Assembly: GCF_030758295.1 (NCBI RefSeq)
Contig: NZ_CP132335.1
Span: 2,580,412 to 2,644,411, forward strand
Reading direction: 5' to 3'
Source: Pararhizobium sp. IMCC21322
Lineage (GTDB): Bacteria; Pseudomonadota; Alphaproteobacteria; Rhizobiales; GCA-2746425
Length of the DNA stretch: 64,000 nucleotides
The notes beneath the pieces were generated by a model, which saw only the letters and a list, made by a program, of their open reading frames with translations, was not told the origin of the DNA and did not search any database. This document shows positions 1 to 64,000 of this stretch, one piece after another (position 1 is the first letter of the stretch; the number at the start of each line of letters is the position of its first letter). The translations under genes and the position numbers were made by a program.

Positions 1-401
1 CTGTCTGCCCGGTTGATTGTTTCTACCAGACAGAAGATGGCATCGTGCTGCACTCAAAAGATCTGTGCATCGGGTGTGGTTATTGCTTCTATGCGTGTCC
101 GTTTGGCGCGCCGCAATTCCCGCAAGCTGGCAATTTCGGCTCCCGTGGCAAAATGGACAAATGTACATTCTGCGCAGGTGGCCCGGAAGAGACCCATTCC
201 ACGGTCGAGTTCCAGAAATACGGACGTAACCGTATTGCAGAAGGCAAACTGCCGATCTGTGCTGAAATGTGCTCAACCAAGGCGTTGCTTGCAGGTGATG
301 GCGATGACGTATCCGCGATTTATCGCGAGCGCGTTGTGGCCCGCGGCTTCGGCTCCGGCGCCTGGGGTTGGGGTACAGCCTACGGCCAGAAGGGCAACTG
401 A
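1..401 (+). CDS. Formate dehydrogenase iron-sulfur (beta) subunit, 3' part
   Basis: Open at the left edge: the frame read from base 3 is uninterrupted to the stop at 399-401, so the start lies outside the window. The visible 132 residues carry a chain of cysteine motifs typical of the four-cluster [4Fe-4S] ferredoxin-like subunit: CPVDC, CIGCGYCFYAC, CTFC and CAEMC. By family this subunit carries electrons from the W/Mo catalytic subunit to the membrane cytochrome b subunit, which follows at 584. The tail (GSGAWGWGTAYG) is typical of the alphaproteobacterial Fdh beta form. A hairpin terminator follows the stop, so the downstream gene may be partly uncoupled. The assignment to formate dehydrogenase rather than another Fe-S oxidoreductase relies on the next gene and is firm. 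Confidence 0.9.
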   Translation, partial: VCPVDCFYQTEDGIVLHSKDLCIGCGYCFYACPFGAPQFPQAGNFGSRGKMDKCTFCAGGPEETHSTVEFQKYGRNRIAEGKLPICAEMCSTKALLAGDGDDVSAIYRERVVARGFGSGAWGWGTAYGQKGN

Positions 402-470
402 GCCCAGTTCGCCCGACTTCCGATCAGCCGGTCTCAGATCAGCAGATCATGACTTCGGCAAATTTTGGAG

Positions 471-497
471 ACGGGCCGCTAGATGCGGCCCGTTTTC
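471..497 (+). terminator. Hairpin terminator or attenuator between fdh beta and gamma genes
   Basis: A perfect 9-bp stem, acgggccgc (471-479) pairing with gcggcccgt (485-493), with a 5-base loop and followed by TTTTC. It sits 70 bases after the beta-subunit stop and about 90 bases before the gamma-subunit start, so it may reduce rather than abolish read-through. Confidence 0.65.
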
Positions 498-583
498 GTC
501 TGCCCTATCACTAAGCAAAACATCTTTGCTCCGGGGCGCTTTTTTGAAATTTTCAAGCATCCGTTAAGAAGGACAAAGCGATC

Positions 584-1891
584 ATGTTCGCATCTGAATT
601 GGCAAAAGTGACAAGGGCGACTTCACAAAGTCTGGCACTCGCTGTCCTCCTGGTCTTTGGATCTCTGCTTGTTGCCAGTTCCGGATTTGCCCAGGATGGT
701 GACCCAGCAGCAAATCAATCGGAAAGTGCCGATCCTGAGGACGCACGGTCCAGCACAGGGGGCGCTCAGACCCTTGAGGACATTCTGCGCCGTCAGCGCG
801 GAGAGCCGGTTGATGACGCGTTTCGCCGTTCCCAAACCGGCGCCGCAGCAAATGCAGATGCACTTTCGTCGCAGCTTGGTGTCAGAGGGGCTGCCTCTGA
901 CTCGGATATATACAGACAATTGAGGTTTGGAACCGGCGATATTACGGTCTCAACTGGTAAGCCTGTGGACCGAATCCTCATTCAGGATGGCGGCATGCGT
1001 TGGCTCGAATGGCGAGAAGGCCCCTTGGCCACCTACGGCGCATATGCGTTGGGAGGCACGATCCTGTTGCTGGCACTGTTTTATCTTCTGCGCGGGCGCA
1101 TCAAGGTAGAACACGGCTTGTCCGGCGTCCTGATGCAGCGCTTTTCCGCCATTGAGCGGTTTGGGCATTGGTTACTGGCCATTTCTTTCATTTTACTGGC
1201 CCTGACCGGGTTATGGCTGCTGTTCGGCAGAATCGTGTTGATCGAGTGGTTCGGAGCGGAGCTTTATTCGCAAATCGCCATTGCTGGCAAATGGGTGCAC
1301 AATAATGTGGCCTGGGCGTTTATTGCAGGGTTGGTCCTGATCTTCTTTCAGTGGGTCTTTCAGAATATTCCCAACCGGCACGACCTCGTCTGGTTGCTGA
1401 AAGGTGGCGGAATTTTCGTGAAGGGCGTTCATCCCCCGGCCAAAAAGTTCAATGCGGGTCAAAAGATTATTTTCTGGAGCGTCATTCTGCTTGGCGCATC
1501 GGTGTCAGCGTCCGGCATATCGTTGCTGTTTCCGTTTGAATTTCCGATGTTTGCGGCAACATTTGCCAAAATCAACGAACTTGCACTCTTTGTGGGGCAG
1601 GAGACCAATCTTCCCACCGAACTGCAGCTTCATGAGGAAATGCAATACGCCCAACTCTGGCACTCTATTATAGCCTTCGCGATGACTGTTATCATTCTTG
1701 CCCATATCTATATTGGTTCGGTTGGCATGCAGGGCGCTTTTGCGGCTATGGGGTCAGGCAAGGTGGACAAAAACTGGGCCAAGGAGCACCACAATCTGTG
1801 GGTGGACAAGGTCGAAGCGGACGAGGCGAAAAAGAATTCCAAAGCCTCTAAACCGGACGACCCTGCGCAAACAGCACAGCCCGCTGAATAG
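584..1891 (+). CDS. Formate dehydrogenase gamma subunit, cytochrome b556 type
   Basis: 435 residues. The N-terminus has a hydrophobic signal-like segment (about 15-36), then a polar region rich in Asp, Ser and Gln (about 37-140), then membrane helices near 147-168, 193-215, 238-260, 290-313 and 355-375. His residues in the helices (FGHWLL, WVHNN, LWHSI, LAHIY) are the expected ligands for two b hemes. The family passes electrons from the Fe-S subunit to quinone or a c-type cytochrome. E. coli FdoI is only about 210 residues; the long N-terminal periplasmic extension is usual in alphaproteobacterial versions. ATG at 584 is preceded by GAAGGA. The next gene starts 2 bases after the stop, so the two are surely co-transcribed. 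Confidence 0.9.
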   Translation: MFASELAKVTRATSQSLALAVLLVFGSLLVASSGFAQDGDPAANQSESADPEDARSSTGGAQTLEDILRRQRGEPVDDAFRRSQTGAAANADALSSQLGVRGAASDSDIYRQLRFGTGDITVSTGKPVDRILIQDGGMRWLEWREGPLATYGAYALGGTILLLALFYLLRGRIKVEHGLSGVLMQRFSAIERFGHWLLAISFILLALTGLWLLFGRIVLIEWFGAELYSQIAIAGKWVHNNVAWAFIAGLVLIFFQWVFQNIPNRHDLVWLLKGGGIFVKGVHPPAKKFNAGQKIIFWSVILLGASVSASGISLLFPFEFPMFAATFAKINELALFVGQETNLPTELQLHEEMQYAQLWHSIIAFAMTVIILAHIYIGSVGMQGAFAAMGSGKVDKNWAKEHHNLWVDKVEADEAKKNSKASKPDDPAQTAQPAE

Positions 1892-1893
1892 TC

Positions 1894-3255
1894 ATGAGGC
1901 TGTCAGCCAATAAGGTGAAAGCCCTGGCCGCTGCCGTTTATTTGCTGACCGCAAGCCTGGCAGTGGCAAATGACGGGTTTGAACGTCTCAGCGGCCATGG
2001 CGGCCCGGTTATGGGTGTTGCCGCAGCCAATGACACGAACGCAAAACTCAGCGCCAGTTTCGATTATTCGGTTGGGTACTGGACGGGTGGCAAACCGACA
2101 TGGCTGGAAGGCCACAAGGCTGCAGTTAACAGCGTTGCATTTCTGGGAAATGATCGTGCAGTGTCTGGTGGCGATGACTCTACGCTGATCCTTTGGGATT
2201 TGAGATCTGCAAAAATGCTGCAGCGGCTTGAAGGCCACACAGCAAAAATCATGTCCGTAACTGTGTCGGCAGACAGCACGCTTATTGCGTCCGCAAGCTG
2301 GGACAGCCGCATTGGCCTTTGGGATGCGGACACTGGCGCGTTGCGCGTATGGCTGACAGGCCACAAAAGCGGTGTGAATGATGTCGCGTTCAGCAAGGAC
2401 GGCACACTTTTGTATTCCGCTTCGATGGATGGGACCGTCAGAAGCTGGAATGTCGCAGATGGCAGTCCAGAACGGGTAGAGGTCAATCACGGCTTTGGCG
2501 TAAATCGGCTCGTGGTCAATGACCGCGAAGGCTGGCTGGCCTATGGAAGCCTGGATGGCGGTACAAGGGTCATCGACGTCGAAAATGGTAACGTGATTGC
2601 TGACGTGACACTTGAACGACGTCCTATCTTGGCGCTGGCTCTCAACTCTGACGCAAGTCGGCTCTCGGTTGGTGACGGTGATGGTTACATAATGGTCCTT
2701 GATACCAGGGACTGGTCCGTTGCCCGCGATTTTCGGGCGGCAAAATCAGGACCGGTCTGGGCTCTGGCTTATACAAATGATGGACGTCTCCTGTCCGGAG
2801 GGCTGGATGAAGCCGTTACGGTCTGGCCGGAAGAGGGGCGTGTCGCGGCGCAAGGCGCGGACCAGCAACCGTTCCATCGTCCGCCGAATGAAATGGAAAA
2901 CGGTGAGCGGCAATTCGTGCGCAAATGTTCCATTTGCCACAGCCTGGGTACAGATGTGAACAGGCAGGCAGGTCCGCCGCTTGGCGGTGTCTTCGGTCGC
3001 CTGGCTGGAACTGTGGAAGGATACAATTATTCCTCCGCGTTGACCGGCAATGATCTCGTCTGGAATGACGACACCATCAACGCGTTGTTTGATGTGGGAC
3101 CTGATGAGTTGACCCCCGGTTCAAAAATGCCGATGCAGAGAATTACCGATGCGCAGGACCGAATTGATCTGGTAGAGTATCTGAAAAGAGCAACCGATCC
3201 GGATGCGCCGGGCACCAATACAGACAGACAAAACGGTCAGGTCGAGGCTGAATAG
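1894..3255 (+). CDS. Exported WD40-repeat protein with C-terminal cytochrome c domain
   Basis: 453 residues. A signal peptide (1-25, ending AVA-N) is followed by about seven WD40 blades (about 30-315), with recurring GH...V...F and ILWDL/GLWDA/RSWNV motifs. After a short linker comes a class I cytochrome c domain: heme attachment motif CSICH (C345, C348, H349), the PPLGG turn, and a probable sixth ligand Met in SKMPM (about 412-414). It should therefore be a periplasmic monoheme cytochrome on a beta-propeller scaffold. Its start lies 2 bases after the formate dehydrogenase gamma gene, which suggests it takes electrons from that enzyme or docks it to a respiratory partner. That role is inference; the two-domain structure is read directly. 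Confidence 0.85.
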   Translation: MRLSANKVKALAAAVYLLTASLAVANDGFERLSGHGGPVMGVAAANDTNAKLSASFDYSVGYWTGGKPTWLEGHKAAVNSVAFLGNDRAVSGGDDSTLILWDLRSAKMLQRLEGHTAKIMSVTVSADSTLIASASWDSRIGLWDADTGALRVWLTGHKSGVNDVAFSKDGTLLYSASMDGTVRSWNVADGSPERVEVNHGFGVNRLVVNDREGWLAYGSLDGGTRVIDVENGNVIADVTLERRPILALALNSDASRLSVGDGDGYIMVLDTRDWSVARDFRAAKSGPVWALAYTNDGRLLSGGLDEAVTVWPEEGRVAAQGADQQPFHRPPNEMENGERQFVRKCSICHSLGTDVNRQAGPPLGGVFGRLAGTVEGYNYSSALTGNDLVWNDDTINALFDVGPDELTPGSKMPMQRITDAQDRIDLVEYLKRATDPDAPGTNTDRQNGQVEAE

Positions 3256-3280
3256 TCCACTAATGAGAGGAATTTAGAAC

Positions 3281-3409
3281 ATGCGTGCGTTTCTTTGTGC
3301 AATTGTTGCGATTGCCGGAATTGCAGTCCTGTTTGATTACGGACTGCCAAGGGTTGATATTCCCGGTGTAGACAGTAGCGACAATAATTCTGTGCGGCTG
3401 GATGATTAG
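3281..3409 (+). CDS. Small membrane or secreted peptide at the end of the fdh operon
   Basis: A 42-residue reading frame starting at ATG 3281 with GAGAGGA about 10 bases upstream. The sequence begins MRAFLCAIVAIAGIAVLF, a single hydrophobic helix or signal, and ends in an acidic tail (DIPGVDSSDNNSVRLDD). It lies 25 bases after the WD40-cytochrome gene on the same strand. I do not recognise a family. The good ribosome site, the membrane helix and the operon position make it a likely real small protein, perhaps an accessory peptide of the membrane complex; this is inference. Confidence 0.5.
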   Translation: MRAFLCAIVAIAGIAVLFDYGLPRVDIPGVDSSDNNSVRLDD

Positions 3410-3462
3410 TTGGGCACAGTAAGCTGAAAAAACAGACTGTTGGCCTCCGTTCGGAATACAGC

Positions 3463-3490
3463 ATGACCGACCCTCAATGACTGACCCTCA
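3463..3490 (+). repeat. 14-bp tandem duplication at a start codon
   Basis: atgaccgaccctca (3463-3476) is followed directly by atgactgaccctca (3477-3490), with one mismatch. The first ATG frame ends after five codons, so only the second ATG can start the regulator. The duplication gives a decoy start just upstream of the real one. Confidence 0.8.
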
Positions 3491-4355
3491 ATTCCTCACG
3501 ACTAAAGAACTTGCCGATATTTTGCGCGTGAAGGAGCGTAAGGTCTATGATCTTGCAAGCGCCGGGGAAATTCCCTGTCGCCGCATTACCGGCAAGTTGC
3601 TCTTTCCCAAATCCGAGGTTGATGCCTGGTTAAGTGGTGCCAAGCCCGCTGGCCCGGTACAAACCAAAATCCTGCCTCATATCATTGCAGGCAGTCACGA
3701 CCCGTTGCTGGATTGGGCGATCCGTGAAAGCGGGTGTGGTCTTGCAACTTTTTTCGACGGAAGTATGGATGGGCTTGACCAATTGAAGTCCGGTCAGGCT
3801 ATGGCCGCCGGAGTTCATTTGGTGGAAGACAGCGGTAACGAGTGGAACCTGTCATTCGTGCGGAATGCATTTTCCGAGGAACCGGTGGTTCTGATGGAAT
3901 GGGCGCGGCGCGAGCAGGGGCTTATCCTGTCTGCCAAACTGGCTTCAATTACATCTCTCTCAGAGTTGAAAGGCAAGCGGATTGCGCAGCGACAGCCAGC
4001 ATCAGGCGCAGGGCGGTTATTCCTGCACGAACTGAAAGCCAAAGGCATCAGGCCGCAGGACTTTGAATTGCTTCCAGATTATGCCCGGACGGAAACAGAT
4101 GCTGCCCTGACCGTTGTGTCCGGCAAGGCCGACGCAGCTCCCGGGCTTTCAGGCCTGGCCAGACAATTTGACCTTGGTTTTCTGCCAATTGTAACGGAAC
4201 GCTACGATCTGCTGGTCGACCGCCGCTCATGGTTTGAGCCGCCCATGCAGGCTCTTCTTAAGTTTTGCTGTTCATCTGAATTTCAACAACACGCCGCCGA
4301 TATTGGCGGGTATGATTTATCCAGCCACGGCAAAATACACTGGAATGGTGCTTAG
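3477..4355 (+). CDS. One-component regulator: excisionase-type HTH plus PBP-like sensor domain
   Basis: 292 residues. Residues 5-55 form an HTH_17/MerR-like excisionase domain (FLTTKELADILRVKERKVYDL, then SEVDAWL). Residues about 65-290 form a periplasmic-binding-protein-like domain without a signal peptide, related to the molybdate/tungstate-binding type (PBP_like). The protein should be a cytosolic DNA-binding sensor of an oxyanion. It lies head to head in stop codons with tupA, 9 bases away, beside the tungstate transporter and a formate dehydrogenase, so control of tungsten or molybdenum uptake or of fdh is likely. The ligand is inferred from neighbours. It may alternatively act in molybdenum cofactor control, since this architecture is also found there. 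Confidence 0.8.
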   Translation: MTDPQFLTTKELADILRVKERKVYDLASAGEIPCRRITGKLLFPKSEVDAWLSGAKPAGPVQTKILPHIIAGSHDPLLDWAIRESGCGLATFFDGSMDGLDQLKSGQAMAAGVHLVEDSGNEWNLSFVRNAFSEEPVVLMEWARREQGLILSAKLASITSLSELKGKRIAQRQPASGAGRLFLHELKAKGIRPQDFELLPDYARTETDAALTVVSGKADAAPGLSGLARQFDLGFLPIVTERYDLLVDRRSWFEPPMQALLKFCCSSEFQQHAADIGGYDLSSHGKIHWNGA

Positions 4356-4364
4356 GCACCGCCT

Positions 4365-5186
4365 CTATTTGGCATTCGGGAAAAACAATTGCTGCCCGTC
4401 ACGCTGGTAAGCGGCAATGGCATCCTGGCCATCTGACGATAGAATCCAGTCGATAAACTGACTGGCCAAATCGGTTTTCACATTCGGGCAGCGATCCGGG
4501 TTGATATCCAAAATTCCATATTGGTTGAACATGGCCGGATCACCTTCCACAACTATTGTGTGGTTTGCCTTGTTGCCAAATGCAATCCATGTGGCACGGT
4601 CGGTCATCACATAGGCATCCATACCAATGCCGACATTCAGTGTAGCGCCCATGCCGGAGCCGGTTTCGCGATACCAGCTTCCACTGGCCGCAGGCGCATC
4701 AACTCCGGCACTGTTCCAAAGGCTGAGTTCTTTCTTGTGGGTGCCACTGTCATCACCACGAGACGCAAACGCAGCTTTGGTTTCAGCAATCTTTTGCAAA
4801 GAAGGAGCCACATCATTGCTGCCGGCAATGCCTGCAGGGTCAGAAGCCGGGCCCACAATCACGAAATCATTATACATGACGTCGGATCGGGTCAGGCCGT
4901 ATCCGTCAGCGACGAATTTTTCCTCCGATGATTTCGCGTGAACCAGAAGCACATCACCATCGCAATTTGTTGCGTTTTTGATAGCCTGTCCTGTGCCAAC
5001 CGCGACAACCCGGACTTCGATACCAGACATCTCTTTTAACCGGGGCAAAAGCGCATCATAGAGCCCGGAATTCTGGGTCGACGTGGTCGATTGAACAATA
5101 ATGAAATCATCAGCCGAGGCTGACCCCATCAAGGCAGTCTGTGCCAGAAGGCAAAGCCCGGTCAGATGACAAAGATATCTGTTCAT
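4365..5186 (-). CDS. tupA: Tungstate ABC transporter substrate-binding protein
   Basis: 273 residues with a signal peptide (about 1-25, ending SASA-DD). The motif QSTTSTQNSGL at about 32-42 is the hallmark oxyanion-binding start of TupA-type proteins, and GDVLLVHAKSSEEKFV and the YNDFVIVGP stretch follow the family pattern. It delivers tungstate (possibly molybdate) to TupB in the inner membrane. It is the last gene of tupB-tupC-tupA, 21 bases after tupC. Placement next to formate dehydrogenase fits a tungsten- or molybdenum-dependent enzyme. Confidence 0.9.
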   Translation of the reverse strand: MNRYLCHLTGLCLLAQTALMGSASADDFIIVQSTTSTQNSGLYDALLPRLKEMSGIEVRVVAVGTGQAIKNATNCDGDVLLVHAKSSEEKFVADGYGLTRSDVMYNDFVIVGPASDPAGIAGSNDVAPSLQKIAETKAAFASRGDDSGTHKKELSLWNSAGVDAPAASGSWYRETGSGMGATLNVGIGMDAYVMTDRATWIAFGNKANHTIVVEGDPAMFNQYGILDINPDRCPNVKTDLASQFIDWILSSDGQDAIAAYQRDGQQLFFPNAK

Positions 5187-5207
5187 TTCATGTCTCCCGG
5201 TAAATGT

Positions 5208-5963
5208 TCAAACCAGCAATTCACCCTTCAGATATGCCATCGCTTCTGGTGATTGCGGCTCTGTAAAGAAGCTCTCTGCAGGTGAGTGCTCATGTGCAAA
5301 CCCCTGATGTAGAAAGACCACATCAGAGGCCAGCCGTTTGGCCTGGCCGATGTCATGCGTAACCAGCACGATTTTGGTTCCATGATTGCTGGCCTGCAGA
5401 ACCAGCTTTTCAATGGCTTGCGTCGCCTGAGGGTCGAGGCTTGCAGTTGGTTCGTCCAGCAGCAACAATTTAGGATGGGCCGCAAGCGCTCGCACCAGTG
5501 CCAGGCGTTGTTGCTCCCCACCGGACAGCAATCTGGCAGGCGAACTGGACAGTTGCTCCAGATCAGCCATCTGCAACAATTCAGCAAGCCGCGTGGGCCG
5601 GTCTTTGCGGTTCACGCCACGCAGTTTAAGTGCGTGGGTCAAATTCCCTTTTACCGACCGTCGCAACATCACCGGTGTTTGGAACACAAGGGCAATATCG
5701 CGAGAGGCTATGCCACATGCGTGTACATGTCCGGCAGTGGGCAACAGCAGCCTTGCGAGCAGACGCAGGGTCAATGATTTGCCAGCTCCGTTCGGTCCCA
5801 TCACTATGGTGATGCCATTGTTGCGGAGGGAAATTGTCAGCCCGTCGACAAGCTTTCTGGAGCCTGCTGCAAACACCACATTTTCCAGTTTGGCGATCAG
5901 CCTGGCTGAATTGTGCTCTGCGCCTTCATGCAGTTGAACGATATCTGCTTCAGGCATAGGCAA
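5208..5963 (-). CDS. tupC: Tungstate ABC transporter ATP-binding protein
   Basis: 251 residues. Walker A GPNGAGKS (56-63), signature LSGGEQQR (146-153), Walker B LLLLDEP followed by TASLD, and the switch His in LVTHD. The start overlaps the end of tupB by 14 bases, showing translational coupling. It powers import through TupB. Related PstB and ModC proteins share the core, but the gene partners point to tungstate. Confidence 0.88.
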   Translation of the reverse strand: MPMPEADIVQLHEGAEHNSARLIAKLENVVFAAGSRKLVDGLTISLRNNGITIVMGPNGAGKSLTLRLLARLLLPTAGHVHACGIASRDIALVFQTPVMLRRSVKGNLTHALKLRGVNRKDRPTRLAELLQMADLEQLSSSPARLLSGGEQQRLALVRALAAHPKLLLLDEPTASLDPQATQAIEKLVLQASNHGTKIVLVTHDIGQAKRLASDVVFLHQGFAHEHSPAESFFTEPQSPEAMAYLKGELLV

Positions 5964-6657
5964 ACCGCTCCATGCTGGTGCGCAGGGACATGAGCGCAGC
6001 GTTTATGGAGATGGACAGCAGAACCAGAATGATACCGAGGCCCAGGGCAAGCGCCAATTCACCTTTGGAGGTTTCAAGCGCAATTGCTGTGGTCATGACA
6101 CGGGTGACATGATTGATATTGCCACCCACAATCATAACCGCACCAACTTCAGCCAGCGCCCGGCCCATACCGGCCAGCGCAGCTGTAATCAGCGAATAGC
6201 GCGCATCCCACAACAAGGTGGATAAGACGTCACGTCGGCGTGCGCTCATGGAGCGCAACAATTCGCTGTACTCGCCATTCAGGTCTTCAACGATCTGCCG
6301 TGTGAGGGCGGCGACAATGGGGGTCACAAGCAGGGTCTGTGCAATGATCATTGCCGTTGGTGTGTAGAGCAGCTGCCAGCTACCAAGCGGTCCGGCACCG
6401 GACAGAAACAGATAAACCGTCAGACCAACAACAACCGGGGGCAATCCCATCAGTGAACTGATGAACACCACAATCATGCCTCTTCCGGGAAAACGGGAAA
6501 TGGCCAACAAAGCACCAAGTGGAAACCCTAACAGGCAAGAGATGCCAACTGCGCTGAGTGTGACAGTCAGAGACAAGCCCACTATTTCAAACAGATCGGC
6601 ATCCAGACTGACGATCAGATTGAAGGCAGCTAAAAAAGCAGCCTGGATATCCTGCAT
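5950..6657 (-). CDS. tupB: Tungstate ABC transporter permease
   Basis: 235 residues, strongly hydrophobic with about six membrane helices. The cytoplasmic EAA-type loop is visible around GMGRALAEVGAVMIVGGN. This is the inner-membrane channel of the TupABC importer. It is the first gene of the minus-strand tup operon. The promoter region (6658-6726) contains an ATGCAT-based inverted repeat that could be the operator. Confidence 0.88.
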   Translation of the reverse strand: MQDIQAAFLAAFNLIVSLDADLFEIVGLSLTVTLSAVGISCLLGFPLGALLAISRFPGRGMIVVFISSLMGLPPVVVGLTVYLFLSGAGPLGSWQLLYTPTAMIIAQTLLVTPIVAALTRQIVEDLNGEYSELLRSMSARRRDVLSTLLWDARYSLITAALAGMGRALAEVGAVMIVGGNINHVTRVMTTAIALETSKGELALALGLGIILVLLSISINAALMSLRTSMERFAYA

Positions 6658-6671
6658 TTGCCTCTCCTAAA

Positions 6672-6699
6672 AATGCATTCAAGTGTATTTTTATGCATT
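6672..6699. promoter_or_regulatory. Inverted repeat upstream of tupBCA, candidate operator
   Basis: aatgcat (6672-6678) and atgcatt (6693-6699) are perfect inverted arms separated by 14 bases, about two helical turns centre to centre, just upstream of tupB. The HTH/PBP-like regulator encoded at 3477 is the obvious candidate to bind here, which is inference. Confidence 0.4.
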
Positions 6700-6726
6700 A
6701 TTTGTTGTAATTTACCAGTTTTGCAG

Positions 6727-6765
6727 AAAAAAACAACAAACACGCGCTTTTTCAAACGCGTGTTT
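6727..6765 (-). terminator. Terminator of the phnDCEE operon
   Basis: Read on the minus strand, aaacacgcg and cgcgtgttt form a 9-bp stem (6738-6746 with 6757-6765) with a 10-base loop, followed by GTTGTTTTTTT. It lies 20 bases past the phnE stop and before the tup promoter. Confidence 0.75.
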
Positions 6766-6784
6766 CCGGGAGTGCATGTTGGTA

Positions 6785-7603
6785 TCAGATGATTGCGCCG
6801 CGCACCTTTGCAGAAACCCATTCACTGATGAGAACTGCAACGAGGATGACCAGCAGGATTAGACTGACCTGCGGCCAAGCCAGCGTATTCAGTGACCCCT
6901 GCAATTGCAGGCCGATGCCGCCTGCGCCAACCAGCCCAAGAACGGTTGATTCGCGAATATTGATGTCCCAGCGGAACACCGCAATCCCGGCAAAGGCGGG
7001 TAGGATTTGGGGCACAATACCGTAAGCCATCACCTGCCAGCGGCTGGCACCTGTGGCCGCAATGGCTTCAACCTGGCTCTGATCAATTTCCTCAATCGCC
7101 TCATAGAGCAGTTTGGCACAGAAACCGATGGATCGGATGGTGATGGCCAGCATGCCCGCAAAGATACCCGGTCCAACAATAGCCACCAGCAGCAGCGCCC
7201 ATATCAACGAGTTGATCGAGCGTGACGAGACGATAATCAGCAAGGCAATGGGCCGGATGATATAGCGGTTGGGGGTTGTGTTGCGCGCTGCCAGAAAAGC
7301 AACGGGGACAGCCAGAATCAGGGAGAACAATGTTCCCAGCGTTGCAATGTTCAACGTATCCCAAATGGGTTCCCAGAGCGTATCAATATAGCCCCAGCGC
7401 GGCGGCAGGGCGCGCGAGCCGATATCAGCCGCAATGCGCGGTGCGTCCCACACAAAAAACCATTCGGTTGCGTCAGAAATCTGAGCCCAGCAATAGAGAA
7501 AGATGATGGTGCCAAACAGCCAGCCTGCCCAGTTCAACAATTGACTGTTGCGGTCGCGCCGTTGCCAGACTTTCAGTCCGCTTTTGTTGGATGAAACTGG
7601 CAT
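6785..7603 (-). CDS. phnE: Phosphonate/phosphate-type ABC transporter permease, second copy
   Basis: 272 residues with about five or six membrane helices. The permease loop is clear in EAIAATGASRWQVMAYGIVPQ, and [13 protein letters not shown] is diagnostic of PhnE. The start codon overlaps the upstream permease stop by one base (TAATG). With its paralogue at 7603 it should form a heterodimeric channel for a phosphonate, phosphite or phosphate ester. It is the last gene of phnD-phnC-phnE-phnE and is followed by a strong terminator. Confidence 0.88.
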   Translation of the reverse strand: MPVSSNKSGLKVWQRRDRNSQLLNWAGWLFGTIIFLYCWAQISDATEWFFVWDAPRIAADIGSRALPPRWGYIDTLWEPIWDTLNIATLGTLFSLILAVPVAFLAARNTTPNRYIIRPIALLIIVSSRSINSLIWALLLVAIVGPGIFAGMLAITIRSIGFCAKLLYEAIEEIDQSQVEAIAATGASRWQVMAYGIVPQILPAFAGIAVFRWDINIRESTVLGLVGAGGIGLQLQGSLNTLAWPQVSLILLVILVAVLISEWVSAKVRGAII

Positions 7604-8439
7604 TACTGAACCTTTGCGCGAATGATGCCGGACAGATATTCCAGCATCATGACGACGACGATGATAATTAGAAGAATGGCTGCGGCCGTATCAAACTCAT
7701 AGCGGTCAAAGGCCGTGTTGAGGGTGGCTCCGATGCCACCTGCACCCACCAGCCCCAAAACGGCGGATTCGCGAAAGTTGATATCAAGTCGATAGATCGA
7801 CAGCCCGATAAGGCGCGGCATGATCTGGGGTTGAACGCCGTAATTGATCCATTGTGTCCATGTGGAGCCAGTGGCGCGAATGGCTTCAGCCTGAACCTTG
7901 TCCATATCCTCAATATCTTCTGCCAGCAGTTTGGCCAGAAAACCAATCGTCGCGAAACTCAAAGTCAGAAAACCGGCCAGCGGACCAAATCCGAAAATCG
8001 CCACAAGAAGAATGGCAACGATAATCTCGTTCAAGGCACGCGATACGGCAACAATGCCGCGGCAGACGATGTACACCGGCAGCGGCGCAATGTTTCGCGC
8101 GGCACCAAGGCCAATTGGAATGGAAATCAAAATGCCAACGACCGTTGAGGCAATGGTCATCTCGACGCTTTCAATAAGACCTTCTCTGATATCCACAGCA
8201 CGTGAGCTGAAATCAGGATTGGCAAAGCCCAGAACGAATTGCAGGCCGCGGTCCAGACCCTCGCTAACGCGGGCCCAGTTCACCTCAAGGGAGCCAATCG
8301 CCAGAATAAGATACACGATAGTGCCGATGGTTAGACCCCACCGCCACATGTTGGATTGAATGAATGCAGGCTTCTGCCATTGACGACCAACCAGATCTTC
8401 CAGTCGGACATCTGTATGTAGGGTAGAGGTGCGGTTCAT
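7603..8439 (-). CDS. phnE: Phosphonate/phosphate-type ABC transporter permease, first copy
   Basis: 278 residues. The motifs match the following permease: [21 protein letters not shown] in the ATPase-contacting loop and [13 protein letters not shown] downstream. It starts inside the last codons of phnC (4-base overlap, ATGA). It is paralogous to the gene at 6785; two different PhnE subunits are common in Rhizobiales, as in the PhoCDET/PhnCDEE systems. Confidence 0.88.
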
Positions 8440-9230
8440 GAGGCAACGTCTTGCAAGTCTTCTTCATCCACTTTCTGGATGGTTTCCTTCCAGTCTTCCT
8501 CACCATAAATTTTGGTCAACACATCTGGGGTCAGGCCTTCTGGCGGACCGTCAAACTGAACGACCCCGAAGCGCAGGCCGATGACACGTTGGACAAACAT
8601 CTGGGCCAGCGCCACATCGTGAATATTGATGATGGCAGCCAGGTCCCGTTCCTCGCACAACTCGCAAATCAAACGCATGATCTGGCGAGAGGTTTTTGGG
8701 TCAAGCGACGCAGTCGGTTCATCCACCAACAGCAGGGCAGGGTCCTGAATCAGCGCGCGGGCAATTCCGACACGCTGCCGTTGTCCGCCTGACAATTCGT
8801 CAGCGCGCTTATCCGCCATGGGCAGAAGGCCAACACGGTCCAGCAGGCGAAATGCTTCATCCACATCTTTTTGCGGGAATTTGCGAAAATAACTGCGCCA
8901 GAAGCCCACATAGCCAAGCCGTCCGGACAAGACATTTTCCATCACGGTCAGCCGCTCAACCAGTGCATATTCCTGAAAAATCATCCCCATCCTGCGCCGC
9001 TCGCGGCGTAATCCGCCAGCGCCAAGGGCGGTCAGTTCAACATCGTCCAGAATAGCCTTGCCTGATGATGGGGTCACCAAGCGGTTGATGCAGCGGATCA
9101 GTGTTGATTTTCCGGCACCCGAAGGGCCGATCAGGGCCACTACCTGACCACTGGGAATCTCCAAAGTTACATCAGTCAGCGCTTTATCGCCGGTGGGGTA
9201 GACTTTGGTAAGCTGTTCTAATTTGAGCAT
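8436..9230 (-). CDS. phnC: Phosphonate-type ABC transporter ATP-binding protein
   Basis: 264 residues. Walker [10 protein letters not shown] (35-43), signature [15 protein letters not shown], Walker [14 protein letters not shown], and a switch His in INIHD. The family couples ATP hydrolysis to PhnE. It lies 87 bases downstream of phnD, with an inter-gene hairpin between them. The exact substrate (phosphonate, phosphite or phosphate) cannot be decided from sequence alone, and no C-P lyase genes are in the window. Confidence 0.88.
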
Positions 9231-9256
9231 AAATATCCCGTAAGGTGATACAATTA

Positions 9257-9290
9257 ACGGGTGCGCGTTTGGTCTGAAACACGCACCCGT
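9257..9290 (-). other. Inter-gene hairpin between phnD and phnC
   Basis: acgggtgcgcgttt (9257-9270) pairs with aaacacgcacccgt (9277-9290): 14 bp with one mismatch and a 6-base loop. Without a T-run on the minus strand it is more likely an mRNA-stabilising or attenuating element that raises binding-protein output over ATPase and permeases. Confidence 0.6.
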
Positions 9291-9317
9291 TCTATTGGCT
9301 TAGAAATTATCCAAAAA

Positions 9318-10319
9318 TCACTGACAGGAGTAGGAAACACCGTTGGCAGTATCAATTTTGCGGATAACATCCCAGAACTCAATGTAGGTCATTTCCAGGA
9401 ACTGGCCTTCATTGGATTTTTCAAACTCTTCCTGAAGGCTGGTACCTTCCCATTCAAAGCTGAAAAACGCTTCCCGAATTTTGGCTTGCAGATCTGGAGT
9501 CAGATTGTGAGCAACACCAAAGCCTGTCGTTGGGAAAGTCTGTGATTTGTAGATTGTTTTGACCTGCTCAGGTTTAATCACGTCGCGGCTGATCATCCGT
9601 TTCAGGACGGAGTTTGCGATCGACGCAGCAGGATAATCCTTGTTGGCAACACCAAGAATGGAATTGTCATGCTTGCCGGAAAAAGCCGGTTCAAAATCAC
9701 GCTCGGCTTCCATATCGAAGTCGGCTTTCAGGATGGCACTGGGTGCTTTAAAGCCTGAATTCGAAGTTGGTGAAGTGAAGGCGAGTTGCTTGCCTTTGAT
9801 GTCTTCCACCTTATCAATGCCGGAACCCGGATAGGTGATGATTTCCATTTCATAACCAAAATTACCGTCCTTGGACGCCATGATGGTGAATGGATTGAAG
9901 CCGGCACAATTCACTGCCAGAGGATTTGAACCCGTGTTGAAACCAGCAATATGCAGGCGCCCGGAACGCATGGCTTCAATCTGTGCAGCGTTGGACTGAA
10001 CAGGGAAGAACAACGTTTTCTTGCCGGTAACAGCTTCAAGATGCGTCAGGAAATCCGCCCAGGCTTCTTTGTAAACTGCAGGATCTTCAACTGGAGTATA
10101 GGCAAAAATCAGCGTATCGGGATCAGCCAGCTTGGACGCATCTGTTGGTGTGTCAGCCAGAAGGTCCCCGTCACGATCGCAATATCGCTCATCCAGAGTG
10201 CCGCGAGGGCAGTCTTCCACATGGGAAGCCGCGAATGATGTTGGAACCGCACCCAACATCAAAGCAACAGTTCCTACCAGAGCAGCGCAGCTGCCCATCA
10301 GTCGCTTACTTAATTTCAT
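9318..10319 (-). CDS. phnD: Phosphonate/phosphate-type ABC transporter substrate-binding protein
   Basis: 333 residues from the ATG at 10319, chosen over an upstream in-frame start because AAGGAGAACGGG precedes it and a signal peptide (to about SFAAS) follows at once. The mature protein begins with an acidic Cys-containing stretch (CPRGTLDERYCDRDGDLLAD) usual in alphaproteobacterial PhnD, then LIFAYTPVEDP, SGRLHIAGFNTGSN and TSPTSNSGFKAP, which line the oxyanion site in the family. First gene of the operon. No convincing Pho box was found in 10320-10464, so control by phosphate is not shown. Confidence 0.87.
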   Translation of the reverse strand: MKLSKRLMGSCAALVGTVALMLGAVPTSFAASHVEDCPRGTLDERYCDRDGDLLADTPTDASKLADPDTLIFAYTPVEDPAVYKEAWADFLTHLEAVTGKKTLFFPVQSNAAQIEAMRSGRLHIAGFNTGSNPLAVNCAGFNPFTIMASKDGNFGYEMEIITYPGSGIDKVEDIKGKQLAFTSPTSNSGFKAPSAILKADFDMEAERDFEPAFSGKHDNSILGVANKDYPAASIANSVLKRMISRDVIKPEQVKTIYKSQTFPTTGFGVAHNLTPDLQAKIREAFFSFEWEGTSLQEEFEKSNEGQFLEMTYIEFWDVIRKIDTANGVSYSCQ

Positions 10320-10530
10320 CCCGTTCTCCTTGCTTTTCTTTTTTTGATAATAGTTTATTAGTCGGTTAAATAATTCTTTGCAATCAGCGAGTCGTTTTTG
10401 GCAGTAGCAAAAACACATTTCTGGCTAAGCAATTCGACCTATACCACCGGGCCACGTCAGTCCGATGACGTTTGTTTTTTTTCGTCACAGAATCGCTGTA
10501 CACCCTGAAAATCAAAGGAATCCAAAGATA

Positions 10531-10968
10531 ATGCCTCGTGGCACCCAAACCCAGATGGCCGCTCTCCCACTCAGACTATCAGATAGTGGAGACTGGCGCA
10601 TTCTCATGATCACCTCACGCGATACAGGGCGTTGGGTACTGCCTAAAGGCTGGCCCATGAAGGGCAAAAAACTGCATCAGGCAGCTGAACAGGAAGCCCT
10701 GGAAGAAGCGGGCGTCATAGGGCAAATCTCGAAGGAGCCTATCGGTGTCTACCACTATCTGAAACGCATTGAAGATGGTGCAGATATCCCGTGCGAGGTG
10801 GTGCTGTATCCAATGCGGGTTACAAAGTTGCTGCGCCGTTGGCCCGAGCGTAACGAACGCAAACGGAAATGGTTTTCCGCCAATGGTGCCGCGAAGCGGG
10901 TTATGGAAGACGATCTGAAGGACCTTCTGGTTTCCATCAAGCAGAACCCGAAAAAGCTGGGTATTTAG
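10531..10968 (+). CDS. Nudix hydrolase, diphosphoinositol-phosphatase-like
   Basis: 145 residues from ATG 10531, chosen because AAAGGA lies upstream and an extra N-terminal segment would be atypical. The Nudix box spans 40-62. The metal-binding glutamates E55, E58 and E59 and G61 are present, but the usual first Glu is Lys46 and the usual Arg is Gln54. This pattern is common in the short alphaproteobacterial DIPP-like Nudix family. It would hydrolyse a nucleoside diphosphate linked or polyphosphate compound in the cytosol. The substrate is unknown. Monocistronic by spacing. Confidence 0.85.
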   Translation: MPRGTQTQMAALPLRLSDSGDWRILMITSRDTGRWVLPKGWPMKGKKLHQAAEQEALEEAGVIGQISKEPIGVYHYLKRIEDGADIPCEVVLYPMRVTKLLRRWPERNERKRKWFSANGAAKRVMEDDLKDLLVSIKQNPKKLGI

Positions 10969-11173
10969 GTCCTTTTTCCAGCCCTTTGACCCGGATAGGT
11001 AAAACTTGTTGGAGCGGAGAGATCTGCCACCGACGCGTGGCGCTGTTGTTGCTTGAGACCATGTCGCTGATTGGCACATGAATTCAAGTCAGCCCGATTG
11101 AGGAATGACCGGAACTGTTATACAAGTTCCTTCCAACTCGTTCGAGCTCCAAGTTAAACCAATAGAGACATTT

Positions 11174-12598
11174 ATGACCCCAAGTGATTCAAATAGCGCG
11201 GAAATCGGCCTGATCGGCCTTGGCACAATGGGAGCCAGTCTTGCTCTGAATATTGCTGAGAAGGGATTCCCGATCGCAGTCTTCAACAGGACGACATCCA
11301 AGACGGATGAGTTCTACGCCAATGCAGGCGATCTCGCTGAGCGCGTTGTTCCAACCGAAACACTTGAGCAGTTCGTTGCGGCCATAAAAGCACCGCGCGC
11401 CATCATTCTGATGGTCCCGGCTGGTGATGCCGTTGATCAGCAAATCGCCGCTTTGCGCCCCCTGCTGGACAAGGATGATTTGATCATCGACGCGGGCAAT
11501 GCAAATTTCCACGACACCAACAAACGCGCTGCAGATGCCAAAGAGGCCGGTGTGCCCTTTATCGGCATCGGTGTGTCCGGCGGTGAAGAAGGTGCGCGCC
11601 ACGGTCCGTCCATTATGGGCGGCGGTCCAAAACCGGCATGGGATCGCGTCGCCCATATTCTGGAAGCAATTTCTGCAAAATATGAAGACACGCCTTGCGC
11701 CACATGGATGGGTGAGGGCGGTGCCGGCCATTTCGTCAAGGCCGTTCACAACGGCATTGAATATGCGGACATGCAGATGATTGCCGAAGTCTATGGCATT
11801 ATGCGCGATGGTTTTGGAATGGACGCGGCGAAAGTCGGCGAGGTGTTCGACACCTGGAACGCAGGCACGCTGAAATCCTATCTGATCGAGATTTCCGCAG
11901 CTGTTGCCAAAGCCAATGATGCGAAATCCGGTGGCCCCCTTCTGGATATTATTCTCGACAAGGCTGGACAGAAGGGCACAGGTCGCTGGACAGTGATTGA
12001 AGCTCAGCATCTGGGCGCACCCATCACTGCCATTGATGCAGCCGTTGCCGCGCGCAATCTGTCTTCAAGACTGGAAGAGCGCAAAGCCGGAGAAGCAATC
12101 TTTGGCGCTGCGCCGAAAAGCCTGAGCACAGAAGCATTGTCCACTGAATCGCTGGAAATGGCGCTGATTGCCGGCAAGATTGTCTGTTATGCACAAGGGT
12201 TCCAACTGCTGCGTACGGCATCTGAAAACTTCGATTGGTCATTGCCCCTGCCGGATGTGGCACGGGTCTGGCGTGAAGGCTGTATCATCCGCTCCACGAT
12301 GTTGAATGATATGGCGGACGCTCTGACAGAAAACGCTGATCAGAACCTGATGTTTGCACCGTATTTCTCGCAGAAACTGGTCGAGACCGAAGGCAGCCTG
12401 AGACGTGTTGTCGCCGCTGGTGCCTTGCATGGATTGCCGCTTCCGGCGCTGAGCAACGCATTGTCCTATTTCGATATGATGAGGACAGGCCGCTCGACCG
12501 CGAATATGATCCAGGGTCAACGCGATTTCTTTGGTGCCCATTCTTTCGAGCGACTGGATTCAGAAGGCAGTCACCACGGCCCATGGAAGCAGGGCTGA
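11174..12598 (+). CDS. gnd: 6-phosphogluconate dehydrogenase, decarboxylating
   Basis: 474 codons with an N-terminal NADP-binding fold (GLIGLGTMGASLALNIAEKG), the substrate loop GVSGGEEGARHGPSIMGGG and the catalytic helix GGAGHFVKAVHNGIEYADMQ containing the key Lys. It oxidises and decarboxylates 6-phosphogluconate to ribulose 5-phosphate in the pentose phosphate pathway. Length (about 473 residues) matches full-length Gnd. The ATG at 11174 is preferred over an in-frame GTG-like start further up because it sits just before the Rossmann fold. It stands alone between the Nudix gene and the zinc transporter. Confidence 0.95.
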   Translation: MTPSDSNSAEIGLIGLGTMGASLALNIAEKGFPIAVFNRTTSKTDEFYANAGDLAERVVPTETLEQFVAAIKAPRAIILMVPAGDAVDQQIAALRPLLDKDDLIIDAGNANFHDTNKRAADAKEAGVPFIGIGVSGGEEGARHGPSIMGGGPKPAWDRVAHILEAISAKYEDTPCATWMGEGGAGHFVKAVHNGIEYADMQMIAEVYGIMRDGFGMDAAKVGEVFDTWNAGTLKSYLIEISAAVAKANDAKSGGPLLDIILDKAGQKGTGRWTVIEAQHLGAPITAIDAAVAARNLSSRLEERKAGEAIFGAAPKSLSTEALSTESLEMALIAGKIVCYAQGFQLLRTASENFDWSLPLPDVARVWREGCIIRSTMLNDMADALTENADQNLMFAPYFSQKLVETEGSLRRVVAAGALHGLPLPALSNALSYFDMMRTGRSTANMIQGQRDFFGAHSFERLDSEGSHHGPWKQG

Positions 12599-12638
12599 CG
12601 CTGCCCGTATCAACAGGTCACCAAACGCTCTTTCTTGC

Positions 12639-12653
12639 GTAACATTATAACAT
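12639..12653. promoter_or_regulatory. Candidate Zur box upstream of znuC
   Basis: gtaacattataacat lies about 50 bases before znuC; its complement reads ATGTTATAATGTTAC, close to the AT-rich imperfect palindrome bound by Zur in alphaproteobacteria. zur itself is the last gene of this operon, so autoregulation would follow. The match is imperfect. Confidence 0.4.
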
Positions 12654-12701
12654 ATGTGATAAGTCGCGACCCTGTCGCACTTATCCGGTGGCCTGTCAAA
12701 A

Positions 12702-13544
12702 GTGACAATTTCGCAAAATCCAATTGCATCCCTTAGCAATGCAGGCGTGTATCGCGACAGCAAATGGCTGGTTCGCGGTATTGAATTTGACATTCAGCGC
12801 GGCGAGATCGTGACCCTGATCGGACCGAACGGGTCCGGCAAGTCCACAACGGCCAAAATGGTTCTTGGTTTGCAGAAGCCGAGTGAGGGCAAGGTGACCC
12901 GGCTGCCTGGCCTTTGCGTTGGTTATGTCCCACAAAAGCTACATATTGACTGGACGTTACCGCTGACGGTGCGCCGGTTGATGACACTGACAACCCGCCT
13001 CAGGGCCGCGGATATAGCTCAGGCTTTGGAACGAACCGGCATTGCCCATCTGGCAGCCGCAGAGGTGCGTCATCTGTCTGGGGGAGAGTTTCAGCGCGCT
13101 ATGCTGGCCCGTGCCATTGCCCGCAAACCGGATCTGCTGGTGTTGGATGAGCCGGTGCAAGGCGTCGATTTTACAGGCGAACTGGCACTCTATGAATTGA
13201 TTTCGAGCATCCGCAACGAACTGGGATGTGGCATCCTGCTGATTTCCCATGATCTTCACGTGGTGATGGCCGCCACCGACCAGGTGATCTGCCTGAACGG
13301 CCACGTGTGTTGCAAGGGCACACCAGGCGCAGTTGCGGAAAGCCCTGAATATCTAAAGCTGTTCGGTGCGCGCGCATCATCAGGTCTTGCGGTCTATCAG
13401 CATCATCACGACCATACCCATCTGCCCGATGGCACCGTGCGGCATGCAGATGGAACAGTGACGGAGCACTGCCACCCGGATGATGGTCATCACGACCATG
13501 AGGCCGACGAACCCAAGACAAGGGATGATTCGTCACATGCTTGA
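12702..13544 (+). CDS. znuC: Zinc ABC transporter ATP-binding protein with His-rich tail
   Basis: 280 residues from a GTG start. Walker A GPNGSGKST (about 41-49), signature LSGGEFQRA, Walker B LLVLDEPVQGVD, switch His in LISHD. The last 50 residues are rich in His, Asp and Glu (HHHDHTHLPDG, HCHPDDGHHDHE), a zinc-binding or sensing tail found in many alphaproteobacterial ZnuC proteins. It energises zinc import with ZnuB. The gene overlaps znuB by 8 bases. No znuA is adjacent. Confidence 0.9.
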   Translation: MTISQNPIASLSNAGVYRDSKWLVRGIEFDIQRGEIVTLIGPNGSGKSTTAKMVLGLQKPSEGKVTRLPGLCVGYVPQKLHIDWTLPLTVRRLMTLTTRLRAADIAQALERTGIAHLAAAEVRHLSGGEFQRAMLARAIARKPDLLVLDEPVQGVDFTGELALYELISSIRNELGCGILLISHDLHVVMAATDQVICLNGHVCCKGTPGAVAESPEYLKLFGARASSGLAVYQHHHDHTHLPDGTVRHADGTVTEHCHPDDGHHDHEADEPKTRDDSSHA

Positions 13545-14364
13545 TGATTTTTTTGTGCGCGCTTTGATCGCTGGCATTGGGGTGGCTTTGATTGCCGGTC
13601 CGCTGGGTTGCTTTATCGTGTGGCGGCGTCTGGCCTATTTTGGCGACACGCTGGCCCATGCGGCTTTGTTAGGGGTCGCATTGGCGTTTTTGCTTGAGGT
13701 GAATATCACCGCGACCGTGTTTTTCGTGTCAGCTTCGGTCGCGATATTGCTGTTGCTGCTCCAGAAAAAAGCAAGCCTGTCATCAGATGCGTTGCTGGGG
13801 CTGCTGTCGCATTCCTCATTGGCACTTGGCCTGGTTGTACTCGCTTTTATGGGCTCGGTGCGCTTTGATTTGATGGGGTTGTTGTTTGGTGACATTCTCT
13901 CGGTTTCCAAGGGAGATATCGCCCTGATTTATGGCGGTGGATTGGCCGTTCTTTTGGTGTTGGCGGCGGTTTGGCGACGTCTGTTTGCCGCAACTGTCAG
14001 CCCCGAACTTGCGGAAGCTGAGGGCATGCGCCCTGACATTGCCAATATTGTTTTCATGCTCCTGATGGCCATGGTCATTGCCATCGCGATGAAAATTGTT
14101 GGCGTATTGCTGATTACAGCTTTGCTGATTGTACCTGCAGCAACAGCGCGCAGATTTGCAGCAGGCCCTGAACAAATGGCAGTCCTGTCTGCATTGATCG
14201 GAGCGGTTGCCGTGATTGGCGGTCTGTCAGGATCTTTGCGGTGGGACACGCCATCGGGGCCCTCTATTGTTGTTGCCGCTTCGCTACTGTTTATTCTCAG
14301 CCTGTCATCTGGTATCCGCAGGTTCACAAACCGCTCAGAAACAAGGGAAGGGCCGCTGAAATGA
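13537..14364 (+). CDS. znuB: Zinc ABC transporter permease
   Basis: 275 residues from the ATG at 13537; an ATG at 13525 is possible but leaves almost no room for the AAGGG ribosome site. Eight or so membrane helices. The sequences GCFIVWRRLAYFGDTLAHAALLG and LLITALLIVPAATAR are typical of the ABC-3 metal permease family. It forms the zinc channel with ZnuC. It overlaps both neighbours, so znuC-znuB-zur is a tight operon. Confidence 0.92.
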   Translation: MLDDFFVRALIAGIGVALIAGPLGCFIVWRRLAYFGDTLAHAALLGVALAFLLEVNITATVFFVSASVAILLLLLQKKASLSSDALLGLLSHSSLALGLVVLAFMGSVRFDLMGLLFGDILSVSKGDIALIYGGGLAVLLVLAAVWRRLFAATVSPELAEAEGMRPDIANIVFMLLMAMVIAIAMKIVGVLLITALLIVPAATARRFAAGPEQMAVLSALIGAVAVIGGLSGSLRWDTPSGPSIVVAASLLFILSLSSGIRRFTNRSETREGPLK

Positions 14365-14786
14365 ATCAAACCGGATCAACTGAAAAGCCCCTGACCAAGA
14401 ATCAGGAACTGGTATTCGGAGCTCTGACGCGAACAGAAGAGCCCCAAAGCGCCTATACATTGCTGGACAGGCTGCGCGCCGACGGATTGCGCGCGCCTTT
14501 GCAGATTTATCGGGCTCTGGAGAAATTGATCGATCTGGGATTGGTCCATCGTCTGGAATCGCTCAACGCGTTTGTCGCCTGCAGTCATCCCACATGCTCT
14601 GACCACACCACAGTTGCGTTTGCGATCTGTGATGATTGTGGGCTGGTTGATGAAGTTGCAGATGAACGGCTTACCTCGAATCTTAAAGAGGTGGCGGATG
14701 ATTATCGCTTTGCCTTGAAACAGTCCATTGTTGAACTGCGTGGAACATGTAAGGACTGCGCCACAAGACCGGTAAATCCGCAGTAA
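14361..14786 (+). CDS. zur: Zinc uptake regulator, Fur family
   Basis: 141 residues from ATG 14361, overlapping the znuB stop (ATGA). N-terminal winged helix (about 15-75, LLDRLRADGLRAPLQIYRALEKL), then the metal-binding dimer domain with C-x2-C pairs (CDDC and CKDC), plus ACSHPTCSDHTTVAF. When zinc is plentiful the family represses zinc uptake genes, here most likely its own operon. A regulatory Zur rather than Fur is indicated by the znu context. Confidence 0.9.
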   Translation: MNQTGSTEKPLTKNQELVFGALTRTEEPQSAYTLLDRLRADGLRAPLQIYRALEKLIDLGLVHRLESLNAFVACSHPTCSDHTTVAFAICDDCGLVDEVADERLTSNLKEVADDYRFALKQSIVELRGTCKDCATRPVNPQ

Positions 14787-14828
14787 TCTGGCCGGAAGCA
14801 ATGCAACATCACAGGGAGAATTGGTAGT

Positions 14829-15809
14829 TTGAGAGTTTTGATATTGGGCGGCGCCGGAATGGTCGGTCAGAAACTTGTCGGCCGGTTGGTCGCGGATGGT
14901 TTGGTCGCTGGCACAATCAGCGAGCTGATTCTTCATGATGTTGTCGCGGCAGCAAAACCCGAAGCGTCTTTCCCGGTGACAGCACTGGTTGGCAATCTTG
15001 CCGATCCCGATGAAGCCAGGAAACTGGCCGGGTTGAAACCGGACATCATTTTTCACCTGGCGGCCATTGTGTCTGGCGAAGCAGAGCAGAATTTCGTCAA
15101 GGGCTGGGACATCAATGCACGTGGCACTTGGTGGTTACTGGAAGCGTTGCGCGAAGAAACCGAGGCCAGTGAACAGGCCTATTGTCCCAAACTTGTTTTC
15201 ACCTCCTCAATCGCCGTCTTCGGCGCACCTTTTCCAGACAAGATCACTGATGAATTTCTGACGGCACCGCAAACTTCCTATGGTGCTCAAAAGGCTATGA
15301 CGGAATTGCTGATCAATGATTACAGCCGCAAAGGCTTGATTGACGGTATTTCAATCCGCCTGCCGACCATTTGTGTGCGTCCGGGCAAGCCGAATCTGGC
15401 GGCGTCTTCCTTCTTTTCCGGTATCATTCGCGAGCCCTTGAATGGGCAGGAAGCTATTTTACCGGTGCCGGACACTGTGCGTCACTGGCATGCCTCTCCA
15501 CGCTCTGCAGTTGGTTTTCTGGTTCATGCAGTCAATATGGATACAACATCATTGGGCGCACGACGTGCATTGAACATGCCCGGCGTATCCTGCACCGTGG
15601 CGGAACAAATTGACGCACTTCGCGTCATAGCCGGTTCTGATGCAACCAAGCTGATCCGCCGGGAACCCAACGATACCATTATGAACATTGTGAAAACCTG
15701 GGCTCAGGACTTCGCGCCGGAGCGCGCCCTGGCGCTTGGTTTCACAGCAGAAACCAGTTTTGATGAAATCATCAAAATCTACATCTCTGAAGAACAGCCG
15801 GGGACATAA
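14829..15809 (+). CDS. denD: NAD-dependent epimerase/dehydrogenase, D-erythronate dehydrogenase-like
   Basis: 326 residues from a TTG start preceded by AGGGAGAA. Extended short-chain dehydrogenase fold: nucleotide motif GGAGMVGQK at the N-terminus, the catalytic Tyr-Lys pair in SYGAQKAM, and RLPTICVRPGKPN downstream. It resembles DenD, which oxidises D-erythronate at C2 during four-carbon sugar-acid breakdown. The next genes (UxaA-family dehydratase, beta-hydroxyacid dehydrogenase, DMT transporter) also fit sugar-acid metabolism, although the kinase and decarboxylase expected for the known erythronate route are absent here. The symbol is by similarity; the substrate could be another aldonate. 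Confidence 0.7.
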   Translation: MRVLILGGAGMVGQKLVGRLVADGLVAGTISELILHDVVAAAKPEASFPVTALVGNLADPDEARKLAGLKPDIIFHLAAIVSGEAEQNFVKGWDINARGTWWLLEALREETEASEQAYCPKLVFTSSIAVFGAPFPDKITDEFLTAPQTSYGAQKAMTELLINDYSRKGLIDGISIRLPTICVRPGKPNLAASSFFSGIIREPLNGQEAILPVPDTVRHWHASPRSAVGFLVHAVNMDTTSLGARRALNMPGVSCTVAEQIDALRVIAGSDATKLIRREPNDTIMNIVKTWAQDFAPERALALGFTAETSFDEIIKIYISEEQPGT

Positions 15810-15917
15810 GTAAGAGACAGTAACTTTGAGCGGATAGCGCCGTTCTCGGAGTTCATAATTTTCTTACCAGGAGATCTCATCTTTACGATGGTCATTTGCC
15901 GCCCAGTGCAATAAAAC

Positions 15918-15929
15918 TGGTATGCTAGT
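15918..15929. promoter_or_regulatory. Possible GntR-type operator before the dehydratase gene
   Basis: tggtatgctagt lies within the 295-base gap before the UxaA-family gene. It resembles the TGGTATnCCA-type sites of FadR/UxuR-subfamily regulators seen at hexuronate genes, but no GntR gene is in the window and the match is partial. Confidence 0.2.
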
Positions 15930-16104
15930 CTGTTGGCGGACACATCTTTTCTCGCTGTCAGCCATTATGGCCCGCGGGAAATCGGATCGCTGTCAGCAGA
16001 TTGGTTAAGTCAGGAAACATGCCTGCGGATCATCAACGCAGCAACTCTAAACACACCTAAACACGGGGCGTCTGAAGCGCTCCGGTGCGCCTAAGGAATT
16101 TACT

Positions 16105-17616
16105 ATGTCGGATTTCATCCGCCTTGACGCCGCAGATAATGTGGTCACCGTCACCAAGCCAACAGAGGCTGGTCAACAGATCGAAAACACCGAAACCGGG
16201 TCTTTGGTGCCGCGCGGGCACAAGGTTGCTACGGTTCACATAAAGTCAGGTGAAGCGGTTCGCAAATACAATCAGATCATTGGCTATGCGTCAGAGGATA
16301 TTCCGCCGGGGACGCATGTGCACACCCAGAATATCGAGTTCCGCAATACACAGGCCGATTATGAATTTTCGACGGACCTGCGCCCAGTTGAGCCGGTAGC
16401 AGAGAGTGCGCGTGATACCTTTATGGGATATCGCCGCAGCAACGGAAAAGTCGGCACCCGAAACTATATTGCCATTCTGACCTCCGTGAATTGCTCGGCT
16501 ACTGCAGCACGCAGAATCGCTCAGGCATTTGGCCCCGAAGAATTGGCAGACTATCCGAATGTCGATGGTGTCGTGGCCTTCGTCCACGGAACCGGATGCG
16601 GCATGGCGGGCGATGGCGAAGGCTTTGATGCATTGCAGCGGGTCATGTGGGGCTATGCGCGCCACCCGAACCACGCTGGTGTTCTGATGGTCGGCCTTGG
16701 CTGCGAGATGAACCAGATCGAGTGGCTCCTGGAAGCCATGGGTATTCAGAGCGGACCATTGTTCCATGCCATGAACATTCAGGATGTCGCCGGCCTGCAG
16801 AAAACCGTCGACATTGGCATTGAAAAAGTCCGCGCCATGTTGCCGGAAGCCAACAAATTTCAGCGGGAGCCTTGCCCGGTCTCTGAATTGTGTGTGGCCT
16901 TGCAATGTGGCGGATCAGATGCCTGGTCGGGCATTACTGCAAATCCAGCTTTGGGTTATGCCTGTGATCTTCTGGTAGCGCAGGGCGGGACAGGTGTTCT
17001 GGCTGAAACGCCGGAAATTTATGGTGCCGAACACCTTTTGACCCGCCGTGCGGTCGACGAGAAAACAGGAAAGAAACTGGTCAATCTCGTGCGCTGGTGG
17101 GAAGATTACACGGCGCGCAACAAGGGCTCCATGGACAACAATCCAAGCCCGGGAAACAAAAAGGGCGGTTTGACCACCATCCTGGAAAAATCACTGGGAG
17201 CTGCCGCAAAGGGCGGTACGACGCCGCTGATGGGTGTCTATCGCTATGGCGAACCGGTTACGGCCAAGGGGTTCACCTTTATGGATTCACCCGGCTATGA
17301 TCCGGCTTCCGTAACCGGCCAGATAGCGTCCGGTTGCAATCTGGTTGCGTTCACGACGGGCAGGGGATCTGCCTTTGGTTCCAAACCATCCCCATGCATC
17401 AAAATTGCCACCAATTCTCAAATGTACGAACGCATGACCGGGGATATGGACGTCAATGCCGGTGAAATGCTGCTGGATGGGGTTAGCCTGGAACAGAAGG
17501 GCCGCGAAATTTACGAACTCCTCATTCGCGTTGCTTCTGGCGAGCAATCGAAATCAGAAGCGCAGGGCCTGGGCGATTACGAATTTGTGCCGTGGCAAAT
17601 TGGCGCGACCATGTAG
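16105..17616 (+). CDS. UxaA/GarD-family sugar-acid dehydratase
   Basis: 503 residues, with AAGGA upstream of ATG 16105. The first 95 residues form the SAF-like domain (GQQIENTETGSLVPRGHKVA, YNQIIGYASEDIPPGTHVH). The main domain from about 105 (GYRRSNGKVGTRNYIAIL) has conserved Cys residues (SVNCSAT, GTGCGMAG, LGCEMNQ) and LQCGGSDAWSG, matching altronate/galactarate dehydratases, iron-dependent enzymes that remove water from sugar acids to give 2-keto-3-deoxy acids. Full length, single polypeptide. The exact substrate is undetermined. Confidence 0.88.
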   Translation: MSDFIRLDAADNVVTVTKPTEAGQQIENTETGSLVPRGHKVATVHIKSGEAVRKYNQIIGYASEDIPPGTHVHTQNIEFRNTQADYEFSTDLRPVEPVAESARDTFMGYRRSNGKVGTRNYIAILTSVNCSATAARRIAQAFGPEELADYPNVDGVVAFVHGTGCGMAGDGEGFDALQRVMWGYARHPNHAGVLMVGLGCEMNQIEWLLEAMGIQSGPLFHAMNIQDVAGLQKTVDIGIEKVRAMLPEANKFQREPCPVSELCVALQCGGSDAWSGITANPALGYACDLLVAQGGTGVLAETPEIYGAEHLLTRRAVDEKTGKKLVNLVRWWEDYTARNKGSMDNNPSPGNKKGGLTTILEKSLGAAAKGGTTPLMGVYRYGEPVTAKGFTFMDSPGYDPASVTGQIASGCNLVAFTTGRGSAFGSKPSPCIKIATNSQMYERMTGDMDVNAGEMLLDGVSLEQKGREIYELLIRVASGEQSKSEAQGLGDYEFVPWQIGATM

Positions 17617-17738
17617 CGCAACGACAAAATTTCAATCCGGAACCTGTTGAACGACAGCAGATCGATCACATCAGGCGGATTTCGCACCAGAATCATTCTA
17701 TCAACGCAATCAAATAAGCATTTGATAAAAGGAAGAAA

Positions 17739-18638
17739 ATGTCAAAACCCTCAATCGGATTTCTCGGCCTCGGACTTATGGGTTCGGCCATGTGCCAACG
17801 TTTGCTGGATTTGTCCTATCCGCTGACCGTCATCGCAAATCGATCACGCGAGAATGTGGACAAAGCGGTTGCACGTGGTGCGGTTGAAGTGAAAACGGCA
17901 CGCGAAGTTGCTGAGCGCAGCGACATTGTCATGCTGTGCATGGACACATCGGCCTCTGTCGAATCTCGTATGTATGGCGATGAAGGGGTCATTGCAGGGC
18001 TCAGCCCTCAGGCGGTCGCGATTGACTTTGGAACCTCTTTGCCAAACTCCACACGGGCAATTGGCGAAGCCGTTTCAGTCAAAGATGCGACCTATCTGGA
18101 TGCACCATTGGGACGGACACCTGCTCATGCCCTGGACGGTGCCCTGAACATCATGTGCTCTGGTGATCGGGCTGCATATGATCGTGTTGAGCCGGTGCTG
18201 AAGGATCTGGGCGAGAATGTGTTCCATCTGGGTGTGCTCGGATCGGGCCACACGATCAAGCTGATCAACAACTTTTTTGCAATGACAACGGCGAACGCCA
18301 TGGCTGAAGCATTTGCCATCGCAGACAAGATGGGCGTTGCACGTGAGCAGGTCTATGCAGTTATGTCCGCTGGACCCAACCATTCCGGCATGATGGATTT
18401 CGTCAAGGCCTATGCGGTTGACGGGAACCCGAATGCGCTTGAGTTCGCGATTAAGAACGCGAACAAGGATGTTGGTTATTACGGCCAGATGGCATCTGAC
18501 GCGCATGTGGATTCCATCATGTCCAAATCTGCTCGTGAGGCGTTGTCCAGTGCCGTGGATGCTGGATTTGGTGACAAGATGGTCAGCGAGATGGTGGATT
18601 TTCTGGCGGAGAAATACGCAAAGCCGGGCTCCAGTTAG
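17739..18638 (+). CDS. NAD(P)-dependent beta-hydroxyacid dehydrogenase
   Basis: 299 residues. N-terminal Rossmann motif GFLGLGLMGSAMCQRL, substrate motif DAPLGRTPAHALDGAL, catalytic Lys in TIKLINNFF. The family includes 3-hydroxyisobutyrate dehydrogenase, tartronate semialdehyde reductase, L-threonate dehydrogenase and sulfolactaldehyde reductase. In this sugar-acid cluster a reductase for a semialdehyde or a C4 acid dehydrogenase is likely. AGGAAG precedes the ATG. Which acid is used cannot be read from the sequence. Confidence 0.85.
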   Translation: MSKPSIGFLGLGLMGSAMCQRLLDLSYPLTVIANRSRENVDKAVARGAVEVKTAREVAERSDIVMLCMDTSASVESRMYGDEGVIAGLSPQAVAIDFGTSLPNSTRAIGEAVSVKDATYLDAPLGRTPAHALDGALNIMCSGDRAAYDRVEPVLKDLGENVFHLGVLGSGHTIKLINNFFAMTTANAMAEAFAIADKMGVAREQVYAVMSAGPNHSGMMDFVKAYAVDGNPNALEFAIKNANKDVGYYGQMASDAHVDSIMSKSAREALSSAVDAGFGDKMVSEMVDFLAEKYAKPGSS

Positions 18639-18659
18639 ACAGTCAGGGACAAGAGCCCA

Positions 18660-19562
18660 ATGTCGGGACTGACCGCAAAGGCAAATGAAGACAGGGTCAT
18701 GAGCGGCATCCTTTTGATGCTGGGCGCATATCTGTTTTTCGCCTTTGTTGATGTCAGTGCCAAATGGCTGGCTATTGCCGGGTTGTCTGCCTTGCAACTG
18801 TCATTCATGCGCTATTTGGGACATTTTCTGATCTCCCTGTTCCTCATTGGCAAGGGCGGCTTCAGCTTCAACCGGTTTTCAAGCGAAAGGATGGTGCTCG
18901 TCGTTTTACGCGCGGCCTTGTTGATGGCGTCCACCATATTGAATTTCAGTGCGGTGGCCTATCTGCCGCTCACTCTGACATCGACGATCCTGTTTTCCAC
19001 GCCGATTATCATCTGCGCGCTGTCGTGGCCCCTTTTGGGCGAGCGTGTCGGGTTCTGGCGCTGGAGCGCAATCATGATCGGGTTTGTCGGAATTCTGATT
19101 GCTATTCGGCCATTTGATTCCAGCTTTCACTGGGCCGTGACATTGTCTCTGTCCGCTGCATTCTGTTTTGCGCTCTACTCGATCCTAACCCGGAAACTGG
19201 CCGGCGTTGTGGCGGTGGACACGCTGCAATTCTATTCAGGATTCGTTGGAACAGTAGCATTGCTGCCATTTGCAATTTTTACCTGGCAGACTCCGACAAA
19301 TGGACTGGACTGGACCATTATGCTTGTGATTGGCGTGTTTGGATGGCTAGGGCATCAATTGTTGACCAACGCCCACCGTTTTGCACCCGCGAGCACTTTG
19401 ACGCCCTTCGGTTACACCTTCATTCTGTATCTAGCCGTGGCCAGTTTTCTGATATTCGATCATCTGCCCGACCGCTGGACCTTGATAGGCGGCGCAATCA
19501 TTATTGTTGCGGGACTGTTGATCTGGTTTCGCGAAAAACAGCTCAGCCCAACTGCCAACTAG
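18660..19562 (+). CDS. DMT-family membrane transporter, two EamA domains
   Basis: 300 residues with about ten membrane helices arranged as two EamA repeats (about 12-145 and 160-295). It begins 21 bases after the dehydrogenase and belongs to the same plus-strand group. Family members export or import metabolites such as amino acids or nucleotide sugars; here it may move a sugar acid. The stop codon lies 12 bases before the inverted-repeat element. Confidence 0.8.
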   Translation: MSGLTAKANEDRVMSGILLMLGAYLFFAFVDVSAKWLAIAGLSALQLSFMRYLGHFLISLFLIGKGGFSFNRFSSERMVLVVLRAALLMASTILNFSAVAYLPLTLTSTILFSTPIIICALSWPLLGERVGFWRWSAIMIGFVGILIAIRPFDSSFHWAVTLSLSAAFCFALYSILTRKLAGVVAVDTLQFYSGFVGTVALLPFAIFTWQTPTNGLDWTIMLVIGVFGWLGHQLLTNAHRFAPASTLTPFGYTFILYLAVASFLIFDHLPDRWTLIGGAIIIVAGLLIWFREKQLSPTAN

Positions 19563-19574
19563 TCAGCCAATTAT

Positions 19575-19844
19575 CTAGGGTGCGGACCCTTTATGGGTGA
19601 TGAAATAGCAGAACAAATGGCAAAGAGATGCAAGGAAATGCGCGCAGAGCGGGCTTTCTGCCCGGTCAAGTGCTTTGACGCCGCAGGTAGCAGCCATTTT
19701 TCTGTCCATCAAGGATCGGGCCTGTTTGCCCGCAACCCGCGTCGCAAAGACTTGAAAGTCTTCAGACTTCCTGCTTCTTTGCTCCTAGTCTGCAAACAAA
19801 CCGATCCCGACTATTTCACCACCCATAAAGGGTCCGCACCCTAG
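19575..19844. mobile_element. 270-bp element with 34-bp terminal inverted repeats, MITE-like
   Basis: The ends (19575-19608 and 19811-19844) are inverted copies matching at 33 of 34 bases. Each end starts CTAGGGTGCGGACCCT and contains a small palindrome of its own. No transposase or credible gene lies inside; the interior holds short hairpins (gcgggctttctgcccg near 19648, cgggcctgtttgcccg near 19718). The 10-base sequence ctagtcagcc occurs at both borders (19559-19568 and 19841-19850) and may be a target duplication. The right end supplies the aroQ stop codon. It may act as a two-way terminator between convergent genes as well as being a transposon relic. Confidence 0.7.
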
Positions 19845-20281
19845 TCAGCCTGCACTTGGGCAACGGCTCGGCGAATTGCCAATTGGTAGCCCTGTGTGCC
19901 CATGCCGGCAATGACGCCATCAGCGCGCATGGAAACGTAGGAGTGGTGACGAAACGCTTCGCGTTGGTGCACATTGGAAATGTGCACCTCCATCACCGGT
20001 CCCTCAAATGTATTCAGGGCATCCAGAATAGCAACACTGGTATGCGTAAACGCGGCGGGATTGATAACAATCGCTGCGCCGATTTCCCGAGCCTCATGTA
20101 TCCAGTCAATCAGTTCATACTCACGATTCGACTGGTGAAAACGAATGTCAAAACCCAGTTCCGATGCCAGAGAGCGGCAATCCACTTCAACATCGGCAAG
20201 GGTTTCATGCCCATAAATGTCAGGCTGGCGTTTTCCCAGCAAATTGAGGTTTGGTCCATTCAGGACAAAGATAAGTGACAA
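19841..20281 (-). CDS. aroQ: 3-dehydroquinate dehydratase, type II
   Basis: 146 residues from a TTG start at 20281, chosen because GGAG lies 7 bases upstream and the family begins right there ([15 protein letters not shown]); an ATG at 20338 would add an atypical tail. Key residues are visible: the flexible-loop Tyr in [31 protein letters not shown] and [17 protein letters not shown]. It converts 3-dehydroquinate to 3-dehydroshikimate. As the last gene after an ABC sugar importer and an IclR regulator it may serve quinate-type catabolism rather than aromatic synthesis. The stop codon lies in the end of the inverted-repeat element. Confidence 0.9.
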
Positions 20282-20438
20282 ATTAGAACTCCAAGAATTG
20301 CCAGACCGAACCTGCGCGTTTGGACTGAAAGCATCCAACCAGTTTAAAACGGATGTCTGAACAATATCCTATAGCAAGTTTTTGGTCTGAATTCAGTGCA
20401 GATTTCGCAGTTCAATGGCTCAGGGCATCCATGAAATG

Positions 20439-21245
20439 TCAGGATGTCGGAGCAATCGCAGGAAGAACCAGATTTGGCATCGTAATGCTGATTTTGTCGC
20501 GCAACAGCTGTGTTGCCGCCAAAAGATCGTCCGCAATTCCCTGACGAATACCTTTCGATTTGCTGGTATCCATATAGGGGATGGTCACGACCGCAACCGT
20601 TCCCTTATGCGTGGTGTGCAGAACGGGCGCCGACAATTCACAGATTGAATCAGATTCCAGGCTCGGCATGGACACCAGATGGTCCTGTTCGCATTTTTCA
20701 ATTTCCTCAGCAAATTCAGTGTGATTGCGATGATCCGGGTCACCAAAGTAGGACATGAATTCAAGGCGTTTCCGGTCTGGCAGGAACGCCAGAAAACAAG
20801 CGCCAGCTGACGTGTTCATGACCGGCGATGTGTGGCCTATCTGCACGGACAAGCCATAGCTTTTTGCAAGGGTTGCATGCGCTACAACAATGAAATTTTT
20901 GCCATGTAAAACAGACAGGTGGCACGAATATCGTGTCTTGTCTGACAGCTCCAGAAGGATGGGTGTAGCAAGGTCTGCAAGTTTGTTGTTGAGCGGGCGT
21001 TCCGCACCCAGAATGCCAAGACGGTCTGTCAGAACAAACTGGTCACCTTGTGCCCGCCTGATATAGCCCCGTTCTTCGAGCACAATCATCATCCGAAAAA
21101 TCTCGCTCTTGGAGCGGCCAATACCAGCCGCAAGCTGCGAGAGGGAGGGAGCGGAATCCGTGAGGGACAGAAACTCGATAATATCCAGGCCCTTTTCCAG
21201 CGCGGGGGCTGAATATTTCTGCAGTTTGGATTGCGGGTCAGACAC
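20439..21245 (-). CDS. IclR-family transcriptional regulator
   Basis: 268 residues. N-terminal winged helix (about 14-70: ALEKGLDIIEFLS, LSQLAAGIGRSKSEIFRMM) and C-terminal effector domain (about 85-260: SCHLSVLHGKNFIVVA, NTSAGACFLAFLP, CELSAPVLH). It follows the ABC importer on the same strand and precedes aroQ, so it likely senses a small acid or sugar handled by this cluster. A perfect palindrome upstream of the ABC operon (25382) is a candidate binding site. Confidence 0.88.
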   Translation of the reverse strand: MSDPQSKLQKYSAPALEKGLDIIEFLSLTDSAPSLSQLAAGIGRSKSEIFRMMIVLEERGYIRRAQGDQFVLTDRLGILGAERPLNNKLADLATPILLELSDKTRYSCHLSVLHGKNFIVVAHATLAKSYGLSVQIGHTSPVMNTSAGACFLAFLPDRKRLEFMSYFGDPDHRNHTEFAEEIEKCEQDHLVSMPSLESDSICELSAPVLHTTHKGTVAVVTIPYMDTSKSKGIRQGIADDLLAATQLLRDKISITMPNLVLPAIAPTS

Positions 21246-21391
21246 TGTGACTGTTGCCCTTTGGCTGGAACAGAATTCCTCTTCGAAGAACCCCCGAACA
21301 GATTTTGAAAAAGGCGCGGGGGCGGCTGGGCCGCCTCCACGCCATTGGAGAAGATAGGATAGACACTATTCTGTTTTCATCCGGTTACTTC

Positions 21392-22360
21392 TTACATCAG
21401 TCCATTGCGTTTGAGGATTTCCTCGGCATTTTCCGAAGTAATGGCTTCAGTATCCAGAACGACGGATTTTTCAACTTCTTCGCCGGCCAGATGTTTCAGC
21501 GCCTGACGCAGGCCTTCGGCACCTGGAGTTGGGTACAGGAAGGTTGCTGACAATTCACCCTTGTGAACCCACATCACGCCTTCATCGGGAAGACCATCAA
21601 CACCTATAAAGATGATGTCTTTCTCACGTCCGGCATCTTTAGCAGCCAGATATGCGCCATAGGCCATTGGATCATTGTGACCATAGACCATGGTGATATC
21701 TTCGAAGTTGCGCAGGGCTGTGGACATGATGTCGTAGGCCTGGTCCTGTTTCCAGTCGCCGGATTGCTGATCCAGCAGGAATTCAACACCTTCTTCACCT
21801 TCAAACGCATCATGAAAGCCTTCAGACCGTTCGAATGTCGCAGTGATGCCAAGACCACCCCAGATTTCCACAATCTTGCCTTTTGCGTTGCCTTTGCCGC
21901 CCAATGCATCCAGCGCAAACTTGCCAGCAGCTACACCGATCAAAGCGTTGTTGCCGCCAACCCACTGAATGAATTTGTCAGTCTCGACATTACGGTCAAG
22001 CACAAACACCGGTATTCCGGCATCTGTTGCCTGCTCAACCACACCGGTGAGGCCAGCAGCTTCTTTTGGTGAAATCAGAAGAGCATCGACTTCCTGACGG
22101 ATGAAGTTTTCAACATCAGCAACCTGCTTTTCCGTGCGGTCATTGGCATCGGAAATGAGCAGCTCAACATTGTCATGCAAGGCAGCTTCTGCCCGCAAAT
22201 CCTTGTTGAACTGAACCCGCCATGGCTCAACTGTCGTGACCTGTGAAAAGCCGATGACATATTTGTCCGCAGCCTGCAGCGCACCTGTGCCACCGGCGGT
22301 TACCAGAAGCGTGGTCGAGGCAACAGCCATAAACCACTTGCTAAAAGACCTTCTGTTCAT
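21392..22360 (-). CDS. Sugar ABC transporter substrate-binding protein, RbsB type
   Basis: 322 residues from ATG 22360, which has GGGAGAATATT upstream and directly begins the signal peptide (MNRRSFSKWF to about LQAA); an upstream in-frame start would bury it. The mature protein has the type-I periplasmic-binding fold (IGFSQVTTVEPWR, VDALLISPKEAAGLT, GIPVFVLDRNV, YGHNDPMAYGAYLAAK). It is the last of three importer genes (ATPase, permease, binding protein). The sugar is unknown; cluster content suggests a sugar acid or polyol. Confidence 0.88.
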   Translation of the reverse strand: MNRRSFSKWFMAVASTTLLVTAGGTGALQAADKYVIGFSQVTTVEPWRVQFNKDLRAEAALHDNVELLISDANDRTEKQVADVENFIRQEVDALLISPKEAAGLTGVVEQATDAGIPVFVLDRNVETDKFIQWVGGNNALIGVAAGKFALDALGGKGNAKGKIVEIWGGLGITATFERSEGFHDAFEGEEGVEFLLDQQSGDWKQDQAYDIMSTALRNFEDITMVYGHNDPMAYGAYLAAKDAGREKDIIFIGVDGLPDEGVMWVHKGELSATFLYPTPGAEGLRQALKHLAGEEVEKSVVLDTEAITSENAEEILKRNGLM

Positions 22361-22409
22361 AATATTCTCCCTTGTCATGAGGAGGCACACAATGTGCCCC
22401 TTTGCGATG

Positions 22410-22450
22410 TCTCTAACCCTGTGATCCTCCAAGATTTGCGGGGTTAGAGA
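22410..22450 (-). other. Inter-gene hairpin between permease and binding-protein genes
   Basis: tctctaaccc (22410-22419) and gggttagaga (22441-22450) are perfect inverted arms. The right arm covers the permease stop. It probably stabilises or segments the mRNA so that the binding protein is made in excess. Confidence 0.55.
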
Positions 22451-23733
22451 TTTCTTTTTGGCCTAAGCATTTGCCTGATGACCAAAGAGACCTGTTCCAG
22501 CCGTCCTTCCTGAATCAGCACCGCAACGATGATGATCATGCCTTTCAGGATGAGCTGTGAATTGCTGTCGATGTTATTGAGTTGCAGAATGTTGCTGAGG
22601 AAGCCGAAAATCAGCACGCCGACCAGCGTGCCGATTATCGAGCCTCGTCCGCCCATGAGACTGGTTCCGCCGATAACGACGGCGGCAATGGCATCCAGTT
22701 CCAGGCCAAGACCCGCATCCGGCTTGCCCTGACGAAATTGTGCGACATAAAGAATGCCGGCAAAGGCCGACAACGCGCCCGCAATAGCGTAGGTGGTGAT
22801 CTTGGCGCGATTGACATTGATACCGGCCAGACGCGCAGCCTCTTCATTCCCGCCAATGGCCAGCAAATAGCTGCCATAGGTGGTAAAACGCGCTGCCAGA
22901 TAGGCAATCACAAACACGCCGAGGAAAAACAGGCCCGGCACCGGAATGACACCCAGAAACAGGCTGCGCAAAACCTCAAATGATTCAGCGGCATTGCTTC
23001 CGGTGTAAACCGGATAAACCGCCGTATCCTGACCGGCGATAACGCGGGCCAGCCCAAGGGCACCAACCATCATGGCCAATGTGACGATGAATGGTTGCAA
23101 ACGGCCATGTACGATCAGCGAACCGTTCAAGGTGCCCATGACTGCCCCGATACAGGGCACTGCCAGAAGAACCGCCAGAACGCCAAACTTGGTCTGGACC
23201 TGACTGGCAAGCCAAACCATTGCTGCGGTCGCAATGACAACGGCAATGATCAGTGGCACGATGTTGTTGCGCAATCCCTTGTTCTGACTTGCCGTTTGAT
23301 CCCGGCTAACCAGATTTTTTCGCAAAAAGGCAGCAGCACCAAAGACAATGACAAACAACACCGCGCCGGTTGCGGGAATGCCAAAATAGCTCGCTGCTGT
23401 CCAGCCTTCCTGGGTCAGAAGCATGGCGCAGATCACTGTTCCCAGAGCCAGGATAGATCCAACAGACAGATCAATGCCGGCGATGAAAATCACCAGCGTC
23501 ATGCCAACTGCAACAATTCCGGTGACCGAGACCTGCCTCAGAACATCGGTCAAATTGCCGACGGACATGAATATGTTGTTGCCTTTTGATGACAGGGGCG
23601 ATGTGAAGATGCCGAAGACAATCAGCGCTGCCAGACCCCAATAGAGCTTTGTTTTGGCAACGAGCGACAAAAGAATTGCCGTAGCAGGCTTTCCGCTCAC
23701 ACCTTGCGGCTTTGATAGGGACGTCGCTTTCAT
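22444..23733 (-). CDS. Sugar ABC transporter permease, RbsC type, with extra loop
   Basis: 429 residues from ATG 23733. The BPD_transp_2 family hallmark GIDLSVGSILALG and the C-terminal ATTVIGG-like stretch (IAAVVIGGTSLMGGRGS) are present. It is about 100 residues longer than RbsC (about 321); the surplus lies around residues 125-190, a polar loop (AAAFLRKNLVSRDQTASQNK) between helices, plus an extra helix. XylH-like permeases have a similar length, which favours a xylose- or pentose-type importer. Follows the ATPase gene by 37 bases. Confidence 0.87.
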   Translation of the reverse strand: MKATSLSKPQGVSGKPATAILLSLVAKTKLYWGLAALIVFGIFTSPLSSKGNNIFMSVGNLTDVLRQVSVTGIVAVGMTLVIFIAGIDLSVGSILALGTVICAMLLTQEGWTAASYFGIPATGAVLFVIVFGAAAFLRKNLVSRDQTASQNKGLRNNIVPLIIAVVIATAAMVWLASQVQTKFGVLAVLLAVPCIGAVMGTLNGSLIVHGRLQPFIVTLAMMVGALGLARVIAGQDTAVYPVYTGSNAAESFEVLRSLFLGVIPVPGLFFLGVFVIAYLAARFTTYGSYLLAIGGNEEAARLAGINVNRAKITTYAIAGALSAFAGILYVAQFRQGKPDAGLGLELDAIAAVVIGGTSLMGGRGSIIGTLVGVLIFGFLSNILQLNNIDSNSQLILKGMIIIVAVLIQEGRLEQVSLVIRQMLRPKRNL

Positions 23734-23770
23734 TTTGGTCTTCCTGTGTGATCTATCAAAGTCGAGGGGT

Positions 23771-25333
23771 TCATAAGAACTGCATCGCCAGGTGTTTGAT
23801 GCCGTCATAGGACATCTCATCGCTTTCCAGCGTTCCGGTAACCCTGCCTTCACAAAGCACCATGACCCGATCACAGACGGCGAGAAATTCCGGAATTTCC
23901 GAACTGGCCAGTATGATCGAGATACCTTCGTCAGCAAGCTTGCCGATCAGAGTGTAAATTTCATCTTTTGCACCGATATCGATGCCTCTTGTCGGTTCAT
24001 CCAGCAGCAAGATGCGGGGCGACGTGGCCAGCCATTTGCCAAGAACGATTTTCTGTTGATTGCCGCCGCTCAACTGGCCAACCAGATGGTCCGGCCCGCG
24101 TGCCGTAACACTGAGTTTTTCAATGACCGCCAGAGCCTCTTCCCGCTTGTGCTTTTCAGAGCGCAAGCCAAATCGTGTGGTTCGGGGCAGGAGGGGCAGA
24201 ATAACATTATCGGCTATGCTGTGATTGAGGATGAGGCCGGTTGCCTTGCGATCCTCAGTGATGAGCGCAAGACCGCGGTCAACTGCGTCCACGGGGCTGC
24301 GCAGATTCACGGCTTCACCTTCAACAACCAGACGACCTGAATGATTGCCATTTCTGGCACCAAACAATGTTTCCAGAAGTTCTGTCCGTCCCGCGCCCAG
24401 CAGGCCACCGACGCCCAGAATTTCTCCCTTGTGAAGTGAGAACGACACATCCTGAAGGACCGGTCGCCCACCAGAAGAAATGCCGGATGAGACAGTCAGA
24501 TTCTCGACTTCCAACACTTTTTCACTGGAAGGTTTGGTCTTGCGGTCAATACGAACCACTTCAATCCGGCGCCCAACCATGAGTTCAATGACATCCGTGG
24601 GCGTTGTGTCACTGGCCAGTACGGTGCCCAGATAGTCCCCGTCTCGCAGAACCGTAATTCTGTCGGATATCTCGAACACCTCATCCATGCGATGCGAGAT
24701 ATAAAGTACCGCAACGCCATTCAGAGCCAGATCACGGATTACCTCCATCAGAATGTCTGCCTCGGTCTGCGAGAGGGCAGACGTTGGCTCATCCATGATC
24801 AGCAGACGCGCATCCATCAGCAGGGCGCGTGCAATTTCAATCAACTGCTGCTCGCCCACGCGCAATTGTTTGACCGGTGTATCAATGTCGATTGTAAAGC
24901 CAAACCGCGCGAGGGCTTCCTTGGCCTTTTCCCGCATGCGGGTGCGATCCACAAAGAGACCACCAATCAGCGGTTCATGACCCAGCATCACGTTCTCCGC
25001 GACGGTCATTTCCGGGATAAGGCTGAGTTCCTGATGCATGATGGCAATGCCCTGATATTCCGCATCACGCGGCGTCTCAAAGCGCACAGGAACACCATCA
25101 ATTGTCATGGAACCGGCGCTGGGCGTGTTCACACCACTGATGATTTTTACAAGGGTGGACTTTCCGGCGCCGTTCTCTCCCATCAAAGTGTGGATTTCTC
25201 CACCATTGATGATCAGGTCAACGTCGCGCAGAACCGATATGTCGGCAAAGGACTTTCCAATGCCTTTCAGTTCCAATGCAATTTTGCTCTCGCCCAACGA
25301 AATGCCGCTGAGCCGTTCCTCCTGGATCTGCAT
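23771..25333 (-). CDS. Sugar ABC transporter ATP-binding protein, duplicated ATPase
   Basis: 520 residues with two ATPase halves. The first has Walker A GENGAGKST (about 53-61) and Walker B LLIMDEPTSALS; the second has the usual degenerate Walker A (GGLLGAGRTE) and signature LSGGNQQKIVLGKWL with ILLLDEPTRGID. Typical of RbsA/XylG proteins. First gene of the minus-strand operon ATPase-permease-binding protein-IclR-aroQ. The ATG at 25333 is preceded by GGAAAGGG. Confidence 0.9.
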   Translation of the reverse strand: MQIQEERLSGISLGESKIALELKGIGKSFADISVLRDVDLIINGGEIHTLMGENGAGKSTLVKIISGVNTPSAGSMTIDGVPVRFETPRDAEYQGIAIMHQELSLIPEMTVAENVMLGHEPLIGGLFVDRTRMREKAKEALARFGFTIDIDTPVKQLRVGEQQLIEIARALLMDARLLIMDEPTSALSQTEADILMEVIRDLALNGVAVLYISHRMDEVFEISDRITVLRDGDYLGTVLASDTTPTDVIELMVGRRIEVVRIDRKTKPSSEKVLEVENLTVSSGISSGGRPVLQDVSFSLHKGEILGVGGLLGAGRTELLETLFGARNGNHSGRLVVEGEAVNLRSPVDAVDRGLALITEDRKATGLILNHSIADNVILPLLPRTTRFGLRSEKHKREEALAVIEKLSVTARGPDHLVGQLSGGNQQKIVLGKWLATSPRILLLDEPTRGIDIGAKDEIYTLIGKLADEGISIILASSEIPEFLAVCDRVMVLCEGRVTGTLESDEMSYDGIKHLAMQFL

Positions 25334-25381
25334 AGCTGCAGCCCTTTCCCCAAAGGCTTCATTTAAACCGAAGCTCTGTGT

Positions 25382-25397
25382 GTTTCATATATGAAAC
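25382..25397. promoter_or_regulatory. 16-bp perfect palindrome upstream of the ABC sugar operon
   Basis: gtttcatatatgaaac is self-complementary and lies about 50 bases before the ATPase start, where an operator would be expected. The GTTTCA/TGAAAC arms resemble sites of IclR-family regulators such as KdgR. The IclR gene at 20439 is in the same operon. Confidence 0.5.
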
Positions 25398-25903
25398 GAT
25401 TTCACTTGTAAATCCAATATGAGATCAGGGCACCAGTCTCGAATACATGTATTTCATCGATGTTCTCGAAGAGGCGGCCTTCAAACAGGCCATGATGTGA
25501 ATAATTGTGGCTCAAGGGGCCATCTACTGTTGGGTAATCACAGCTGCCAATTCAATCTCCCAATTGGGTTCAAACCTTAATAAAAGCCATGGCGGAAGGG
25601 AACAAATGAGCCGTGCGCATCCGTGCCACGTCATCTCACACGGGCTTGGAAGCTATCTGCGTCCTCTCCTGCAGCCAATGTGACAAGCACAATACTGTTT
25701 GAAACCGGAACGTGATCGCCAATCCCTAGGTCATCACCCACATCTTCTGACCGGACGATGGGTGCATTATTCATATTTAATGGAACAAATCGGTGAGATT
25801 TGGTTCTTGAATACACCCGATTTTATAGATCATACAGGGTTTCTCAAACCGGTGAGACGTTAGCTTCGTTCAATCCCAAGTTTGGACGGACAAGCAGTAA
25901 CTA
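25398..25903. other. Gene-poor stretch upstream of the ABC operon
   Basis: About 500 bases with no convincing gene. It contains a second perfect palindrome, aatacatgtatt (25442-25453). On the minus strand a short frame from ATG 25774 to 25631 encodes a well-behaved but unrecognised peptide (MNNAPIVRSEDVGDDLGIG ... DSFQARVR), with no clear ribosome site; it may be the tail of a decayed gene. Nothing else is recognised. Confidence 0.4.
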
Positions 25904-26116
25904 TTAGTCAGTAAAAACCAAGAGACGTCCGTCCTCAACATCAACGCCAGAATTTCTCCCACCGTCACCAACTATAACCATTACACATGGCTTATCATAG
26001 GATTCACCACAACTTGTATCGGCATTCGCATTTGTGACAAATTGATTGAACGTCAAAGCCACCAGTGTTCCTGCAATGATGGTCAAGATAAATTTTGTGT
26101 AAGAGTCGATTAACAT
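25904..26116 (-). CDS. Small exported protein of unknown function
   Basis: 70 residues from ATG 26116, which has TTGGAG about 8 bases upstream. An N-terminal hydrophobic segment (about 8-24, FILTIIAGTLVALTF) is followed by a short region with two cysteines (TSCGESYDKPC) and a Gly/Asp-rich tail. It looks like a signal peptide plus a small disulfide-bonded domain or a tethered periplasmic peptide. The surrounding DNA is AT-richer than the flanking operons. I recognise no family. It is not in an obvious operon. Confidence 0.45.
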   Translation of the reverse strand: MLIDSYTKFILTIIAGTLVALTFNQFVTNANADTSCGESYDKPCVMVIVGDGGRNSGVDVEDGRLLVFTD

Positions 26117-26273
26117 CAGAATCTCCAATAGAAATAGATAGTATGAAACTAAAAGTAAGTTAATTTGAAATATCATTCAATTTTAAGTTTATCAATTTTT
26201 GGATTGAAAATAAATGATAAATCCAAATATAGAAACGTGCATTAGATCGCGCTCATGTCGAGCTGTCGTCATC

Positions 26274-27053
26274 TCACAAAGGAGGGGCGTGTCCGCATGG
26301 ATGGACCGATTTGTAATAATCCAGCAATTCAAGACGGGATGCAGCTTCGGAGTCCAGATAAATTTCGGCGTGCTGATGAAGCTGCAGGGCGCTGGCCGGG
26401 CACATGGCGGCCAACGGTCCTTCAATCATATTGCGGACTGCCTCGGACTTGCGTTTGCCAACTGCAAGAAGTGCAATTTCGGCCGCTCTCAGAATAGTCG
26501 CTATACCCATTGTGATACACAGGCGCGGAACGTCTTCCGGGGTCTCAAAATACCGACTATTTGCTTCTACTGTACTGGGGGCCAGTGTCTTTACGCGGGT
26601 GAGGGAAGCCAGGCTGGACGTAGGTTCGTTGAAACCAATATGGCCGTTTTCACCAATGCCAAGAAACTGACAGTCTATACCGCCACAATTCGTTATGGCA
26701 TTCTCATATCGCCTTGCTTCCTTTGCCAGATCAGGTGCATTTCCGTTCGGAATATGAGTGTTTTCCGTTTGAAAGTCGCAGGGCTCAAACAAATGTTCAG
26801 CCATATAGGTATGGTAGGAAAGTGGATGCGCAATCGGCAGCGCCACATACTCATCAAGGTTGAAGGTGCGGACACCCTTGAAGCTGATGTCTCCGGCCAG
26901 ATGAGTGCGGACCAGTTTGTCATACACAGGGTTTGCCGTGCCGCCGGTCGCCAAACCAAGTGTGCAGGTCGGATGCGACAAAACCTGTTTGATCAGCTTA
27001 TCGGCGAGCGCATCAGCAGCCTGTTGTGCGGTGTCAAAAATCAGGACTTTCAT
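26274..27053 (-). CDS. nagB: Glucosamine-6-phosphate deaminase
   Basis: 259 residues. The isomerase/deaminase motifs are intact: LGLATGGTANPVYDKL (phosphate binding), FNLDEYVALP (catalytic Asp) and LGIGENGHIGFNEPTS (catalytic His). It converts glucosamine 6-phosphate to fructose 6-phosphate and ammonia. Length matches NagB (about 260). AGGAGTGTT precedes the ATG. It stands alone: no nagA, transporter or NagC/GntR regulator is adjacent, and both flanks are gene-poor, which suggests a relocated or leftover gene. Confidence 0.93.
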   Translation of the reverse strand: MKVLIFDTAQQAADALADKLIKQVLSHPTCTLGLATGGTANPVYDKLVRTHLAGDISFKGVRTFNLDEYVALPIAHPLSYHTYMAEHLFEPCDFQTENTHIPNGNAPDLAKEARRYENAITNCGGIDCQFLGIGENGHIGFNEPTSSLASLTRVKTLAPSTVEANSRYFETPEDVPRLCITMGIATILRAAEIALLAVGKRKSEAVRNMIEGPLAAMCPASALQLHQHAEIYLDSEAASRLELLDYYKSVHPCGHAPPL

Positions 27054-27514
27054 AACACTCCTTTGTCGGTCATCCTGGAATGGCTTTCCTGTGTCCAGCC
27101 AGACTGACTACATCATAGCAGGGTCGCTATTCTCCCAGCCAGTTTGTATGTCGAGACACCACTCGGCAACCTGTTTCAGATATTTGGATTGCATTGTCGA
27201 CGAGCCGAATGCAGCAAGTTCGAAGTCAGTGGTGCCGGGCTAAAATAATGGCCAAGATTTTTGTGGTTTCATCTTATGGCGGACGAAAATTGGGATCCCG
27301 GGCCATCAATGAAAATCATCATCAAATGATAGATGTCCAGCACACCACATGTATTCTCATGTTCGTTGCTTAGGCAATTTCTGCTTGTCTATTTGGCATG
27401 TGCTACCGGGTGAAGTAAATGATGTAGTTTTCTAACCTAGATTGACTTTTTCTGATTTTACAACATTTAATATGGGCGCATTTTCAGATTGTTGCTGAAT
27501 TCAGTGGAGGGGAC
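27054..27514. other. 461-base non-coding gap with a gene scrap
   Basis: No full gene seen. On the minus strand, about 27108-27239 reads as a coherent 43-residue tail (ELAAFGSSTMQSKYLKQVAE ... ENSDPAMM, stop at 27108), but a TAG lies immediately upstream in frame, so it looks like the 3' remnant of a lost gene. The remaining DNA is AT-rich and should hold the promoters of nagB and of the protease gene. Confidence 0.35.
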
Positions 27515-29758
27515 ATGGAAGAGGGAGCCAGACGCAGATTGGTATTTACCAATAGTCTGCTTTTCGAAACGCCGGGGGGGCTTCGCTTTACCCAGGACAG
27601 TCCAATTCTTCCCAATGTCTGGTTGGCCTTTGCGGCCGAACCACATCGTCAGCATGAATTGATCCTGACCAACAATGAAAACGGCGGAACAGGGCGATCT
27701 GCCCATTTGATCCGGGAGATGCTGAACAATTACCGGATAAAGAAAGGGGAGGCTGGCAAGGACCTGGGAAAACGACCGCGCATTTCATATATTCCCGGCC
27801 AGATTGCCGCGCGTCTCTACTTTGATGAATTGATGCGAGTTGTGCTGCCGCTGACCCGTTGGTGGCATGAAACCTATGATCAACTCCGAGTGCTTCAGCA
27901 CACAATGCCAGAGGATGTGGACGTTGCCGACTGGTTTCATTTTCCACAACCCGATCCGGAGCAGCGCCGTGAGCAGGACCTGTTTGATGCCTTGATGATG
28001 ATGCGCCGTGATATCGACCCAAGTCATGCCAATGGGCGAGTTGCTCAAGACAATAAAAAGCGTCAGGAATACATTCGCAACATTCCCTCCGATTTATCCT
28101 GGTTCGTCCGCATCGGAGGCCTGATCGCAAATTGTTTTCAAAATGGTCATCTTCTGCTTGACGACCGGGACACACTGGGAAAGCTCTTTGAAAAAGAGTT
28201 CTCTTACCGGCGACGGGAGAGAATGGATCCCGATCTGATTGAAAATTCGACCGAGATGCTGGAGCGCGAAAAGCGGTCGGCAGTATCGCTCCAAGAGGCG
28301 CAGAATGCGCGTCGGCAGGTCGTTGCTGCGCTTACCAATCTTTATTGGGACTGGAACAAATCAGACGACTACCCAAGCGAAAAACTGATCTGGAGAGTCA
28401 CCAAAAACCGGCCTATTCGTCTGGCGGTCAACAAATCTGTGCTTACAGTCAAGGCTGATGCAGCAATCCGGCTGTTTGATATCTCTTGCAAGACTATCAC
28501 CTGGGCGGTGGTCGACAGCGGAATAGACTCCACCCACCAAGCCTTCAAAACAGTCACGCCTGAATATGAGAAAGAAGTTCGTGGCAGACTGGAATTGGAA
28601 AGACAAAAGGCTGAGGAAGCGGGCGCGCAACCAGCAAGGGAAGCCGGTGAGTTGCGTTTGGCGGATTTGAAGAAGAGCCGTGTTGTCAAAACACTTGATT
28701 TCACACGCCTGCGCGAGTTGCTGGATTGCGATATCGAGATCGATGAAAATGATGCTGTGGCAGATGAGCAGCGCCGCCGGGTGCTGGATGAAATGGTACG
28801 CAGAATGCCCGGCAAGGATCATGACGACAAAGTCCGTGCTGGCAAAAATCTGCTTGAAGAACTGAAACGCAGGATCAAGGACGGAAAGGATATCAGTTGG
28901 CAGGACCTTGAAGACGCCATTGTGGATCATCAGCCTGAGGTGCCCATGAATGACCATGGCACACATGTTGCCGGAATTCTGGGGGCCGACTGGATTGACG
29001 ACCTCGAACATGAGCGCAAGGAGCCACTACATTCGCGCACGCGCCGGATGCAGGGTGTGTGCCCTGATATCAACCTGATAGACGTTCGGGTGTTCCGCGA
29101 TGACGGGTTGACGGATGAGTTTGAACTGCTGGCGGCCATTCAGTATCTGCGCTGGATGAATTCCCGTGCGGGGACAATGCAGGTTCATGGTGCCAATTTA
29201 AGCTTGTCCCTGATTCACGAGGTTCGCCGTTTTGCCTGTGGCCGCACCCCCATTTGCGACGAATGCAACGAAGCTGTTGCGGCAGGAATGGTCGTTGTCG
29301 CCGCTGCTGGAAACCGGGGTTTCGAAATGTCGGATGTCGAGGAGGTCAGCTCAACGGATAATTATCGCTCGGTCTCAATCACAGACCCGGGCAATGCGAC
29401 AGGTGTGATTACAGTCGGTGCGACACATCGAAAACGGCCACACGAATACGGCGTGAGTTATTTCTCCAGCCGGGGCCCGACGGGCGATGGGCGGTTGAAG
29501 CCCGATATTGTTGCGCCCGGCGAGAAAGTACGCGGTCCCACGCCAAACAATCGGGCCGAGTACAAGGATGGAACAAGCATGGCAGCGCCGCATGTGAGCG
29601 GAGCTTCCGCCCTGCTGATGGCGCGCCATACTGAGTTGATCGCCCAGCCCGAGCGGATCAAACGCATCTTGTGTGAAACCGCAACCGACCTGGAGCGGGA
29701 GCGGTATTTTCAAGGACACGGCCTGGTTGATATCCTGCGCGCGCTGCAATCGGTTTAG
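27515..29758 (+). CDS. Large subtilisin-like (S8) serine protease, cytosolic
   Basis: 747 residues, no signal peptide, GTGGAGGGG before ATG 27515. The catalytic triad is complete: Asp334 (WAVVDSGID), His481 (NDHGTHVAG), Ser688 (DGTSMAAPHVSG), with oxyanion Asn600 (AAAGN). Asp and His are 147 residues apart, against about 32 in subtilisin, because of a charged, helical insert (about 350-470). The first 330 residues form an unrecognised domain. The lack of export signal points to an intracellular, probably controlled protease. It is 11 bases upstream of a metallo-beta-lactamase-fold gene, and the pair is likely one operon and one system. Such protease/MBL pairs are seen in conflict-type gene modules; the role here is inferred. 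Confidence 0.85.
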   Translation: MEEGARRRLVFTNSLLFETPGGLRFTQDSPILPNVWLAFAAEPHRQHELILTNNENGGTGRSAHLIREMLNNYRIKKGEAGKDLGKRPRISYIPGQIAARLYFDELMRVVLPLTRWWHETYDQLRVLQHTMPEDVDVADWFHFPQPDPEQRREQDLFDALMMMRRDIDPSHANGRVAQDNKKRQEYIRNIPSDLSWFVRIGGLIANCFQNGHLLLDDRDTLGKLFEKEFSYRRRERMDPDLIENSTEMLEREKRSAVSLQEAQNARRQVVAALTNLYWDWNKSDDYPSEKLIWRVTKNRPIRLAVNKSVLTVKADAAIRLFDISCKTITWAVVDSGIDSTHQAFKTVTPEYEKEVRGRLELERQKAEEAGAQPAREAGELRLADLKKSRVVKTLDFTRLRELLDCDIEIDENDAVADEQRRRVLDEMVRRMPGKDHDDKVRAGKNLLEELKRRIKDGKDISWQDLEDAIVDHQPEVPMNDHGTHVAGILGADWIDDLEHERKEPLHSRTRRMQGVCPDINLIDVRVFRDDGLTDEFELLAAIQYLRWMNSRAGTMQVHGANLSLSLIHEVRRFACGRTPICDECNEAVAAGMVVVAAAGNRGFEMSDVEEVSSTDNYRSVSITDPGNATGVITVGATHRKRPHEYGVSYFSSRGPTGDGRLKPDIVAPGEKVRGPTPNNRAEYKDGTSMAAPHVSGASALLMARHTELIAQPERIKRILCETATDLERERYFQGHGLVDILRALQSV

Positions 29759-29769
29759 GAGATATTCAA

Positions 29770-30930
29770 ATGACCGCTCTGACATTACGCGTCATAAAAG
29801 CAAAACACGGCGACAGTCTTTTGCTTTTTGCAGATGACAATACGATTCTGATCGATGGCGGTCCCTCTGGCGTTTACGATCGGTATTTGCGTCACCAACT
29901 GCAGGCTCTTCCCAAAAGCGGAGAGGAGCCGCCGGTCATTGACCTGGTGATGGTCAGCCATATCGATGCAGATCATATTGATGGCATTCTCGACCTGACA
30001 GCTGAATTGATAGAGGCACGCGATGAGGAGCGCGACCCGATCGTTCATGTTCGCCGCGCCTGGCATAACAGCTTCGCCGATACCATTGCAAAATCCGTCG
30101 GCGTCAGTCCAGCAGCAACCCGTAGCCAGGCCGCATCACTTGCCGGGGCGTTTGACGAGATGTCCCTCGGTGGTTTTGATCCGCACGAATCCAAACTTGT
30201 TCTGGCCAGCGTCGGTCAGGGGCGTCAATTGCGGCTTGACCTGAAGGCCCTCAATATTGACGTCAACCAGCGCTTCAAGGATCGGCTCGCATTGCTGGAC
30301 AATGCGCAAACACCGTGGAAAAGCGGCGCGCTAAGCCTCGATGTGATCGGCCCCGGCCAAGAACAGGTGGACCGCTTGAGGAAGGAATGGGCCAAAAAGC
30401 TCAAGAAAATCCTGGAAAAAGAGGCCGACGCAGAGACCGCAGCCCACAGCATGGATACGTCTGTTTCCAATCTTGCCTCAATCGTCGTTGTCGCCGAAGC
30501 ATATGGCAAGACAGTTTTGCTGACCGGAGATGCGCGCGGAAAGATGATAATGGAATGGCTTGAGAAGACCGGGCGTCTTCAATCAGGCGGAACGGTACAT
30601 TTTGATATTTTAAAGCTGCCGCATCATGGCAGCGACCGAAACGTTACAAAAGAGTTTTTCCAGCGGGTTACCGCCGATCACTACGTGGTTTGTGGTGATG
30701 GCAAACATGGAAATCCGGAGCCAAATACACTCGACATGCTGTTCGAAGCACGGCCGGAGCTAAATTACACGGTTCATATGACTTACAGCCCTGCGGAGAT
30801 CAAAACCCATAAGGATTTCAAGAAGGATGGTCTTGATGCCAAGTTGGACCAGATCCTCTCAGATCCAGGGCGTGTGGCGGCCCTGAATTTCCCCGGCGAT
30901 GGTGCCACTCACATTGATATTTCCATTTGA
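29770..30930 (+). CDS. ComEC-type metallo-beta-lactamase fold protein
   Basis: 386 residues without signal peptide; GGAGAT before the ATG. The metal motif is H64-x-D-x-D-H69 (SHIDADHIDG), the ComEC/Rec2-like variant of HxHxDH, with further family marks ILIDGGPSG near residue 25, LLTGDA about 250, and LPHHGSDRN with H285-H286. A charged helical segment (about 195-225, RKEWAKKLKKILEKEAD) interrupts the fold. Proteins of this class cut phosphodiester bonds or nucleotides. It is coupled to the S8 protease, so it may be the effector that the protease activates, or the reverse. Confidence 0.82.
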   Translation: MTALTLRVIKAKHGDSLLLFADDNTILIDGGPSGVYDRYLRHQLQALPKSGEEPPVIDLVMVSHIDADHIDGILDLTAELIEARDEERDPIVHVRRAWHNSFADTIAKSVGVSPAATRSQAASLAGAFDEMSLGGFDPHESKLVLASVGQGRQLRLDLKALNIDVNQRFKDRLALLDNAQTPWKSGALSLDVIGPGQEQVDRLRKEWAKKLKKILEKEADAETAAHSMDTSVSNLASIVVVAEAYGKTVLLTGDARGKMIMEWLEKTGRLQSGGTVHFDILKLPHHGSDRNVTKEFFQRVTADHYVVCGDGKHGNPEPNTLDMLFEARPELNYTVHMTYSPAEIKTHKDFKKDGLDAKLDQILSDPGRVAALNFPGDGATHIDISI

Positions 30931-31016
30931 GCTCGCGCTTGGTGGAGAATGAGCACAAAACGCTTGATCAAGACGCGTATAACGCCTGATTTAAACTCAC
31001 CTCAGTGTTGCAATCA

Positions 31017-31355
31017 CTATTCTGCGGACTTCAAAAATCGGTCATCAGCAATTTCGGTCGCAACGCGATTGAGCGTTTGGAGCTTTTTCGCTGGATCATT
31101 TTCCTGCTCTGTTTCGGCCAATCGCTCAACATAGCTCTTGAAGTTCAGATACGCATCCTCGGCACTCTGGCTGAGCAGGGGCTGATCATCATAAGTTTCC
31201 ACAAACCTGTCTGCAGCAATGCTGAGCAGGTAATAGGCAGTCGCTTGGTCTGAATGGGTTTTGATACACTCGCGTGCCGCCCGGCCACATTCCGAATAGG
31301 CTCGGACGCCTTTGCCATTGTCTTCAATAATCTTCAAAAGCTCAGTCATACGCAT
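31017..31355 (-). CDS. Small helical protein of unknown function after pyrE
   Basis: 112 residues, almost all alpha-helical by composition, no signal peptide or membrane segment. It starts 4 bases after pyrE ends, with AAGGA upstream, so it is the last gene of the TRAP-pyr operon. Cysteines at CGRAARECIK are the only notable motif. I do not recognise a family. Its position suggests a minor role in the same pathway, or a coupled regulator. Confidence 0.6.
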   Translation of the reverse strand: MRMTELLKIIEDNGKGVRAYSECGRAARECIKTHSDQATAYYLLSIAADRFVETYDDQPLLSQSAEDAYLNFKSYVERLAETEQENDPAKKLQTLNRVATEIADDRFLKSAE

Positions 31356-31359
31356 GAAA

Positions 31360-32070
31360 TCATTCCTTTTTACTCAAACCTGAAATCTCGGTGGCGCCGC
31401 CATTTGCACTGGACCATGCCAGGGGATCATCCAGAAAACTTTCAACCTGCTTCAGGGTTTCCGGATCAAAATAGTTTTGTGTTTTGCAGACATCCAGAAC
31501 GTCGCGCCATGTGGCAAGGTAGTGAAGATTAAGACCAATCTTTTCCAGGTTTTCCCGGGCTTCGGGGAAAATGTCGTAGTAGAACACCACCACAGTGTCG
31601 GATATTTCTCCGCCAGCATGTCGGATGGCTTCGCAGAATTTAATCTTGCTGCCGCCATCTGTTGTCAGGTCCTCAACCAGCAGGACACGCTTACCCTCAA
31701 TCGAGTTGCCTTCGATTTGCGCATCACGGCCAAATCCTTTTGGCTTCTTGCGGACATAGTGCATGGGCAGATTCAGCTTTTCGGCCAACCAGGCGGCAAA
31801 GGGAATGCCAGCAGTTTCGCCGCCCGTCACACTGTCGATCTGCTCAAATCCGATATCCCGCATTACCAATCCGGCTGTAAAGTCCATCAGCGTGTTGCGG
31901 ATGCGGGGATAGGAAATGAGTTTCCGGCAATCGATATAGACAGGACTTGCAAGACCGGATGTGAACATGAACGGTTTGTCTGTCCGGAAATGGACAGCGT
32001 CGATCTCCAGCAACATTTTGGCTGTCATTTCGGCCATCAGTTTGCGGTCGGGGAAAGTGCTGGTGCTCAT
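31360..32070 (-). CDS. pyrE: Orotate phosphoribosyltransferase
   Basis: 236 residues. The PRPP-binding motif [14 protein letters not shown] and the orotate-type features [20 protein letters not shown] and [13 protein letters not shown] are intact. It joins orotate to PRPP giving OMP. In this operon it would let imported orotate enter UMP synthesis directly, in parallel with the reductive route of the neighbouring genes. A housekeeping role is equally possible. It lies 29 bases after pyrC. Confidence 0.93.
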
Positions 32071-32099
32071 GGTGCTATCCTTTGGAAGATCAAATCAGG

Positions 32100-33164
32100 T
32101 CAAATCTCCCCACCGTTAATAGCTTCGTGGCTCCAAAACAATGGAAAGCCCGGATCAAATACAGTTATGTGGTCGTTTTGAACCGGAATCTGCTTTGGAA
32201 AGGCAATTGGCGCGTCCTGTTTTGTGAATTTCAGCTTTTTGTCATTTGGCTTCAGGCGGTAGAAGGCAGGGCCATTCAATGATGTAAAAGCTTCCATCTG
32301 GTCCAGCGCACCATCGTCCTCAAACACATGTGCCAGACAGTTCAGCGTGTTGATGGAGGTGTAAATGCCTGCACATCCGCAGGCCGTTTCCTTTGCGCCA
32401 TCAAAATGTGGTGCCGAATCGGTGCCCAGAAAGAATTTGGGATTGCCGGATGTGGCAGCCGCACGCAGTGCCAGTCGATGGCTTTCGCGTTTCGCAACAG
32501 GCAGGCAGTAATAATGTGGCCTGATGCCACCAGCCAGATAGGCATTTCGGTTGATGATCAAATGGTGCGTCGTGATCGTCGCCGCGATGTTATCTCCACC
32601 GGCAGACACGTAGTCTATGCCATCGGATGTGGTGACATGCTCCATCACCACACGAAGTTCCGGAATGCGTTTGCGGATTGGATCCAGCACGCGCTCGATG
32701 AATACGGCTTCGCGGTCAAAGATGTCGATATCCGCATCGGTTACCTCGCCATGGACAAGCAGCGGCAGATTGATTTTTGCCATATGCTCCAGAATGGGCA
32801 TGATTTTTTCAAAGCTGCTAACGCCGCTTTCGGAATTGGTGGTCGCACCCGCTGGATAGAGTTTCACTGCCTGAATGAGACCAGAGTCAGCGCCTGCCTG
32901 CAGGTCATCAATGTCGGTTTGCTCTGTCAGATAGAGCGTCATCAAAGGTGTGAAATCATCGCCGGAGGGCAGGGCGGCTTCAATCTGGTCTTTATAGGCT
33001 TGCGCCTGGCTGGTTGTAACAACTGGCGGAACCAGGTTTGGCATAATGATGGCCCGCGCCGACCAGGCGCTTGAATGGCCGATAACAGCCTTGAGCATTT
33101 CGCCATCACGCAGATGCAAATGCCAGTCATCCGGTTGCCGAATGATGAATTGTGAAGATGTCAC
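32100..33164 (-). CDS. pyrC: Dihydroorotase, class II
   Basis: 354 residues, the size of E. coli PyrC. Metal ligands H15 and H17 (WHLHLRDG), the LVHGEV motif with a metal His, [10 protein letters not shown] with another, and DSAPH near 270 containing the catalytic Asp. It interconverts N-carbamoyl-L-aspartate and dihydroorotate; here the ring-opening direction is suggested by the neighbouring carbamoyl hydrolase. Overlaps the upstream hydrolase by 4 bases. Confidence 0.94.
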
Positions 33165-34441
33165 TGAACGACCTCTGTGAGATAATTGAAGATGATATCC
33201 GTTCCGGCAATGAGATCAGGAATTTCCATGGCCTCATCCGGATTGTGGGATCCATTTCTGTTGCGTACAAAAACCATTGCCGAAGGAATGCCGGCATTGG
33301 CGAAGACGGCGGCATCATGCCCGCCACCCGACGGCATTGTGAAAGGTTCTTGCCTTATATGCGCCATAGACGCGGACAGGCCCTCCACCATCTGCTTATC
33401 GCAAAGAGCCGGTGCAGTGTGAAGCTCTTTATCCAGTTGAAACGTAACGCCGCGCTCCCGCTCGACAGACCTGATTTCCTGCTTCAGCAAAGACCGCACA
33501 TCATTTAACGCCTCAGCACTTTGACTGCGAAGATCGAGGCTGAAATCCACAAGATCAGGTATGCGTGTCAAAGCGTGTCGCCCCGGGTCGGTTCCCACCA
33601 TGCCTGCGGTCAGAACCAGATCCTCACCCTTTTGCAAAATGGTCAGCCAACTCTCATCCAGCCGTGTCAGAAGGTCTGCCATGGCCAGCACCGGGTCTTT
33701 TCGGTAGGCCCGTGGGACGGCGCCGGAATGCCCGGCCTCGCCGACGCATCTAATCCGTTTATGCCTGATATTACCGCGAATGCCGGAGACGACAGCTGCA
33801 GGCATATTCTTCTCGACAAGCAAGGGGCCTTGTTCAATGTGGAGCTCAATATAGGATTCGATACTGTCCGGATCGATGAGAGGTCGATGTTGATGCACCT
33901 GATTCATATTAATTCCAATATCCGACATATGGGCGCTCAGGCTGCGCCCATCTCCTTTGTGGACTGACTGCAGCTCGTCTTCATCCAGCTTTCCAAGCAG
34001 CGCCTTTGAGGCAATGTAGCAGGGGCCAAACCAGGCGCTTTCCTCCGCCCGCATGGCAATCACCTTAACCGGCTTTGCAAACCGAATTCCTAGATGCTTG
34101 GCACGGGCCAAACATAGCAGCCCGGCAATAACGCCAGCCAAGCCATCAAAGTTGCCGCCATTAGGCACGCTGTCAACGTGAGAGCCGACAAGCATATATT
34201 TGCTGGCGTCTGCGTCGTCCGGCAACGAAAACACCGCGTTCTGACCCGCATCATACTGGACCGACAAGCCCTGTGCGTGTGCGTAATCTTCCAGATATTT
34301 CAGTGTCTTGGTCTCAATGGCTGAAAAAGCAGGACGGCTGATCCCGGCTGTATCCGGAGAAAAGGCTGCGACCTCTTCAAACAGCTGTGCCGCAACGGTT
34401 TCGGCATCAAATGATTGCTCTAAATGGCTTGATCTGCTCAT
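33161..34441 (-). CDS. N-carbamoyl-L-amino acid amidohydrolase, probable ureidosuccinase
   Basis: 426 residues of the M20-like hydantoinase/carbamoylase family: metal motifs [25 protein letters not shown] (Glu ligand), [10 protein letters not shown] and [10 protein letters not shown], and a C-terminal [10 protein letters not shown]. It hydrolyses N-carbamoyl amino acids to amino acid, carbon dioxide and ammonia. Sandwiched by 4-base overlaps between dihydroorotase and dihydroorotate dehydrogenase, N-carbamoyl-aspartate is the natural substrate, which completes orotate breakdown to aspartate. Allantoate amidohydrolase is the main alternative by family, but no purine genes are near. Confidence 0.83.
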
Positions 34442-35382
34442 GGCGCGGCTTCCATAAACACCAGCCCGTCTGAGGCTTCTTCATCTTCAACCGAGCCCAC
34501 AAGCTGGCCGACGTTCTGGAACCCTTGTGATGTCAGATAGGTTTCCAGCCCGTCGATCATGCGGACCATGATGTGCGGTTCAATGAAGGTAGCAGTCCCG
34601 ATTTGAATAGCGACCGCACCGGCAATCAGATATTCAATCACATCGTCAACGGTCGATATACCGCCGCAGCCAATTACCGGAATGTCGACCGATTTGGCAC
34701 ATTGGTATGCCATGCGCAGCGCAATCGGCTTGAAAGCCGGGCCGGACAGGCCACCCATCAGATTGCCCAGTTTCGGACGCCTTGTATGAATATCAATAGC
34801 CATGGCAAGCAGGGTATTTGAAACCACCAGCGCATCGGCACCGGCTTCTTCCGCAGCTTTTGCAACTTCTGTGGTTTCGCCCGTATTGGGGGTCAATTTG
34901 GCCCATAAGGGCAGATCGGTCGCCTGACGCAATTTGGTCATGACCGCATGGGTCGTGGAAGGCCGCATGGCGAAGGCTTTGCCGTCTTCCTCAATATTCG
35001 GGCACGAGATGTTCACTTCAATCGCGGCCACGCCAGGAATGCTTATATCCTCGCACAGCGAGGCAAATTCATCAGCGCTGCCCGCTGAAATGCTGACAAT
35101 CAGAGGCGCATCATACCGGTCATAGAACGGGATGACGTTGGCCTTGAACGCGTCCAGCCCCTTGCTCGGAATGCCAATGGAGTTGAGCATGGAGCCACGC
35201 ACTTCGCAGACCCGAGGAGTGGGGTTGCCGCTGCGTTTTTCGCGGGTGATTGTTTTGGTGACATGGGCGCCCAGAACATCCAGATCGAACAATTGAGCAA
35301 GTTCTTCCGAGAACGTACCAGAAGCTGGCATAATCGGGTTTTTCAGCGTTAGCGAACCAATTCGGGTGGTCAGATCTAGCAT
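34438..35382 (-). CDS. pyrD: Dihydroorotate dehydrogenase, type IB catalytic subunit
   Basis: 314 residues from ATG 35382, preferred over an upstream start because GGAGG precedes it. Class 1 TIM-barrel: NPIMPASGTF, EVNISCPNIEEDG (FMN/active-site loop), WAKLTPN, VIGCGGI and QIGTATF. The adjacent pyrK gene shows it is the NAD-linked heterotetrameric type IB enzyme rather than the quinone-linked class 2 usual in proteobacterial synthesis. NAD-linked forms can run backwards and reduce orotate. Overlaps both neighbours by a few bases. Confidence 0.92.
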   Translation of the reverse strand: MLDLTTRIGSLTLKNPIMPASGTFSEELAQLFDLDVLGAHVTKTITREKRSGNPTPRVCEVRGSMLNSIGIPSKGLDAFKANVIPFYDRYDAPLIVSISAGSADEFASLCEDISIPGVAAIEVNISCPNIEEDGKAFAMRPSTTHAVMTKLRQATDLPLWAKLTPNTGETTEVAKAAEEAGADALVVSNTLLAMAIDIHTRRPKLGNLMGGLSGPAFKPIALRMAYQCAKSVDIPVIGCGGISTVDDVIEYLIAGAVAIQIGTATFIEPHIMVRMIDGLETYLTSQGFQNVGQLVGSVEDEEASDGLVFMEAAP

Positions 35383-36218
35383 CCGATGGCCTCCTGCAAA
35401 TCGAAAACGGGGCCTTCGCGACACACACGCTCATTGACTGTTTTGCCATTCCGGTGGAAGGCACGGACACAGCATTGGCACATGCCGATACCGCAGGCCA
35501 TTTGCTGCTCAAGGGCAATCTGTCCGGGAATATCGTGAGTTTTCCCAAGCGATTGAAGCAACTTCAGAATCCGGTTGGAGCCACACGTATACATGGCATC
35601 AATACCCGTATCGGCAATTTTGGCCTCAATGATGCGGCGCATATTGGCAACATCAGACGAACCTGTATCATCGGTGAGCGGAATGACATCGGCGCCCAAT
35701 TCCCGAAAGTAATCCAACGACATAAGCGTGTCTTCAGAGCGCGCGCTGCAAATTGCGGTAAGGTTCCGGCCAAGCTTGTGGGCCTGCAAGGCGAGGGGGG
35801 CAAGCGTCGCCAATCCGACTCCGCGCGCCACCAGCAACAGGTTCTGCCAGTCGGGAAGAATGTCAAATCCGCGCCCAAGCGGACCGAGTACATTCAGCGA
35901 TTGACCGGTCGTCAGTGTTGCCAGCGCTGAGGTGCCCTCGCCGGTGACCTTGTAGAGAAAATGCAATTCGCCCTGATCCGGGTAGTAGCCATAAATGCTC
36001 ATGGGGCGGCGAAGATAGGGCTGCAGCTTTTCCGTGACCGGACACAGAATATGGAAAAACTGGCCCGGCGCACATTGAAGAATGGATTGCGGCGCATCCA
36101 GCACCAGCAGACGATATTCACCATTGACCGGCTCGTTGCGTTTGACGGAGCAAGAGACTTCAAACACAGGCATCATCTCAGGCGAAGCGGGCGATGTGGG
36201 TAATGGTATAATGTTCAC
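35376..36218 (-). CDS. pyrK: Dihydroorotate dehydrogenase electron-transfer subunit
   Basis: 280 residues. N-terminal ferredoxin-reductase-like FAD domain (YLRRPMSIYGY is the FAD motif), NAD domain (LLVARGVGLATLAP), and a C-terminal [2Fe-2S] site C242-x4-C247-x2-C250-x15-C266. It passes electrons between NAD(H) and the FMN of PyrD. It starts 11 bases after the TRAP large permease and overlaps pyrD by 7 bases, which links transport and metabolism in one transcript. Confidence 0.93.
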   Translation of the reverse strand: MNIIPLPTSPASPEMMPVFEVSCSVKRNEPVNGEYRLLVLDAPQSILQCAPGQFFHILCPVTEKLQPYLRRPMSIYGYYPDQGELHFLYKVTGEGTSALATLTTGQSLNVLGPLGRGFDILPDWQNLLLVARGVGLATLAPLALQAHKLGRNLTAICSARSEDTLMSLDYFRELGADVIPLTDDTGSSDVANMRRIIEAKIADTGIDAMYTCGSNRILKLLQSLGKTHDIPGQIALEQQMACGIGMCQCCVRAFHRNGKTVNERVCREGPVFDLQEAIGC

Positions 36219-36229
36219 AGTCTGCCCTC

Positions 36230-37513
36230 CTATGGACCAAAAATCAGATTGGGGATGAACAGCGAAATTGATGGCACATAGGTGATGATCATCAGCACGA
36301 TGATGTTGGCAATCACGAACGGCCAGACCCCTTTGATGATGCTCATGACAGGCTTGTTGAGCGTCGAGGAGGCCACGAAAATATCCAGCCCAAAGGGCGG
36401 AGTAATCATACCCATACCGATGTTCAAAGTGACGATCATTCCGAAATGGATCGGGTCGATGCCAAGCGCCATGGCAACCGGGAACAGAGGCGGCACCAGG
36501 ATCAACAGAGCGGAATTGGGATCAATAAACATTCCCGCGATCAGAAAGCAGACATTGACCGCCAGCAGGAACGTAATCACCCCGGCATCAATCGACGTCA
36601 GAAAATCGCTGATATGAGTTGGAACCTGCGCCAATGTTATGAAGAAGGACAGCACGCCGCCCATGGCAAGAAGAATAAAAATCGTGGCGGTGGAAATGGC
36701 ACTGCGCTCGGTGATTTCCACAAGCTTGGCAAAGCCAAGATTCTTGTAAATGAAGGCTTCAATCAGGATGGCATAGACAACACTGACAGCTGCAGCTTCG
36801 GTGGGGGTGAAAATGCCACCATAAATGCCGCCCAGAATGATAACCGGCATACCCAAAGACCATCCGGCATCCTTGAAGGCCTTCAGCTTCTCGCCGGATG
36901 TGGTTCTCTGAAACGATTTGACGCCGTTTCGTTTAGCTTCCAGTTTGACAAGAATGGCAAAGGCAAGCCCAAGCACCAGCCCGACGGCAAGGCCACCGGC
37001 AAACAAACGGCCTATGGAGGACCCTGTCATCCAGCCATAGATGATTAAGGTGATGGAAGGCGGTATCAGAATGGCGGTCTCGGCGCTGGCCACCAGCAGG
37101 CCCAGACTGAATTTCTCTGAAAAGCCGACCGAGCGCATTTCCGGATAAACCATCCGCCCCATGGCAGCGACCGTGGCGGGAGCAGACCCGGATACAGACC
37201 CAAATGCCATAGAACCACCAATAACCGTATATCCCATGCCGCCGCGGGCATGGCCCACCAGTGCCCGGACAAGCCCAGTCAGGCGACCGGCTATCTGCCC
37301 AGAGCCCATAAGATGTGCTGCAAAAATGAAGAACGGTATGGCCAGCAATGTTGTGTGATTGATGCCGCCCAGAGTTTTCTGGATAAAGGCCAGATCGGGC
37401 ATTGATCCGTAAAAAATCATCTTGGTTGCCAAGGCAGGTATGCCCAGCACCAGAAGCATTTCAAAGCCTGCAATCAGCAGGATAACGGCTAGAATAATAA
37501 CAATAAAAAGCAT
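36230..37513 (-). CDS. TRAP transporter large permease
   Basis: 427 residues, about twelve membrane helices, DctM type. FGSVSGSAPATVAAMGR and the TPTEAAAVSVVYA and TPPFGLDIFVASS stretches are family landmarks. Starts on the last base of the small permease stop (TAATG-type overlap). It imports an organic anion driven by a sodium gradient. Placed directly before pyrK, its likely cargo is orotate or a related carboxylated pyrimidine. Confidence 0.92.
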   Translation of the reverse strand: MLFIVIILAVILLIAGFEMLLVLGIPALATKMIFYGSMPDLAFIQKTLGGINHTTLLAIPFFIFAAHLMGSGQIAGRLTGLVRALVGHARGGMGYTVIGGSMAFGSVSGSAPATVAAMGRMVYPEMRSVGFSEKFSLGLLVASAETAILIPPSITLIIYGWMTGSSIGRLFAGGLAVGLVLGLAFAILVKLEAKRNGVKSFQRTTSGEKLKAFKDAGWSLGMPVIILGGIYGGIFTPTEAAAVSVVYAILIEAFIYKNLGFAKLVEITERSAISTATIFILLAMGGVLSFFITLAQVPTHISDFLTSIDAGVITFLLAVNVCFLIAGMFIDPNSALLILVPPLFPVAMALGIDPIHFGMIVTLNIGMGMITPPFGLDIFVASSTLNKPVMSIIKGVWPFVIANIIVLMIITYVPSISLFIPNLIFGP

Positions 37514-38031
37514 CAGCGTGCCCCCGGCGCTGGCTGGGCATCGCTCAAATCATCGTCATCTTTCGTGAAGCGATCAATAATTGAGAAGAAGCTGAGCGCA
37601 TAGCGCAATGCCAGAAGGCCGAAGCCGATAATCGGTGCGGTGTAAATCCAGCCGATCTGGATATTGAGCGTCGGGCTTTTCTGGCCCGTACCCAGTACAA
37701 AGACCACCAACTGCCAAGCCAGATACGCCATATAGAGTGAGAAGAGACAGCCTGCAGCATCGATAATGCGGCGTATAGTGGCCCGTGCAGCGTGGGGCAG
37801 GGCCTCTCTCAACGTATCGATGCCCACATGTTTACCGCGCTCCAGTGCCAGCCCCAGAGCTCCGAACACCAGAAACACATTCATCAGCCGAACAGCTTCT
37901 TCCACCCAGGCAAACTGGCTTGCAAAAGTGCCGCCAATCTCGCGCGCAAGAACGTTCAGTGAGAACAGTGCAACCATTGAAAGAAAAAGTGTGACGAGGA
38001 AAACCCGCTCCACACGCCGTAAATAATGCAT
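37513..38031 (-). CDS. TRAP transporter small permease
   Basis: 172 residues with four membrane helices, DctQ type (FAWVEEAVRLMNVFLVFGALGLALERGKHVGID is the recognisable central part). It is the helper membrane subunit of the TRAP complex. It follows the binding-protein gene by 95 bases, with a hairpin in the gap. Confidence 0.88.
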   Translation of the reverse strand: MHYLRRVERVFLVTLFLSMVALFSLNVLAREIGGTFASQFAWVEEAVRLMNVFLVFGALGLALERGKHVGIDTLREALPHAARATIRRIIDAAGCLFSLYMAYLAWQLVVFVLGTGQKSPTLNIQIGWIYTAPIIGFGLLALRYALSFFSIIDRFTKDDDDLSDAQPAPGAR

Positions 38032-38077
38032 GATCTTCAGTTGCTTCCGGTGTTCTGGTTGAGGCTTTTAAGCGAAG

Positions 38078-38104
38078 GGAAGGCAGCGCGTTCGGCCGCC
38101 TTCC
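38078..38104 (-). other. Inter-gene hairpin between TRAP binding-protein and permease genes
   Basis: ggaaggcagc (38078-38087) and gccgccttcc (38095-38104) form a 10-bp stem with one G-T pair and a 7-base loop. No T-run follows on the minus strand, so it likely protects the binding-protein mRNA and lowers permease output. Confidence 0.55.
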
Positions 38105-38126
38105 GATTTTATCGAACTGTGTTTGC

Positions 38127-39155
38127 TCAGTTCAGTTCTGAATATGCTTTTTCATAGGCACCGATCAGCTCGGTAGCAGCATCGCCAGCGCGGTCCATGT
38201 AGGCGGCCTTGGCCTTTTCGTACATCGCTTCCCTGAGGGCAGCTTTTTCTTCACTGGACGCAATGCGCACATTGATATCGCTCTCTTTAATCGCTTCAAG
38301 AGCAGCTTCAACAGCCTTGGCTTTGTGGGCACGCAGGCCTGGTACAACTTCGTTGAAGGCATCGGTGATGATTGTGCGATACTCTTCTGGAAGGCTGTTC
38401 CACCAGGTCGGATTGAACAGAACCACATCTTCCATCGCACCATGTTCAGATACGACGAGATATTTTTGCACTTCATAGAACTTCATGCGCTGAATGGTAT
38501 CGAGCGGGTTTTCCTGCCCATCCACAACGCCTGTTTGAAGTGAGGTGTACAATTCGCCAAATGGCAGGGCGATGGCAGACGCGCCCAGCGCATCAAATTG
38601 CTCAATCAGAATATTGGAATCCATCACCCGGAATTTTTGGCCACCAAAGGACGACAGATCATCCAGTGGTTTGTTGGATGTAAAATTCTTCAGCCCGTTT
38701 GGCCACAAGGCCACACCGACAACGCCTTTTGACGAAAAGGATTCAAGCAAGGCCTGGCCAAATTCACCTTCGCGCAGTTTCTGCGCCTTATCAGCATCTT
38801 CTGGCAGCAGGAATGGAATGTCCAGAATGGAGATCGCGGGGTTGAAACCGCCAATGAAAGCGGCAGGGGAAACAGTTGCTTCCAGCGTACCCAGTTGAAC
38901 GCCTTCTGTCATTTCGCGCTGATTGCCAAGCTGCCCGGATGGGAAAATTTGAAATTCGACAGCACCATTTGTCCGCTCTTTGACCAGTTCTCCAACCTTG
39001 GCGATATATATGTGCCGAGACTGTTGGTCTGATTCCAGATGGCCAATCTTGGCTGTGAAATCAGCTGCCCACGCCGTTGGCGCTGCAAGCATGGTTATGC
39101 CAAGAATGGGAAGTGTTCGGAGTGTGAATTTCGAGAGTTTAGATAACGCTTTCAT
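38127..39155 (-). CDS. TRAP transporter substrate-binding protein
   Basis: 342 residues, DctP family. Signal peptide 1-30 (TAWA-AD). Family stretches GQLGNQREMTEGVQLG, NILIEQFDALGASAIALPF and the ligand Arg region KFRVMDSN are present. The carboxylate is normally held by an Arg in the KFRV motif, fitting a carboxylated ligand such as orotate. First gene of the long minus-strand operon that ends at 31017. Confidence 0.9.
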   Translation of the reverse strand: MKALSKLSKFTLRTLPILGITMLAAPTAWAADFTAKIGHLESDQQSRHIYIAKVGELVKERTNGAVEFQIFPSGQLGNQREMTEGVQLGTLEATVSPAAFIGGFNPAISILDIPFLLPEDADKAQKLREGEFGQALLESFSSKGVVGVALWPNGLKNFTSNKPLDDLSSFGGQKFRVMDSNILIEQFDALGASAIALPFGELYTSLQTGVVDGQENPLDTIQRMKFYEVQKYLVVSEHGAMEDVVLFNPTWWNSLPEEYRTIITDAFNEVVPGLRAHKAKAVEAALEAIKESDINVRIASSEEKAALREAMYEKAKAAYMDRAGDAATELIGAYEKAYSELN

Positions 39156-39223
39156 GTGCGGCTCCTGTTGCGCTGTATCAGAAGTAAGTTAAGGTAAAAG
39201 CCTGCCGTCGCAGTGTCAAGAAT

Positions 39224-39241
39224 ATTCTCAAAAATGAGAAT
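39224..39241. promoter_or_regulatory. Operator-like inverted repeat between dctP and the XRE regulator
   Basis: attctca (39224-39230), aaaa, tgagaat (39235-39241): a perfect 7-bp inverted repeat with a 4-base spacer. Its size suits an XRE/Cro-type dimer. It lies 69 bases upstream of dctP and 127 bases upstream of the divergent regulator gene, so one site could control both. Confidence 0.6.
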
Positions 39242-39367
39242 TTATCGGTATTGCTTTGCTTTTTGCGACGATTGTGCGATAGATTCTTTCTGGTCTCGAA
39301 TACAAATCTCCAACTAATTCGGATCCTGACTGCCGGAAGAAAATTTTGAACAATTGAAGGCAAACGC

Positions 39368-40249
39368 GTGAATCACGGGATTTCTGGGGAGGAAATTGGC
39401 GAGCGGATGAAAGCCTTTCGTCTTGGGGCAGGCTTGACCCCCGAGCAATTGGCCCAGCGCACGGGCGTTTCAAGAGCCGCAATTTATCGCTACGAATCCG
39501 GTCAGCCAGCGAAGATTGATACGCTGGTGAAAATCGCCGATCTGCTGGACGTTTCGTTGCCAACGCTGCTTGGGGCAGGGGTGGAATACATCGCATCTGC
39601 CATAAGCTTCTTTGAGCGCATGCGGCAATTGGAGGAAAATGTTGACCAGATCACCGTGTTGTTTGGTCCCATATCCTACCTTTTGACAACAGATACATAT
39701 GATGATTTTCTGCCGGATGTGTTGAAAGAGAGCATTCCCGGGAATGTAGAGAGTTACAATCAGGCAGTGCGAGAGGTGGACACGCTTCTGGATATATTGC
39801 GTGTTCGCAAGGCGACTTACCGAAACCGCACGCCTAACATCATAAGCCTCACATCCGCTGCTGAACTCACACAGTTTCTGAGATTGGGATTCGTCGGGGC
39901 GTACAATCCGCAAGGCGTTGACGTAGGAAAACGGCGTGACGTCGCCCGTATTGAAATCGAAAACATCGTTCAGCTTCTGCGGAACCAGCCGATTGGCGTT
40001 CAACTGGGCGTGGTGGTCGATTCCATGCCCGGCTCCAGCCTGCAGATATTCAAACAGGCCACACGCAAATCAGTCGCTGTCAGTCCCTATAGGCTGGGTG
40101 CGTTTGCAAACATCCGCCTGGGCGTCGCGACCATCAGCTCAGCCCCTGATGCAACGGAACTCTATCAGTCCGTGACAACGCAGCTTTGGACGCGTGCTTT
40201 GAAGGGCGAGCAAGCTGCTGACTTCATTGAGAAAAATGTCCTGAGTTGA
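39368..40249 (+). CDS. XRE-family transcriptional regulator of the TRAP-pyr operon
   Basis: 293 residues from a GTG-like or ATG start at 39368-39370. Cro/CI-type HTH at about 8-66 (IGERMKAFRLGAGLTPEQLA, VSRAAIYRYESGQPAKIDTL). The rest (about 75-290) is an unrecognised effector domain with no cupin signature. It is transcribed away from the TRAP-pyr operon and shares its control region, where the ATTCTCA-N4-TGAGAAT site lies. It is the natural candidate sensor of the transported compound. Confidence 0.85.
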   Translation: MNHGISGEEIGERMKAFRLGAGLTPEQLAQRTGVSRAAIYRYESGQPAKIDTLVKIADLLDVSLPTLLGAGVEYIASAISFFERMRQLEENVDQITVLFGPISYLLTTDTYDDFLPDVLKESIPGNVESYNQAVREVDTLLDILRVRKATYRNRTPNIISLTSAAELTQFLRLGFVGAYNPQGVDVGKRRDVARIEIENIVQLLRNQPIGVQLGVVVDSMPGSSLQIFKQATRKSVAVSPYRLGAFANIRLGVATISSAPDATELYQSVTTQLWTRALKGEQAADFIEKNVLS

Positions 40250-40359
40250 AGCATTAAGCGATTGATTTGGCATCAAGACACTGAGTCAAACTTGCTCAAA
40301 ATGCAGTGGTGTTAAATTATGTTTTGCAATGTAATTCACACTTATCATATATTTTTCTG

Positions 40360-41268
40360 ATGAGACCCGATCCGCGAGATATCCGCTTTTTGCTGGCTGT
40401 TGCCGAGCATGGAACATTCATGTCTGCCGCAAAGGCAGAGAACATTTCGCAGCCAGCGCTTTCGAGCAGGATCGCCCGGTTGGAGCGGCAATTGGGTGTC
40501 AGACTGGTTGATCGTGGCCGTCACGGCGCGGTGCTGAACAAATATGGTGAGCTGGTTTTGCGGCATGCGCGTGCCGTGGATACGATTCTCGACAGGATCG
40601 TCGAGGAAGTGGAGCTGGAACAGCACGGCATTGTCGGTCCACTCGTGATCGGATGCACACCCGTTGCCGCCACGCAGCTTGTTCCCAAAGCGATTTCCCA
40701 AATGGGTAAATCCGGCGAACAGATAATGATTTCCATTCATGAGGAAGAGGACGAACCACTCCTGGAAAAATTACTGGGAGGCGAAATTGAATTGGCTCTT
40801 GGGGGCATTGGCAGCCGTGCCCGGCATGCGAACATCGTGCAGGAAAAACTGACAGATTTTCAAATTGAAGCGGTTGTCGGGAAAAGCAGTCCCATGTGGA
40901 ATGAGAAATCTGTCACGCTTGCAAAATTGACGGACCAGCAATGGGCGTTACCGGCGACAGGCGGAATTTTCCGTGAACAGATAGAGGCGGCTTTCCTCAA
41001 TTCAGGCACGCCTTTTCCAAGGACATTCTGGTCCTGTTCCGGCATCATTTCGCTAAAAGGGCTGATTCAGAACACCGATTGCGTCAGTCTGATGCCATCT
41101 CATGCTTTTGCGTTGGAAGCCAGCGCTGGTGTAATCCGTGGCATCAAACTTCAGGGATTACACATCGACAGAAGCGTCGCCATAATGCGGCTCCGCCACG
41201 CAGACACGTCGCCACTCGCCAAGCGATTTATCGGAGCGCTCCACAATGTCGCTCAGCGCTTGCAATAG
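40360..41268 (+). CDS. LysR-family transcriptional regulator
   Basis: 302 residues from ATG 40360. Winged HTH at about 5-62 (DIRFLLAVAEHGTFMSAAKA, LSSRIARLERQLGVRLVDR), then the two-lobed effector domain (VIGCTPVAATQLVP, IELALGGIGS, SLMPSHAFALE). Co-oriented with the XRE regulator but separated by 110 bases. Its targets are not evident; nearby candidates are the TRAP-pyr operon or the truncated dehydrogenase gene. Confidence 0.87.
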   Translation: MRPDPRDIRFLLAVAEHGTFMSAAKAENISQPALSSRIARLERQLGVRLVDRGRHGAVLNKYGELVLRHARAVDTILDRIVEEVELEQHGIVGPLVIGCTPVAATQLVPKAISQMGKSGEQIMISIHEEEDEPLLEKLLGGEIELALGGIGSRARHANIVQEKLTDFQIEAVVGKSSPMWNEKSVTLAKLTDQQWALPATGGIFREQIEAAFLNSGTPFPRTFWSCSGIISLKGLIQNTDCVSLMPSHAFALEASAGVIRGIKLQGLHIDRSVAIMRLRHADTSPLAKRFIGALHNVAQRLQ

Positions 41269-41437
41269 GCTGTTTACGAACCGCGTGAGATCAGAAATGT
41301 CGGCTTGTCAGCCCGAACATTGTCTGCATCCCGACAGGTCGGATGACGCACTTGCGTAATGCTTTTTTCAGGCAGCCATTTTTGCAGCCTGAGGGCTCCG
41401 GAAGGCCAGGGTCGATCTCAAAAATGGAAGATTGGAG

Positions 41438-42100
41438 CTAAAGCTCTTCGTCGCGGGCAACGACACCTTTAAGGGCGATCTGGAAAAGCGGAACAACCAT
41501 CGCCAGACCGTTCTGAACGTCTTTTCCATCTTTCATAACCCATCTGCGAAGGGCTGATCGGTAGATGTCAAACAGCAGGATTGTCAGCAGTTTTACATCG
41601 GTATCAAGTGCGATACGGCCCGCTTCCTGATTGCGTTTCAGCAAATGCGTCAGCTGATGCTCTGCCGCGTGCCGGGTCCGCCAGTAACGCTCCATCTGCA
41701 GACCAGAATCATAAAGGGCGGTTTCGCGCAGAATGTCGCGAGCCAGTTCTGGCTGGGTGGCAAAGAACTCAATCAGATGGCCGAAGAATTGCTCAAGCTG
41801 GGCAATCAGGGAGATGTCGCTTGGGATGTCGTCAACGCTTTGAGACCTGAAGTCGGCCCGCATGTCATTGTAAATGAAAAACAGCAAATCGCGCTTGTTG
41901 GCGGCGTAGCGAAAAATGGTTCCAATGCCCACATCCGCCCGTTTGGTGATCTGACGTATTGTCGCGTTCTCATACCCTTTTTCGATGAAAAGCGCGCGGG
42001 CCGCTTCCTTGATCCGGCGTTCTTTCTCAAGCTTTTTGACCTGCCGCAAACCGATTTTTTTAGCGGGGCGGTTCTTTACTGAGGTATCGTCGTCGATCAT
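41438..42100 (-). CDS. TetR-family transcriptional regulator
   Basis: 220 residues from ATG 42100, with GAGG 8 bases upstream; a GTG at 42115 is the alternative. The N-terminus is Lys-rich, then HTH (about 26-72: RIKEAARALFIEKGYENATI, ITKRADVGIGTIFRYAANK). The C-terminal ligand domain has the HLIEFFATQPELARDIL type seen in TetR_C proteins. No partner gene is obvious: the neighbour is a pseudogene, so its regulon may have been lost or lies elsewhere. Confidence 0.85.
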   Translation of the reverse strand: MIDDDTSVKNRPAKKIGLRQVKKLEKERRIKEAARALFIEKGYENATIRQITKRADVGIGTIFRYAANKRDLLFFIYNDMRADFRSQSVDDIPSDISLIAQLEQFFGHLIEFFATQPELARDILRETALYDSGLQMERYWRTRHAAEHQLTHLLKRNQEAGRIALDTDVKLLTILLFDIYRSALRRWVMKDGKDVQNGLAMVVPLFQIALKGVVARDEEL

Positions 42101-42136
42101 CAAGTTGGGCCTCACGCTGTTACGGTTTGTTATTTA

Positions 42137-42148
42137 GGGTCCGGACCC
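42137..42148. repeat. gggtccggaccc palindrome, possible element remnant
   Basis: A perfect 12-bp palindrome preceded by TTTA, resembling the CTAGGGTGCGGACCCT ends of the inverted-repeat element at 19575-19844. It sits between the TetR gene and the truncated dehydrogenase gene and may mark an old insertion or deletion scar. Confidence 0.35.
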
Positions 42149-42217
42149 CTGTTTACCAGTGGTAATGATCGGTAGCCGATGGCGCAACCAATCTCGCGGG
42201 TGAGGTTGTAGCACCTG

Positions 42218-42724
42218 TCAGCACACCGTCTTCAAATTCGGTGTGAAGACGCCCTTGGTGCCGCCAAACGGTGCAACCTGTGTCCCGGACGGGGAAGAGG
42301 AGGCGACCGAGACCATCAGGCCCTGATCGGTTGCATCCGGCAAATAAGCCGCCAGGCAGCCGATATGATGACACTCGGCAATGGCAATTGTGCAGGTGCC
42401 ATGTTGGATGGCGCGTTCTGAGGCGAGCGCCACGGCTTTGGATGTGAGCCACGCGCCTGGAAGACGCCCTCCATTCCAGGCAATTGCTGCGGCACGATCA
42501 GATATGATTTCGATCTGACCGGAATTTGCCATGTCGCCCGTCGTCAGCATCTGTAAATACCAGGCGGTTAGGGCCAGCCCATGGGTCGAGCGACCCATTT
42601 CATCGGCAAGTACAAGATAATGCGCAACCGCGCTTGCTTTCTTTGTCTCAAGACCGCCTTCCACAAACAGCTCTTTCGCCATGGTGCGAAGGGATTCCGG
42701 CACATAGCGGGCCGAGTTGTTCAT
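42218..42724 (-). pseudogene. Truncated malate/L-lactate dehydrogenase-like gene
   Basis: 168 residues matching only the N-terminal half of the Ldh_2/YlbC/ureidoglycolate dehydrogenase family, which is normally about 330-350 residues. Recognisable parts: ALTAWYLQML, GGRLPGAWLTSKAV, IAIAECHHIGCLAAYL and VAPFGGTKGVFTPN, the last being the point where the family continues with PIAAG. Here the frame runs into LKTVC and stops. Another frame stays open to 42153 and encodes an unrelated tail. The missing half was probably deleted; the GGTCC palindrome lies at the break side. NAD(P)-dependent activity is unlikely. Confidence 0.75.
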
Positions 42725-43067
42725 GGGTATGGCTCCTGCATCAAGATCTGTCTATTCATTGGGAAAATCAGCAAGGCGATATTGCGTTGACGCTCATGAG
42801 GTCAACGCTATTGCTGCGTTCAAACGGGAAATCTCACTGTTGGTTCATCGACAATATAATGCGCAAAATTTGGTTTGGCGAAAAGCGCCAGTCAAAGCCC
42901 TTGGGTGCAAAGAAGTGTAACAATCATAGTCTGCAATCAAAAATACAAGCACTGATTTTCGCGAGGTCAGTTGGCCCGGCAATTTGGGCAGATTGCAGGG
43001 TGTGGTGCGATGCCGGAATTATGAATACACTGGACTGTCACACCGCTGTAATGTAGATATGGTGAAA
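42725..43067. other. Non-coding gap with an inverted repeat
   Basis: No gene recognised. gcgttgac (42784-42791) and gtcaacgc (42801-42808) are perfect inverted arms, 17 bases apart centre to centre, placed in the promoter region of the truncated dehydrogenase gene. They look like an operator for a regulator not identified here. The rest is AT-rich leader DNA of the lacI operon. Confidence 0.45.
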
Positions 43068-43083
43068 GTGGAAACGTTTCCAC
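43068..43083. promoter_or_regulatory. LacI-family operator upstream of its own gene
   Basis: gtggaaacgtttccac is a perfect 16-bp palindrome with the central CG typical of LacI/CcpA-type sites. It ends 7 bases before the start of the LacI-family gene, so autoregulation of the whole six-gene operon is likely. Confidence 0.8.
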
Positions 43084-43090
43084 AGGGTGG

Positions 43091-44191
43091 GTGTCTCAAT
43101 TGGTGTTACCTAACAAACCAACCATAAAAGACGTTGCGGAACGCGCTGGCTGCGGCATTGCGACTGTCAGCCGTGTCCTGAATAACTCCGGTCCGGCAAG
43201 CCTTGCCAGTCGCGTACGTGTGTTAGCCGCCGCCGAGGAATTGGGCTTCAAGTTCAATGAATTTGGGCGCTCTCTGAAAAGCCGGCGCAGCAAGACAATT
43301 GGCGTGTTGGTTCCCACTTTGAGCAATCCGGTTTTTGCTGATGCTGTGCAAGGCATTCAGCAGGCCGCGGCGGTCCATGGTTATGACGTGATTCTGACAT
43401 GCGCCAATTACGACCAGAAGACAGAACAGAAGGCCCTGGCCACATTGCTGGCAAAACAGGTCGATGGTGTCGTGCTCACGGTCTCTTCTTCGGAAAACAG
43501 CAATGCTTTGCAGGTGCTGAACGATAACAACATTCCGCATTGCCTGATATTCAACCAGCCAGCAGATTCAGGTGTTTCAGCTGTCGGCGTCGACAATGTG
43601 GAAGCCGCGCGGATAGTTGGTCAAAAATTATTTGAGTTTGGGCATTTGAATGCCGCATTCGTTGCGGTTCAATTTGCCAAATCAGATCGGTCAGCTGATC
43701 GCTACAAAGGTTTTGCAGAGATCTACGCAAAGCATGGCTTGAATCAGCCTGCACTCCTTGAGGTCGATTATGCGCCAGGTGATCTTGAACTTGCCTTGAT
43801 TGATCTGTTTGAAAAATCACCGTCCACGACGGCCCTGTTTGCCTCCAACGACATGTTGGCATTGGCTTGTATCCGCGCGTTGAGAAGCCTTGGTAAATCT
43901 GTCCCGGAGGATATCAGTGTCGTCGGATTTGACGGCATTGCGGTGGCTGATCTTGTGCACCCAAAACTGGCGACGATTGCCACGCCCTGTCACGATATGG
44001 GCTCTAAGGCTGCACAATTGCTGGTCAAGGCTTTGCAGAAAAACGAGAAGCCGCCAGCAGGCGTTATCTCTCTTCCATTCGAATTTCGATGCGGCGAAAG
44101 CCTATCCCTTGCCGCAAAGAAAAAATTCGACGGCCAGGCTGCAACCCGGCCGTCGAATTTGTCAGCCACCCAAATGCAACCAAACAAATAA
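43091..44191 (+). CDS. LacI-family transcriptional regulator
   Basis: 366 residues from a GTG start preceded by AGGGTGG. HTH and hinge at 9-62 (PTIKDVAERAGCGIATVSRV, LGFKFNEFGRSLKSRRS) followed by a sugar-binding-like core (TIGVLVPTLSNPVFADAVQG, FASNDMLALACIRALR, VVGFDG). First gene of an operon with an ABC importer and a phosphodiesterase. The perfect palindrome at 43068 is its probable operator. Confidence 0.9.
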   Translation: MSQLVLPNKPTIKDVAERAGCGIATVSRVLNNSGPASLASRVRVLAAAEELGFKFNEFGRSLKSRRSKTIGVLVPTLSNPVFADAVQGIQQAAAVHGYDVILTCANYDQKTEQKALATLLAKQVDGVVLTVSSSENSNALQVLNDNNIPHCLIFNQPADSGVSAVGVDNVEAARIVGQKLFEFGHLNAAFVAVQFAKSDRSADRYKGFAEIYAKHGLNQPALLEVDYAPGDLELALIDLFEKSPSTTALFASNDMLALACIRALRSLGKSVPEDISVVGFDGIAVADLVHPKLATIATPCHDMGSKAAQLLVKALQKNEKPPAGVISLPFEFRCGESLSLAAKKKFDGQAATRPSNLSATQMQPNK

Positions 44192-44204
44192 AGTGAGAAG
44201 ACCT

Positions 44205-45203
44205 ATGAGATATATCCTTGGTGCTGTCGTTTCAGCAACTCTTCTTTCCGCCTTACCGGCCCAGGCAGAAGATGCCATCTGCTACAATTGCCCGCCGCAA
44301 TGGGCCGATTGGGCTTCCATGCTCAAAGCTATTGAAGCCGAAATTGGCGTGAAAATGCCACATGACAACAAGAATTCCGGCCAAACAATCAGCCAGCTTA
44401 TTGCTGAAAAGGCATCCCCTGTTGCCGATGTGGCCTATTACGGCGTGACCACCGGCATCAAGGCCGCTAATGAGGGCGTTGCTACTGCATATAAACCAAA
44501 AGGCTTTGACGATATTGCGGAAGGTCTCAAAGATCCTGATGGCCGTTGGTTCACAATTCACTACGGCACACTGGGCCTTTTTGTGAACAAGGATGCTCTG
44601 GGCGGCGCGCCGGTACCTGCTTGCTGGGCTGATCTGATGAAGCCGGAATATGAAGGCATGGTCGGCTATCTTGACCCATCCAGTGCCTTTGTCGGCTATG
44701 CTGGCGCGGTGGCCGTGAACCGGGCGTTTGGTGGTGATCTGGACAATTTCGATCCTGCGATTGCCTTTTTCAATGAACTTGCAGAAAACGATCCAATCGT
44801 TCCAAAACAGACCTCATATGCCCGCGTTGTCTCAGGGGAAATTCCCATCCTGTTTGATTACGATTTTAACGCATATCGCGGCAAATACACTGAAGATGGA
44901 AACTTTGAATTCGTCCTGCCATGCGAAGGTTCTGTTGTCGTGCCGTATGTCATGAGCCTTGTGGCCAATGGCCCCAAGCCGGAAGTTGGCAAAAAAGTGC
45001 TGGATTTCATTCTGTCCGACAAAGGTCAGGCGATCTGGACAAATGCATTCCTGAAACCGGCACGTCCGGTTGAGTTGCCAGCAGATGTGGCTGCCAAATT
45101 CCTGCCGGACAGCGACTACGAGCGCGCGACACCGGTTGATTATGCCAAGATGGAACAAGTCCAAAAAGCATTTGGTGATCGCTATCTTGCGGAAGTGAAG
45201 TAG
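44205..45203 (+). CDS. ABC transporter substrate-binding protein, family 1 (iron/polyamine-like)
   Basis: 332 residues from ATG 44205, where GTGAGAAG precedes and a signal peptide (1-22, AQA-ED) follows. The mature form starts with a CYNCPPQW motif. It has the class-II binding fold (GTLGLFVNKDALGG, WADLMKPEYEGMVGY, GEIPILFDYDFNAY). Similar proteins bind iron, thiamine, polyamines or phosphate esters. The downstream phosphodiesterase suggests a glycerophosphodiester or other organophosphate ligand; this is inference. Confidence 0.85.
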   Translation: MRYILGAVVSATLLSALPAQAEDAICYNCPPQWADWASMLKAIEAEIGVKMPHDNKNSGQTISQLIAEKASPVADVAYYGVTTGIKAANEGVATAYKPKGFDDIAEGLKDPDGRWFTIHYGTLGLFVNKDALGGAPVPACWADLMKPEYEGMVGYLDPSSAFVGYAGAVAVNRAFGGDLDNFDPAIAFFNELAENDPIVPKQTSYARVVSGEIPILFDYDFNAYRGKYTEDGNFEFVLPCEGSVVVPYVMSLVANGPKPEVGKKVLDFILSDKGQAIWTNAFLKPARPVELPADVAAKFLPDSDYERATPVDYAKMEQVQKAFGDRYLAEVK

Positions 45204-45210
45204 CTAAACC

Positions 45211-45245
45211 GGGCTGCGAGATCTGAAGGTTTCGCAGCCCATTTT
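45211..45245 (+). terminator. Attenuating hairpin after the binding-protein gene
   Basis: gggctgcga (45211-45219) and tcgcagccc (45232-45240) form a perfect 9-bp stem with a 12-base loop, followed by ATTTTCC. It lies between the binding-protein and permease genes and probably limits read-through to the latter. Confidence 0.6.
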
Positions 45246-45270
45246 CCATAACTGCTTTCGGTACCTTAAA

Positions 45271-46074
45271 TTGTTTGTATTTCTTTGCTTCTTGCCATTG
45301 CTGATTTTCAGTCTTGCGTTTTTGGCGCTGCCTCTGGTCCGGTTGTTTTCTGCCTCCATCGAGGGGGAGCAGGGCTGGTTGATCTATGCCGAAATTGTTT
45401 CAAATCCCCGCTACATGCAAAGCCTGCTTGATACAGTCCTGGTGTCGCTCGCGGTTACCATTGCAGCCGTCTTGATTGCGACAACTGCGGCTTTGTTTCT
45501 GACCCATAATCGCTTCCCGGGCAGAAGCGTGCTGATTGCAAGCCTGACTTTTCCGCTGGCCTTTCCGGGTGTCGTCATCGGCTTCTTGATCATTCTGCTG
45601 GGCGGGCGGCAAGGGCTGGTCAACACCATCAGCTCAAACATTTTCGATACGCGAATTGTGTTTGCCTACTCCATGATTGGCCTGTTCTTTGGCTATCTTT
45701 ATTTCTCGATTCCCCGTGTGTTGTTGACGGTTATGGCCACCGCAGAAAAACTTGATCCGGCGCTGGTGGAAGCCGCCCGGTCTCTTGGGGCGGCCCCGTT
45801 ACAGGTCCTGCGCGACGTTACGCTGCCAGGCCTTGCGCCAGCACTGATTGCGTCTGGCGCAATTGCCTTTGCAACCGCCATGGGTGCGTTCGGGACTGCC
45901 TTCACGCTTGCCACAAACATCGATGTACTTCCGATGGTCATCTACACCGAATTCACTCTGTCCGCGAACATCGCCATGGCATCTGCGCTCTCGGTCCTTC
46001 TGGGTCTCGTGACCTGGGTATTGCTCATGTTTGCCCGGTCACTCACCGGCACCAGTGTCGCGGCGTCGGGGTAG
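45271..46074 (+). CDS. ABC transporter permease, PotB-like
   Basis: 267 residues from a TTG start. Six membrane helices and the EAA loop EAARSLGAAPLQVLRDVTLPG. It forms the importer channel with the next gene. There is no good ribosome site upstream, and translation may be weak. Stop is 3 bases before the next start. Confidence 0.86.
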   Translation: MFVFLCFLPLLIFSLAFLALPLVRLFSASIEGEQGWLIYAEIVSNPRYMQSLLDTVLVSLAVTIAAVLIATTAALFLTHNRFPGRSVLIASLTFPLAFPGVVIGFLIILLGGRQGLVNTISSNIFDTRIVFAYSMIGLFFGYLYFSIPRVLLTVMATAEKLDPALVEAARSLGAAPLQVLRDVTLPGLAPALIASGAIAFATAMGAFGTAFTLATNIDVLPMVIYTEFTLSANIAMASALSVLLGLVTWVLLMFARSLTGTSVAASG

Positions 46075-46077
46075 ATT

Positions 46078-46878
46078 ATGTCACGTAGAACAGCCTTCAT
46101 GATCCAGTTTGCCGTCACGCTTCTTGCCTGCGCATTCCTGCTTGTCCCTGCCATCCTGTCCATTCTGGCCGGAATCACGGTCAATTATTTCCAGGGCATC
46201 GTTGCCAGTGGCGTGACCCTGAAGTGGGTTGGTCAGGTCTGGGAGCTTTATTCGGACACCATTTGGCGCTCCATGGGCATCGCGTTTGGCTGCCTCATCA
46301 TCACGGTAATCATCGGTATTCCGGCAGCCTATGGTTTGAACCGGTTTCCCGGACGGCTGTCCCGGATTGTGGAAGAATTTGTGTCCTTGCCATTGTCAAT
46401 TCCCGGCTTGGCTCTGGCGCTGGCCTTGCTGCAACTCTATGGCACCATAAAGGGATTTCGGCTGTCTTTCTGGTTCATTCTGACCGGGCACGTTCTCTAT
46501 ACATTGCCGTTCATGATCCGCTCCGTCCTTGCTGTTTTTTCCACGATTGATTTGCAGTCGCTGGAGGAGGGGGCTGCCTCACTGGGCGCTTCATCCTGGC
46601 AACGATTTAAAGACATCGCTCTGCCAAATGCCTGGCCCGGAATCCTCGCTGGCGCATTGACGGTGGTAACGCTGTCGATTGGCGAGTTCAATCTGACATG
46701 GATGCTCCATACGCCATTGACCAAGACGTTGCCGGTGGGGCTTGCTGACAGCTACGCCTCAATGCGGCTTGAAATCGCATCGGCTTACACCCTGGTGTTT
46801 TTTGTCATGATCGTCCCGCTTCTCGCCGCCATGCTTTGGGCATCAAACAGAGCGCAATCCATTGGAAAAACCTCATGA
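46078..46878 (+). CDS. ABC transporter permease, PotC-like
   Basis: 266 residues, six membrane helices, EAA loop EEGAASLGASSWQRFKDIALPN. It pairs with the preceding permease. Overlaps the ATPase gene by 4 bases (ATGA). Confidence 0.87.
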   Translation: MSRRTAFMIQFAVTLLACAFLLVPAILSILAGITVNYFQGIVASGVTLKWVGQVWELYSDTIWRSMGIAFGCLIITVIIGIPAAYGLNRFPGRLSRIVEEFVSLPLSIPGLALALALLQLYGTIKGFRLSFWFILTGHVLYTLPFMIRSVLAVFSTIDLQSLEEGAASLGASSWQRFKDIALPNAWPGILAGALTVVTLSIGEFNLTWMLHTPLTKTLPVGLADSYASMRLEIASAYTLVFFVMIVPLLAAMLWASNRAQSIGKTS

Positions 46879-47906
46879 GTGGAACCGAATTACAGCTTTT
46901 GGGATGCGCCAAAACCTTTGCAGGAAACACAAAAGCCCTTCTGCCAACGGATCTGGTGGTGAAACCGGGAGAAATCCTTGGCCTGCTCGGCCCATCCGGC
47001 TGCGGCAAGACAACCATGCTGCGCATTATGGCGGGGTTGGAAACACCGGACAGCGGCGGAAAAATCCTGTTTGACGACGAAGATGTCACAAAGGTTCCCA
47101 TCGAGCACCGTTCGATTGGCATGGTGTTTCAATCCTACGCCCTGTTCCCAAATATGAGTGTACGGCAAAACGTTGGCTATGGCCTGAAGGTGCGCGGCAT
47201 CAGCGGCAGCGAACGTGATGACCGTGTGAATGAAGTCATGTCTTTTTGCCGACTTGACGGGTTGGCGGACCGTGCCATCAATCAACTTTCAGGTGGCCAG
47301 CGTCAAAGGGTTGCACTGGCCCGCGCCGTTGCGCCAAGGCCCCGTGTTCTTTTGCTGGATGAGCCATTATCGGCCCTTGATGCCGCCCTTCGGGATACTT
47401 TGAGGGACGAATTGGCCGTTATTCTCCGTGGCCTGTCGATGACAGCGGTGTTTGTGACCCATGATCAGTCCGAAGCCATGGCCATCGCAGATACGATTGC
47501 GGTTATGAGGGCAGGGCGAATTGAACAAAGAGCTGAACCGGAAGTTCTTTATCGGGACCCGCAAACGGACTTCGTCGCAAGTTTTGTCGGTGGCGCAAAC
47601 CGGCTGTCAGGTCGCTTTGAAAACGGCCAATTGCATCTGGAAGGCGGCACGTTGAAAACGGGCATTGAGGGCCGAGAACCAGACCACATTTTCATTCGTC
47701 AGGAAGATATTCGCGTCATAAATCCTGATGATGCACCATTGAGGGGAACTGTCATCGGGCGGGTTTACCTTGGTACACATACCAAACTCACAATCTCGGG
47801 TGTGTGTGAAGCGCCCCTGATGGTGAGTTTGCAAGGCGTAAATGCTCCAAAAATTGGAGATCTGGTTGGTCTTGATATCCCTGCCAGTTCGCTGATTCAC
47901 TTTTGA
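46875..47906 (+). CDS. ABC transporter ATP-binding protein, PotA/UgpC-like
   Basis: 343 residues from ATG 46875. Walker A GPSGCGKTT (about 39-47), signature [14 protein letters not shown], Walker B VLLLDEPLSALD, switch His in FVTHD, and a C-terminal TOBE-like regulatory domain from about 245 (FVGGANRLSG, IFIRQEDIRV). Drives the permease pair. PotA, UgpC and FbpC all share this build. Confidence 0.88.
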   Translation: MSGTELQLLGCAKTFAGNTKALLPTDLVVKPGEILGLLGPSGCGKTTMLRIMAGLETPDSGGKILFDDEDVTKVPIEHRSIGMVFQSYALFPNMSVRQNVGYGLKVRGISGSERDDRVNEVMSFCRLDGLADRAINQLSGGQRQRVALARAVAPRPRVLLLDEPLSALDAALRDTLRDELAVILRGLSMTAVFVTHDQSEAMAIADTIAVMRAGRIEQRAEPEVLYRDPQTDFVASFVGGANRLSGRFENGQLHLEGGTLKTGIEGREPDHIFIRQEDIRVINPDDAPLRGTVIGRVYLGTHTKLTISGVCEAPLMVSLQGVNAPKIGDLVGLDIPASSLIHF

Positions 47907-47914
47907 GGACCTGT

Positions 47915-48727
47915 ATGACCCGCATCATTCAATTGTCTGATATTCACATGGTCGAGCAGAGGATGCTGGCCTATAACGTTGTGGATACAGCGGAATATCT
48001 GGCTCACGCAGTCTCATACATCGTGGATTTACTGCCCAAAATCGGGCCAGTCGATGGCATCGTAATAACCGGTGATCTGACAGATCATGGCCGACAGGCG
48101 CAATATGACCGCCTCAAGGAATTATTGTCGCCACTCAGACTTCCACTATGCGTTTTGCCTGGCAATCATGATGATCGGGATGTCATGCGCGCCGCATTTT
48201 CCGAACAACCCTGGCAACCCAAAAACGGTGGATTGAACAGCCATATTCAACTGGGCAATGTCCACGTTCTTGCGCTTGATTGCCTGGTTTCTGGCAAAGC
48301 ACATGGTTTTCTGACAGCAGAAACACTGGCTTGGCTGGAGAATGAACTGGCGCTGCTAACCGACGAGCCGGTGATTTTTGCCCTGCATCATCCTCCCTTT
48401 GAGACCGGGATTGGGCATATGGACGCACAACCGCTTCATAATGCCGAAACACTTTTGAAATTGGTCTCAGGTCACATGGGCCCGAAGATTACAATCTGCG
48501 GCCATATCCACCGCTACATGACCAGCCATCAACCCTGTGGCCCAATCATGATCGGCCCATCAGTCGCCCATGCCGTTTGCCCGGATCTGACAGAAGGCGG
48601 GGCATCACAATTCTCTTTGGAACCCGGCGGGTTTCTGCTTCATTCCTATGACAGTGCAACCAGGGTTTTCTTATCACACTACCTGCCGGTTGGGCCTCAT
48701 TCCGGGCCATTCCCGTTCAAACCCTAG
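47915..48727 (+). CDS. Calcineurin-like phosphodiesterase, GpdQ/CpdA type
   Basis: 270 residues from ATG 47915 with GAGGA 5 bases upstream. Metal-binding motifs in order: DIHMVE, GDLTDHG, GNHDDR, ALHHPPF and CGHIHRYMT, matching class III phosphodiesterases. No signal peptide, so it is cytosolic. Family members cleave cyclic AMP (CpdA) or glycerophosphodiesters (GpdQ). As the last gene of an ABC importer operon it most likely hydrolyses the imported phosphodiester, which favours the GpdQ role. Confidence 0.85.
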   Translation: MTRIIQLSDIHMVEQRMLAYNVVDTAEYLAHAVSYIVDLLPKIGPVDGIVITGDLTDHGRQAQYDRLKELLSPLRLPLCVLPGNHDDRDVMRAAFSEQPWQPKNGGLNSHIQLGNVHVLALDCLVSGKAHGFLTAETLAWLENELALLTDEPVIFALHHPPFETGIGHMDAQPLHNAETLLKLVSGHMGPKITICGHIHRYMTSHQPCGPIMIGPSVAHAVCPDLTEGGASQFSLEPGGFLLHSYDSATRVFLSHYLPVGPHSGPFPFKP

Positions 48728-48803
48728 CGCTCTTATTTCGCCAATTATCTATAGAAACTCCCTGTCGGAAAACAGGAGGAGGCTGTTGGGCCTTTGCGTT
48801 GAA

Positions 48804-48834
48804 ATTTGACAAAAGTCACGTGCTGTTGTCAAAT
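48804..48834. promoter_or_regulatory. Operator-like inverted repeat upstream of the SorC-family gene
   Basis: atttgacaa (48804-48812) and ttgtcaaat (48826-48834) are perfect inverted arms 22 bases apart, two helical turns. TGACAAAAGTCA (48807-48818) overlaps the left arm, and its reverse complement appears upstream of mtnK and the ABC genes at 52290-52301. It may be the binding site of the SorC-family regulator. Confidence 0.6.
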
Positions 48835-48857
48835 GTTATCGCGATAAGGGGACCTGC

Positions 48858-49832
48858 ATGCCGATACAATCTTTGCGCCGCTCGGCAAGCCAGATTGGCG
48901 GGCATGATATCGTCATCGAAGCTGCTTGGTTGTACTATCAGGACGGACTGAACCAGAACGAAATCGCTGCACGGTTCAAGGTCTCAAGGGCGACCGTCGT
49001 GAATTATCTGCAAGAAGCCCGCGAACGCGGCTATGTGCAGATCACGCTTTCCCCGGAAGCATTCAAGGGCCATGAGGCCGCACTGCAATTACGCGAAAAA
49101 TACAGCCTTCGTGAAGCCTATGTCGTTCCGGACGGCAATGGAGAACAGCGCGTGACAGAAATTCGCGTGGCCCGTGGTGCTGCACAATGGCTGCCGCGCC
49201 TGGTTTCACCCGGTGACAGGCTTGGCGTTGCCTGGGGCAAAACCATCTACGATGTGGCAGAGTTCCTTGAGACAATTGCAGTGGATGATCTGACGGTTTT
49301 GCAACTGGTTGGTTCGATGGCGACACCTTACGGCTTTTCAGCAGATGTCTGTTCGTCTTATGTGGCGCGCAAATTCTCGGCACGATGCGTCAATCTGCAT
49401 GTGCCGGCCATGCTTTCAAGCCCGGAAGTTGCCAGAGCATTGCGTGCTGAAAATCTGATTGCCAGCCAGCTTGACGAGATAAGCCATTTTAACAAAACTC
49501 TTTTTGCAGTGGGCTCATGCACGCCGGACAGTCACGTGGTCTCATCGGGTGTCGCAACGATTGAAGAGTTGAACTGGTATATCGATCATGGTGCCGTTGG
49601 TGTGCTGTGCGGACGCTTCATCAATGAACAGGGCGATGGCATTGAAGGACCGCTGGACGAACGCATGATGGGCATTGCCCTTAATCGGATGCGTAATCCG
49701 GAGACAGGAATCCTGGTATCTGTCGGCAGTGACCGCGTGCCGGCCGCAATTGCAGCGTTGCGCGGCGGCTACGCCACCCACATTGTGACCAATCAATCCA
49801 GCGCCGAAGCAATTTTATCGTTAGGCGGCTGA
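48858..49832 (+). CDS. SorC/DeoR-type sugar-binding transcriptional regulator
   Basis: 324 residues. N-terminal HTH (about 18-62: [39 protein letters not shown]) and a C-terminal sugar-phosphate-binding domain ([48 protein letters not shown]). Such proteins sense phosphorylated sugars. It is convergent with mtnA, the two stops overlapping by 12 bases, and a MtnK or MtnA product is a plausible ligand. Confidence 0.88.
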
Positions 49833-50924
49833 TCGCCGTTCTGGAAACAACGCCAGCAGCCCTTCGGCACTGGCTTCGGCCACGCCGCGTTCGGTAATCA
49901 ACCCGGTCACCATTCGGGCAGGGGTTACATCAAATGCCGGATTGCCTCCGGGTGTCCCATCTGGCGAGATTTGAGCAAAACCGGTGCTGCCATCTTCAAG
50001 GCGGCCATAGATATGGGTTACTTCGCGCCCATCACGTTCTTCAATCGGAATTTCCTTGACGCCGTCATGCACGGTCCAATCAACCGTTGACGAGGGCAGA
50101 GCGACATAAAACGGAACGTTGTTGTCCGCCGCTGCAAGTGCTTTCAGATAGGTGCCGATTTTATTGCAGACATCGCCTTGCGCTGTCGTGCGGTCAGTTC
50201 CCACAATCACCATATCGACCTGGCCGTGTTGCATGAGATGACCACCGGCATTGTCTACAATCAGATGGTGTGGAATTGAATTGCCCACCATTTCCCATGC
50301 GGTCAATTGGGCACCCTGATTACGTGGACGCGTCTCATCAACCCAGACATGGATTGGAATGCCGGCCTCCATGGCGTGATACATGGGAGAGGTTGCTGTG
50401 CCCCAATCCACGGTTGCCAGCCAGCCTGCATTGCAATGGGTCAGTATGTTGACGGCTTCTCCAGGTTTCTTGGTTGTCGCAATTTTCTTTATGATTTCAA
50501 GTCCGTGGACGCCAATTAACCGATTTGTTTCCACATCATCATCGGCAATTTGTGCCGCTTTTGCTATCGCCGCCGCTTTGCGTTGATCTGCTGGCAAGGC
50601 GGTTAATGTGGCCCGCAATTCATCCAGCGCCCAGCGCAGATTAATGGCTGTCGGTCTGGTGGCATGAAGCACATCATAGGCTTCATTCAAGGCCTTATCG
50701 GATGGGTCCCGCGCCATTTGCAGCGCAACACCATAGGCAGCCGTCGCGCCGATGAGCGGCGCGCCTCGGACCCACATGTCACGAATGGCGGTTGCGAATT
50801 CGTCTAATGTCTCAAGTGTGACAACGCGAAATTCATGCGGCAACCAGCGCTGGTCAATGATGCGGATTTCACCTGTCGCAGTGTCCTGCCATATTGAGCG
50901 GTAATGGGTATCGCCAACTTTCAT
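49821..50924 (-). CDS. mtnA: S-methyl-5-thioribose-1-phosphate isomerase
   Basis: 367 residues, full length for MtnA. Conserved features: [21 protein letters not shown], the catalytic Cys in [16 protein letters not shown] and the catalytic Asp in [22 protein letters not shown]. It converts 5-methylthioribose 1-phosphate to 5-methylthioribulose 1-phosphate. Overlaps mtnK by 4 bases. It may also accept 5-deoxyribose 1-phosphate, as known for the family. Confidence 0.94.
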
Positions 50925-52189
50925 GATGTGCCGGTTCCTGTTTGTGATTGTCTTGCCATTGCAATGACCCGATCGATGCCATGCAGCCGTTTGCGGTTCA
51001 TGACCAACGCCTGACCGAATTTCAGAGATCGCGTTTCAAGCGGCGCGCGTATGTCTTCGTCTTCAATTGTTTCAAATTCAGCTATGTGAGCAAGGCCAAG
51101 TATGCGGCGGTGCATCTCAATGCCGGCAAATCCCAGAAGGTCTTCAAAAATCTCGCCCAGAAGCTGCTCAAGTGCCAATTCGCTGGCCATCAGGTGGCCC
51201 TGATCCTCGTACAAACTACGCGGATAAAGAATGCCGGTGCGTTCGGTACGCCACAGTTTTGAGAACTCATCACAAAACGCTGTCCACGTTTCGTCAATCG
51301 TCTCCAACACCCATTCCTGATAGGCGGCACAAGCAGTATCGTCGGCAATGTGAGCGCTTATTGCGTGATAGGCCATCAGATAATTGCCGATCAGCATGCC
51401 GATGTCGAAGCCCATTGGCCCGTAAAACGCAAATTCCGGATCAATGACCCGGGATTCATCATCTGTAACCATGATGGAGCCGGCATGCAGATCACCGTGG
51501 CACAGCGTCTCCGCCTTTGCCGAAAATGCGCGTTTCATGTGCTGAACTTCTACTTTCAGCATTTGGTCATTTCGCAATTCAGCCACGATGCCATCAAGCT
51601 GAGGCGTGGTGTAGCGGTTCATCTCGGCGTCGAAATAGGGATCGGTGAACACCAGATTTTCAGTGATGTCGCAGAGCTCTACATTGTCGCTGAACAAGGC
51701 CAGATCAGCTTTCTTCTTGGCGGTCTCCATAGACAGATCAGAGCCACGGAAAGCATTGCGGGCACAAAACCGCCCAATGGTTTCTCCAAGGCCTGCAACT
51801 TTTCGGCCAGCAATCATTTGCTGGCGCAATATGATGTGCGGCTGCAGACGCTCCATTATGATCAGTGCCTGGGTCTCGTCAAAATGCAGGATCTCCGGCA
51901 CGCTGCCAGGATCACGCTCCGCCTGACGGATCAGCGCATGATATTCGAAGTAAGCACGTTTGAGTGGAAGCGGCCAGGAATCGCCAACGAGGCGCACATA
52001 GGGCAGGGCCTGTTTCACAATGACGGAACCTGCAGTGCCTTCGACGATAAATACCAAATTCAGATTGCCATCGCCAACTTCGCGCACCTGCCAGTCGGTG
52101 CTGCTACCGCCGAGCGAATTTGTCATCGCATCCAGAGTGCCCAGACGGGCTGGAAGTGTTTCTGGCGTCAACGCCTTATAATCGCTCAA
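50921..52189 (-). CDS. mtnK: 5-methylthioribose kinase
   Basis: 422 residues from a TTG start at 52189, chosen because GGGGAGGA lies 6 bases upstream and the next residues ([12 protein letters not shown]) match the family start; upstream sequence is non-coding in character. Protein-kinase-like fold: [13 protein letters not shown] (nucleotide loop), [10 protein letters not shown] (Lys), [12 protein letters not shown] (catalytic Asp) and [17 protein letters not shown] (metal Asp). It phosphorylates methylthioribose at C1 using ATP. Coupled to mtnA; divergent from the ABC importer. Confidence 0.92.
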
Positions 52190-52274
52190 TTCGTCCTCCC
52201 CGAACAGAAAATATGGTCGACAACCAGCTACACGAGATGCGCAAGTGAGTACATGGTAGGTGGCGTAAAAAGCA

Positions 52275-52320
52275 TTTGTCAATACCTCTTGACTTTTGTC
52301 AGGTTGGCTGTTGAGGTATT
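52275..52320. promoter_or_regulatory. Shared control region of mtnKA and the ABC importer
   Basis: The 145-base gap holds tttgtca twice (52275-52281, 52295-52301), gtcaa/ttgac as inverted arms (52278-52282, 52289-52293) and aatacctc/gaggtatt (52281-52288, 52313-52320). TTGACT at 52289 also fits a -35 box. TGACTTTTGTCA here is the reverse complement of the motif upstream of the SorC-type gene. Confidence 0.5.
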
Positions 52321-52334
52321 TTAGGGAGGAACGA

Positions 52335-53855
52335 ATGACAGACTGTCTATGCCAGATTTCCGGTCTGCAAAAAGCATTTGGTGATAACCTTGTTTTGCGG
52401 GGGCTTAGCCTGGATTTGCCTGCGGGAAGCGTGACAGCTTTGATGGGGGCCAATGGTGCTGGCAAGTCGACACTGGTCAAAATCCTGTCCGGTGTACATG
52501 CAAGCGATGCAGGCAATGTGAGTCTTGCAGGTCAGAACTTTGTTCCGTCCAGCCCTTCAGATGCGATACGAAAAGGCGTTGTGACCGTCCATCAGGCCAT
52601 TAATGATGGTGTCATTCCGGATCTGGATGTCGCATCGAACCTCATGATTGACAGACTTGCGGAACCCAATTTCGGTTTTTTCCTGAAACGAAAACAGCTT
52701 TTCAAAGATGCGCAGGAAATAGCGGATCGCATGGGCATCGATGTTGATGTGCGTCAGCCTGTTGCGCAGTTGGGCGTGGCTGACAGACAGTTGATCGCCA
52801 TTGCACGCGCCATGTCACACCAGCCGTCACTTCTGATATTGGATGAGCCGACGTCCTCACTGTCCGCGGTTGAGGCAGAGCGTCTGTTTGAACTCATCGA
52901 AACCTTCAAAGAGCGGGGTGTTGCCGTTCTCTATATTTCGCACCGCATGTCGGACATAAGACGCATTGCAGATCGCATTGTCTCCATGCGTGATGGTGAA
53001 ATTTCTGGCCTCTTTGAAGATACACCACTGGACTATGAGGGCGCAGTCAACGCCATGCTTGGTCATCACATGACCGATGTGAATATTGAAATTCCGCCGC
53101 AAGGTGACGCCATTGCCGAATTGACGCAAATGCGGTTGAAGCCGGATAGCAAGCCGTTTGATCTGACACTGCATGACAATGAGATTGTTGCCATCACAGG
53201 TCTTTTGGGCAGCGGCAAAACTGATCTTGCGCAGGCGCTGTTTGGGCTCAGGGCACCCAGCTCCGGTTCCATAAAACTGGATGGCAGGGCCTACGCTCCC
53301 ACCAGCCCCGGAAATGCAATCGCGAGCGGCGTGTTCATGTCAACAAAAGACCGGGCGACAAATGCCGTCGTCGCCGACTTCAACATCACGCGAAACATTT
53401 CAGTTCCCTTTCTGCAGCAATTTTCCAGCTTTTCTTTCCTGTCGCGCAATGCGGAACGGGATACAGCGCGTGACATGATTGAAGCGCTCTCAATTGTCTG
53501 CCAGTCAGAAACGGACGGTATCAACACTCTGTCTGGTGGCAATCAGCAAAAGGTCATGTTGGCGCGCTGGCTCATCGATAAATGTCGCCTGCTATTGCTG
53601 GATGAACCGTTTCAGGGCGTCGACATCCGTTCCCGGCACGATATTGGCGAGAAGGTGCGGCAAACCGCAAAAGGGCGGGCGACACTTGTCTTTGTGTCCG
53701 AACTCGACGAAGCGCTGGAAATTGCTGACCGCATCATTGTCATGCATGAACACTCAATCATCGCCGAGTTTGTAAATCGTGATGTCGATCTCAATGAAAT
53801 ACTGACCGCTGTTACGGGAACAGCGCAAAAGCAGCCGGAGCATGAAGCAGCATGA
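52335..53855 (+). CDS. ABC sugar transporter ATP-binding protein, probable methylthioribose importer
   Basis: 506 residues from ATG 52335 with GGGAGGAACG upstream. Two ATPase halves: Walker A GANGAGKST (about 38-46), LLILDEPTSSLS; second half GLLGSGKTD, LSGGNQQKVMLARWL and LLLLDEPFQGVD. RbsA/MglA family. Divergent from mtnK across a shared promoter region, so methylthioribose or a related nucleoside-derived pentose is the likely cargo (inference). The second Walker A retains a Lys, unusual for this family. Confidence 0.87.
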   Translation: MTDCLCQISGLQKAFGDNLVLRGLSLDLPAGSVTALMGANGAGKSTLVKILSGVHASDAGNVSLAGQNFVPSSPSDAIRKGVVTVHQAINDGVIPDLDVASNLMIDRLAEPNFGFFLKRKQLFKDAQEIADRMGIDVDVRQPVAQLGVADRQLIAIARAMSHQPSLLILDEPTSSLSAVEAERLFELIETFKERGVAVLYISHRMSDIRRIADRIVSMRDGEISGLFEDTPLDYEGAVNAMLGHHMTDVNIEIPPQGDAIAELTQMRLKPDSKPFDLTLHDNEIVAITGLLGSGKTDLAQALFGLRAPSSGSIKLDGRAYAPTSPGNAIASGVFMSTKDRATNAVVADFNITRNISVPFLQQFSSFSFLSRNAERDTARDMIEALSIVCQSETDGINTLSGGNQQKVMLARWLIDKCRLLLLDEPFQGVDIRSRHDIGEKVRQTAKGRATLVFVSELDEALEIADRIIVMHEHSIIAEFVNRDVDLNEILTAVTGTAQKQPEHEAA

Positions 53856-54919
53856 GCACTGATGTGCAGGACAGCGGGATCACCGCTCAGCCAAAGGCAT
53901 CTGCCAAAAAAGGGCAATCGAGCGCGCTTGATCTGGCAATCCGGTATGGATTTCTGGCACTGCTGGTCGGGCTGGCCATATTCTTTTCCATTTTCGCCAG
54001 CGGGTTTGCCGGACCACGTTCAGCCGTGTTCATTTTCCAGTCCGTTGCCATGACCGGCATATTGGCGCTTGGAGTGACCTGCACTTTGGTTGTTGGCGGC
54101 TTTGATCTGTCCATCGGCTCGGTTGCAACATCTGCAATGATGCTGGCGGCCTATGTGATGGTGGTGCTGGAGCAACCCGCAGCCGTTGCGATTGTTGCAT
54201 GCCTTTTCTTGGGTGCCTTTATCGGGCTGGTGAACGGTATTCTGATTGTCCGGTTCAAAGTCCCGGATTTATTGGCAACTCTGGGTATGATGTTCCTGCT
54301 GGTAGGGCTGCAGCGCATTCCCACCGCCGGACGATCAATCTCAACCGGAATGGTTTTGCCGGATGGCGAGACAGCCAACGGCACATTCGATCCGCTGTTT
54401 CTTGCCATGGGCCGTCACCGCTTTGATTTCTTTCTTGAAAAACTGCTCCCGATCCCCGTGGTCTTCCTTATTGTCATTGCCATATTGATCTGGATTTTTC
54501 TGGAAACAACGCGGCACGGCCGCCTGATGTATGCCATCGGCTCTAATGAGCGCGCAGCCGCCCTGACGGGCACAAATGTCAAACGCTACAAGATCACTGC
54601 CTATATGATTTCCGGTGTGCTGGCCTCAATCGCTGGCATGTTGCTCGCGGCCCGCTTGGGGCGCGGTGATATCGCATCGGGCACCAATCTGCTGCTGGAT
54701 GCCGTTGCAGCATCCCTGATCGGTTTCGCAGTACTGGGGGCGGCGAAACCCAATGCCTTTGGCACCGCAATGGGCGCGCTGTTTGTCGGCATCCTTTTGC
54801 AGGGTCTGACCATGATGAACGCGCCTTACTACACGCAGGATTTCATCAAGGGTGCGGTTCTTGTCATCGCACTTGTATTCACTTTTTCATTATCGGCCCG
54901 CAAAGCGGCCGGTCATTGA
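53852..54919 (+). CDS. ABC sugar transporter permease
   Basis: 355 residues, about nine membrane helices, RbsC/BPD_transp_2 family with GGFDLSIGSVATSAMM and FALIGF-like SLIGFAVLGAAKPN near the end. Overlaps the ATPase gene by 4 bases. A short polar N-terminus (1-30) precedes the first helix. Confidence 0.87.
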   Translation: MSTDVQDSGITAQPKASAKKGQSSALDLAIRYGFLALLVGLAIFFSIFASGFAGPRSAVFIFQSVAMTGILALGVTCTLVVGGFDLSIGSVATSAMMLAAYVMVVLEQPAAVAIVACLFLGAFIGLVNGILIVRFKVPDLLATLGMMFLLVGLQRIPTAGRSISTGMVLPDGETANGTFDPLFLAMGRHRFDFFLEKLLPIPVVFLIVIAILIWIFLETTRHGRLMYAIGSNERAAALTGTNVKRYKITAYMISGVLASIAGMLLAARLGRGDIASGTNLLLDAVAASLIGFAVLGAAKPNAFGTAMGALFVGILLQGLTMMNAPYYTQDFIKGAVLVIALVFTFSLSARKAAGH

Positions 54920-54947
54920 CGACCAACTCAACAGGGAGAGAAACCAA

Positions 54948-55997
54948 ATGAAAATTCTAAGAAGATCTGTTTTAGGACTGTTTGCCAGCGTGGCCGTGGG
55001 GGCTGCAACAATTGGCACCGGATTTGCTCAATCCATGCCGGCACCACTGGATAATCCAGGTGATGTCAAAATTGCGCTGGTTCGTTATTTGTCTACGGGC
55101 GATTTCTTCCAGGCCTATTTGTCTGGCGTTGAAAAGCAGGCCGAGGCAATTGGTCTGGACCTGCGTATCTTTGACAGCCGTCAGGACGCTGCCTTGCAGG
55201 CCGATATGGTCGATCAGGCTATCGCGCTTGGTGTCGATGGCATCATCATCCAGCATGGCCTGACCGAATCCATGCAGGAAGCGGCGCAACGGGCCGTGGA
55301 TGCGGGCATCAAGGTTGTTGCCTTTGACGTGAATGTTGAAAATGACGCAATCCCGCAGATCGAACAGTCTGATTATCTCCTAGGCAAATTGGCTCTGGAG
55401 CAAGCGATCAAGGACAATGGCACTGAATGGAATGCAGGATACGTCTACGTTCCCGGCATTGCACCGCTCGACCGACGCCATGTTGCATGGGAAGAAGTCA
55501 AAGCAGCTAATCCGGGTATTGTTGAAAAAGCCCAGATGGGAACGCTCGACAACCCGATTGCCAACTCTAATGCAAATCAGGCGCGTTCTGTCCTGCAGGC
55601 GAACCAGGATATCACTGTGTTCTTTGCCCCTTACGATGAATTTGCCAAGGGCATAAAGATTGCGGTCGACGAAGCTGGCCTCACATCTGATGTCAGCATC
55701 TATTCCGCAGACGTATCAACGGCTGATATTTCCGCCATGCGGGAGCCAGACAGTGCCTGGAAGGCAACAGTTGCCACAAACCCGGCAGTGGTTGGTGAAG
55801 TGTCCGTGCGTGCGCTTGCAATCATGCTGACCGGCGAAAATCCCGGCGCGCAGGTTATTGTGCCACCAACTTTGATCACTCAGGCATTCCTGAATGAAAA
55901 CGACATTAAGAACATGGAAGATCTGTCGGCCAATATGCCACAATTCGCACATGCTGATGTTGCGATGACCGAGTGGATGCCTCTGCCAGGCCGCTAA
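54948..55997 (+). CDS. ABC sugar transporter substrate-binding protein
   Basis: 349 residues from ATG 54948 with GGGAGAGAAA upstream. Signal peptide 1-27 (GFAQ-SM). Type-I binding fold: VALVRYLSTGDFFQAYLSGV-like N-terminus, IALGVDGIIIQHGLTESM, KVVAFDVNVEND, FFAPYDEFAKG. Distinct from the RbsB-type protein at 21392. Ends the importer operon, followed by a terminator. Confidence 0.87.
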   Translation: MKILRRSVLGLFASVAVGAATIGTGFAQSMPAPLDNPGDVKIALVRYLSTGDFFQAYLSGVEKQAEAIGLDLRIFDSRQDAALQADMVDQAIALGVDGIIIQHGLTESMQEAAQRAVDAGIKVVAFDVNVENDAIPQIEQSDYLLGKLALEQAIKDNGTEWNAGYVYVPGIAPLDRRHVAWEEVKAANPGIVEKAQMGTLDNPIANSNANQARSVLQANQDITVFFAPYDEFAKGIKIAVDEAGLTSDVSIYSADVSTADISAMREPDSAWKATVATNPAVVGEVSVRALAIMLTGENPGAQVIVPPTLITQAFLNENDIKNMEDLSANMPQFAHADVAMTEWMPLPGR

Positions 55998-56015
55998 GAT
56001 ACCTGCACTCATACG

Positions 56016-56047
56016 AAAGCCGCCTGTTCATGACAGGCGGCTTTTTT
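56016..56047 (+). terminator. Rho-independent terminator of the methylthioribose-type ABC operon
   Basis: aaagccgcctg and caggcggcttt pair as an 11-bp stem with a TTCATGA loop, ending in a run of T residues (56041-56047). Starts 19 bases after the binding-protein stop. Confidence 0.9.
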
Positions 56048-56143
56048 TGTGGGAATAGAATGTAAAAAACTTCGGTGCTTTAAATTGGCTCACTTCGCCG
56101 AAATCGAACCGCTTCTGTCCATCTTCGACGAACCATGGGGACT

Positions 56144-56241
56144 CGGAATAAATCCGAGTACGACGGCAGCGGTGGTATGAGATGTGAGCGTTTAATAAGC
56201 CTCGCTGACACGCTCCTATCGTCATCCTCGGATTTATTCCG
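56144..56241. repeat. REP-like inverted repeat
   Basis: cggaataaatccgag (56144-56158) and ctcggatttattccg (56227-56241) are perfect 15-bp inverted arms about 80 bases apart, each itself near-palindromic. The flanking CTCATC/GTCATCCTCGG wording resembles the extragenic palindromes scattered through alphaproteobacterial genomes. It fills the gap between the convergent ABC and RuBisCO-like operons. No gene seen here. Confidence 0.6.
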
Positions 56242-56335
56242 TGAATCCAGGCAACAGTCCCGCAAGCTCTATGGCCAAACCAAACGCCGCCGAATTCAAA
56301 ACTCAGAACACTCTTGTGCACGACTGTGACCGGCT

Positions 56336-57460
56336 CTAAAAGCTGTCGATAGCGTCCCGCATGGCTTTGACCGTATCTCCGATCTTGTCGCGCTGACGCA
56401 GAAGACTGCCGCCAAGCAGAAAGACGACATCTTCTCCATACATGGAAACCATATCCTGAGCGCGATCCACACTCATCCCGCCGCCGGGGGATGGCATCAT
56501 GGGCGCACCGATCCCGTTAGGCTGACGGCAGGCATCGGCAATTGACAGGCACTCTTCGCGCGTAAAGCCAAATCGTCCGCCGACATTCGGGAAAACCGAA
56601 ATGTCTGATCCGGCCAGTCTCTGAATTGTGCCATACATAATGGCATGGTCGATGCCTGTTGTCGGCGTCAGCACAAACGGACCGGTAAATGCGGGATGCG
56701 TCATGACAGGAAGTCCGAACTCCGCATTGGCTGCCAGGTGCTGCGCGGTGCCAAACCCTATGAGACCGGGCATGATAAGCACGCCGCCCGCACCAGCTTC
56801 TTTTGCCCGAAATGCCTCTTCGACAACATTGCCGGTATGGCCGGTAATGTTGACGAAATAGAGCGCTTTAGTGCCGTGTTTGGCATTGGCTTCAGCGACT
56901 GCATCGCTTACCGCTTTCAACCTGTCTTCAAAGGGGGCCATTGTCTGATTGGCCAGCCCATGGTCATCTTTGATGATGTCAGCCCCGCCGGCAACGCAAC
57001 GAGACGCAATCAGCGCCAATTGGGCCGGGGAGGAGCCTTGCGGCTTGATAACAGGAGAAATCAATCCACCGCTTTTTCTGCCCGTGAGGGCGCGCAGGCC
57101 CTCAATGCCAAATCGCGCACCGGTAAATCGGCGCTCAATTTCCGGACCTGCATCAAAGCCCACAACACGCACATTTTGCTGAATTGACGTATTGCCGAAG
57201 ATGACATTGATCAATTGCACCACTTCATGCCCGGCGCTGTCCGGTGCGTAGGAAATGATGGCTTCATACGCGCCGCCATTCTGCGCCTCAACAGCTTCAA
57301 CATGCCCGACGATTTCATCGCGTATGAAGCCATCCGGAACCACATCGTCCGGAATTTCAACAGTTTGTTCCAGCGCTATGTCTTTGGCACGCGTATTTGC
57401 TTCGCTCTCGTCTCCGGCAAAAATGCGGTAGGTGACGCGAAAACGATTATCATCAGCCAT
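56336..57460 (-). CDS. RuBisCO-like protein (form IV)
   Basis: 374 residues, shorter than RuBisCO (about 470). The N-terminal alpha/beta domain (1-125) precedes a TIM barrel. K139 (SPVIKP) corresponds to catalytic Lys175 and K164 (DIIKDDH) to the carbamylated Lys201; D166 matches Asp203, but the next metal ligand Glu204 is His167. It therefore cannot be a normal carboxylase. Form IV proteins act as enolases or isomerases, for example on methylthioribulose 1-phosphate. It follows the two transketolase genes with 3-base spacing, and mtnK/mtnA lie 4 kb away. Apiose- or isoapionate-type pathways also use such proteins, so the substrate is not settled. Confidence 0.85.
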   Translation of the reverse strand: MADDNRFRVTYRIFAGDESEANTRAKDIALEQTVEIPDDVVPDGFIRDEIVGHVEAVEAQNGGAYEAIISYAPDSAGHEVVQLINVIFGNTSIQQNVRVVGFDAGPEIERRFTGARFGIEGLRALTGRKSGGLISPVIKPQGSSPAQLALIASRCVAGGADIIKDDHGLANQTMAPFEDRLKAVSDAVAEANAKHGTKALYFVNITGHTGNVVEEAFRAKEAGAGGVLIMPGLIGFGTAQHLAANAEFGLPVMTHPAFTGPFVLTPTTGIDHAIMYGTIQRLAGSDISVFPNVGGRFGFTREECLSIADACRQPNGIGAPMMPSPGGGMSVDRAQDMVSMYGEDVVFLLGGSLLRQRDKIGDTVKAMRDAIDSF

Positions 57461-57463
57461 CTG

Positions 57464-58468
57464 TCAAAGCGCCTCTGCTTTCACGGCAGAATGGACGGCA
57501 TCAATACGTGTGCTGGTGAGCTGTTCTTCGGTAATTCCCGTTTTGCTGCCGAGCAGTTTTTCAATGCCGGCAACAAGGGCCGCAGCATCAAGTCCGTAAT
57601 GGCTCATCAGATAGGCGCGCGATCCACCGTGAGCAAACGTATCTCGCAGGCCCAGACGGACAAGCTTTTTACCGACACCATGATCCGCCATGATTTCCGC
57701 AACCAGCGATCCGACACCGCCCTCTGTCAGATGGTTTTCAAGAACGACAACGCCTTTGCTGACAGACCCGATGTGATCCAGCAGCGCTTCTTCACCAAAT
57801 GGCTTGATCGTATTGATATGCAGATGGCGAATTGAAACACCGGATTGTTCCAGCGCACCACGTGCCCGCAAGGCTTCTTCGGTCGCTATGCCTGAGGTGA
57901 TGACGAGAATGTCTTCCCCCAGCGCCAATTCACGCATTTGTCCGACCTTGATTGGCGTGTCGAAAAGACGGGGTATGGAACCACGCAAGACGCGGCAATA
58001 GACCGGCCCGTCAATGGAGTCGGCAGCTTCACAGATGCTTTCCACCTCTGTCGCATCGCCCGTTTCCAAAATTGTCATGTTGGGGATCGACCGCATCACG
58101 GCGACATCCTCAATGGATTGGTGGGTCATGCCGCCGGGCGTTGTAATGCCGGGCAAAAAGCCCATCAATCGTACTTTGCGCCGTGGATATGCCACAGAAG
58201 CTATGAGCTGATCATAGGGGCGACGATACAGAAAAACGCCAAAGGAATGCAGGAAGGGTCGATACCCGGCCAGGCCAAGCCCGCCAGCAAAACTCATCAT
58301 GTTTTGCTCAGCCATTCCCAGAGATATGAACTGGTCTGGATGCCTGTCACGAAACCCGTCAATTTCACAGGAGGATGTCAGATCCGCTGACAGACACAGC
58401 ACGTCAGGATTTGCCGTTGCATAGGTTTCAAATGCGCTTGCATAGGGTCGACTGACCATCTCCACCAT
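57464..58468 (-). CDS. Transketolase C-terminal subunit (pyrimidine-binding half)
   Basis: 334 residues from ATG 58468, which has GGAGGG at good spacing; an ATG at 58483 overlapping the previous gene is the alternative. Pyr domain with the catalytic Glu in ISLGMAEQNMMSFAGGLG, and a C-terminal transketolase domain (ILVITSGIATEEALRARGAL, VVVLENHLTEGGVGSLVAEI). Together with the next gene it makes a two-subunit ThDP enzyme that cleaves ketose phosphates between C2 and C3. Split transketolases are known for apulose 4-phosphate and others. Confidence 0.88.
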   Translation of the reverse strand: MVEMVSRPYASAFETYATANPDVLCLSADLTSSCEIDGFRDRHPDQFISLGMAEQNMMSFAGGLGLAGYRPFLHSFGVFLYRRPYDQLIASVAYPRRKVRLMGFLPGITTPGGMTHQSIEDVAVMRSIPNMTILETGDATEVESICEAADSIDGPVYCRVLRGSIPRLFDTPIKVGQMRELALGEDILVITSGIATEEALRARGALEQSGVSIRHLHINTIKPFGEEALLDHIGSVSKGVVVLENHLTEGGVGSLVAEIMADHGVGKKLVRLGLRDTFAHGGSRAYLMSHYGLDAAALVAGIEKLLGSKTGITEEQLTSTRIDAVHSAVKAEAL

Positions 58469-58469
58469 A

Positions 58470-59405
58470 TCAATGCCCTCCATCGGTCAAATCGACCGGA
58501 TCAATGCCTAGTTCAGCTGCGATAGAAATATTCATTTCTGCGCGCTCCTCCTGAGATTTAAAACGCACATAATGAAGACGCGGGAAGCGCCGCCGCAAAA
58601 ATTCCATCCCTTGTGTGGGCGAAGATCGCGCAAGAATGATAAGCGGTTTGCCTTCATGCGGCGTTTTTCTGGCTTCTCGCAATGCGTTGAGGTCGTGCGC
58701 ATCCACTTCAACGCAGACTGCGCCGAAATTGCGAAATTTGGCGGCGATATCACCGACTTCCATGACACTGTCCATCGCGCCGTCACATTGTTGGTCATTG
58801 ACGTCCATCAAGGCCCAAAGATTGTCTATCCGATGGTGTGCCGCCGCTTGTACCGCCTCCCAGGTTTGACCTTCCTGCACTTCGCCATCCGACATGAAGA
58901 CGCAGACATCACCTGTTTCGCCACGGCGTTTGCGACCAAATGCCAGACCGGCTCCCGTTGAAAATCCAATGCCCAATGTACCGTTGTGAACTTCCATCCC
59001 GGGGGAATGCTCTGCGCCAATCATTTCGACGGAGGAACCATCCTGGTTGAACATTTCAAGGCCCTTGGGGTCCATGCGGCCAACCTCGATCAACGTTGCA
59101 TATGCAACCAGCGCATAATGCGCAGGCGCTATGAACAGGCGGTCATATTGGGGCTCAAACGGCCCATTATAACCAGCGCCGGAGTGATATTCGGGGTTGT
59201 TTGCTGACGGCACACCACCAAACGGCTTGGGGATTGCGGGCAGGGTGGGGTCCCCAAGGGTCAGGGCTTCATTATAGAGAAAAGCCAATTGCTCGGCAGC
59301 CGAACAGGCCTGACTGAGATAGCCGCCATTGTTGCGCATGGCATGCTCAAATACACGTTTCCGTATGCCTGCTGCAACGGCATCTGTTGTCTTGCTATTC
59401 TGCAC
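58470..59405 (-). CDS. Transketolase N-terminal subunit (ThDP pyrophosphate-binding half)
   Basis: 311 residues from a GTG start at 59405 with GAGGAG 7 bases upstream. ThDP/Mg motif SDGEVQEGQTWEA ending in DVNDQQCDG, and EHSPGMEVHNGTLGIGFSTG which frames the cofactor channel. An insert near 50-75 (PAIPKPFGGVPSANNPEYHS) differs from housekeeping transketolase and may shape the substrate pocket. First gene of the transketolase-RuBisCO-like operon. Its promoter region carries the GTCAA/TTGAC half-sites also found at mtnK and the SorC-type gene. Confidence 0.87.
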   Translation of the reverse strand: MQNSKTTDAVAAGIRKRVFEHAMRNNGGYLSQACSAAEQLAFLYNEALTLGDPTLPAIPKPFGGVPSANNPEYHSGAGYNGPFEPQYDRLFIAPAHYALVAYATLIEVGRMDPKGLEMFNQDGSSVEMIGAEHSPGMEVHNGTLGIGFSTGAGLAFGRKRRGETGDVCVFMSDGEVQEGQTWEAVQAAAHHRIDNLWALMDVNDQQCDGAMDSVMEVGDIAAKFRNFGAVCVEVDAHDLNALREARKTPHEGKPLIILARSSPTQGMEFLRRRFPRLHYVRFKSQEERAEMNISIAAELGIDPVDLTDGGH

Positions 59406-59449
59406 GAAGGTCTCCTCTTTCCAGTGAAAGTGAAGCGCGCCCTTACAAA

Positions 59450-59473
59450 TGTCAAGAACTGTTGTCTTTTGAC
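59450..59473. promoter_or_regulatory. GTCAA/TTGAC half-sites upstream of the transketolase operon
   Basis: gtcaa (59451-59455) and ttgac (59469-59473) are inverted arms; TTGTC lies at 59462-59466. TGTCTTTTGAC here resembles TGACTTTTGTCA at 52290. The rest of the 308-base gap (59406-59713) contains no gene. Confidence 0.45.
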
Positions 59474-59652
59474 TAAAGTGTGATTTCAGAGCAGGGATTG
59501 AGGTGGCTGGATTGCCACGTTTGTCGCTGGTTTCCGCGCAAAATCAGCTTTGACCATTCGCGGGTCTGGATCGGAATTTTCGACCGTTTCAGGACGTGAT
59601 GGGCCGTGAGAATGCTGCAACCGCTTTGTGCTTTTTACTCTGATTTGAGCGG

Positions 59653-59693
59653 TTGACAAACGCGGGGTGCTAATATTACTTACTAGTTGGTAA
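59653..59693 (+). promoter_or_regulatory. Promoter and TetR-type operator of the TTT transporter
   Basis: TTGACA (59653-59658) followed about 15-17 bases later by TATTAC/TTACTT fits a sigma-70 promoter. The imperfect palindrome ttactagttggtaa (59680-59693) overlaps the -10 region; TTAC-N6-GTAA matches common TetR-family sites, and a TetR gene ends the operon. Confidence 0.5.
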
Positions 59694-59713
59694 CAAAGAA
59701 GGAGGAGTAAAAT

Positions 59714-60724
59714 ATGTCAAAGTTAAAAATGATTGGTCTGCTCGGTGCAGCGGCAATGATGGCGCTGAGTGCGCCGGCAAACGCTGAATGGAAACCGGAC
59801 AAGCCGATCAACATTATTGTGCCATGGTCAGCCGGTGGATCGACCGATCAGGTCACACGGGTCGTGGCACCAATTCTTGCAGAAGCACTGGGCACGCCCG
59901 TAGTTGTCGTGAACCAGCCGGGCGCATCAGGGTCTATTGGAACCAAGGCGGCTCTCGATGCGCCGCGTGATGGTTACACATGGACCGCAAACGCAATTGC
60001 AAACAACGCCACATATTCAGTGACAGGCCTTGTCGAGAACACCTCGATCAATGATTATCGTGTTTATCTGCATGTTGCGAATGTACCGGTTGTCTCGGTG
60101 AATGCGAATTCTCCTTACCAGAATTTTGGTGAGCTGCTTGAAGCGATGAGAGAAGCAGAGACCGTTAAAGTTGGCACTGCCGGTGTTAATTCATCCGGTG
60201 GAATGGCTCTTGCAGCCATTGGTGAAGCTGCCGGCGGTGAGTTTGGTGCCCGTATGGTCACATATGATGGCGGCAATCCCGCTGTTCTTGCTGCTGCATC
60301 CGGTGAAGTCACTGCAACCACGCAGTTGGCTGTTGAACAGACTGAAATGATCAAAGCTGGCAAATTGCGCGCACTGGCCGTCTTGTCAGACAAGCCATTG
60401 ATTGTTGAGGGAATTGATCCGGTTCCACCAATTACTGATTTCCTTCCGAACATGCATGTTGCGCCCGATTACTTCGGCGTGTTCATCCCTGTTGGAGCTC
60501 CTCAGGAAGTCTATGACACTGTGGACAAAATCTGGCAGGAAAAGGTCATGAATTCTGAAGCGTTGAGCAGCTATGCGACGGAACGCGGTGCGGTTTTCGA
60601 TCCAAGCTATGGTGACGCAGCCATGGAGCGGGCGATGCCTGTTGTTATTGCGGAAGCATGTGCCCGTGTAACGCGCGGTGAAGCAATTGTTGACCCGTCT
60701 GAAATCGGAATTGATTGCCCATAA
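59714..60724 (+). CDS. Tripartite tricarboxylate transporter substrate-binding protein
   Basis: 336 residues with GGAGGAG before ATG 59714. Signal peptide 1-24 (ANA-EW). TctC/Bug family marks: KPINIIVPWSAGGSTDQVTR, VVVNQPGASGSIG and GTAGVNSSGGMALAAIG. It captures a carboxylate for TctAB. First gene of a TTT operon that includes its TetR regulator. A Cys pair near the C-terminus (CARV, IDCP) may form a disulfide. The ligand is unknown. Confidence 0.9.
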   Translation: MSKLKMIGLLGAAAMMALSAPANAEWKPDKPINIIVPWSAGGSTDQVTRVVAPILAEALGTPVVVVNQPGASGSIGTKAALDAPRDGYTWTANAIANNATYSVTGLVENTSINDYRVYLHVANVPVVSVNANSPYQNFGELLEAMREAETVKVGTAGVNSSGGMALAAIGEAAGGEFGARMVTYDGGNPAVLAAASGEVTATTQLAVEQTEMIKAGKLRALAVLSDKPLIVEGIDPVPPITDFLPNMHVAPDYFGVFIPVGAPQEVYDTVDKIWQEKVMNSEALSSYATERGAVFDPSYGDAAMERAMPVVIAEACARVTRGEAIVDPSEIGIDCP

Positions 60725-60809
60725 GGGCATCCAACCGTTTGGCGCGCAGTGTCATACACTGCGCGCCAAATTGGGACACCGTTCCTGCGAATTCTAAACA
60801 GGTACACTC

Positions 60810-61304
60810 ATGAATTCTGAATCTCCCATGGCTGACCGGATAACTGCCGCCGTCCTGCTGCTGCTTGGTGGTGCGATGTTCTGGGGCGGTTTCGTAATGG
60901 ACCGGCTTGAAATCCGTCAAATCCATCCCGCCAGCATACCGGGCCTGCTACCAATTTTTCTCGGCATTATCCTGATGATCTGCGCGGTCTTTCTGGGCCT
61001 CAGCACACGCGGTAAAGCAAGCCCTACAGTTTCAGAAACGCCGAAGGATTCTGAAAACTGGAGCGACTTTGGTTTCGCGGCTGTCTGGAGCTGCCTGTTC
61101 GCAATCGTCATGGTCAACCGAATTCCCTTCGTTGTCGCATCTGCGATCTACATTGCAGTCTTTACCGGCTGGTATTTGTGGCGGCCGTCGGGAGAGGGCG
61201 GAAATCGATTTAAAATGATGCTGCTCGTTGTTCTTTACGCCGTTCTGGTTGCGGTCGGTATATCAGCCTTGTTCCGCTACGGCTTTCTCGTGAGGCTCCC
61301 CTGA
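60810..61304 (+). CDS. TTT transporter small membrane subunit
   Basis: 164 residues with four membrane helices, TctB family (RIHPASIPGLLPIFLGIILMI near the start). Helper for the large permease. The stop overlaps the next start by one base. Confidence 0.85.
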   Translation: MNSESPMADRITAAVLLLLGGAMFWGGFVMDRLEIRQIHPASIPGLLPIFLGIILMICAVFLGLSTRGKASPTVSETPKDSENWSDFGFAAVWSCLFAIVMVNRIPFVVASAIYIAVFTGWYLWRPSGEGGNRFKMMLLVVLYAVLVAVGISALFRYGFLVRLP

Positions 61305-62842
61305 TGGAAGCGCTCACCCAATTTTTCGCGGCGATTGCCCATTTCACAACACCGCTGTTTCTGTTCCACATTGCGTGGGCCACTTTGCTTGGAATTCTGG
61401 TCGGAAGTCTACCCGGATTGACGGCCACAATGGGCGTCGCCCTGTTGACCACGCTCACTTACACTTTGGACAAAGATGCAGCCATCCTGGTGTTGATCTG
61501 CATGTATGTCGGCGCAATTTATGGCGGTTCCAGATCGGCAATTCTTCTGAATATTCCTGGCACGCCAGCGTCTGCTGCGACTTCGCTGGATGGGTTTCCG
61601 TTAGCGCAAAGAGGGCAGGCGGGCTACGCCATGGCACTTGCGACTGCCGGGTCCGCCATGGGCACCATTGTTGGCATCGCGTTGCTGGTTTTGCTGGCAC
61701 CGGCTTTGGCTGCCATCGCACTTGATTTCGGATCGTTTGAGTTCTTCTGGCTGGCAGTCTTCGGGATTGTCATTTCAGGCCAGCTCACTGGCGGTGTCAG
61801 CCCGTTAAAAGGATACATCGCGGGCATCCTCGGCCTGATGGTCGCAATGATCGGCAGCGAAGGCATACATGCCCATATTCGTTTCAATCTCGGCTTTTCG
61901 GAATTGAATGGTGGCATTGCGCTTATCCCCGCCATGGTCGGAGCATTTGGTTTTGCCGAAGTGCTGACCGTGATGTTGCGTAAAAAGCCGGTTATGAGCG
62001 CAAAGGAGCTGAAGGAAGACCGCATCCTTCCCAGGCTGGCAGATCTTTGGAAATACAAACGAACAATCGGGCGGTCGGGAATTATCGGAACTCTGGTCGG
62101 CATTATACCCGGCGTTGGCGAAGATATTGGTGCCTGGGCGTCTTACGCTGCCTCAAAACGAAGCAGCAAAGAGCGCAAAGAATACGGCAATGGCTCCAAG
62201 GAAGGTCTGATCGCTGCTGAAACGGGCAACAGTGCGGTGGTTCCCGGCGCACTCATTCCTGCCCTGACCCTTGCTGTTCCAGGCTCTGCGCCTGCGGCCG
62301 TTCTTATCGCGGCCCTGTTCATTCATGGTGTTCGGCCAGGTCCAATGATCATGATCGAGCAGCCTGACTTCATCTATTCTGTCGCTGCCATGCTGTTCTT
62401 CGCGACCCTTGCGATTACGATCTATGGTTTGTCATTGACGCGGCTGTTCATACTGGTCTTGCGCATTCCAAGAGAGTATCTCATGCCGGTTGTCTTCACG
62501 CTGTGCGTGATCGGGCCCTTTGCGTTGACGCAGCGCATATTCGACATTTGGGTCATGGTCGGGTTTGGCCTGGTTGGGTTTGTTTTGCGAAAAATGAACT
62601 ATCCGATGGCACCACTCGTTCTTGGAATTATTCTGGGAAGTCTGCTCGACAAATCGCTGCGGCGGGGCCTGACGCTGTCCAATGGATCGCTGGAACCGTT
62701 TTTCCTGCGCCCGATTTCGGCAATGTTTGTAGCTGTAATTGTTCTGAGTATTATCCTGAGCCTCCCAGCCGTGCAAAAGGCTATGTCACGTTGGATTGAC
62801 CGTCTGATGCCTTCTGGCAAGCGTGCGGAGGAAGATCAGTGA
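61304..62842 (+). CDS. TTT transporter large permease
   Basis: 512 residues, about eleven membrane helices, TctA family. Landmarks: LVGSLPGLTATMGVALL, YGGSRSAILLNIPGTPAS, GIIPGVGEDIGAWASY and GNSAVVPGALIPALTLAVPG. The GxxPG repeats form the transport core. Overlaps the TetR gene by 4 bases. Confidence 0.92.
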   Translation: MEALTQFFAAIAHFTTPLFLFHIAWATLLGILVGSLPGLTATMGVALLTTLTYTLDKDAAILVLICMYVGAIYGGSRSAILLNIPGTPASAATSLDGFPLAQRGQAGYAMALATAGSAMGTIVGIALLVLLAPALAAIALDFGSFEFFWLAVFGIVISGQLTGGVSPLKGYIAGILGLMVAMIGSEGIHAHIRFNLGFSELNGGIALIPAMVGAFGFAEVLTVMLRKKPVMSAKELKEDRILPRLADLWKYKRTIGRSGIIGTLVGIIPGVGEDIGAWASYAASKRSSKERKEYGNGSKEGLIAAETGNSAVVPGALIPALTLAVPGSAPAAVLIAALFIHGVRPGPMIMIEQPDFIYSVAAMLFFATLAITIYGLSLTRLFILVLRIPREYLMPVVFTLCVIGPFALTQRIFDIWVMVGFGLVGFVLRKMNYPMAPLVLGIILGSLLDKSLRRGLTLSNGSLEPFFLRPISAMFVAVIVLSIILSLPAVQKAMSRWIDRLMPSGKRAEEDQ

Positions 62843-63501
62843 GCTCCAATCTGAAAGTCGTCAGGAAAGGCCCGAAGAGAGATGCCGCCGCTTCCAAGCG
62901 CCGCATTCTTGAGGCCGCGCTTCATGAATTTTCTCGGTATGGGCACGCAGGTGCACGTATGGATTCAATCGCGGAAGCTGCTGATGTATCCAAGCCGATG
63001 ATCTACACCTATTACGGCGACAAGGAAGAGCTTTACAAGGCAGCCCTGCGAGAGAGCTACGTGCAAATCCGGCGAGGTGAATTGAACCTTCAACTGGGCG
63101 ATCTTGATCCTGAAGCAGGTATACGCGAGCTGGTAAGCTTCACGATGAACCACTTCGTGTCAAAGCCATGGTTCATATCCATGTTAAACACAGAGAACCT
63201 TCTGGGCGGCGATGCTATCCGCCAGATTGGCGACGCCGATGCAATTCAATCTCCCCTGATCGATGGGATCGGCAAACTGCTTCAAAGAGGCGCAAGCACC
63301 GGGCTGTTTCGCGATGATATCGACCCGGTGGAACTTTACATCACAATCGCCTCGCTTTGCTATTTTCCAGTTTCGAACCAGCACACTCTGCGCTCGGTTT
63401 TTAAAGTCCCCATTGATGCTCCGTGGTTGGCGCAAAGGTCCGAAATGATCTCAGACATGGTTGTGCAATACCTCAGATCCGAGAAAGCGACCGAGCAATG
63501 A
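62839..63501 (+). CDS. TetR-family regulator of the TTT operon
   Basis: 220 residues from a GTG start with GGAGGAAGA upstream. N-terminal HTH (about 18-64: ILEAALHEFSRYGHAGARMD, ADVSKPMIYTYYGDKEELY). C-terminal domain of the TetR_C type. Translationally coupled to tctA and likely represses the operon through the ttactagttggtaa site at 59680. Confidence 0.87.
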   Translation: MSSNLKVVRKGPKRDAAASKRRILEAALHEFSRYGHAGARMDSIAEAADVSKPMIYTYYGDKEELYKAALRESYVQIRRGELNLQLGDLDPEAGIRELVSFTMNHFVSKPWFISMLNTENLLGGDAIRQIGDADAIQSPLIDGIGKLLQRGASTGLFRDDIDPVELYITIASLCYFPVSNQHTLRSVFKVPIDAPWLAQRSEMISDMVVQYLRSEKATEQ

Positions 63502-63607
63502 AATTGGCTCTGTTCCAAACATCTATAGACCTAGGTGCCAGCTACCCACATCAAGGCTGAAACCAATAAACGATTGATCAAAAATACTTCTGAAAGGGAT
63601 CTCCACC

Positions 63608-64000
63608 ATGCGACAAACACGAATAGGTATCATCATGCACGGCGTTACCGGCCGCATGGGTATGAACCAGCATTTGATCCGCTCTGTTCTTGCGATCAGG
63701 GAACAGGGTGGCGTTGCCCTGAAAGATGGCTCATTTCTCGTCCCCGACATCATTATTGTCGGGCGCAATGCTGAAAAGGTTGAAGCACTGGCAAAGCGTC
63801 ATGGCATCGAGCGCTGGACAGATGATCTGGACACAGCACTGGCCAATCCGGATGACACGCTGTTTTTTGATGCAGCTTCAACCAAATTGCGGCCAGCCTT
63901 GCTGCGCAAAGCCATTGACGCAGGCAAGGACGTCTATTGCGAAAAACCGGTTTCTGAAAGTCTGGAAGAGGCGGTAGAGATTGCAAAATACGCCAAAGAG
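63608..64000 (+). CDS. Gfo/Idh/MocA-family oxidoreductase, 5' part
   Basis: The first 131 codons of a gene that runs off the window, from ATG 63608 with AAAGGGATC upstream. N-terminal NAD(P) fold (IGIIMHGVTGRMGMNQHLIR) and the family motif YCEKPVSES. Oxidoreductases of this family act on sugars, inositols or sugar acids. Its place after a carboxylate transporter suggests a role in using the imported compound. The GVTGRMG form of the nucleotide loop is unusual for the family. Confidence 0.85.
   Translation, partial: MRQTRIGIIMHGVTGRMGMNQHLIRSVLAIREQGGVALKDGSFLVPDIIIVGRNAEKVEALAKRHGIERWTDDLDTALANPDDTLFFDAASTKLRPALLRKAIDAGKDVYCEKPVSESLEEAVEIAKYAKE

Follow-up and report, generated by a model that had tools for sequence, protein, structure and literature searches.

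A candidate regulon for 5-substituted 5-deoxyribose breakdown, with a RuBisCO-like protein and a split transketolase, in Pararhizobium sp. IMCC21322

The window analyzed was a stretch of 64,000 nt from Pararhizobium sp. IMCC21322 (contig NZ_CP132335.1, positions 2,580,412-2,644,411; genome 5.25 Mb). A SorC-type regulator gene, mtnA, mtnK, an RbsABC-type importer and an operon for the two halves of a split transketolase (TK; halves TKN and TKC) and a RuBisCO-like protein (RLP) are all present, in the order and on the strands given by the initial annotation. Coordinates are those of the window.

48808..48831, + strand: operator copy 1, upstream of the SorC-type regulator gene; exact match to GWCAAAAGWCAN7TTGWCA
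48858..49832, + strand: SorC-type (sugar-binding) transcriptional regulator, proposed regulator of the cluster; PF04198, 185.8 bits
49821..50924, - strand: mtnA, 5-methylthioribose-1-phosphate isomerase; PRK05720 and TIGR00512
50921..52189, - strand: mtnK, 5-methylthioribose kinase; TIGR01767; probable start near 52189
52277..52300, - strand: operator copy 2, exact; between the divergent mtnK and rbsA-type genes
52335..53855, + strand: RbsA/AraG-type sugar importer ATPase; predicted ATG start at 52335
53852..54919, + strand: RbsC-type importer permease; profile match
54948..55997, + strand: RbsB-type substrate-binding protein; predicted ATG start at 54948
56336..57460, - strand: RLP of the TK-linked group, proposed 5-substituted ribulose-1-phosphate 1,3-isomerase; sequence comparison
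57464..58483, - strand: TKC, C-terminal half of the split transketolase; PF02779, PF02780
58470..59405, - strand: TKN, N-terminal (ThDP-binding) half of the split transketolase; PF00456
59450..59473, - strand: operator copy 3, exact; upstream of TKN

MtnA and MtnK were assigned with curated NCBIfam models, MtnA at 483.8 bits for PRK05720 (cut-off 271) and 426.5 bits for TIGR00512 (cut-off 279), and MtnK at 499.4 bits for TIGR01767 (cut-off 275). The mtnK reading frame had initially been drawn to 52516, which is too long; codons and the length of relatives point to a TTG start near 52189. PF04198, a putative sugar-binding domain, was taken as the mark of the SorC type, and the regulator scored 205 bits against the DeoR-like NF053881, below the cut-off of 420. 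The ATPase, permease and binding protein of the importer matched ribose/arabinose-type families, all below cut-off among the matches listed. Of 68 clusters, 49 had a homologue of the RbsB-type binding protein, with 75-84% identity to the copy at locus L008. The stretch continues past 59405, where a TctCBA tripartite tricarboxylate transporter and a TetR regulator are encoded in divergent orientation to TKN. TctCBA was rejected as a conserved part of the cluster, being close in sequence (88-98%) only in L002, which nearly duplicates the window; distant TctCBA-type transporters (34-35%) occur in L007 and L130.

The RLP passed the Pfam RuBisCO_large model (72 bits, cut-off 30.1) and was the sole RuBisCO_large match in the genome. 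Assignment as MtnW (2,3-diketo-5-methylthiopentyl-1-phosphate enolase) was rejected at 188.7 bits against a cut-off of 409 and 145.2 against 513.6, and assignment as OiaX (3-oxo-isoapionate-4-phosphate decarboxylase) at 83.1 bits against 700. A single branch (100/96; midpoint root, no outgroup) parted the TK-linked RLPs from 15 cupin-linked RLPs, and K139, K164, D166, R296, F297, P325, G327 and G328 were invariant in both groups. The best solved relative was PDB 3qfw, itself 61% identical to a cupin-linked RLP. By grouping and catalytic motifs, the protein would be of DeepYkr type, a putative methylthioribulose-1-phosphate 1,3-isomerase. R. palustris RLP1 is described as catalyzing this 1,3-isomerization, with a gene number next to that of the cupin, and the excerpted account gives RLPs of this kind one role, in the isoprenoid shunt (PMC5893883).

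TKC carries the Transket_pyr and Transketolase_C domains and TKN the Transketolase_N domain. The best PDB matches were the C-terminal chain of a split transketolase for TKC (6yaj, 187.8 bits) and 6yak for TKN (115.2 bits), and, as in split transketolases, the half genes are adjacent and the catalytic Glu and ThDP motif are kept. The NCBIfam transketolase equivalogs were missed (TKC best 183 of 488 bits, TKN 122.3 of 488); these models span the whole protein, so that halves are not expected to reach the cut-off. Xsc and phosphoketolase families were absent among the TKN and TKC profile matches. Residues aligned with E. coli TktA R358, S385, R520, E411, H66, H261 and H473 are retained and the one aligned with H100 is lost, which we take to mean that the phosphate-site residues are kept and the histidine contacting the C1 hydroxyl is gone. 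The positions of D469 and H461, presumably the contacts to the acceptor alpha-hydroxyl and to phosphate, are Gly and Phe in TK; these two losses count mildly against plain release of glyceraldehyde 3-phosphate, because the triose has both groups. The change of H26 to Tyr recurs in three other split transketolases and so says nothing specific.

In the whole genome the operator GWCAAAAGWCAN7TTGWCA occurs as an exact match just three times, each time within the cluster: ahead of the regulator gene, mtnK/rbsA and TKN. The pattern was derived from these copies, so their fit to it is not independent; the independent evidence is that no further exact copy exists in the genome and that placement is the same in near relatives, where the operator precedes mtnK/rbsA, TKN, sorC, aldSDR or PNP/mtnA. 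A lack of co-regulation, which the initial annotation had set against its own reading, is not what the sites suggest: mtnK, TKN and the regulator share a predicted operator. With up to two mismatches the operator was present in only 19 of the 77 stretches scanned, in near kin and not in most relatives; it was not found in the other 58, among them 26 of 27 with mtnA directly before TKN. A fourth genomic site with one mismatch lies ahead of an importer and a nucleoside hydrolase. Base composition alone would give about 0.16 such sites per genome by chance; one-mismatch sites arose in 3 of 6 simulated genomes, and a search of the near relative G1260 did not show the fourth site.

In other genera mtnK-mtnA-TKN-TKC-RLP form one run. 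Chance neighborhood of the mtn genes and TK/RLP was rejected on two grounds: mtnA lies directly before TKN in 27 of 75 clusters (not all independent, since one plasmid accounts for both L011 and L171, and the window and L002 are near duplicates), and a single reading frame encodes an MtnA-TKN fusion in two genomes, both from one genus. Frequent absence of mtnK/mtnA from genomes with the operon, which the initial annotation had set against its own reading, was not what the counts gave: mtnA was present in 44 of 44 TK+RLP genomes, in samples of two families whose mtnA background rate is not part of the count. Among 76 RLP loci placed, 61 adjoin TK, 15 adjoin a cupin methylsulfurylase and none adjoins both. 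Plasmid L015 carries TKN-TKC-RLP with no mtn genes nearby, and a contig search for related loci returned one near-identical locus only. It is strongly supported, at the level of gene and site comparison, that RLP and split TK belong with MtnK-MtnA, and the TK step is likely to stand downstream of MtnA and RLP.

The same observations bear on an alternative raised initially, namely that the sugar handled by the TK/RLP operon is of apiose or isoapionate type and that the operon's place beside mtnK-mtnA is an accident. Split transketolases also occur in apiose catabolism. RLPs are described there as well (PMC6302742). The mtnA contiguity, the MtnA-TKN fusion, the shared operator and the OiaX score far below cut-off nevertheless make such an accident highly improbable, and no apiose- or apionate-annotated gene was present in the annotated stretches of operon relatives.

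Locally, the stated lack of a cupin or aldolase was borne out. In the organism's own genome no relative of methylsulfurylase-type cupins was found at E <= 0.01 (one-genome search, no same-run positive control); blastp recognized such cupins in other loci, and they stood beside 0 of 75 TK clusters. Four Aldolase_II proteins (assigned at the family level) are encoded elsewhere in the genome, none at an operator site. At 30 or more of 75 clusters the neighbors include a gene for a bifunctional class II aldolase/dehydrogenase (aldolase/SDR), preceded by the operator in L144, L148, L154 and L159, so that aldol cleavage may compete. That most of the ketose 1-phosphate would go through aldol cleavage by this linked enzyme, as in the DHAP shunt, with RLP and TK only draining a side product, is quite unlikely, however, given that 45 of 75 stretches, among them the window, showed no aldolase/SDR (an upper bound of absence, as some stretches end short of where the gene usually lies). 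The genome's nearest homologue (50%) lies in L186, a kinase/dehydrogenase/importer cluster for another sugar, at which the operator was not found with up to one mismatch.

With a probability of roughly two in three, the cluster is one regulon for breakdown of 5-substituted 5-deoxyribose via the RLP and then the split TK in the cupin's place. The comparison draws on gene linkage, the fusion, the shared operator, the lack of overlap with the cupin, and the kept and lost active-site residues. The RbsABC-type importer would take up 5-methylthioribose, perhaps 5-deoxyribose, MtnK would phosphorylate the sugar at C1, and MtnA would yield the 5-substituted ribulose 1-phosphate. The RLP would move the carbonyl from C2 to C4, which with reversed numbering gives a 1-substituted xylulose 5-phosphate (1-methylthioxylulose 5-phosphate). 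Split TK, substituting for the cupin methylsulfurylase of the MTA-isoprenoid shunt, would cleave C2-C3 to glyceraldehyde 3-phosphate and a ThDP-bound C2 unit bearing the substituent, which may end as acetyl plus methanethiol or as an aldehyde. Sulfoacetaldehyde acetyltransferase (Xsc) and phosphoketolase, both ThDP-dependent, form acetyl-ThDP by elimination of a beta leaving group, and the same chemistry is proposed for loss of methanethiol from the TK adduct. No recurrent gene for the C2 unit was found among the unknown neighbors of the clusters. From the pathway first suggested, the tie of RLP and split TK to MtnK-MtnA (by linkage and operator) and the cupin position of TK stood; the reactions of the RLP and of every later step, the sugar actually used and what becomes of the C2 unit we infer.

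Close TK relatives also occur in clusters without RLP, 6 of 12 of which have a xylulokinase-like kinase, as would be expected of a TK that takes a 1-substituted ketose 5-phosphate as donor. In 8 of 12 RLP-free clusters, versus 3 of 56 RLP clusters, a BisC-type S/N-oxide reductase (below family cut-off) was present. The two entries are not perfectly separate, since neither kinase nor reductase was seen in the stretches of four of the 12 (L136, L137, L155 and L156) and a kinase of the xylulokinase-like family (42%) adjoins the RLP cluster L139. A fuller version of the pathway is put forward tentatively, at odds well short of even: MtnK or a phosphorylase, MtnA and RLP would turn an imported 5'-methylthio- or methylsulfinyl sugar or nucleoside into 1-methylthioxylulose 5-phosphate, and a dedicated, phosphoketolase-like TK would act on this product, giving glyceraldehyde 3-phosphate, methanethiol (lost from the ThDP-bound C2 unit) and acetate or acetyl phosphate, with an RLP-free entry where the xylulokinase-like kinase makes the TK substrate directly.

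A sulfur-free 5-deoxyribose pathway (from 5'-deoxyadenosine) would use the same genes, the RLP giving 1-deoxyxylulose 5-phosphate and TK running a reversed DXP-synthase half reaction to glyceraldehyde 3-phosphate and acetaldehyde or a transferred acetaldehyde unit. TKC scored 160 bits against DXP synthase TIGR00204 beside its 183 for transketolase (both below cut-off), and the L007 amidohydrolase is nearer 5'-deoxyadenosine deaminase, at 301 bits against a cut-off of 522, than MTA/SAH deaminase, at 220 bits against 779. E. coli DHAP-shunt MtnK and MtnA are, moreover, named for methylthioribose and 5-deoxyribose alike (PMC12632272). We regard this pathway as rather unlikely, as the BisC-type reductase hints at a sulfur group and the nearest characterized RLP kin is described as acting on methylthioribulose 1-phosphate (PMC5893883).

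The regulon reading would make the cluster route a variant of known methionine-salvage routes; among the papers found, none describes a split-TK branch after an RLP in methylthioribose salvage. If true, it would give the RLP product a second fate and methionine salvage an extra branch, let soil and marine alphaproteobacteria use methylthio- or deoxy-sugars as carbon, provide a possible methanethiol source and add a transketolase whose donor has no C1 hydroxyl. Through the operator, the fusion and the two entry modules the proposal can be tested directly.

With the MTA-isoprenoid shunt of Rhodospirillum rubrum and Rhodopseudomonas palustris (MtnP, MtnA, DeepYkr RLP, cupin methylsulfurylase) the cluster has in common MtnA, an RLP of a neighboring group with the same catalytic motifs, and the proposed 1-methylthioxylulose 5-phosphate intermediate, but split TK stands in place of the cupin and entry is mostly by MtnK and importer, not phosphorylase. 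The DHAP shunt (MtnK, MtnA, Ald2) likewise has MtnK, MtnA, use of exogenous 5-deoxypentose and a dedicated repressor, whereas here RLP and TK replace the aldolase and the predicted triose is glyceraldehyde 3-phosphate, not DHAP. The DHAP-shunt repressor MtnR is likened to DeoR-family repressors (PMC12632272). Transketolase action on a 5-deoxypentose is also described for 7-deoxysedoheptulose in Synechococcus, where the enzyme is promiscuous and 5-deoxyribose the acceptor, and suggested for Methanocaldococcus jannaschii, where 5-deoxyribulose 1-phosphate would give lactaldehyde and methylglyoxal; neither an RLP nor a dedicated gene pair figures in the excerpted account of either case (PMC8102628). 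The sulfo-transketolase pathway (SqwGH, 6-deoxy-6-sulfofructose transketolase) resembles the cluster in having a dedicated transketolase for a sulfur-substituted sugar, a likeness by description rather than sequence, although the SqwGH substrate is described as a sulfonate hexose (PMC11659671).

All genes listed in the initial annotation were present in the cluster at 48858-59405:

within 48858 to 59405, plus strand, SorC-type regulator
within 48858 to 59405, minus strand, mtnA and mtnK, both above curated family cut-offs
within 48858 to 59405, plus strand, RbsA-C-B-type importer
within 48858 to 59405, minus strand, RuBisCO-like protein (RLP) and the C- and N-terminal halves of a split transketolase (TKC, TKN), with RLP and both halves confirmed by Pfam

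The RLP was the only RuBisCO_large match in the genome (5.25 Mb, one contig), and scored 188.7 bits as MtnW (cut-off 409) and 83.1 bits as OiaX (cut-off 700). The claim of no cupin or aldolase held for the cupin methylsulfurylase, which acts after MtnA and RLP in the known MTA-isoprenoid shunt (0 relatives genome-wide at E ≤ 0.01); for aldolase it held within the cluster, and four Aldolase_II proteins lie elsewhere in the genome.

TKC was recovered at E ≤ 1e-90 from 26/295 genomes of family f25 and 30/247 of family f175, both even samples or nearly so. From these families 55 stretches were fetched (G714 and G662 had been fetched earlier, and one genome gave two stretches), and 75 clusters were tabulated, plasmid records and L002, a near copy of the window, being included and the window left out. 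TKC at ≥ 60% identity occurred in 68/75 clusters, with RLP alongside in 56/68; within the stretch, these 56 carried mtnA (52/56), mtnK (49/56) and rbsB (49/56), the 12 clusters lacking RLP carried neither mtnA nor mtnK (0/12), and no cupin was found in any transketolase cluster (0/75). Five genomes with transketolase and RLP and no mtnA in the stretch (G714, G686, G896, G1134, G344) had it elsewhere or just outside. Co-occurrence across genomes, a check named at the outset, was borne out: among the 56 TKC-bearing f25 and f175 genomes, mtnA was present in 44/44 with transketolase and RLP (41 within the stretch, 3 by further search), in 5/10 with a close transketolase and no RLP, and in 1/2 with a distant transketolase (G758, G1201). 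Direct adjacency on the same strand, counted over 75 clusters after L002 was replaced by the window, was 60/75 for TKC-RLP, 27/75 for mtnA-TKN and 15/75 for rbsB-TKN (gap < 600).

A single run of mtnK-mtnA-TKN-TKC-RLP, divergent from the same importer type, was read from annotated records of Mariluticola, Shinella, Pararhizobium, R. rosettiformans, Agrobacterium MA01, NT-25 and Ensifer PDNC004, and blastp gave the same arrangement in two unannotated stretches (L011, L013). In Ponticoccus the order was nucleoside importer parts, PNP, deaminase-type amidohydrolase, mtnA, BisC-type reductase, TKN, TKC and RLP (amidohydrolase and reductase scoring under family cut-offs). MtnA and TKN were fused in G202 and G744, of the same genus, in one unbroken frame of 656 and 648 codons; residues 2-341 of the G202 fusion aligned with MtnA (43%) and 362-643 with TKN (52%). 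The RLP matched 316 plasmid records by tblastn, the best 21 of which (43.8-53.1% identity) were all alphaproteobacterial.

RLP of this kind (E ≤ 1e-40) occurred in 17/385 sampled alphaproteobacterial genomes, own genome counted, and in 6/398 sampled genomes of the phylum. The other 16 alphaproteobacterial genomes had a cupin alongside in 13 (RLP 35-39% identical) and the transketolase pair in two (40-41%); the L038 stretch stopped at the contig end. RLP identity alone does not decide the partner, as L061, one of these six and from another class, is cupin-linked (42-43%) and L015, a Vibrio plasmid, has the transketolase pair (32%). In a tree of 77 RLPs (midpoint rooting only; L015, L061 and L014 on long branches), a branch with support 100/96 parted 61 transketolase-linked sequences from 15 cupin-linked ones plus L038, with 1 change of partner label vs. 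14.8 in shuffles. Catalytic motifs were common to both groups. On the Vibrio nigripulchritudo plasmid (L015 5979-11614; plasmid alone searched), TKN-TKC adjoined the divergent RLP (32-33%), a xylulokinase-like kinase and a sugar importer, with no mtn genes, mtnA included, nearby; this is perhaps the same module serving another sugar.

The operator GWCAAAAGWCAN7TTGWCA, a pattern derived from its three own-genome sites, lay upstream of the regulator, mtnK/rbsA and TKN and had no other exact match in the genome (0.0035 expected from base composition; 0 in 6 simulated genomes), suggesting that the operons share regulation, counter to one of the refuting conditions named at the outset. At ≤ 1 mismatch, 9 of 11 other selected genomes carried the operator, with 18 sites in total; 16 fell within the retrieved cluster stretches, and the remaining 2 lay no more than 1.7 kb from a stretch end. 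At ≤ 2 mismatches, 35 sites (overlapping sites on both strands counted twice) fell in 19 of 77 stretches, 32/35 near the start of sorC, mtnK/rbsA, TKN, a bifunctional class II aldolase/short-chain dehydrogenase gene or PNP/mtnA. The other 58/77 had no such site, including 26/27 with mtnA directly before TKN; these must use a different operator, or a single promoter must be enough for one operon. A fourth own-genome site (one mismatch) preceded an ABC sugar importer operon whose last gene encodes a nucleoside hydrolase (PF01156, 66.8 bits; L192 6580-11882, own genome C1:524579 onward), and is a lead only, because chance alone would give 0.16 to 0.5 sites of this kind per genome. This operon could supply 5-substituted ribose from a nucleoside, and a site of such quality may be chance.

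The aldolase/short-chain dehydrogenase gene (L055 1672-3726 and homologues) stood beside at least 30/75 clusters, often adjoining a SorC regulator; the operator was present in four.

The MtnK and MtnA steps are those of their families. The RLP would then yield 1-methylthioxylulose 5-phosphate (or the 1-deoxy form), a step known for a neighbouring RLP group, and the transketolase would cut it at C2-C3; methanethiol might leave the adduct much as sulfoacetaldehyde acetyltransferase and phosphoketolase expel a beta leaving group. Promiscuous transketolase steps act on 5-deoxyribose, with no RLP in the accessible text of that report (PMC8102628). Among the open-licence PubMed Central papers listed, covered mostly by their titles and the openings of their abstracts, none described an RLP plus transketolase route, and no paper matched RuBisCO-like protein with transketolase and apiose, or with methylthioribose and transketolase; subscription literature, apiose work included, lies outside that scope.

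Twenty linked transketolases were aligned with E. coli TktA (TktA numbering). H66, D155, N185, H261, R358, E411, H473 and R520 were kept in 20/20 and S385 in 19/20 (Asn in Vibrio); H26 was replaced by Tyr, H100 by Ile, H461 by Phe and D469 by Gly in 20/20. We take H100 to contact the donor C1 hydroxyl and D469 the acceptor alpha-hydroxyl, with R358, S385, H461 and R520 contacting the phosphate. Because R358, S385 and R520 are kept and H100 is lost, a donor that carries phosphate but lacks the C1 hydroxyl would fit these roles; it does not explain why D469 and H461 are changed. Among four other split transketolases, three had Tyr, Ser, Ala and Tyr at positions H26, H100, R358 and S385, respectively, and the fourth retained His at 26 and 100.

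The 12 TKCs without RLP grouped with 7 having RLP (support 100/97), so the transketolase has changed partners several times. Partners in Paracoccus and Marinovum were a xylulokinase-like kinase, AraD-like epimerase, zinc dehydrogenase, BisC-type reductase and sulfonate-type importer (kinase, epimerase, reductase and importer scores, measured on Paracoccus, under family cut-offs). Within the stretch, the kinase occurred in 6/12 RLP-free clusters; phosphorylating C5, it would make the RLP needless and, we infer, tie both cluster kinds to one donor. The BisC-type reductase, in 8/12 RLP-free and 3/56 RLP clusters, hints at sulfur rather than hydrogen at C5.

In RLP-free L053 (5380-13944), L054 (5411-13944), L133, L141, L163 and L164, a SorC regulator, AraD-like epimerase, zinc dehydrogenase, xylulokinase-like kinase and BisC-type reductase were divergent from TKN-TKC, with an SsuABC-type importer or sulfatase nearby in some; as a guess, they act on a pentose or pentitol bearing a methylsulfinyl group, or even on a sugar derived from an arsenosugar.

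In the window, a TctCBA tripartite tricarboxylate transporter and TetR regulator (59714-63501) were divergent from TKN, with a high-identity counterpart only in L002 among compared loci. A WD40-repeat protein (1894-3255) adjoined a cytochrome b561-type protein (584-1891).
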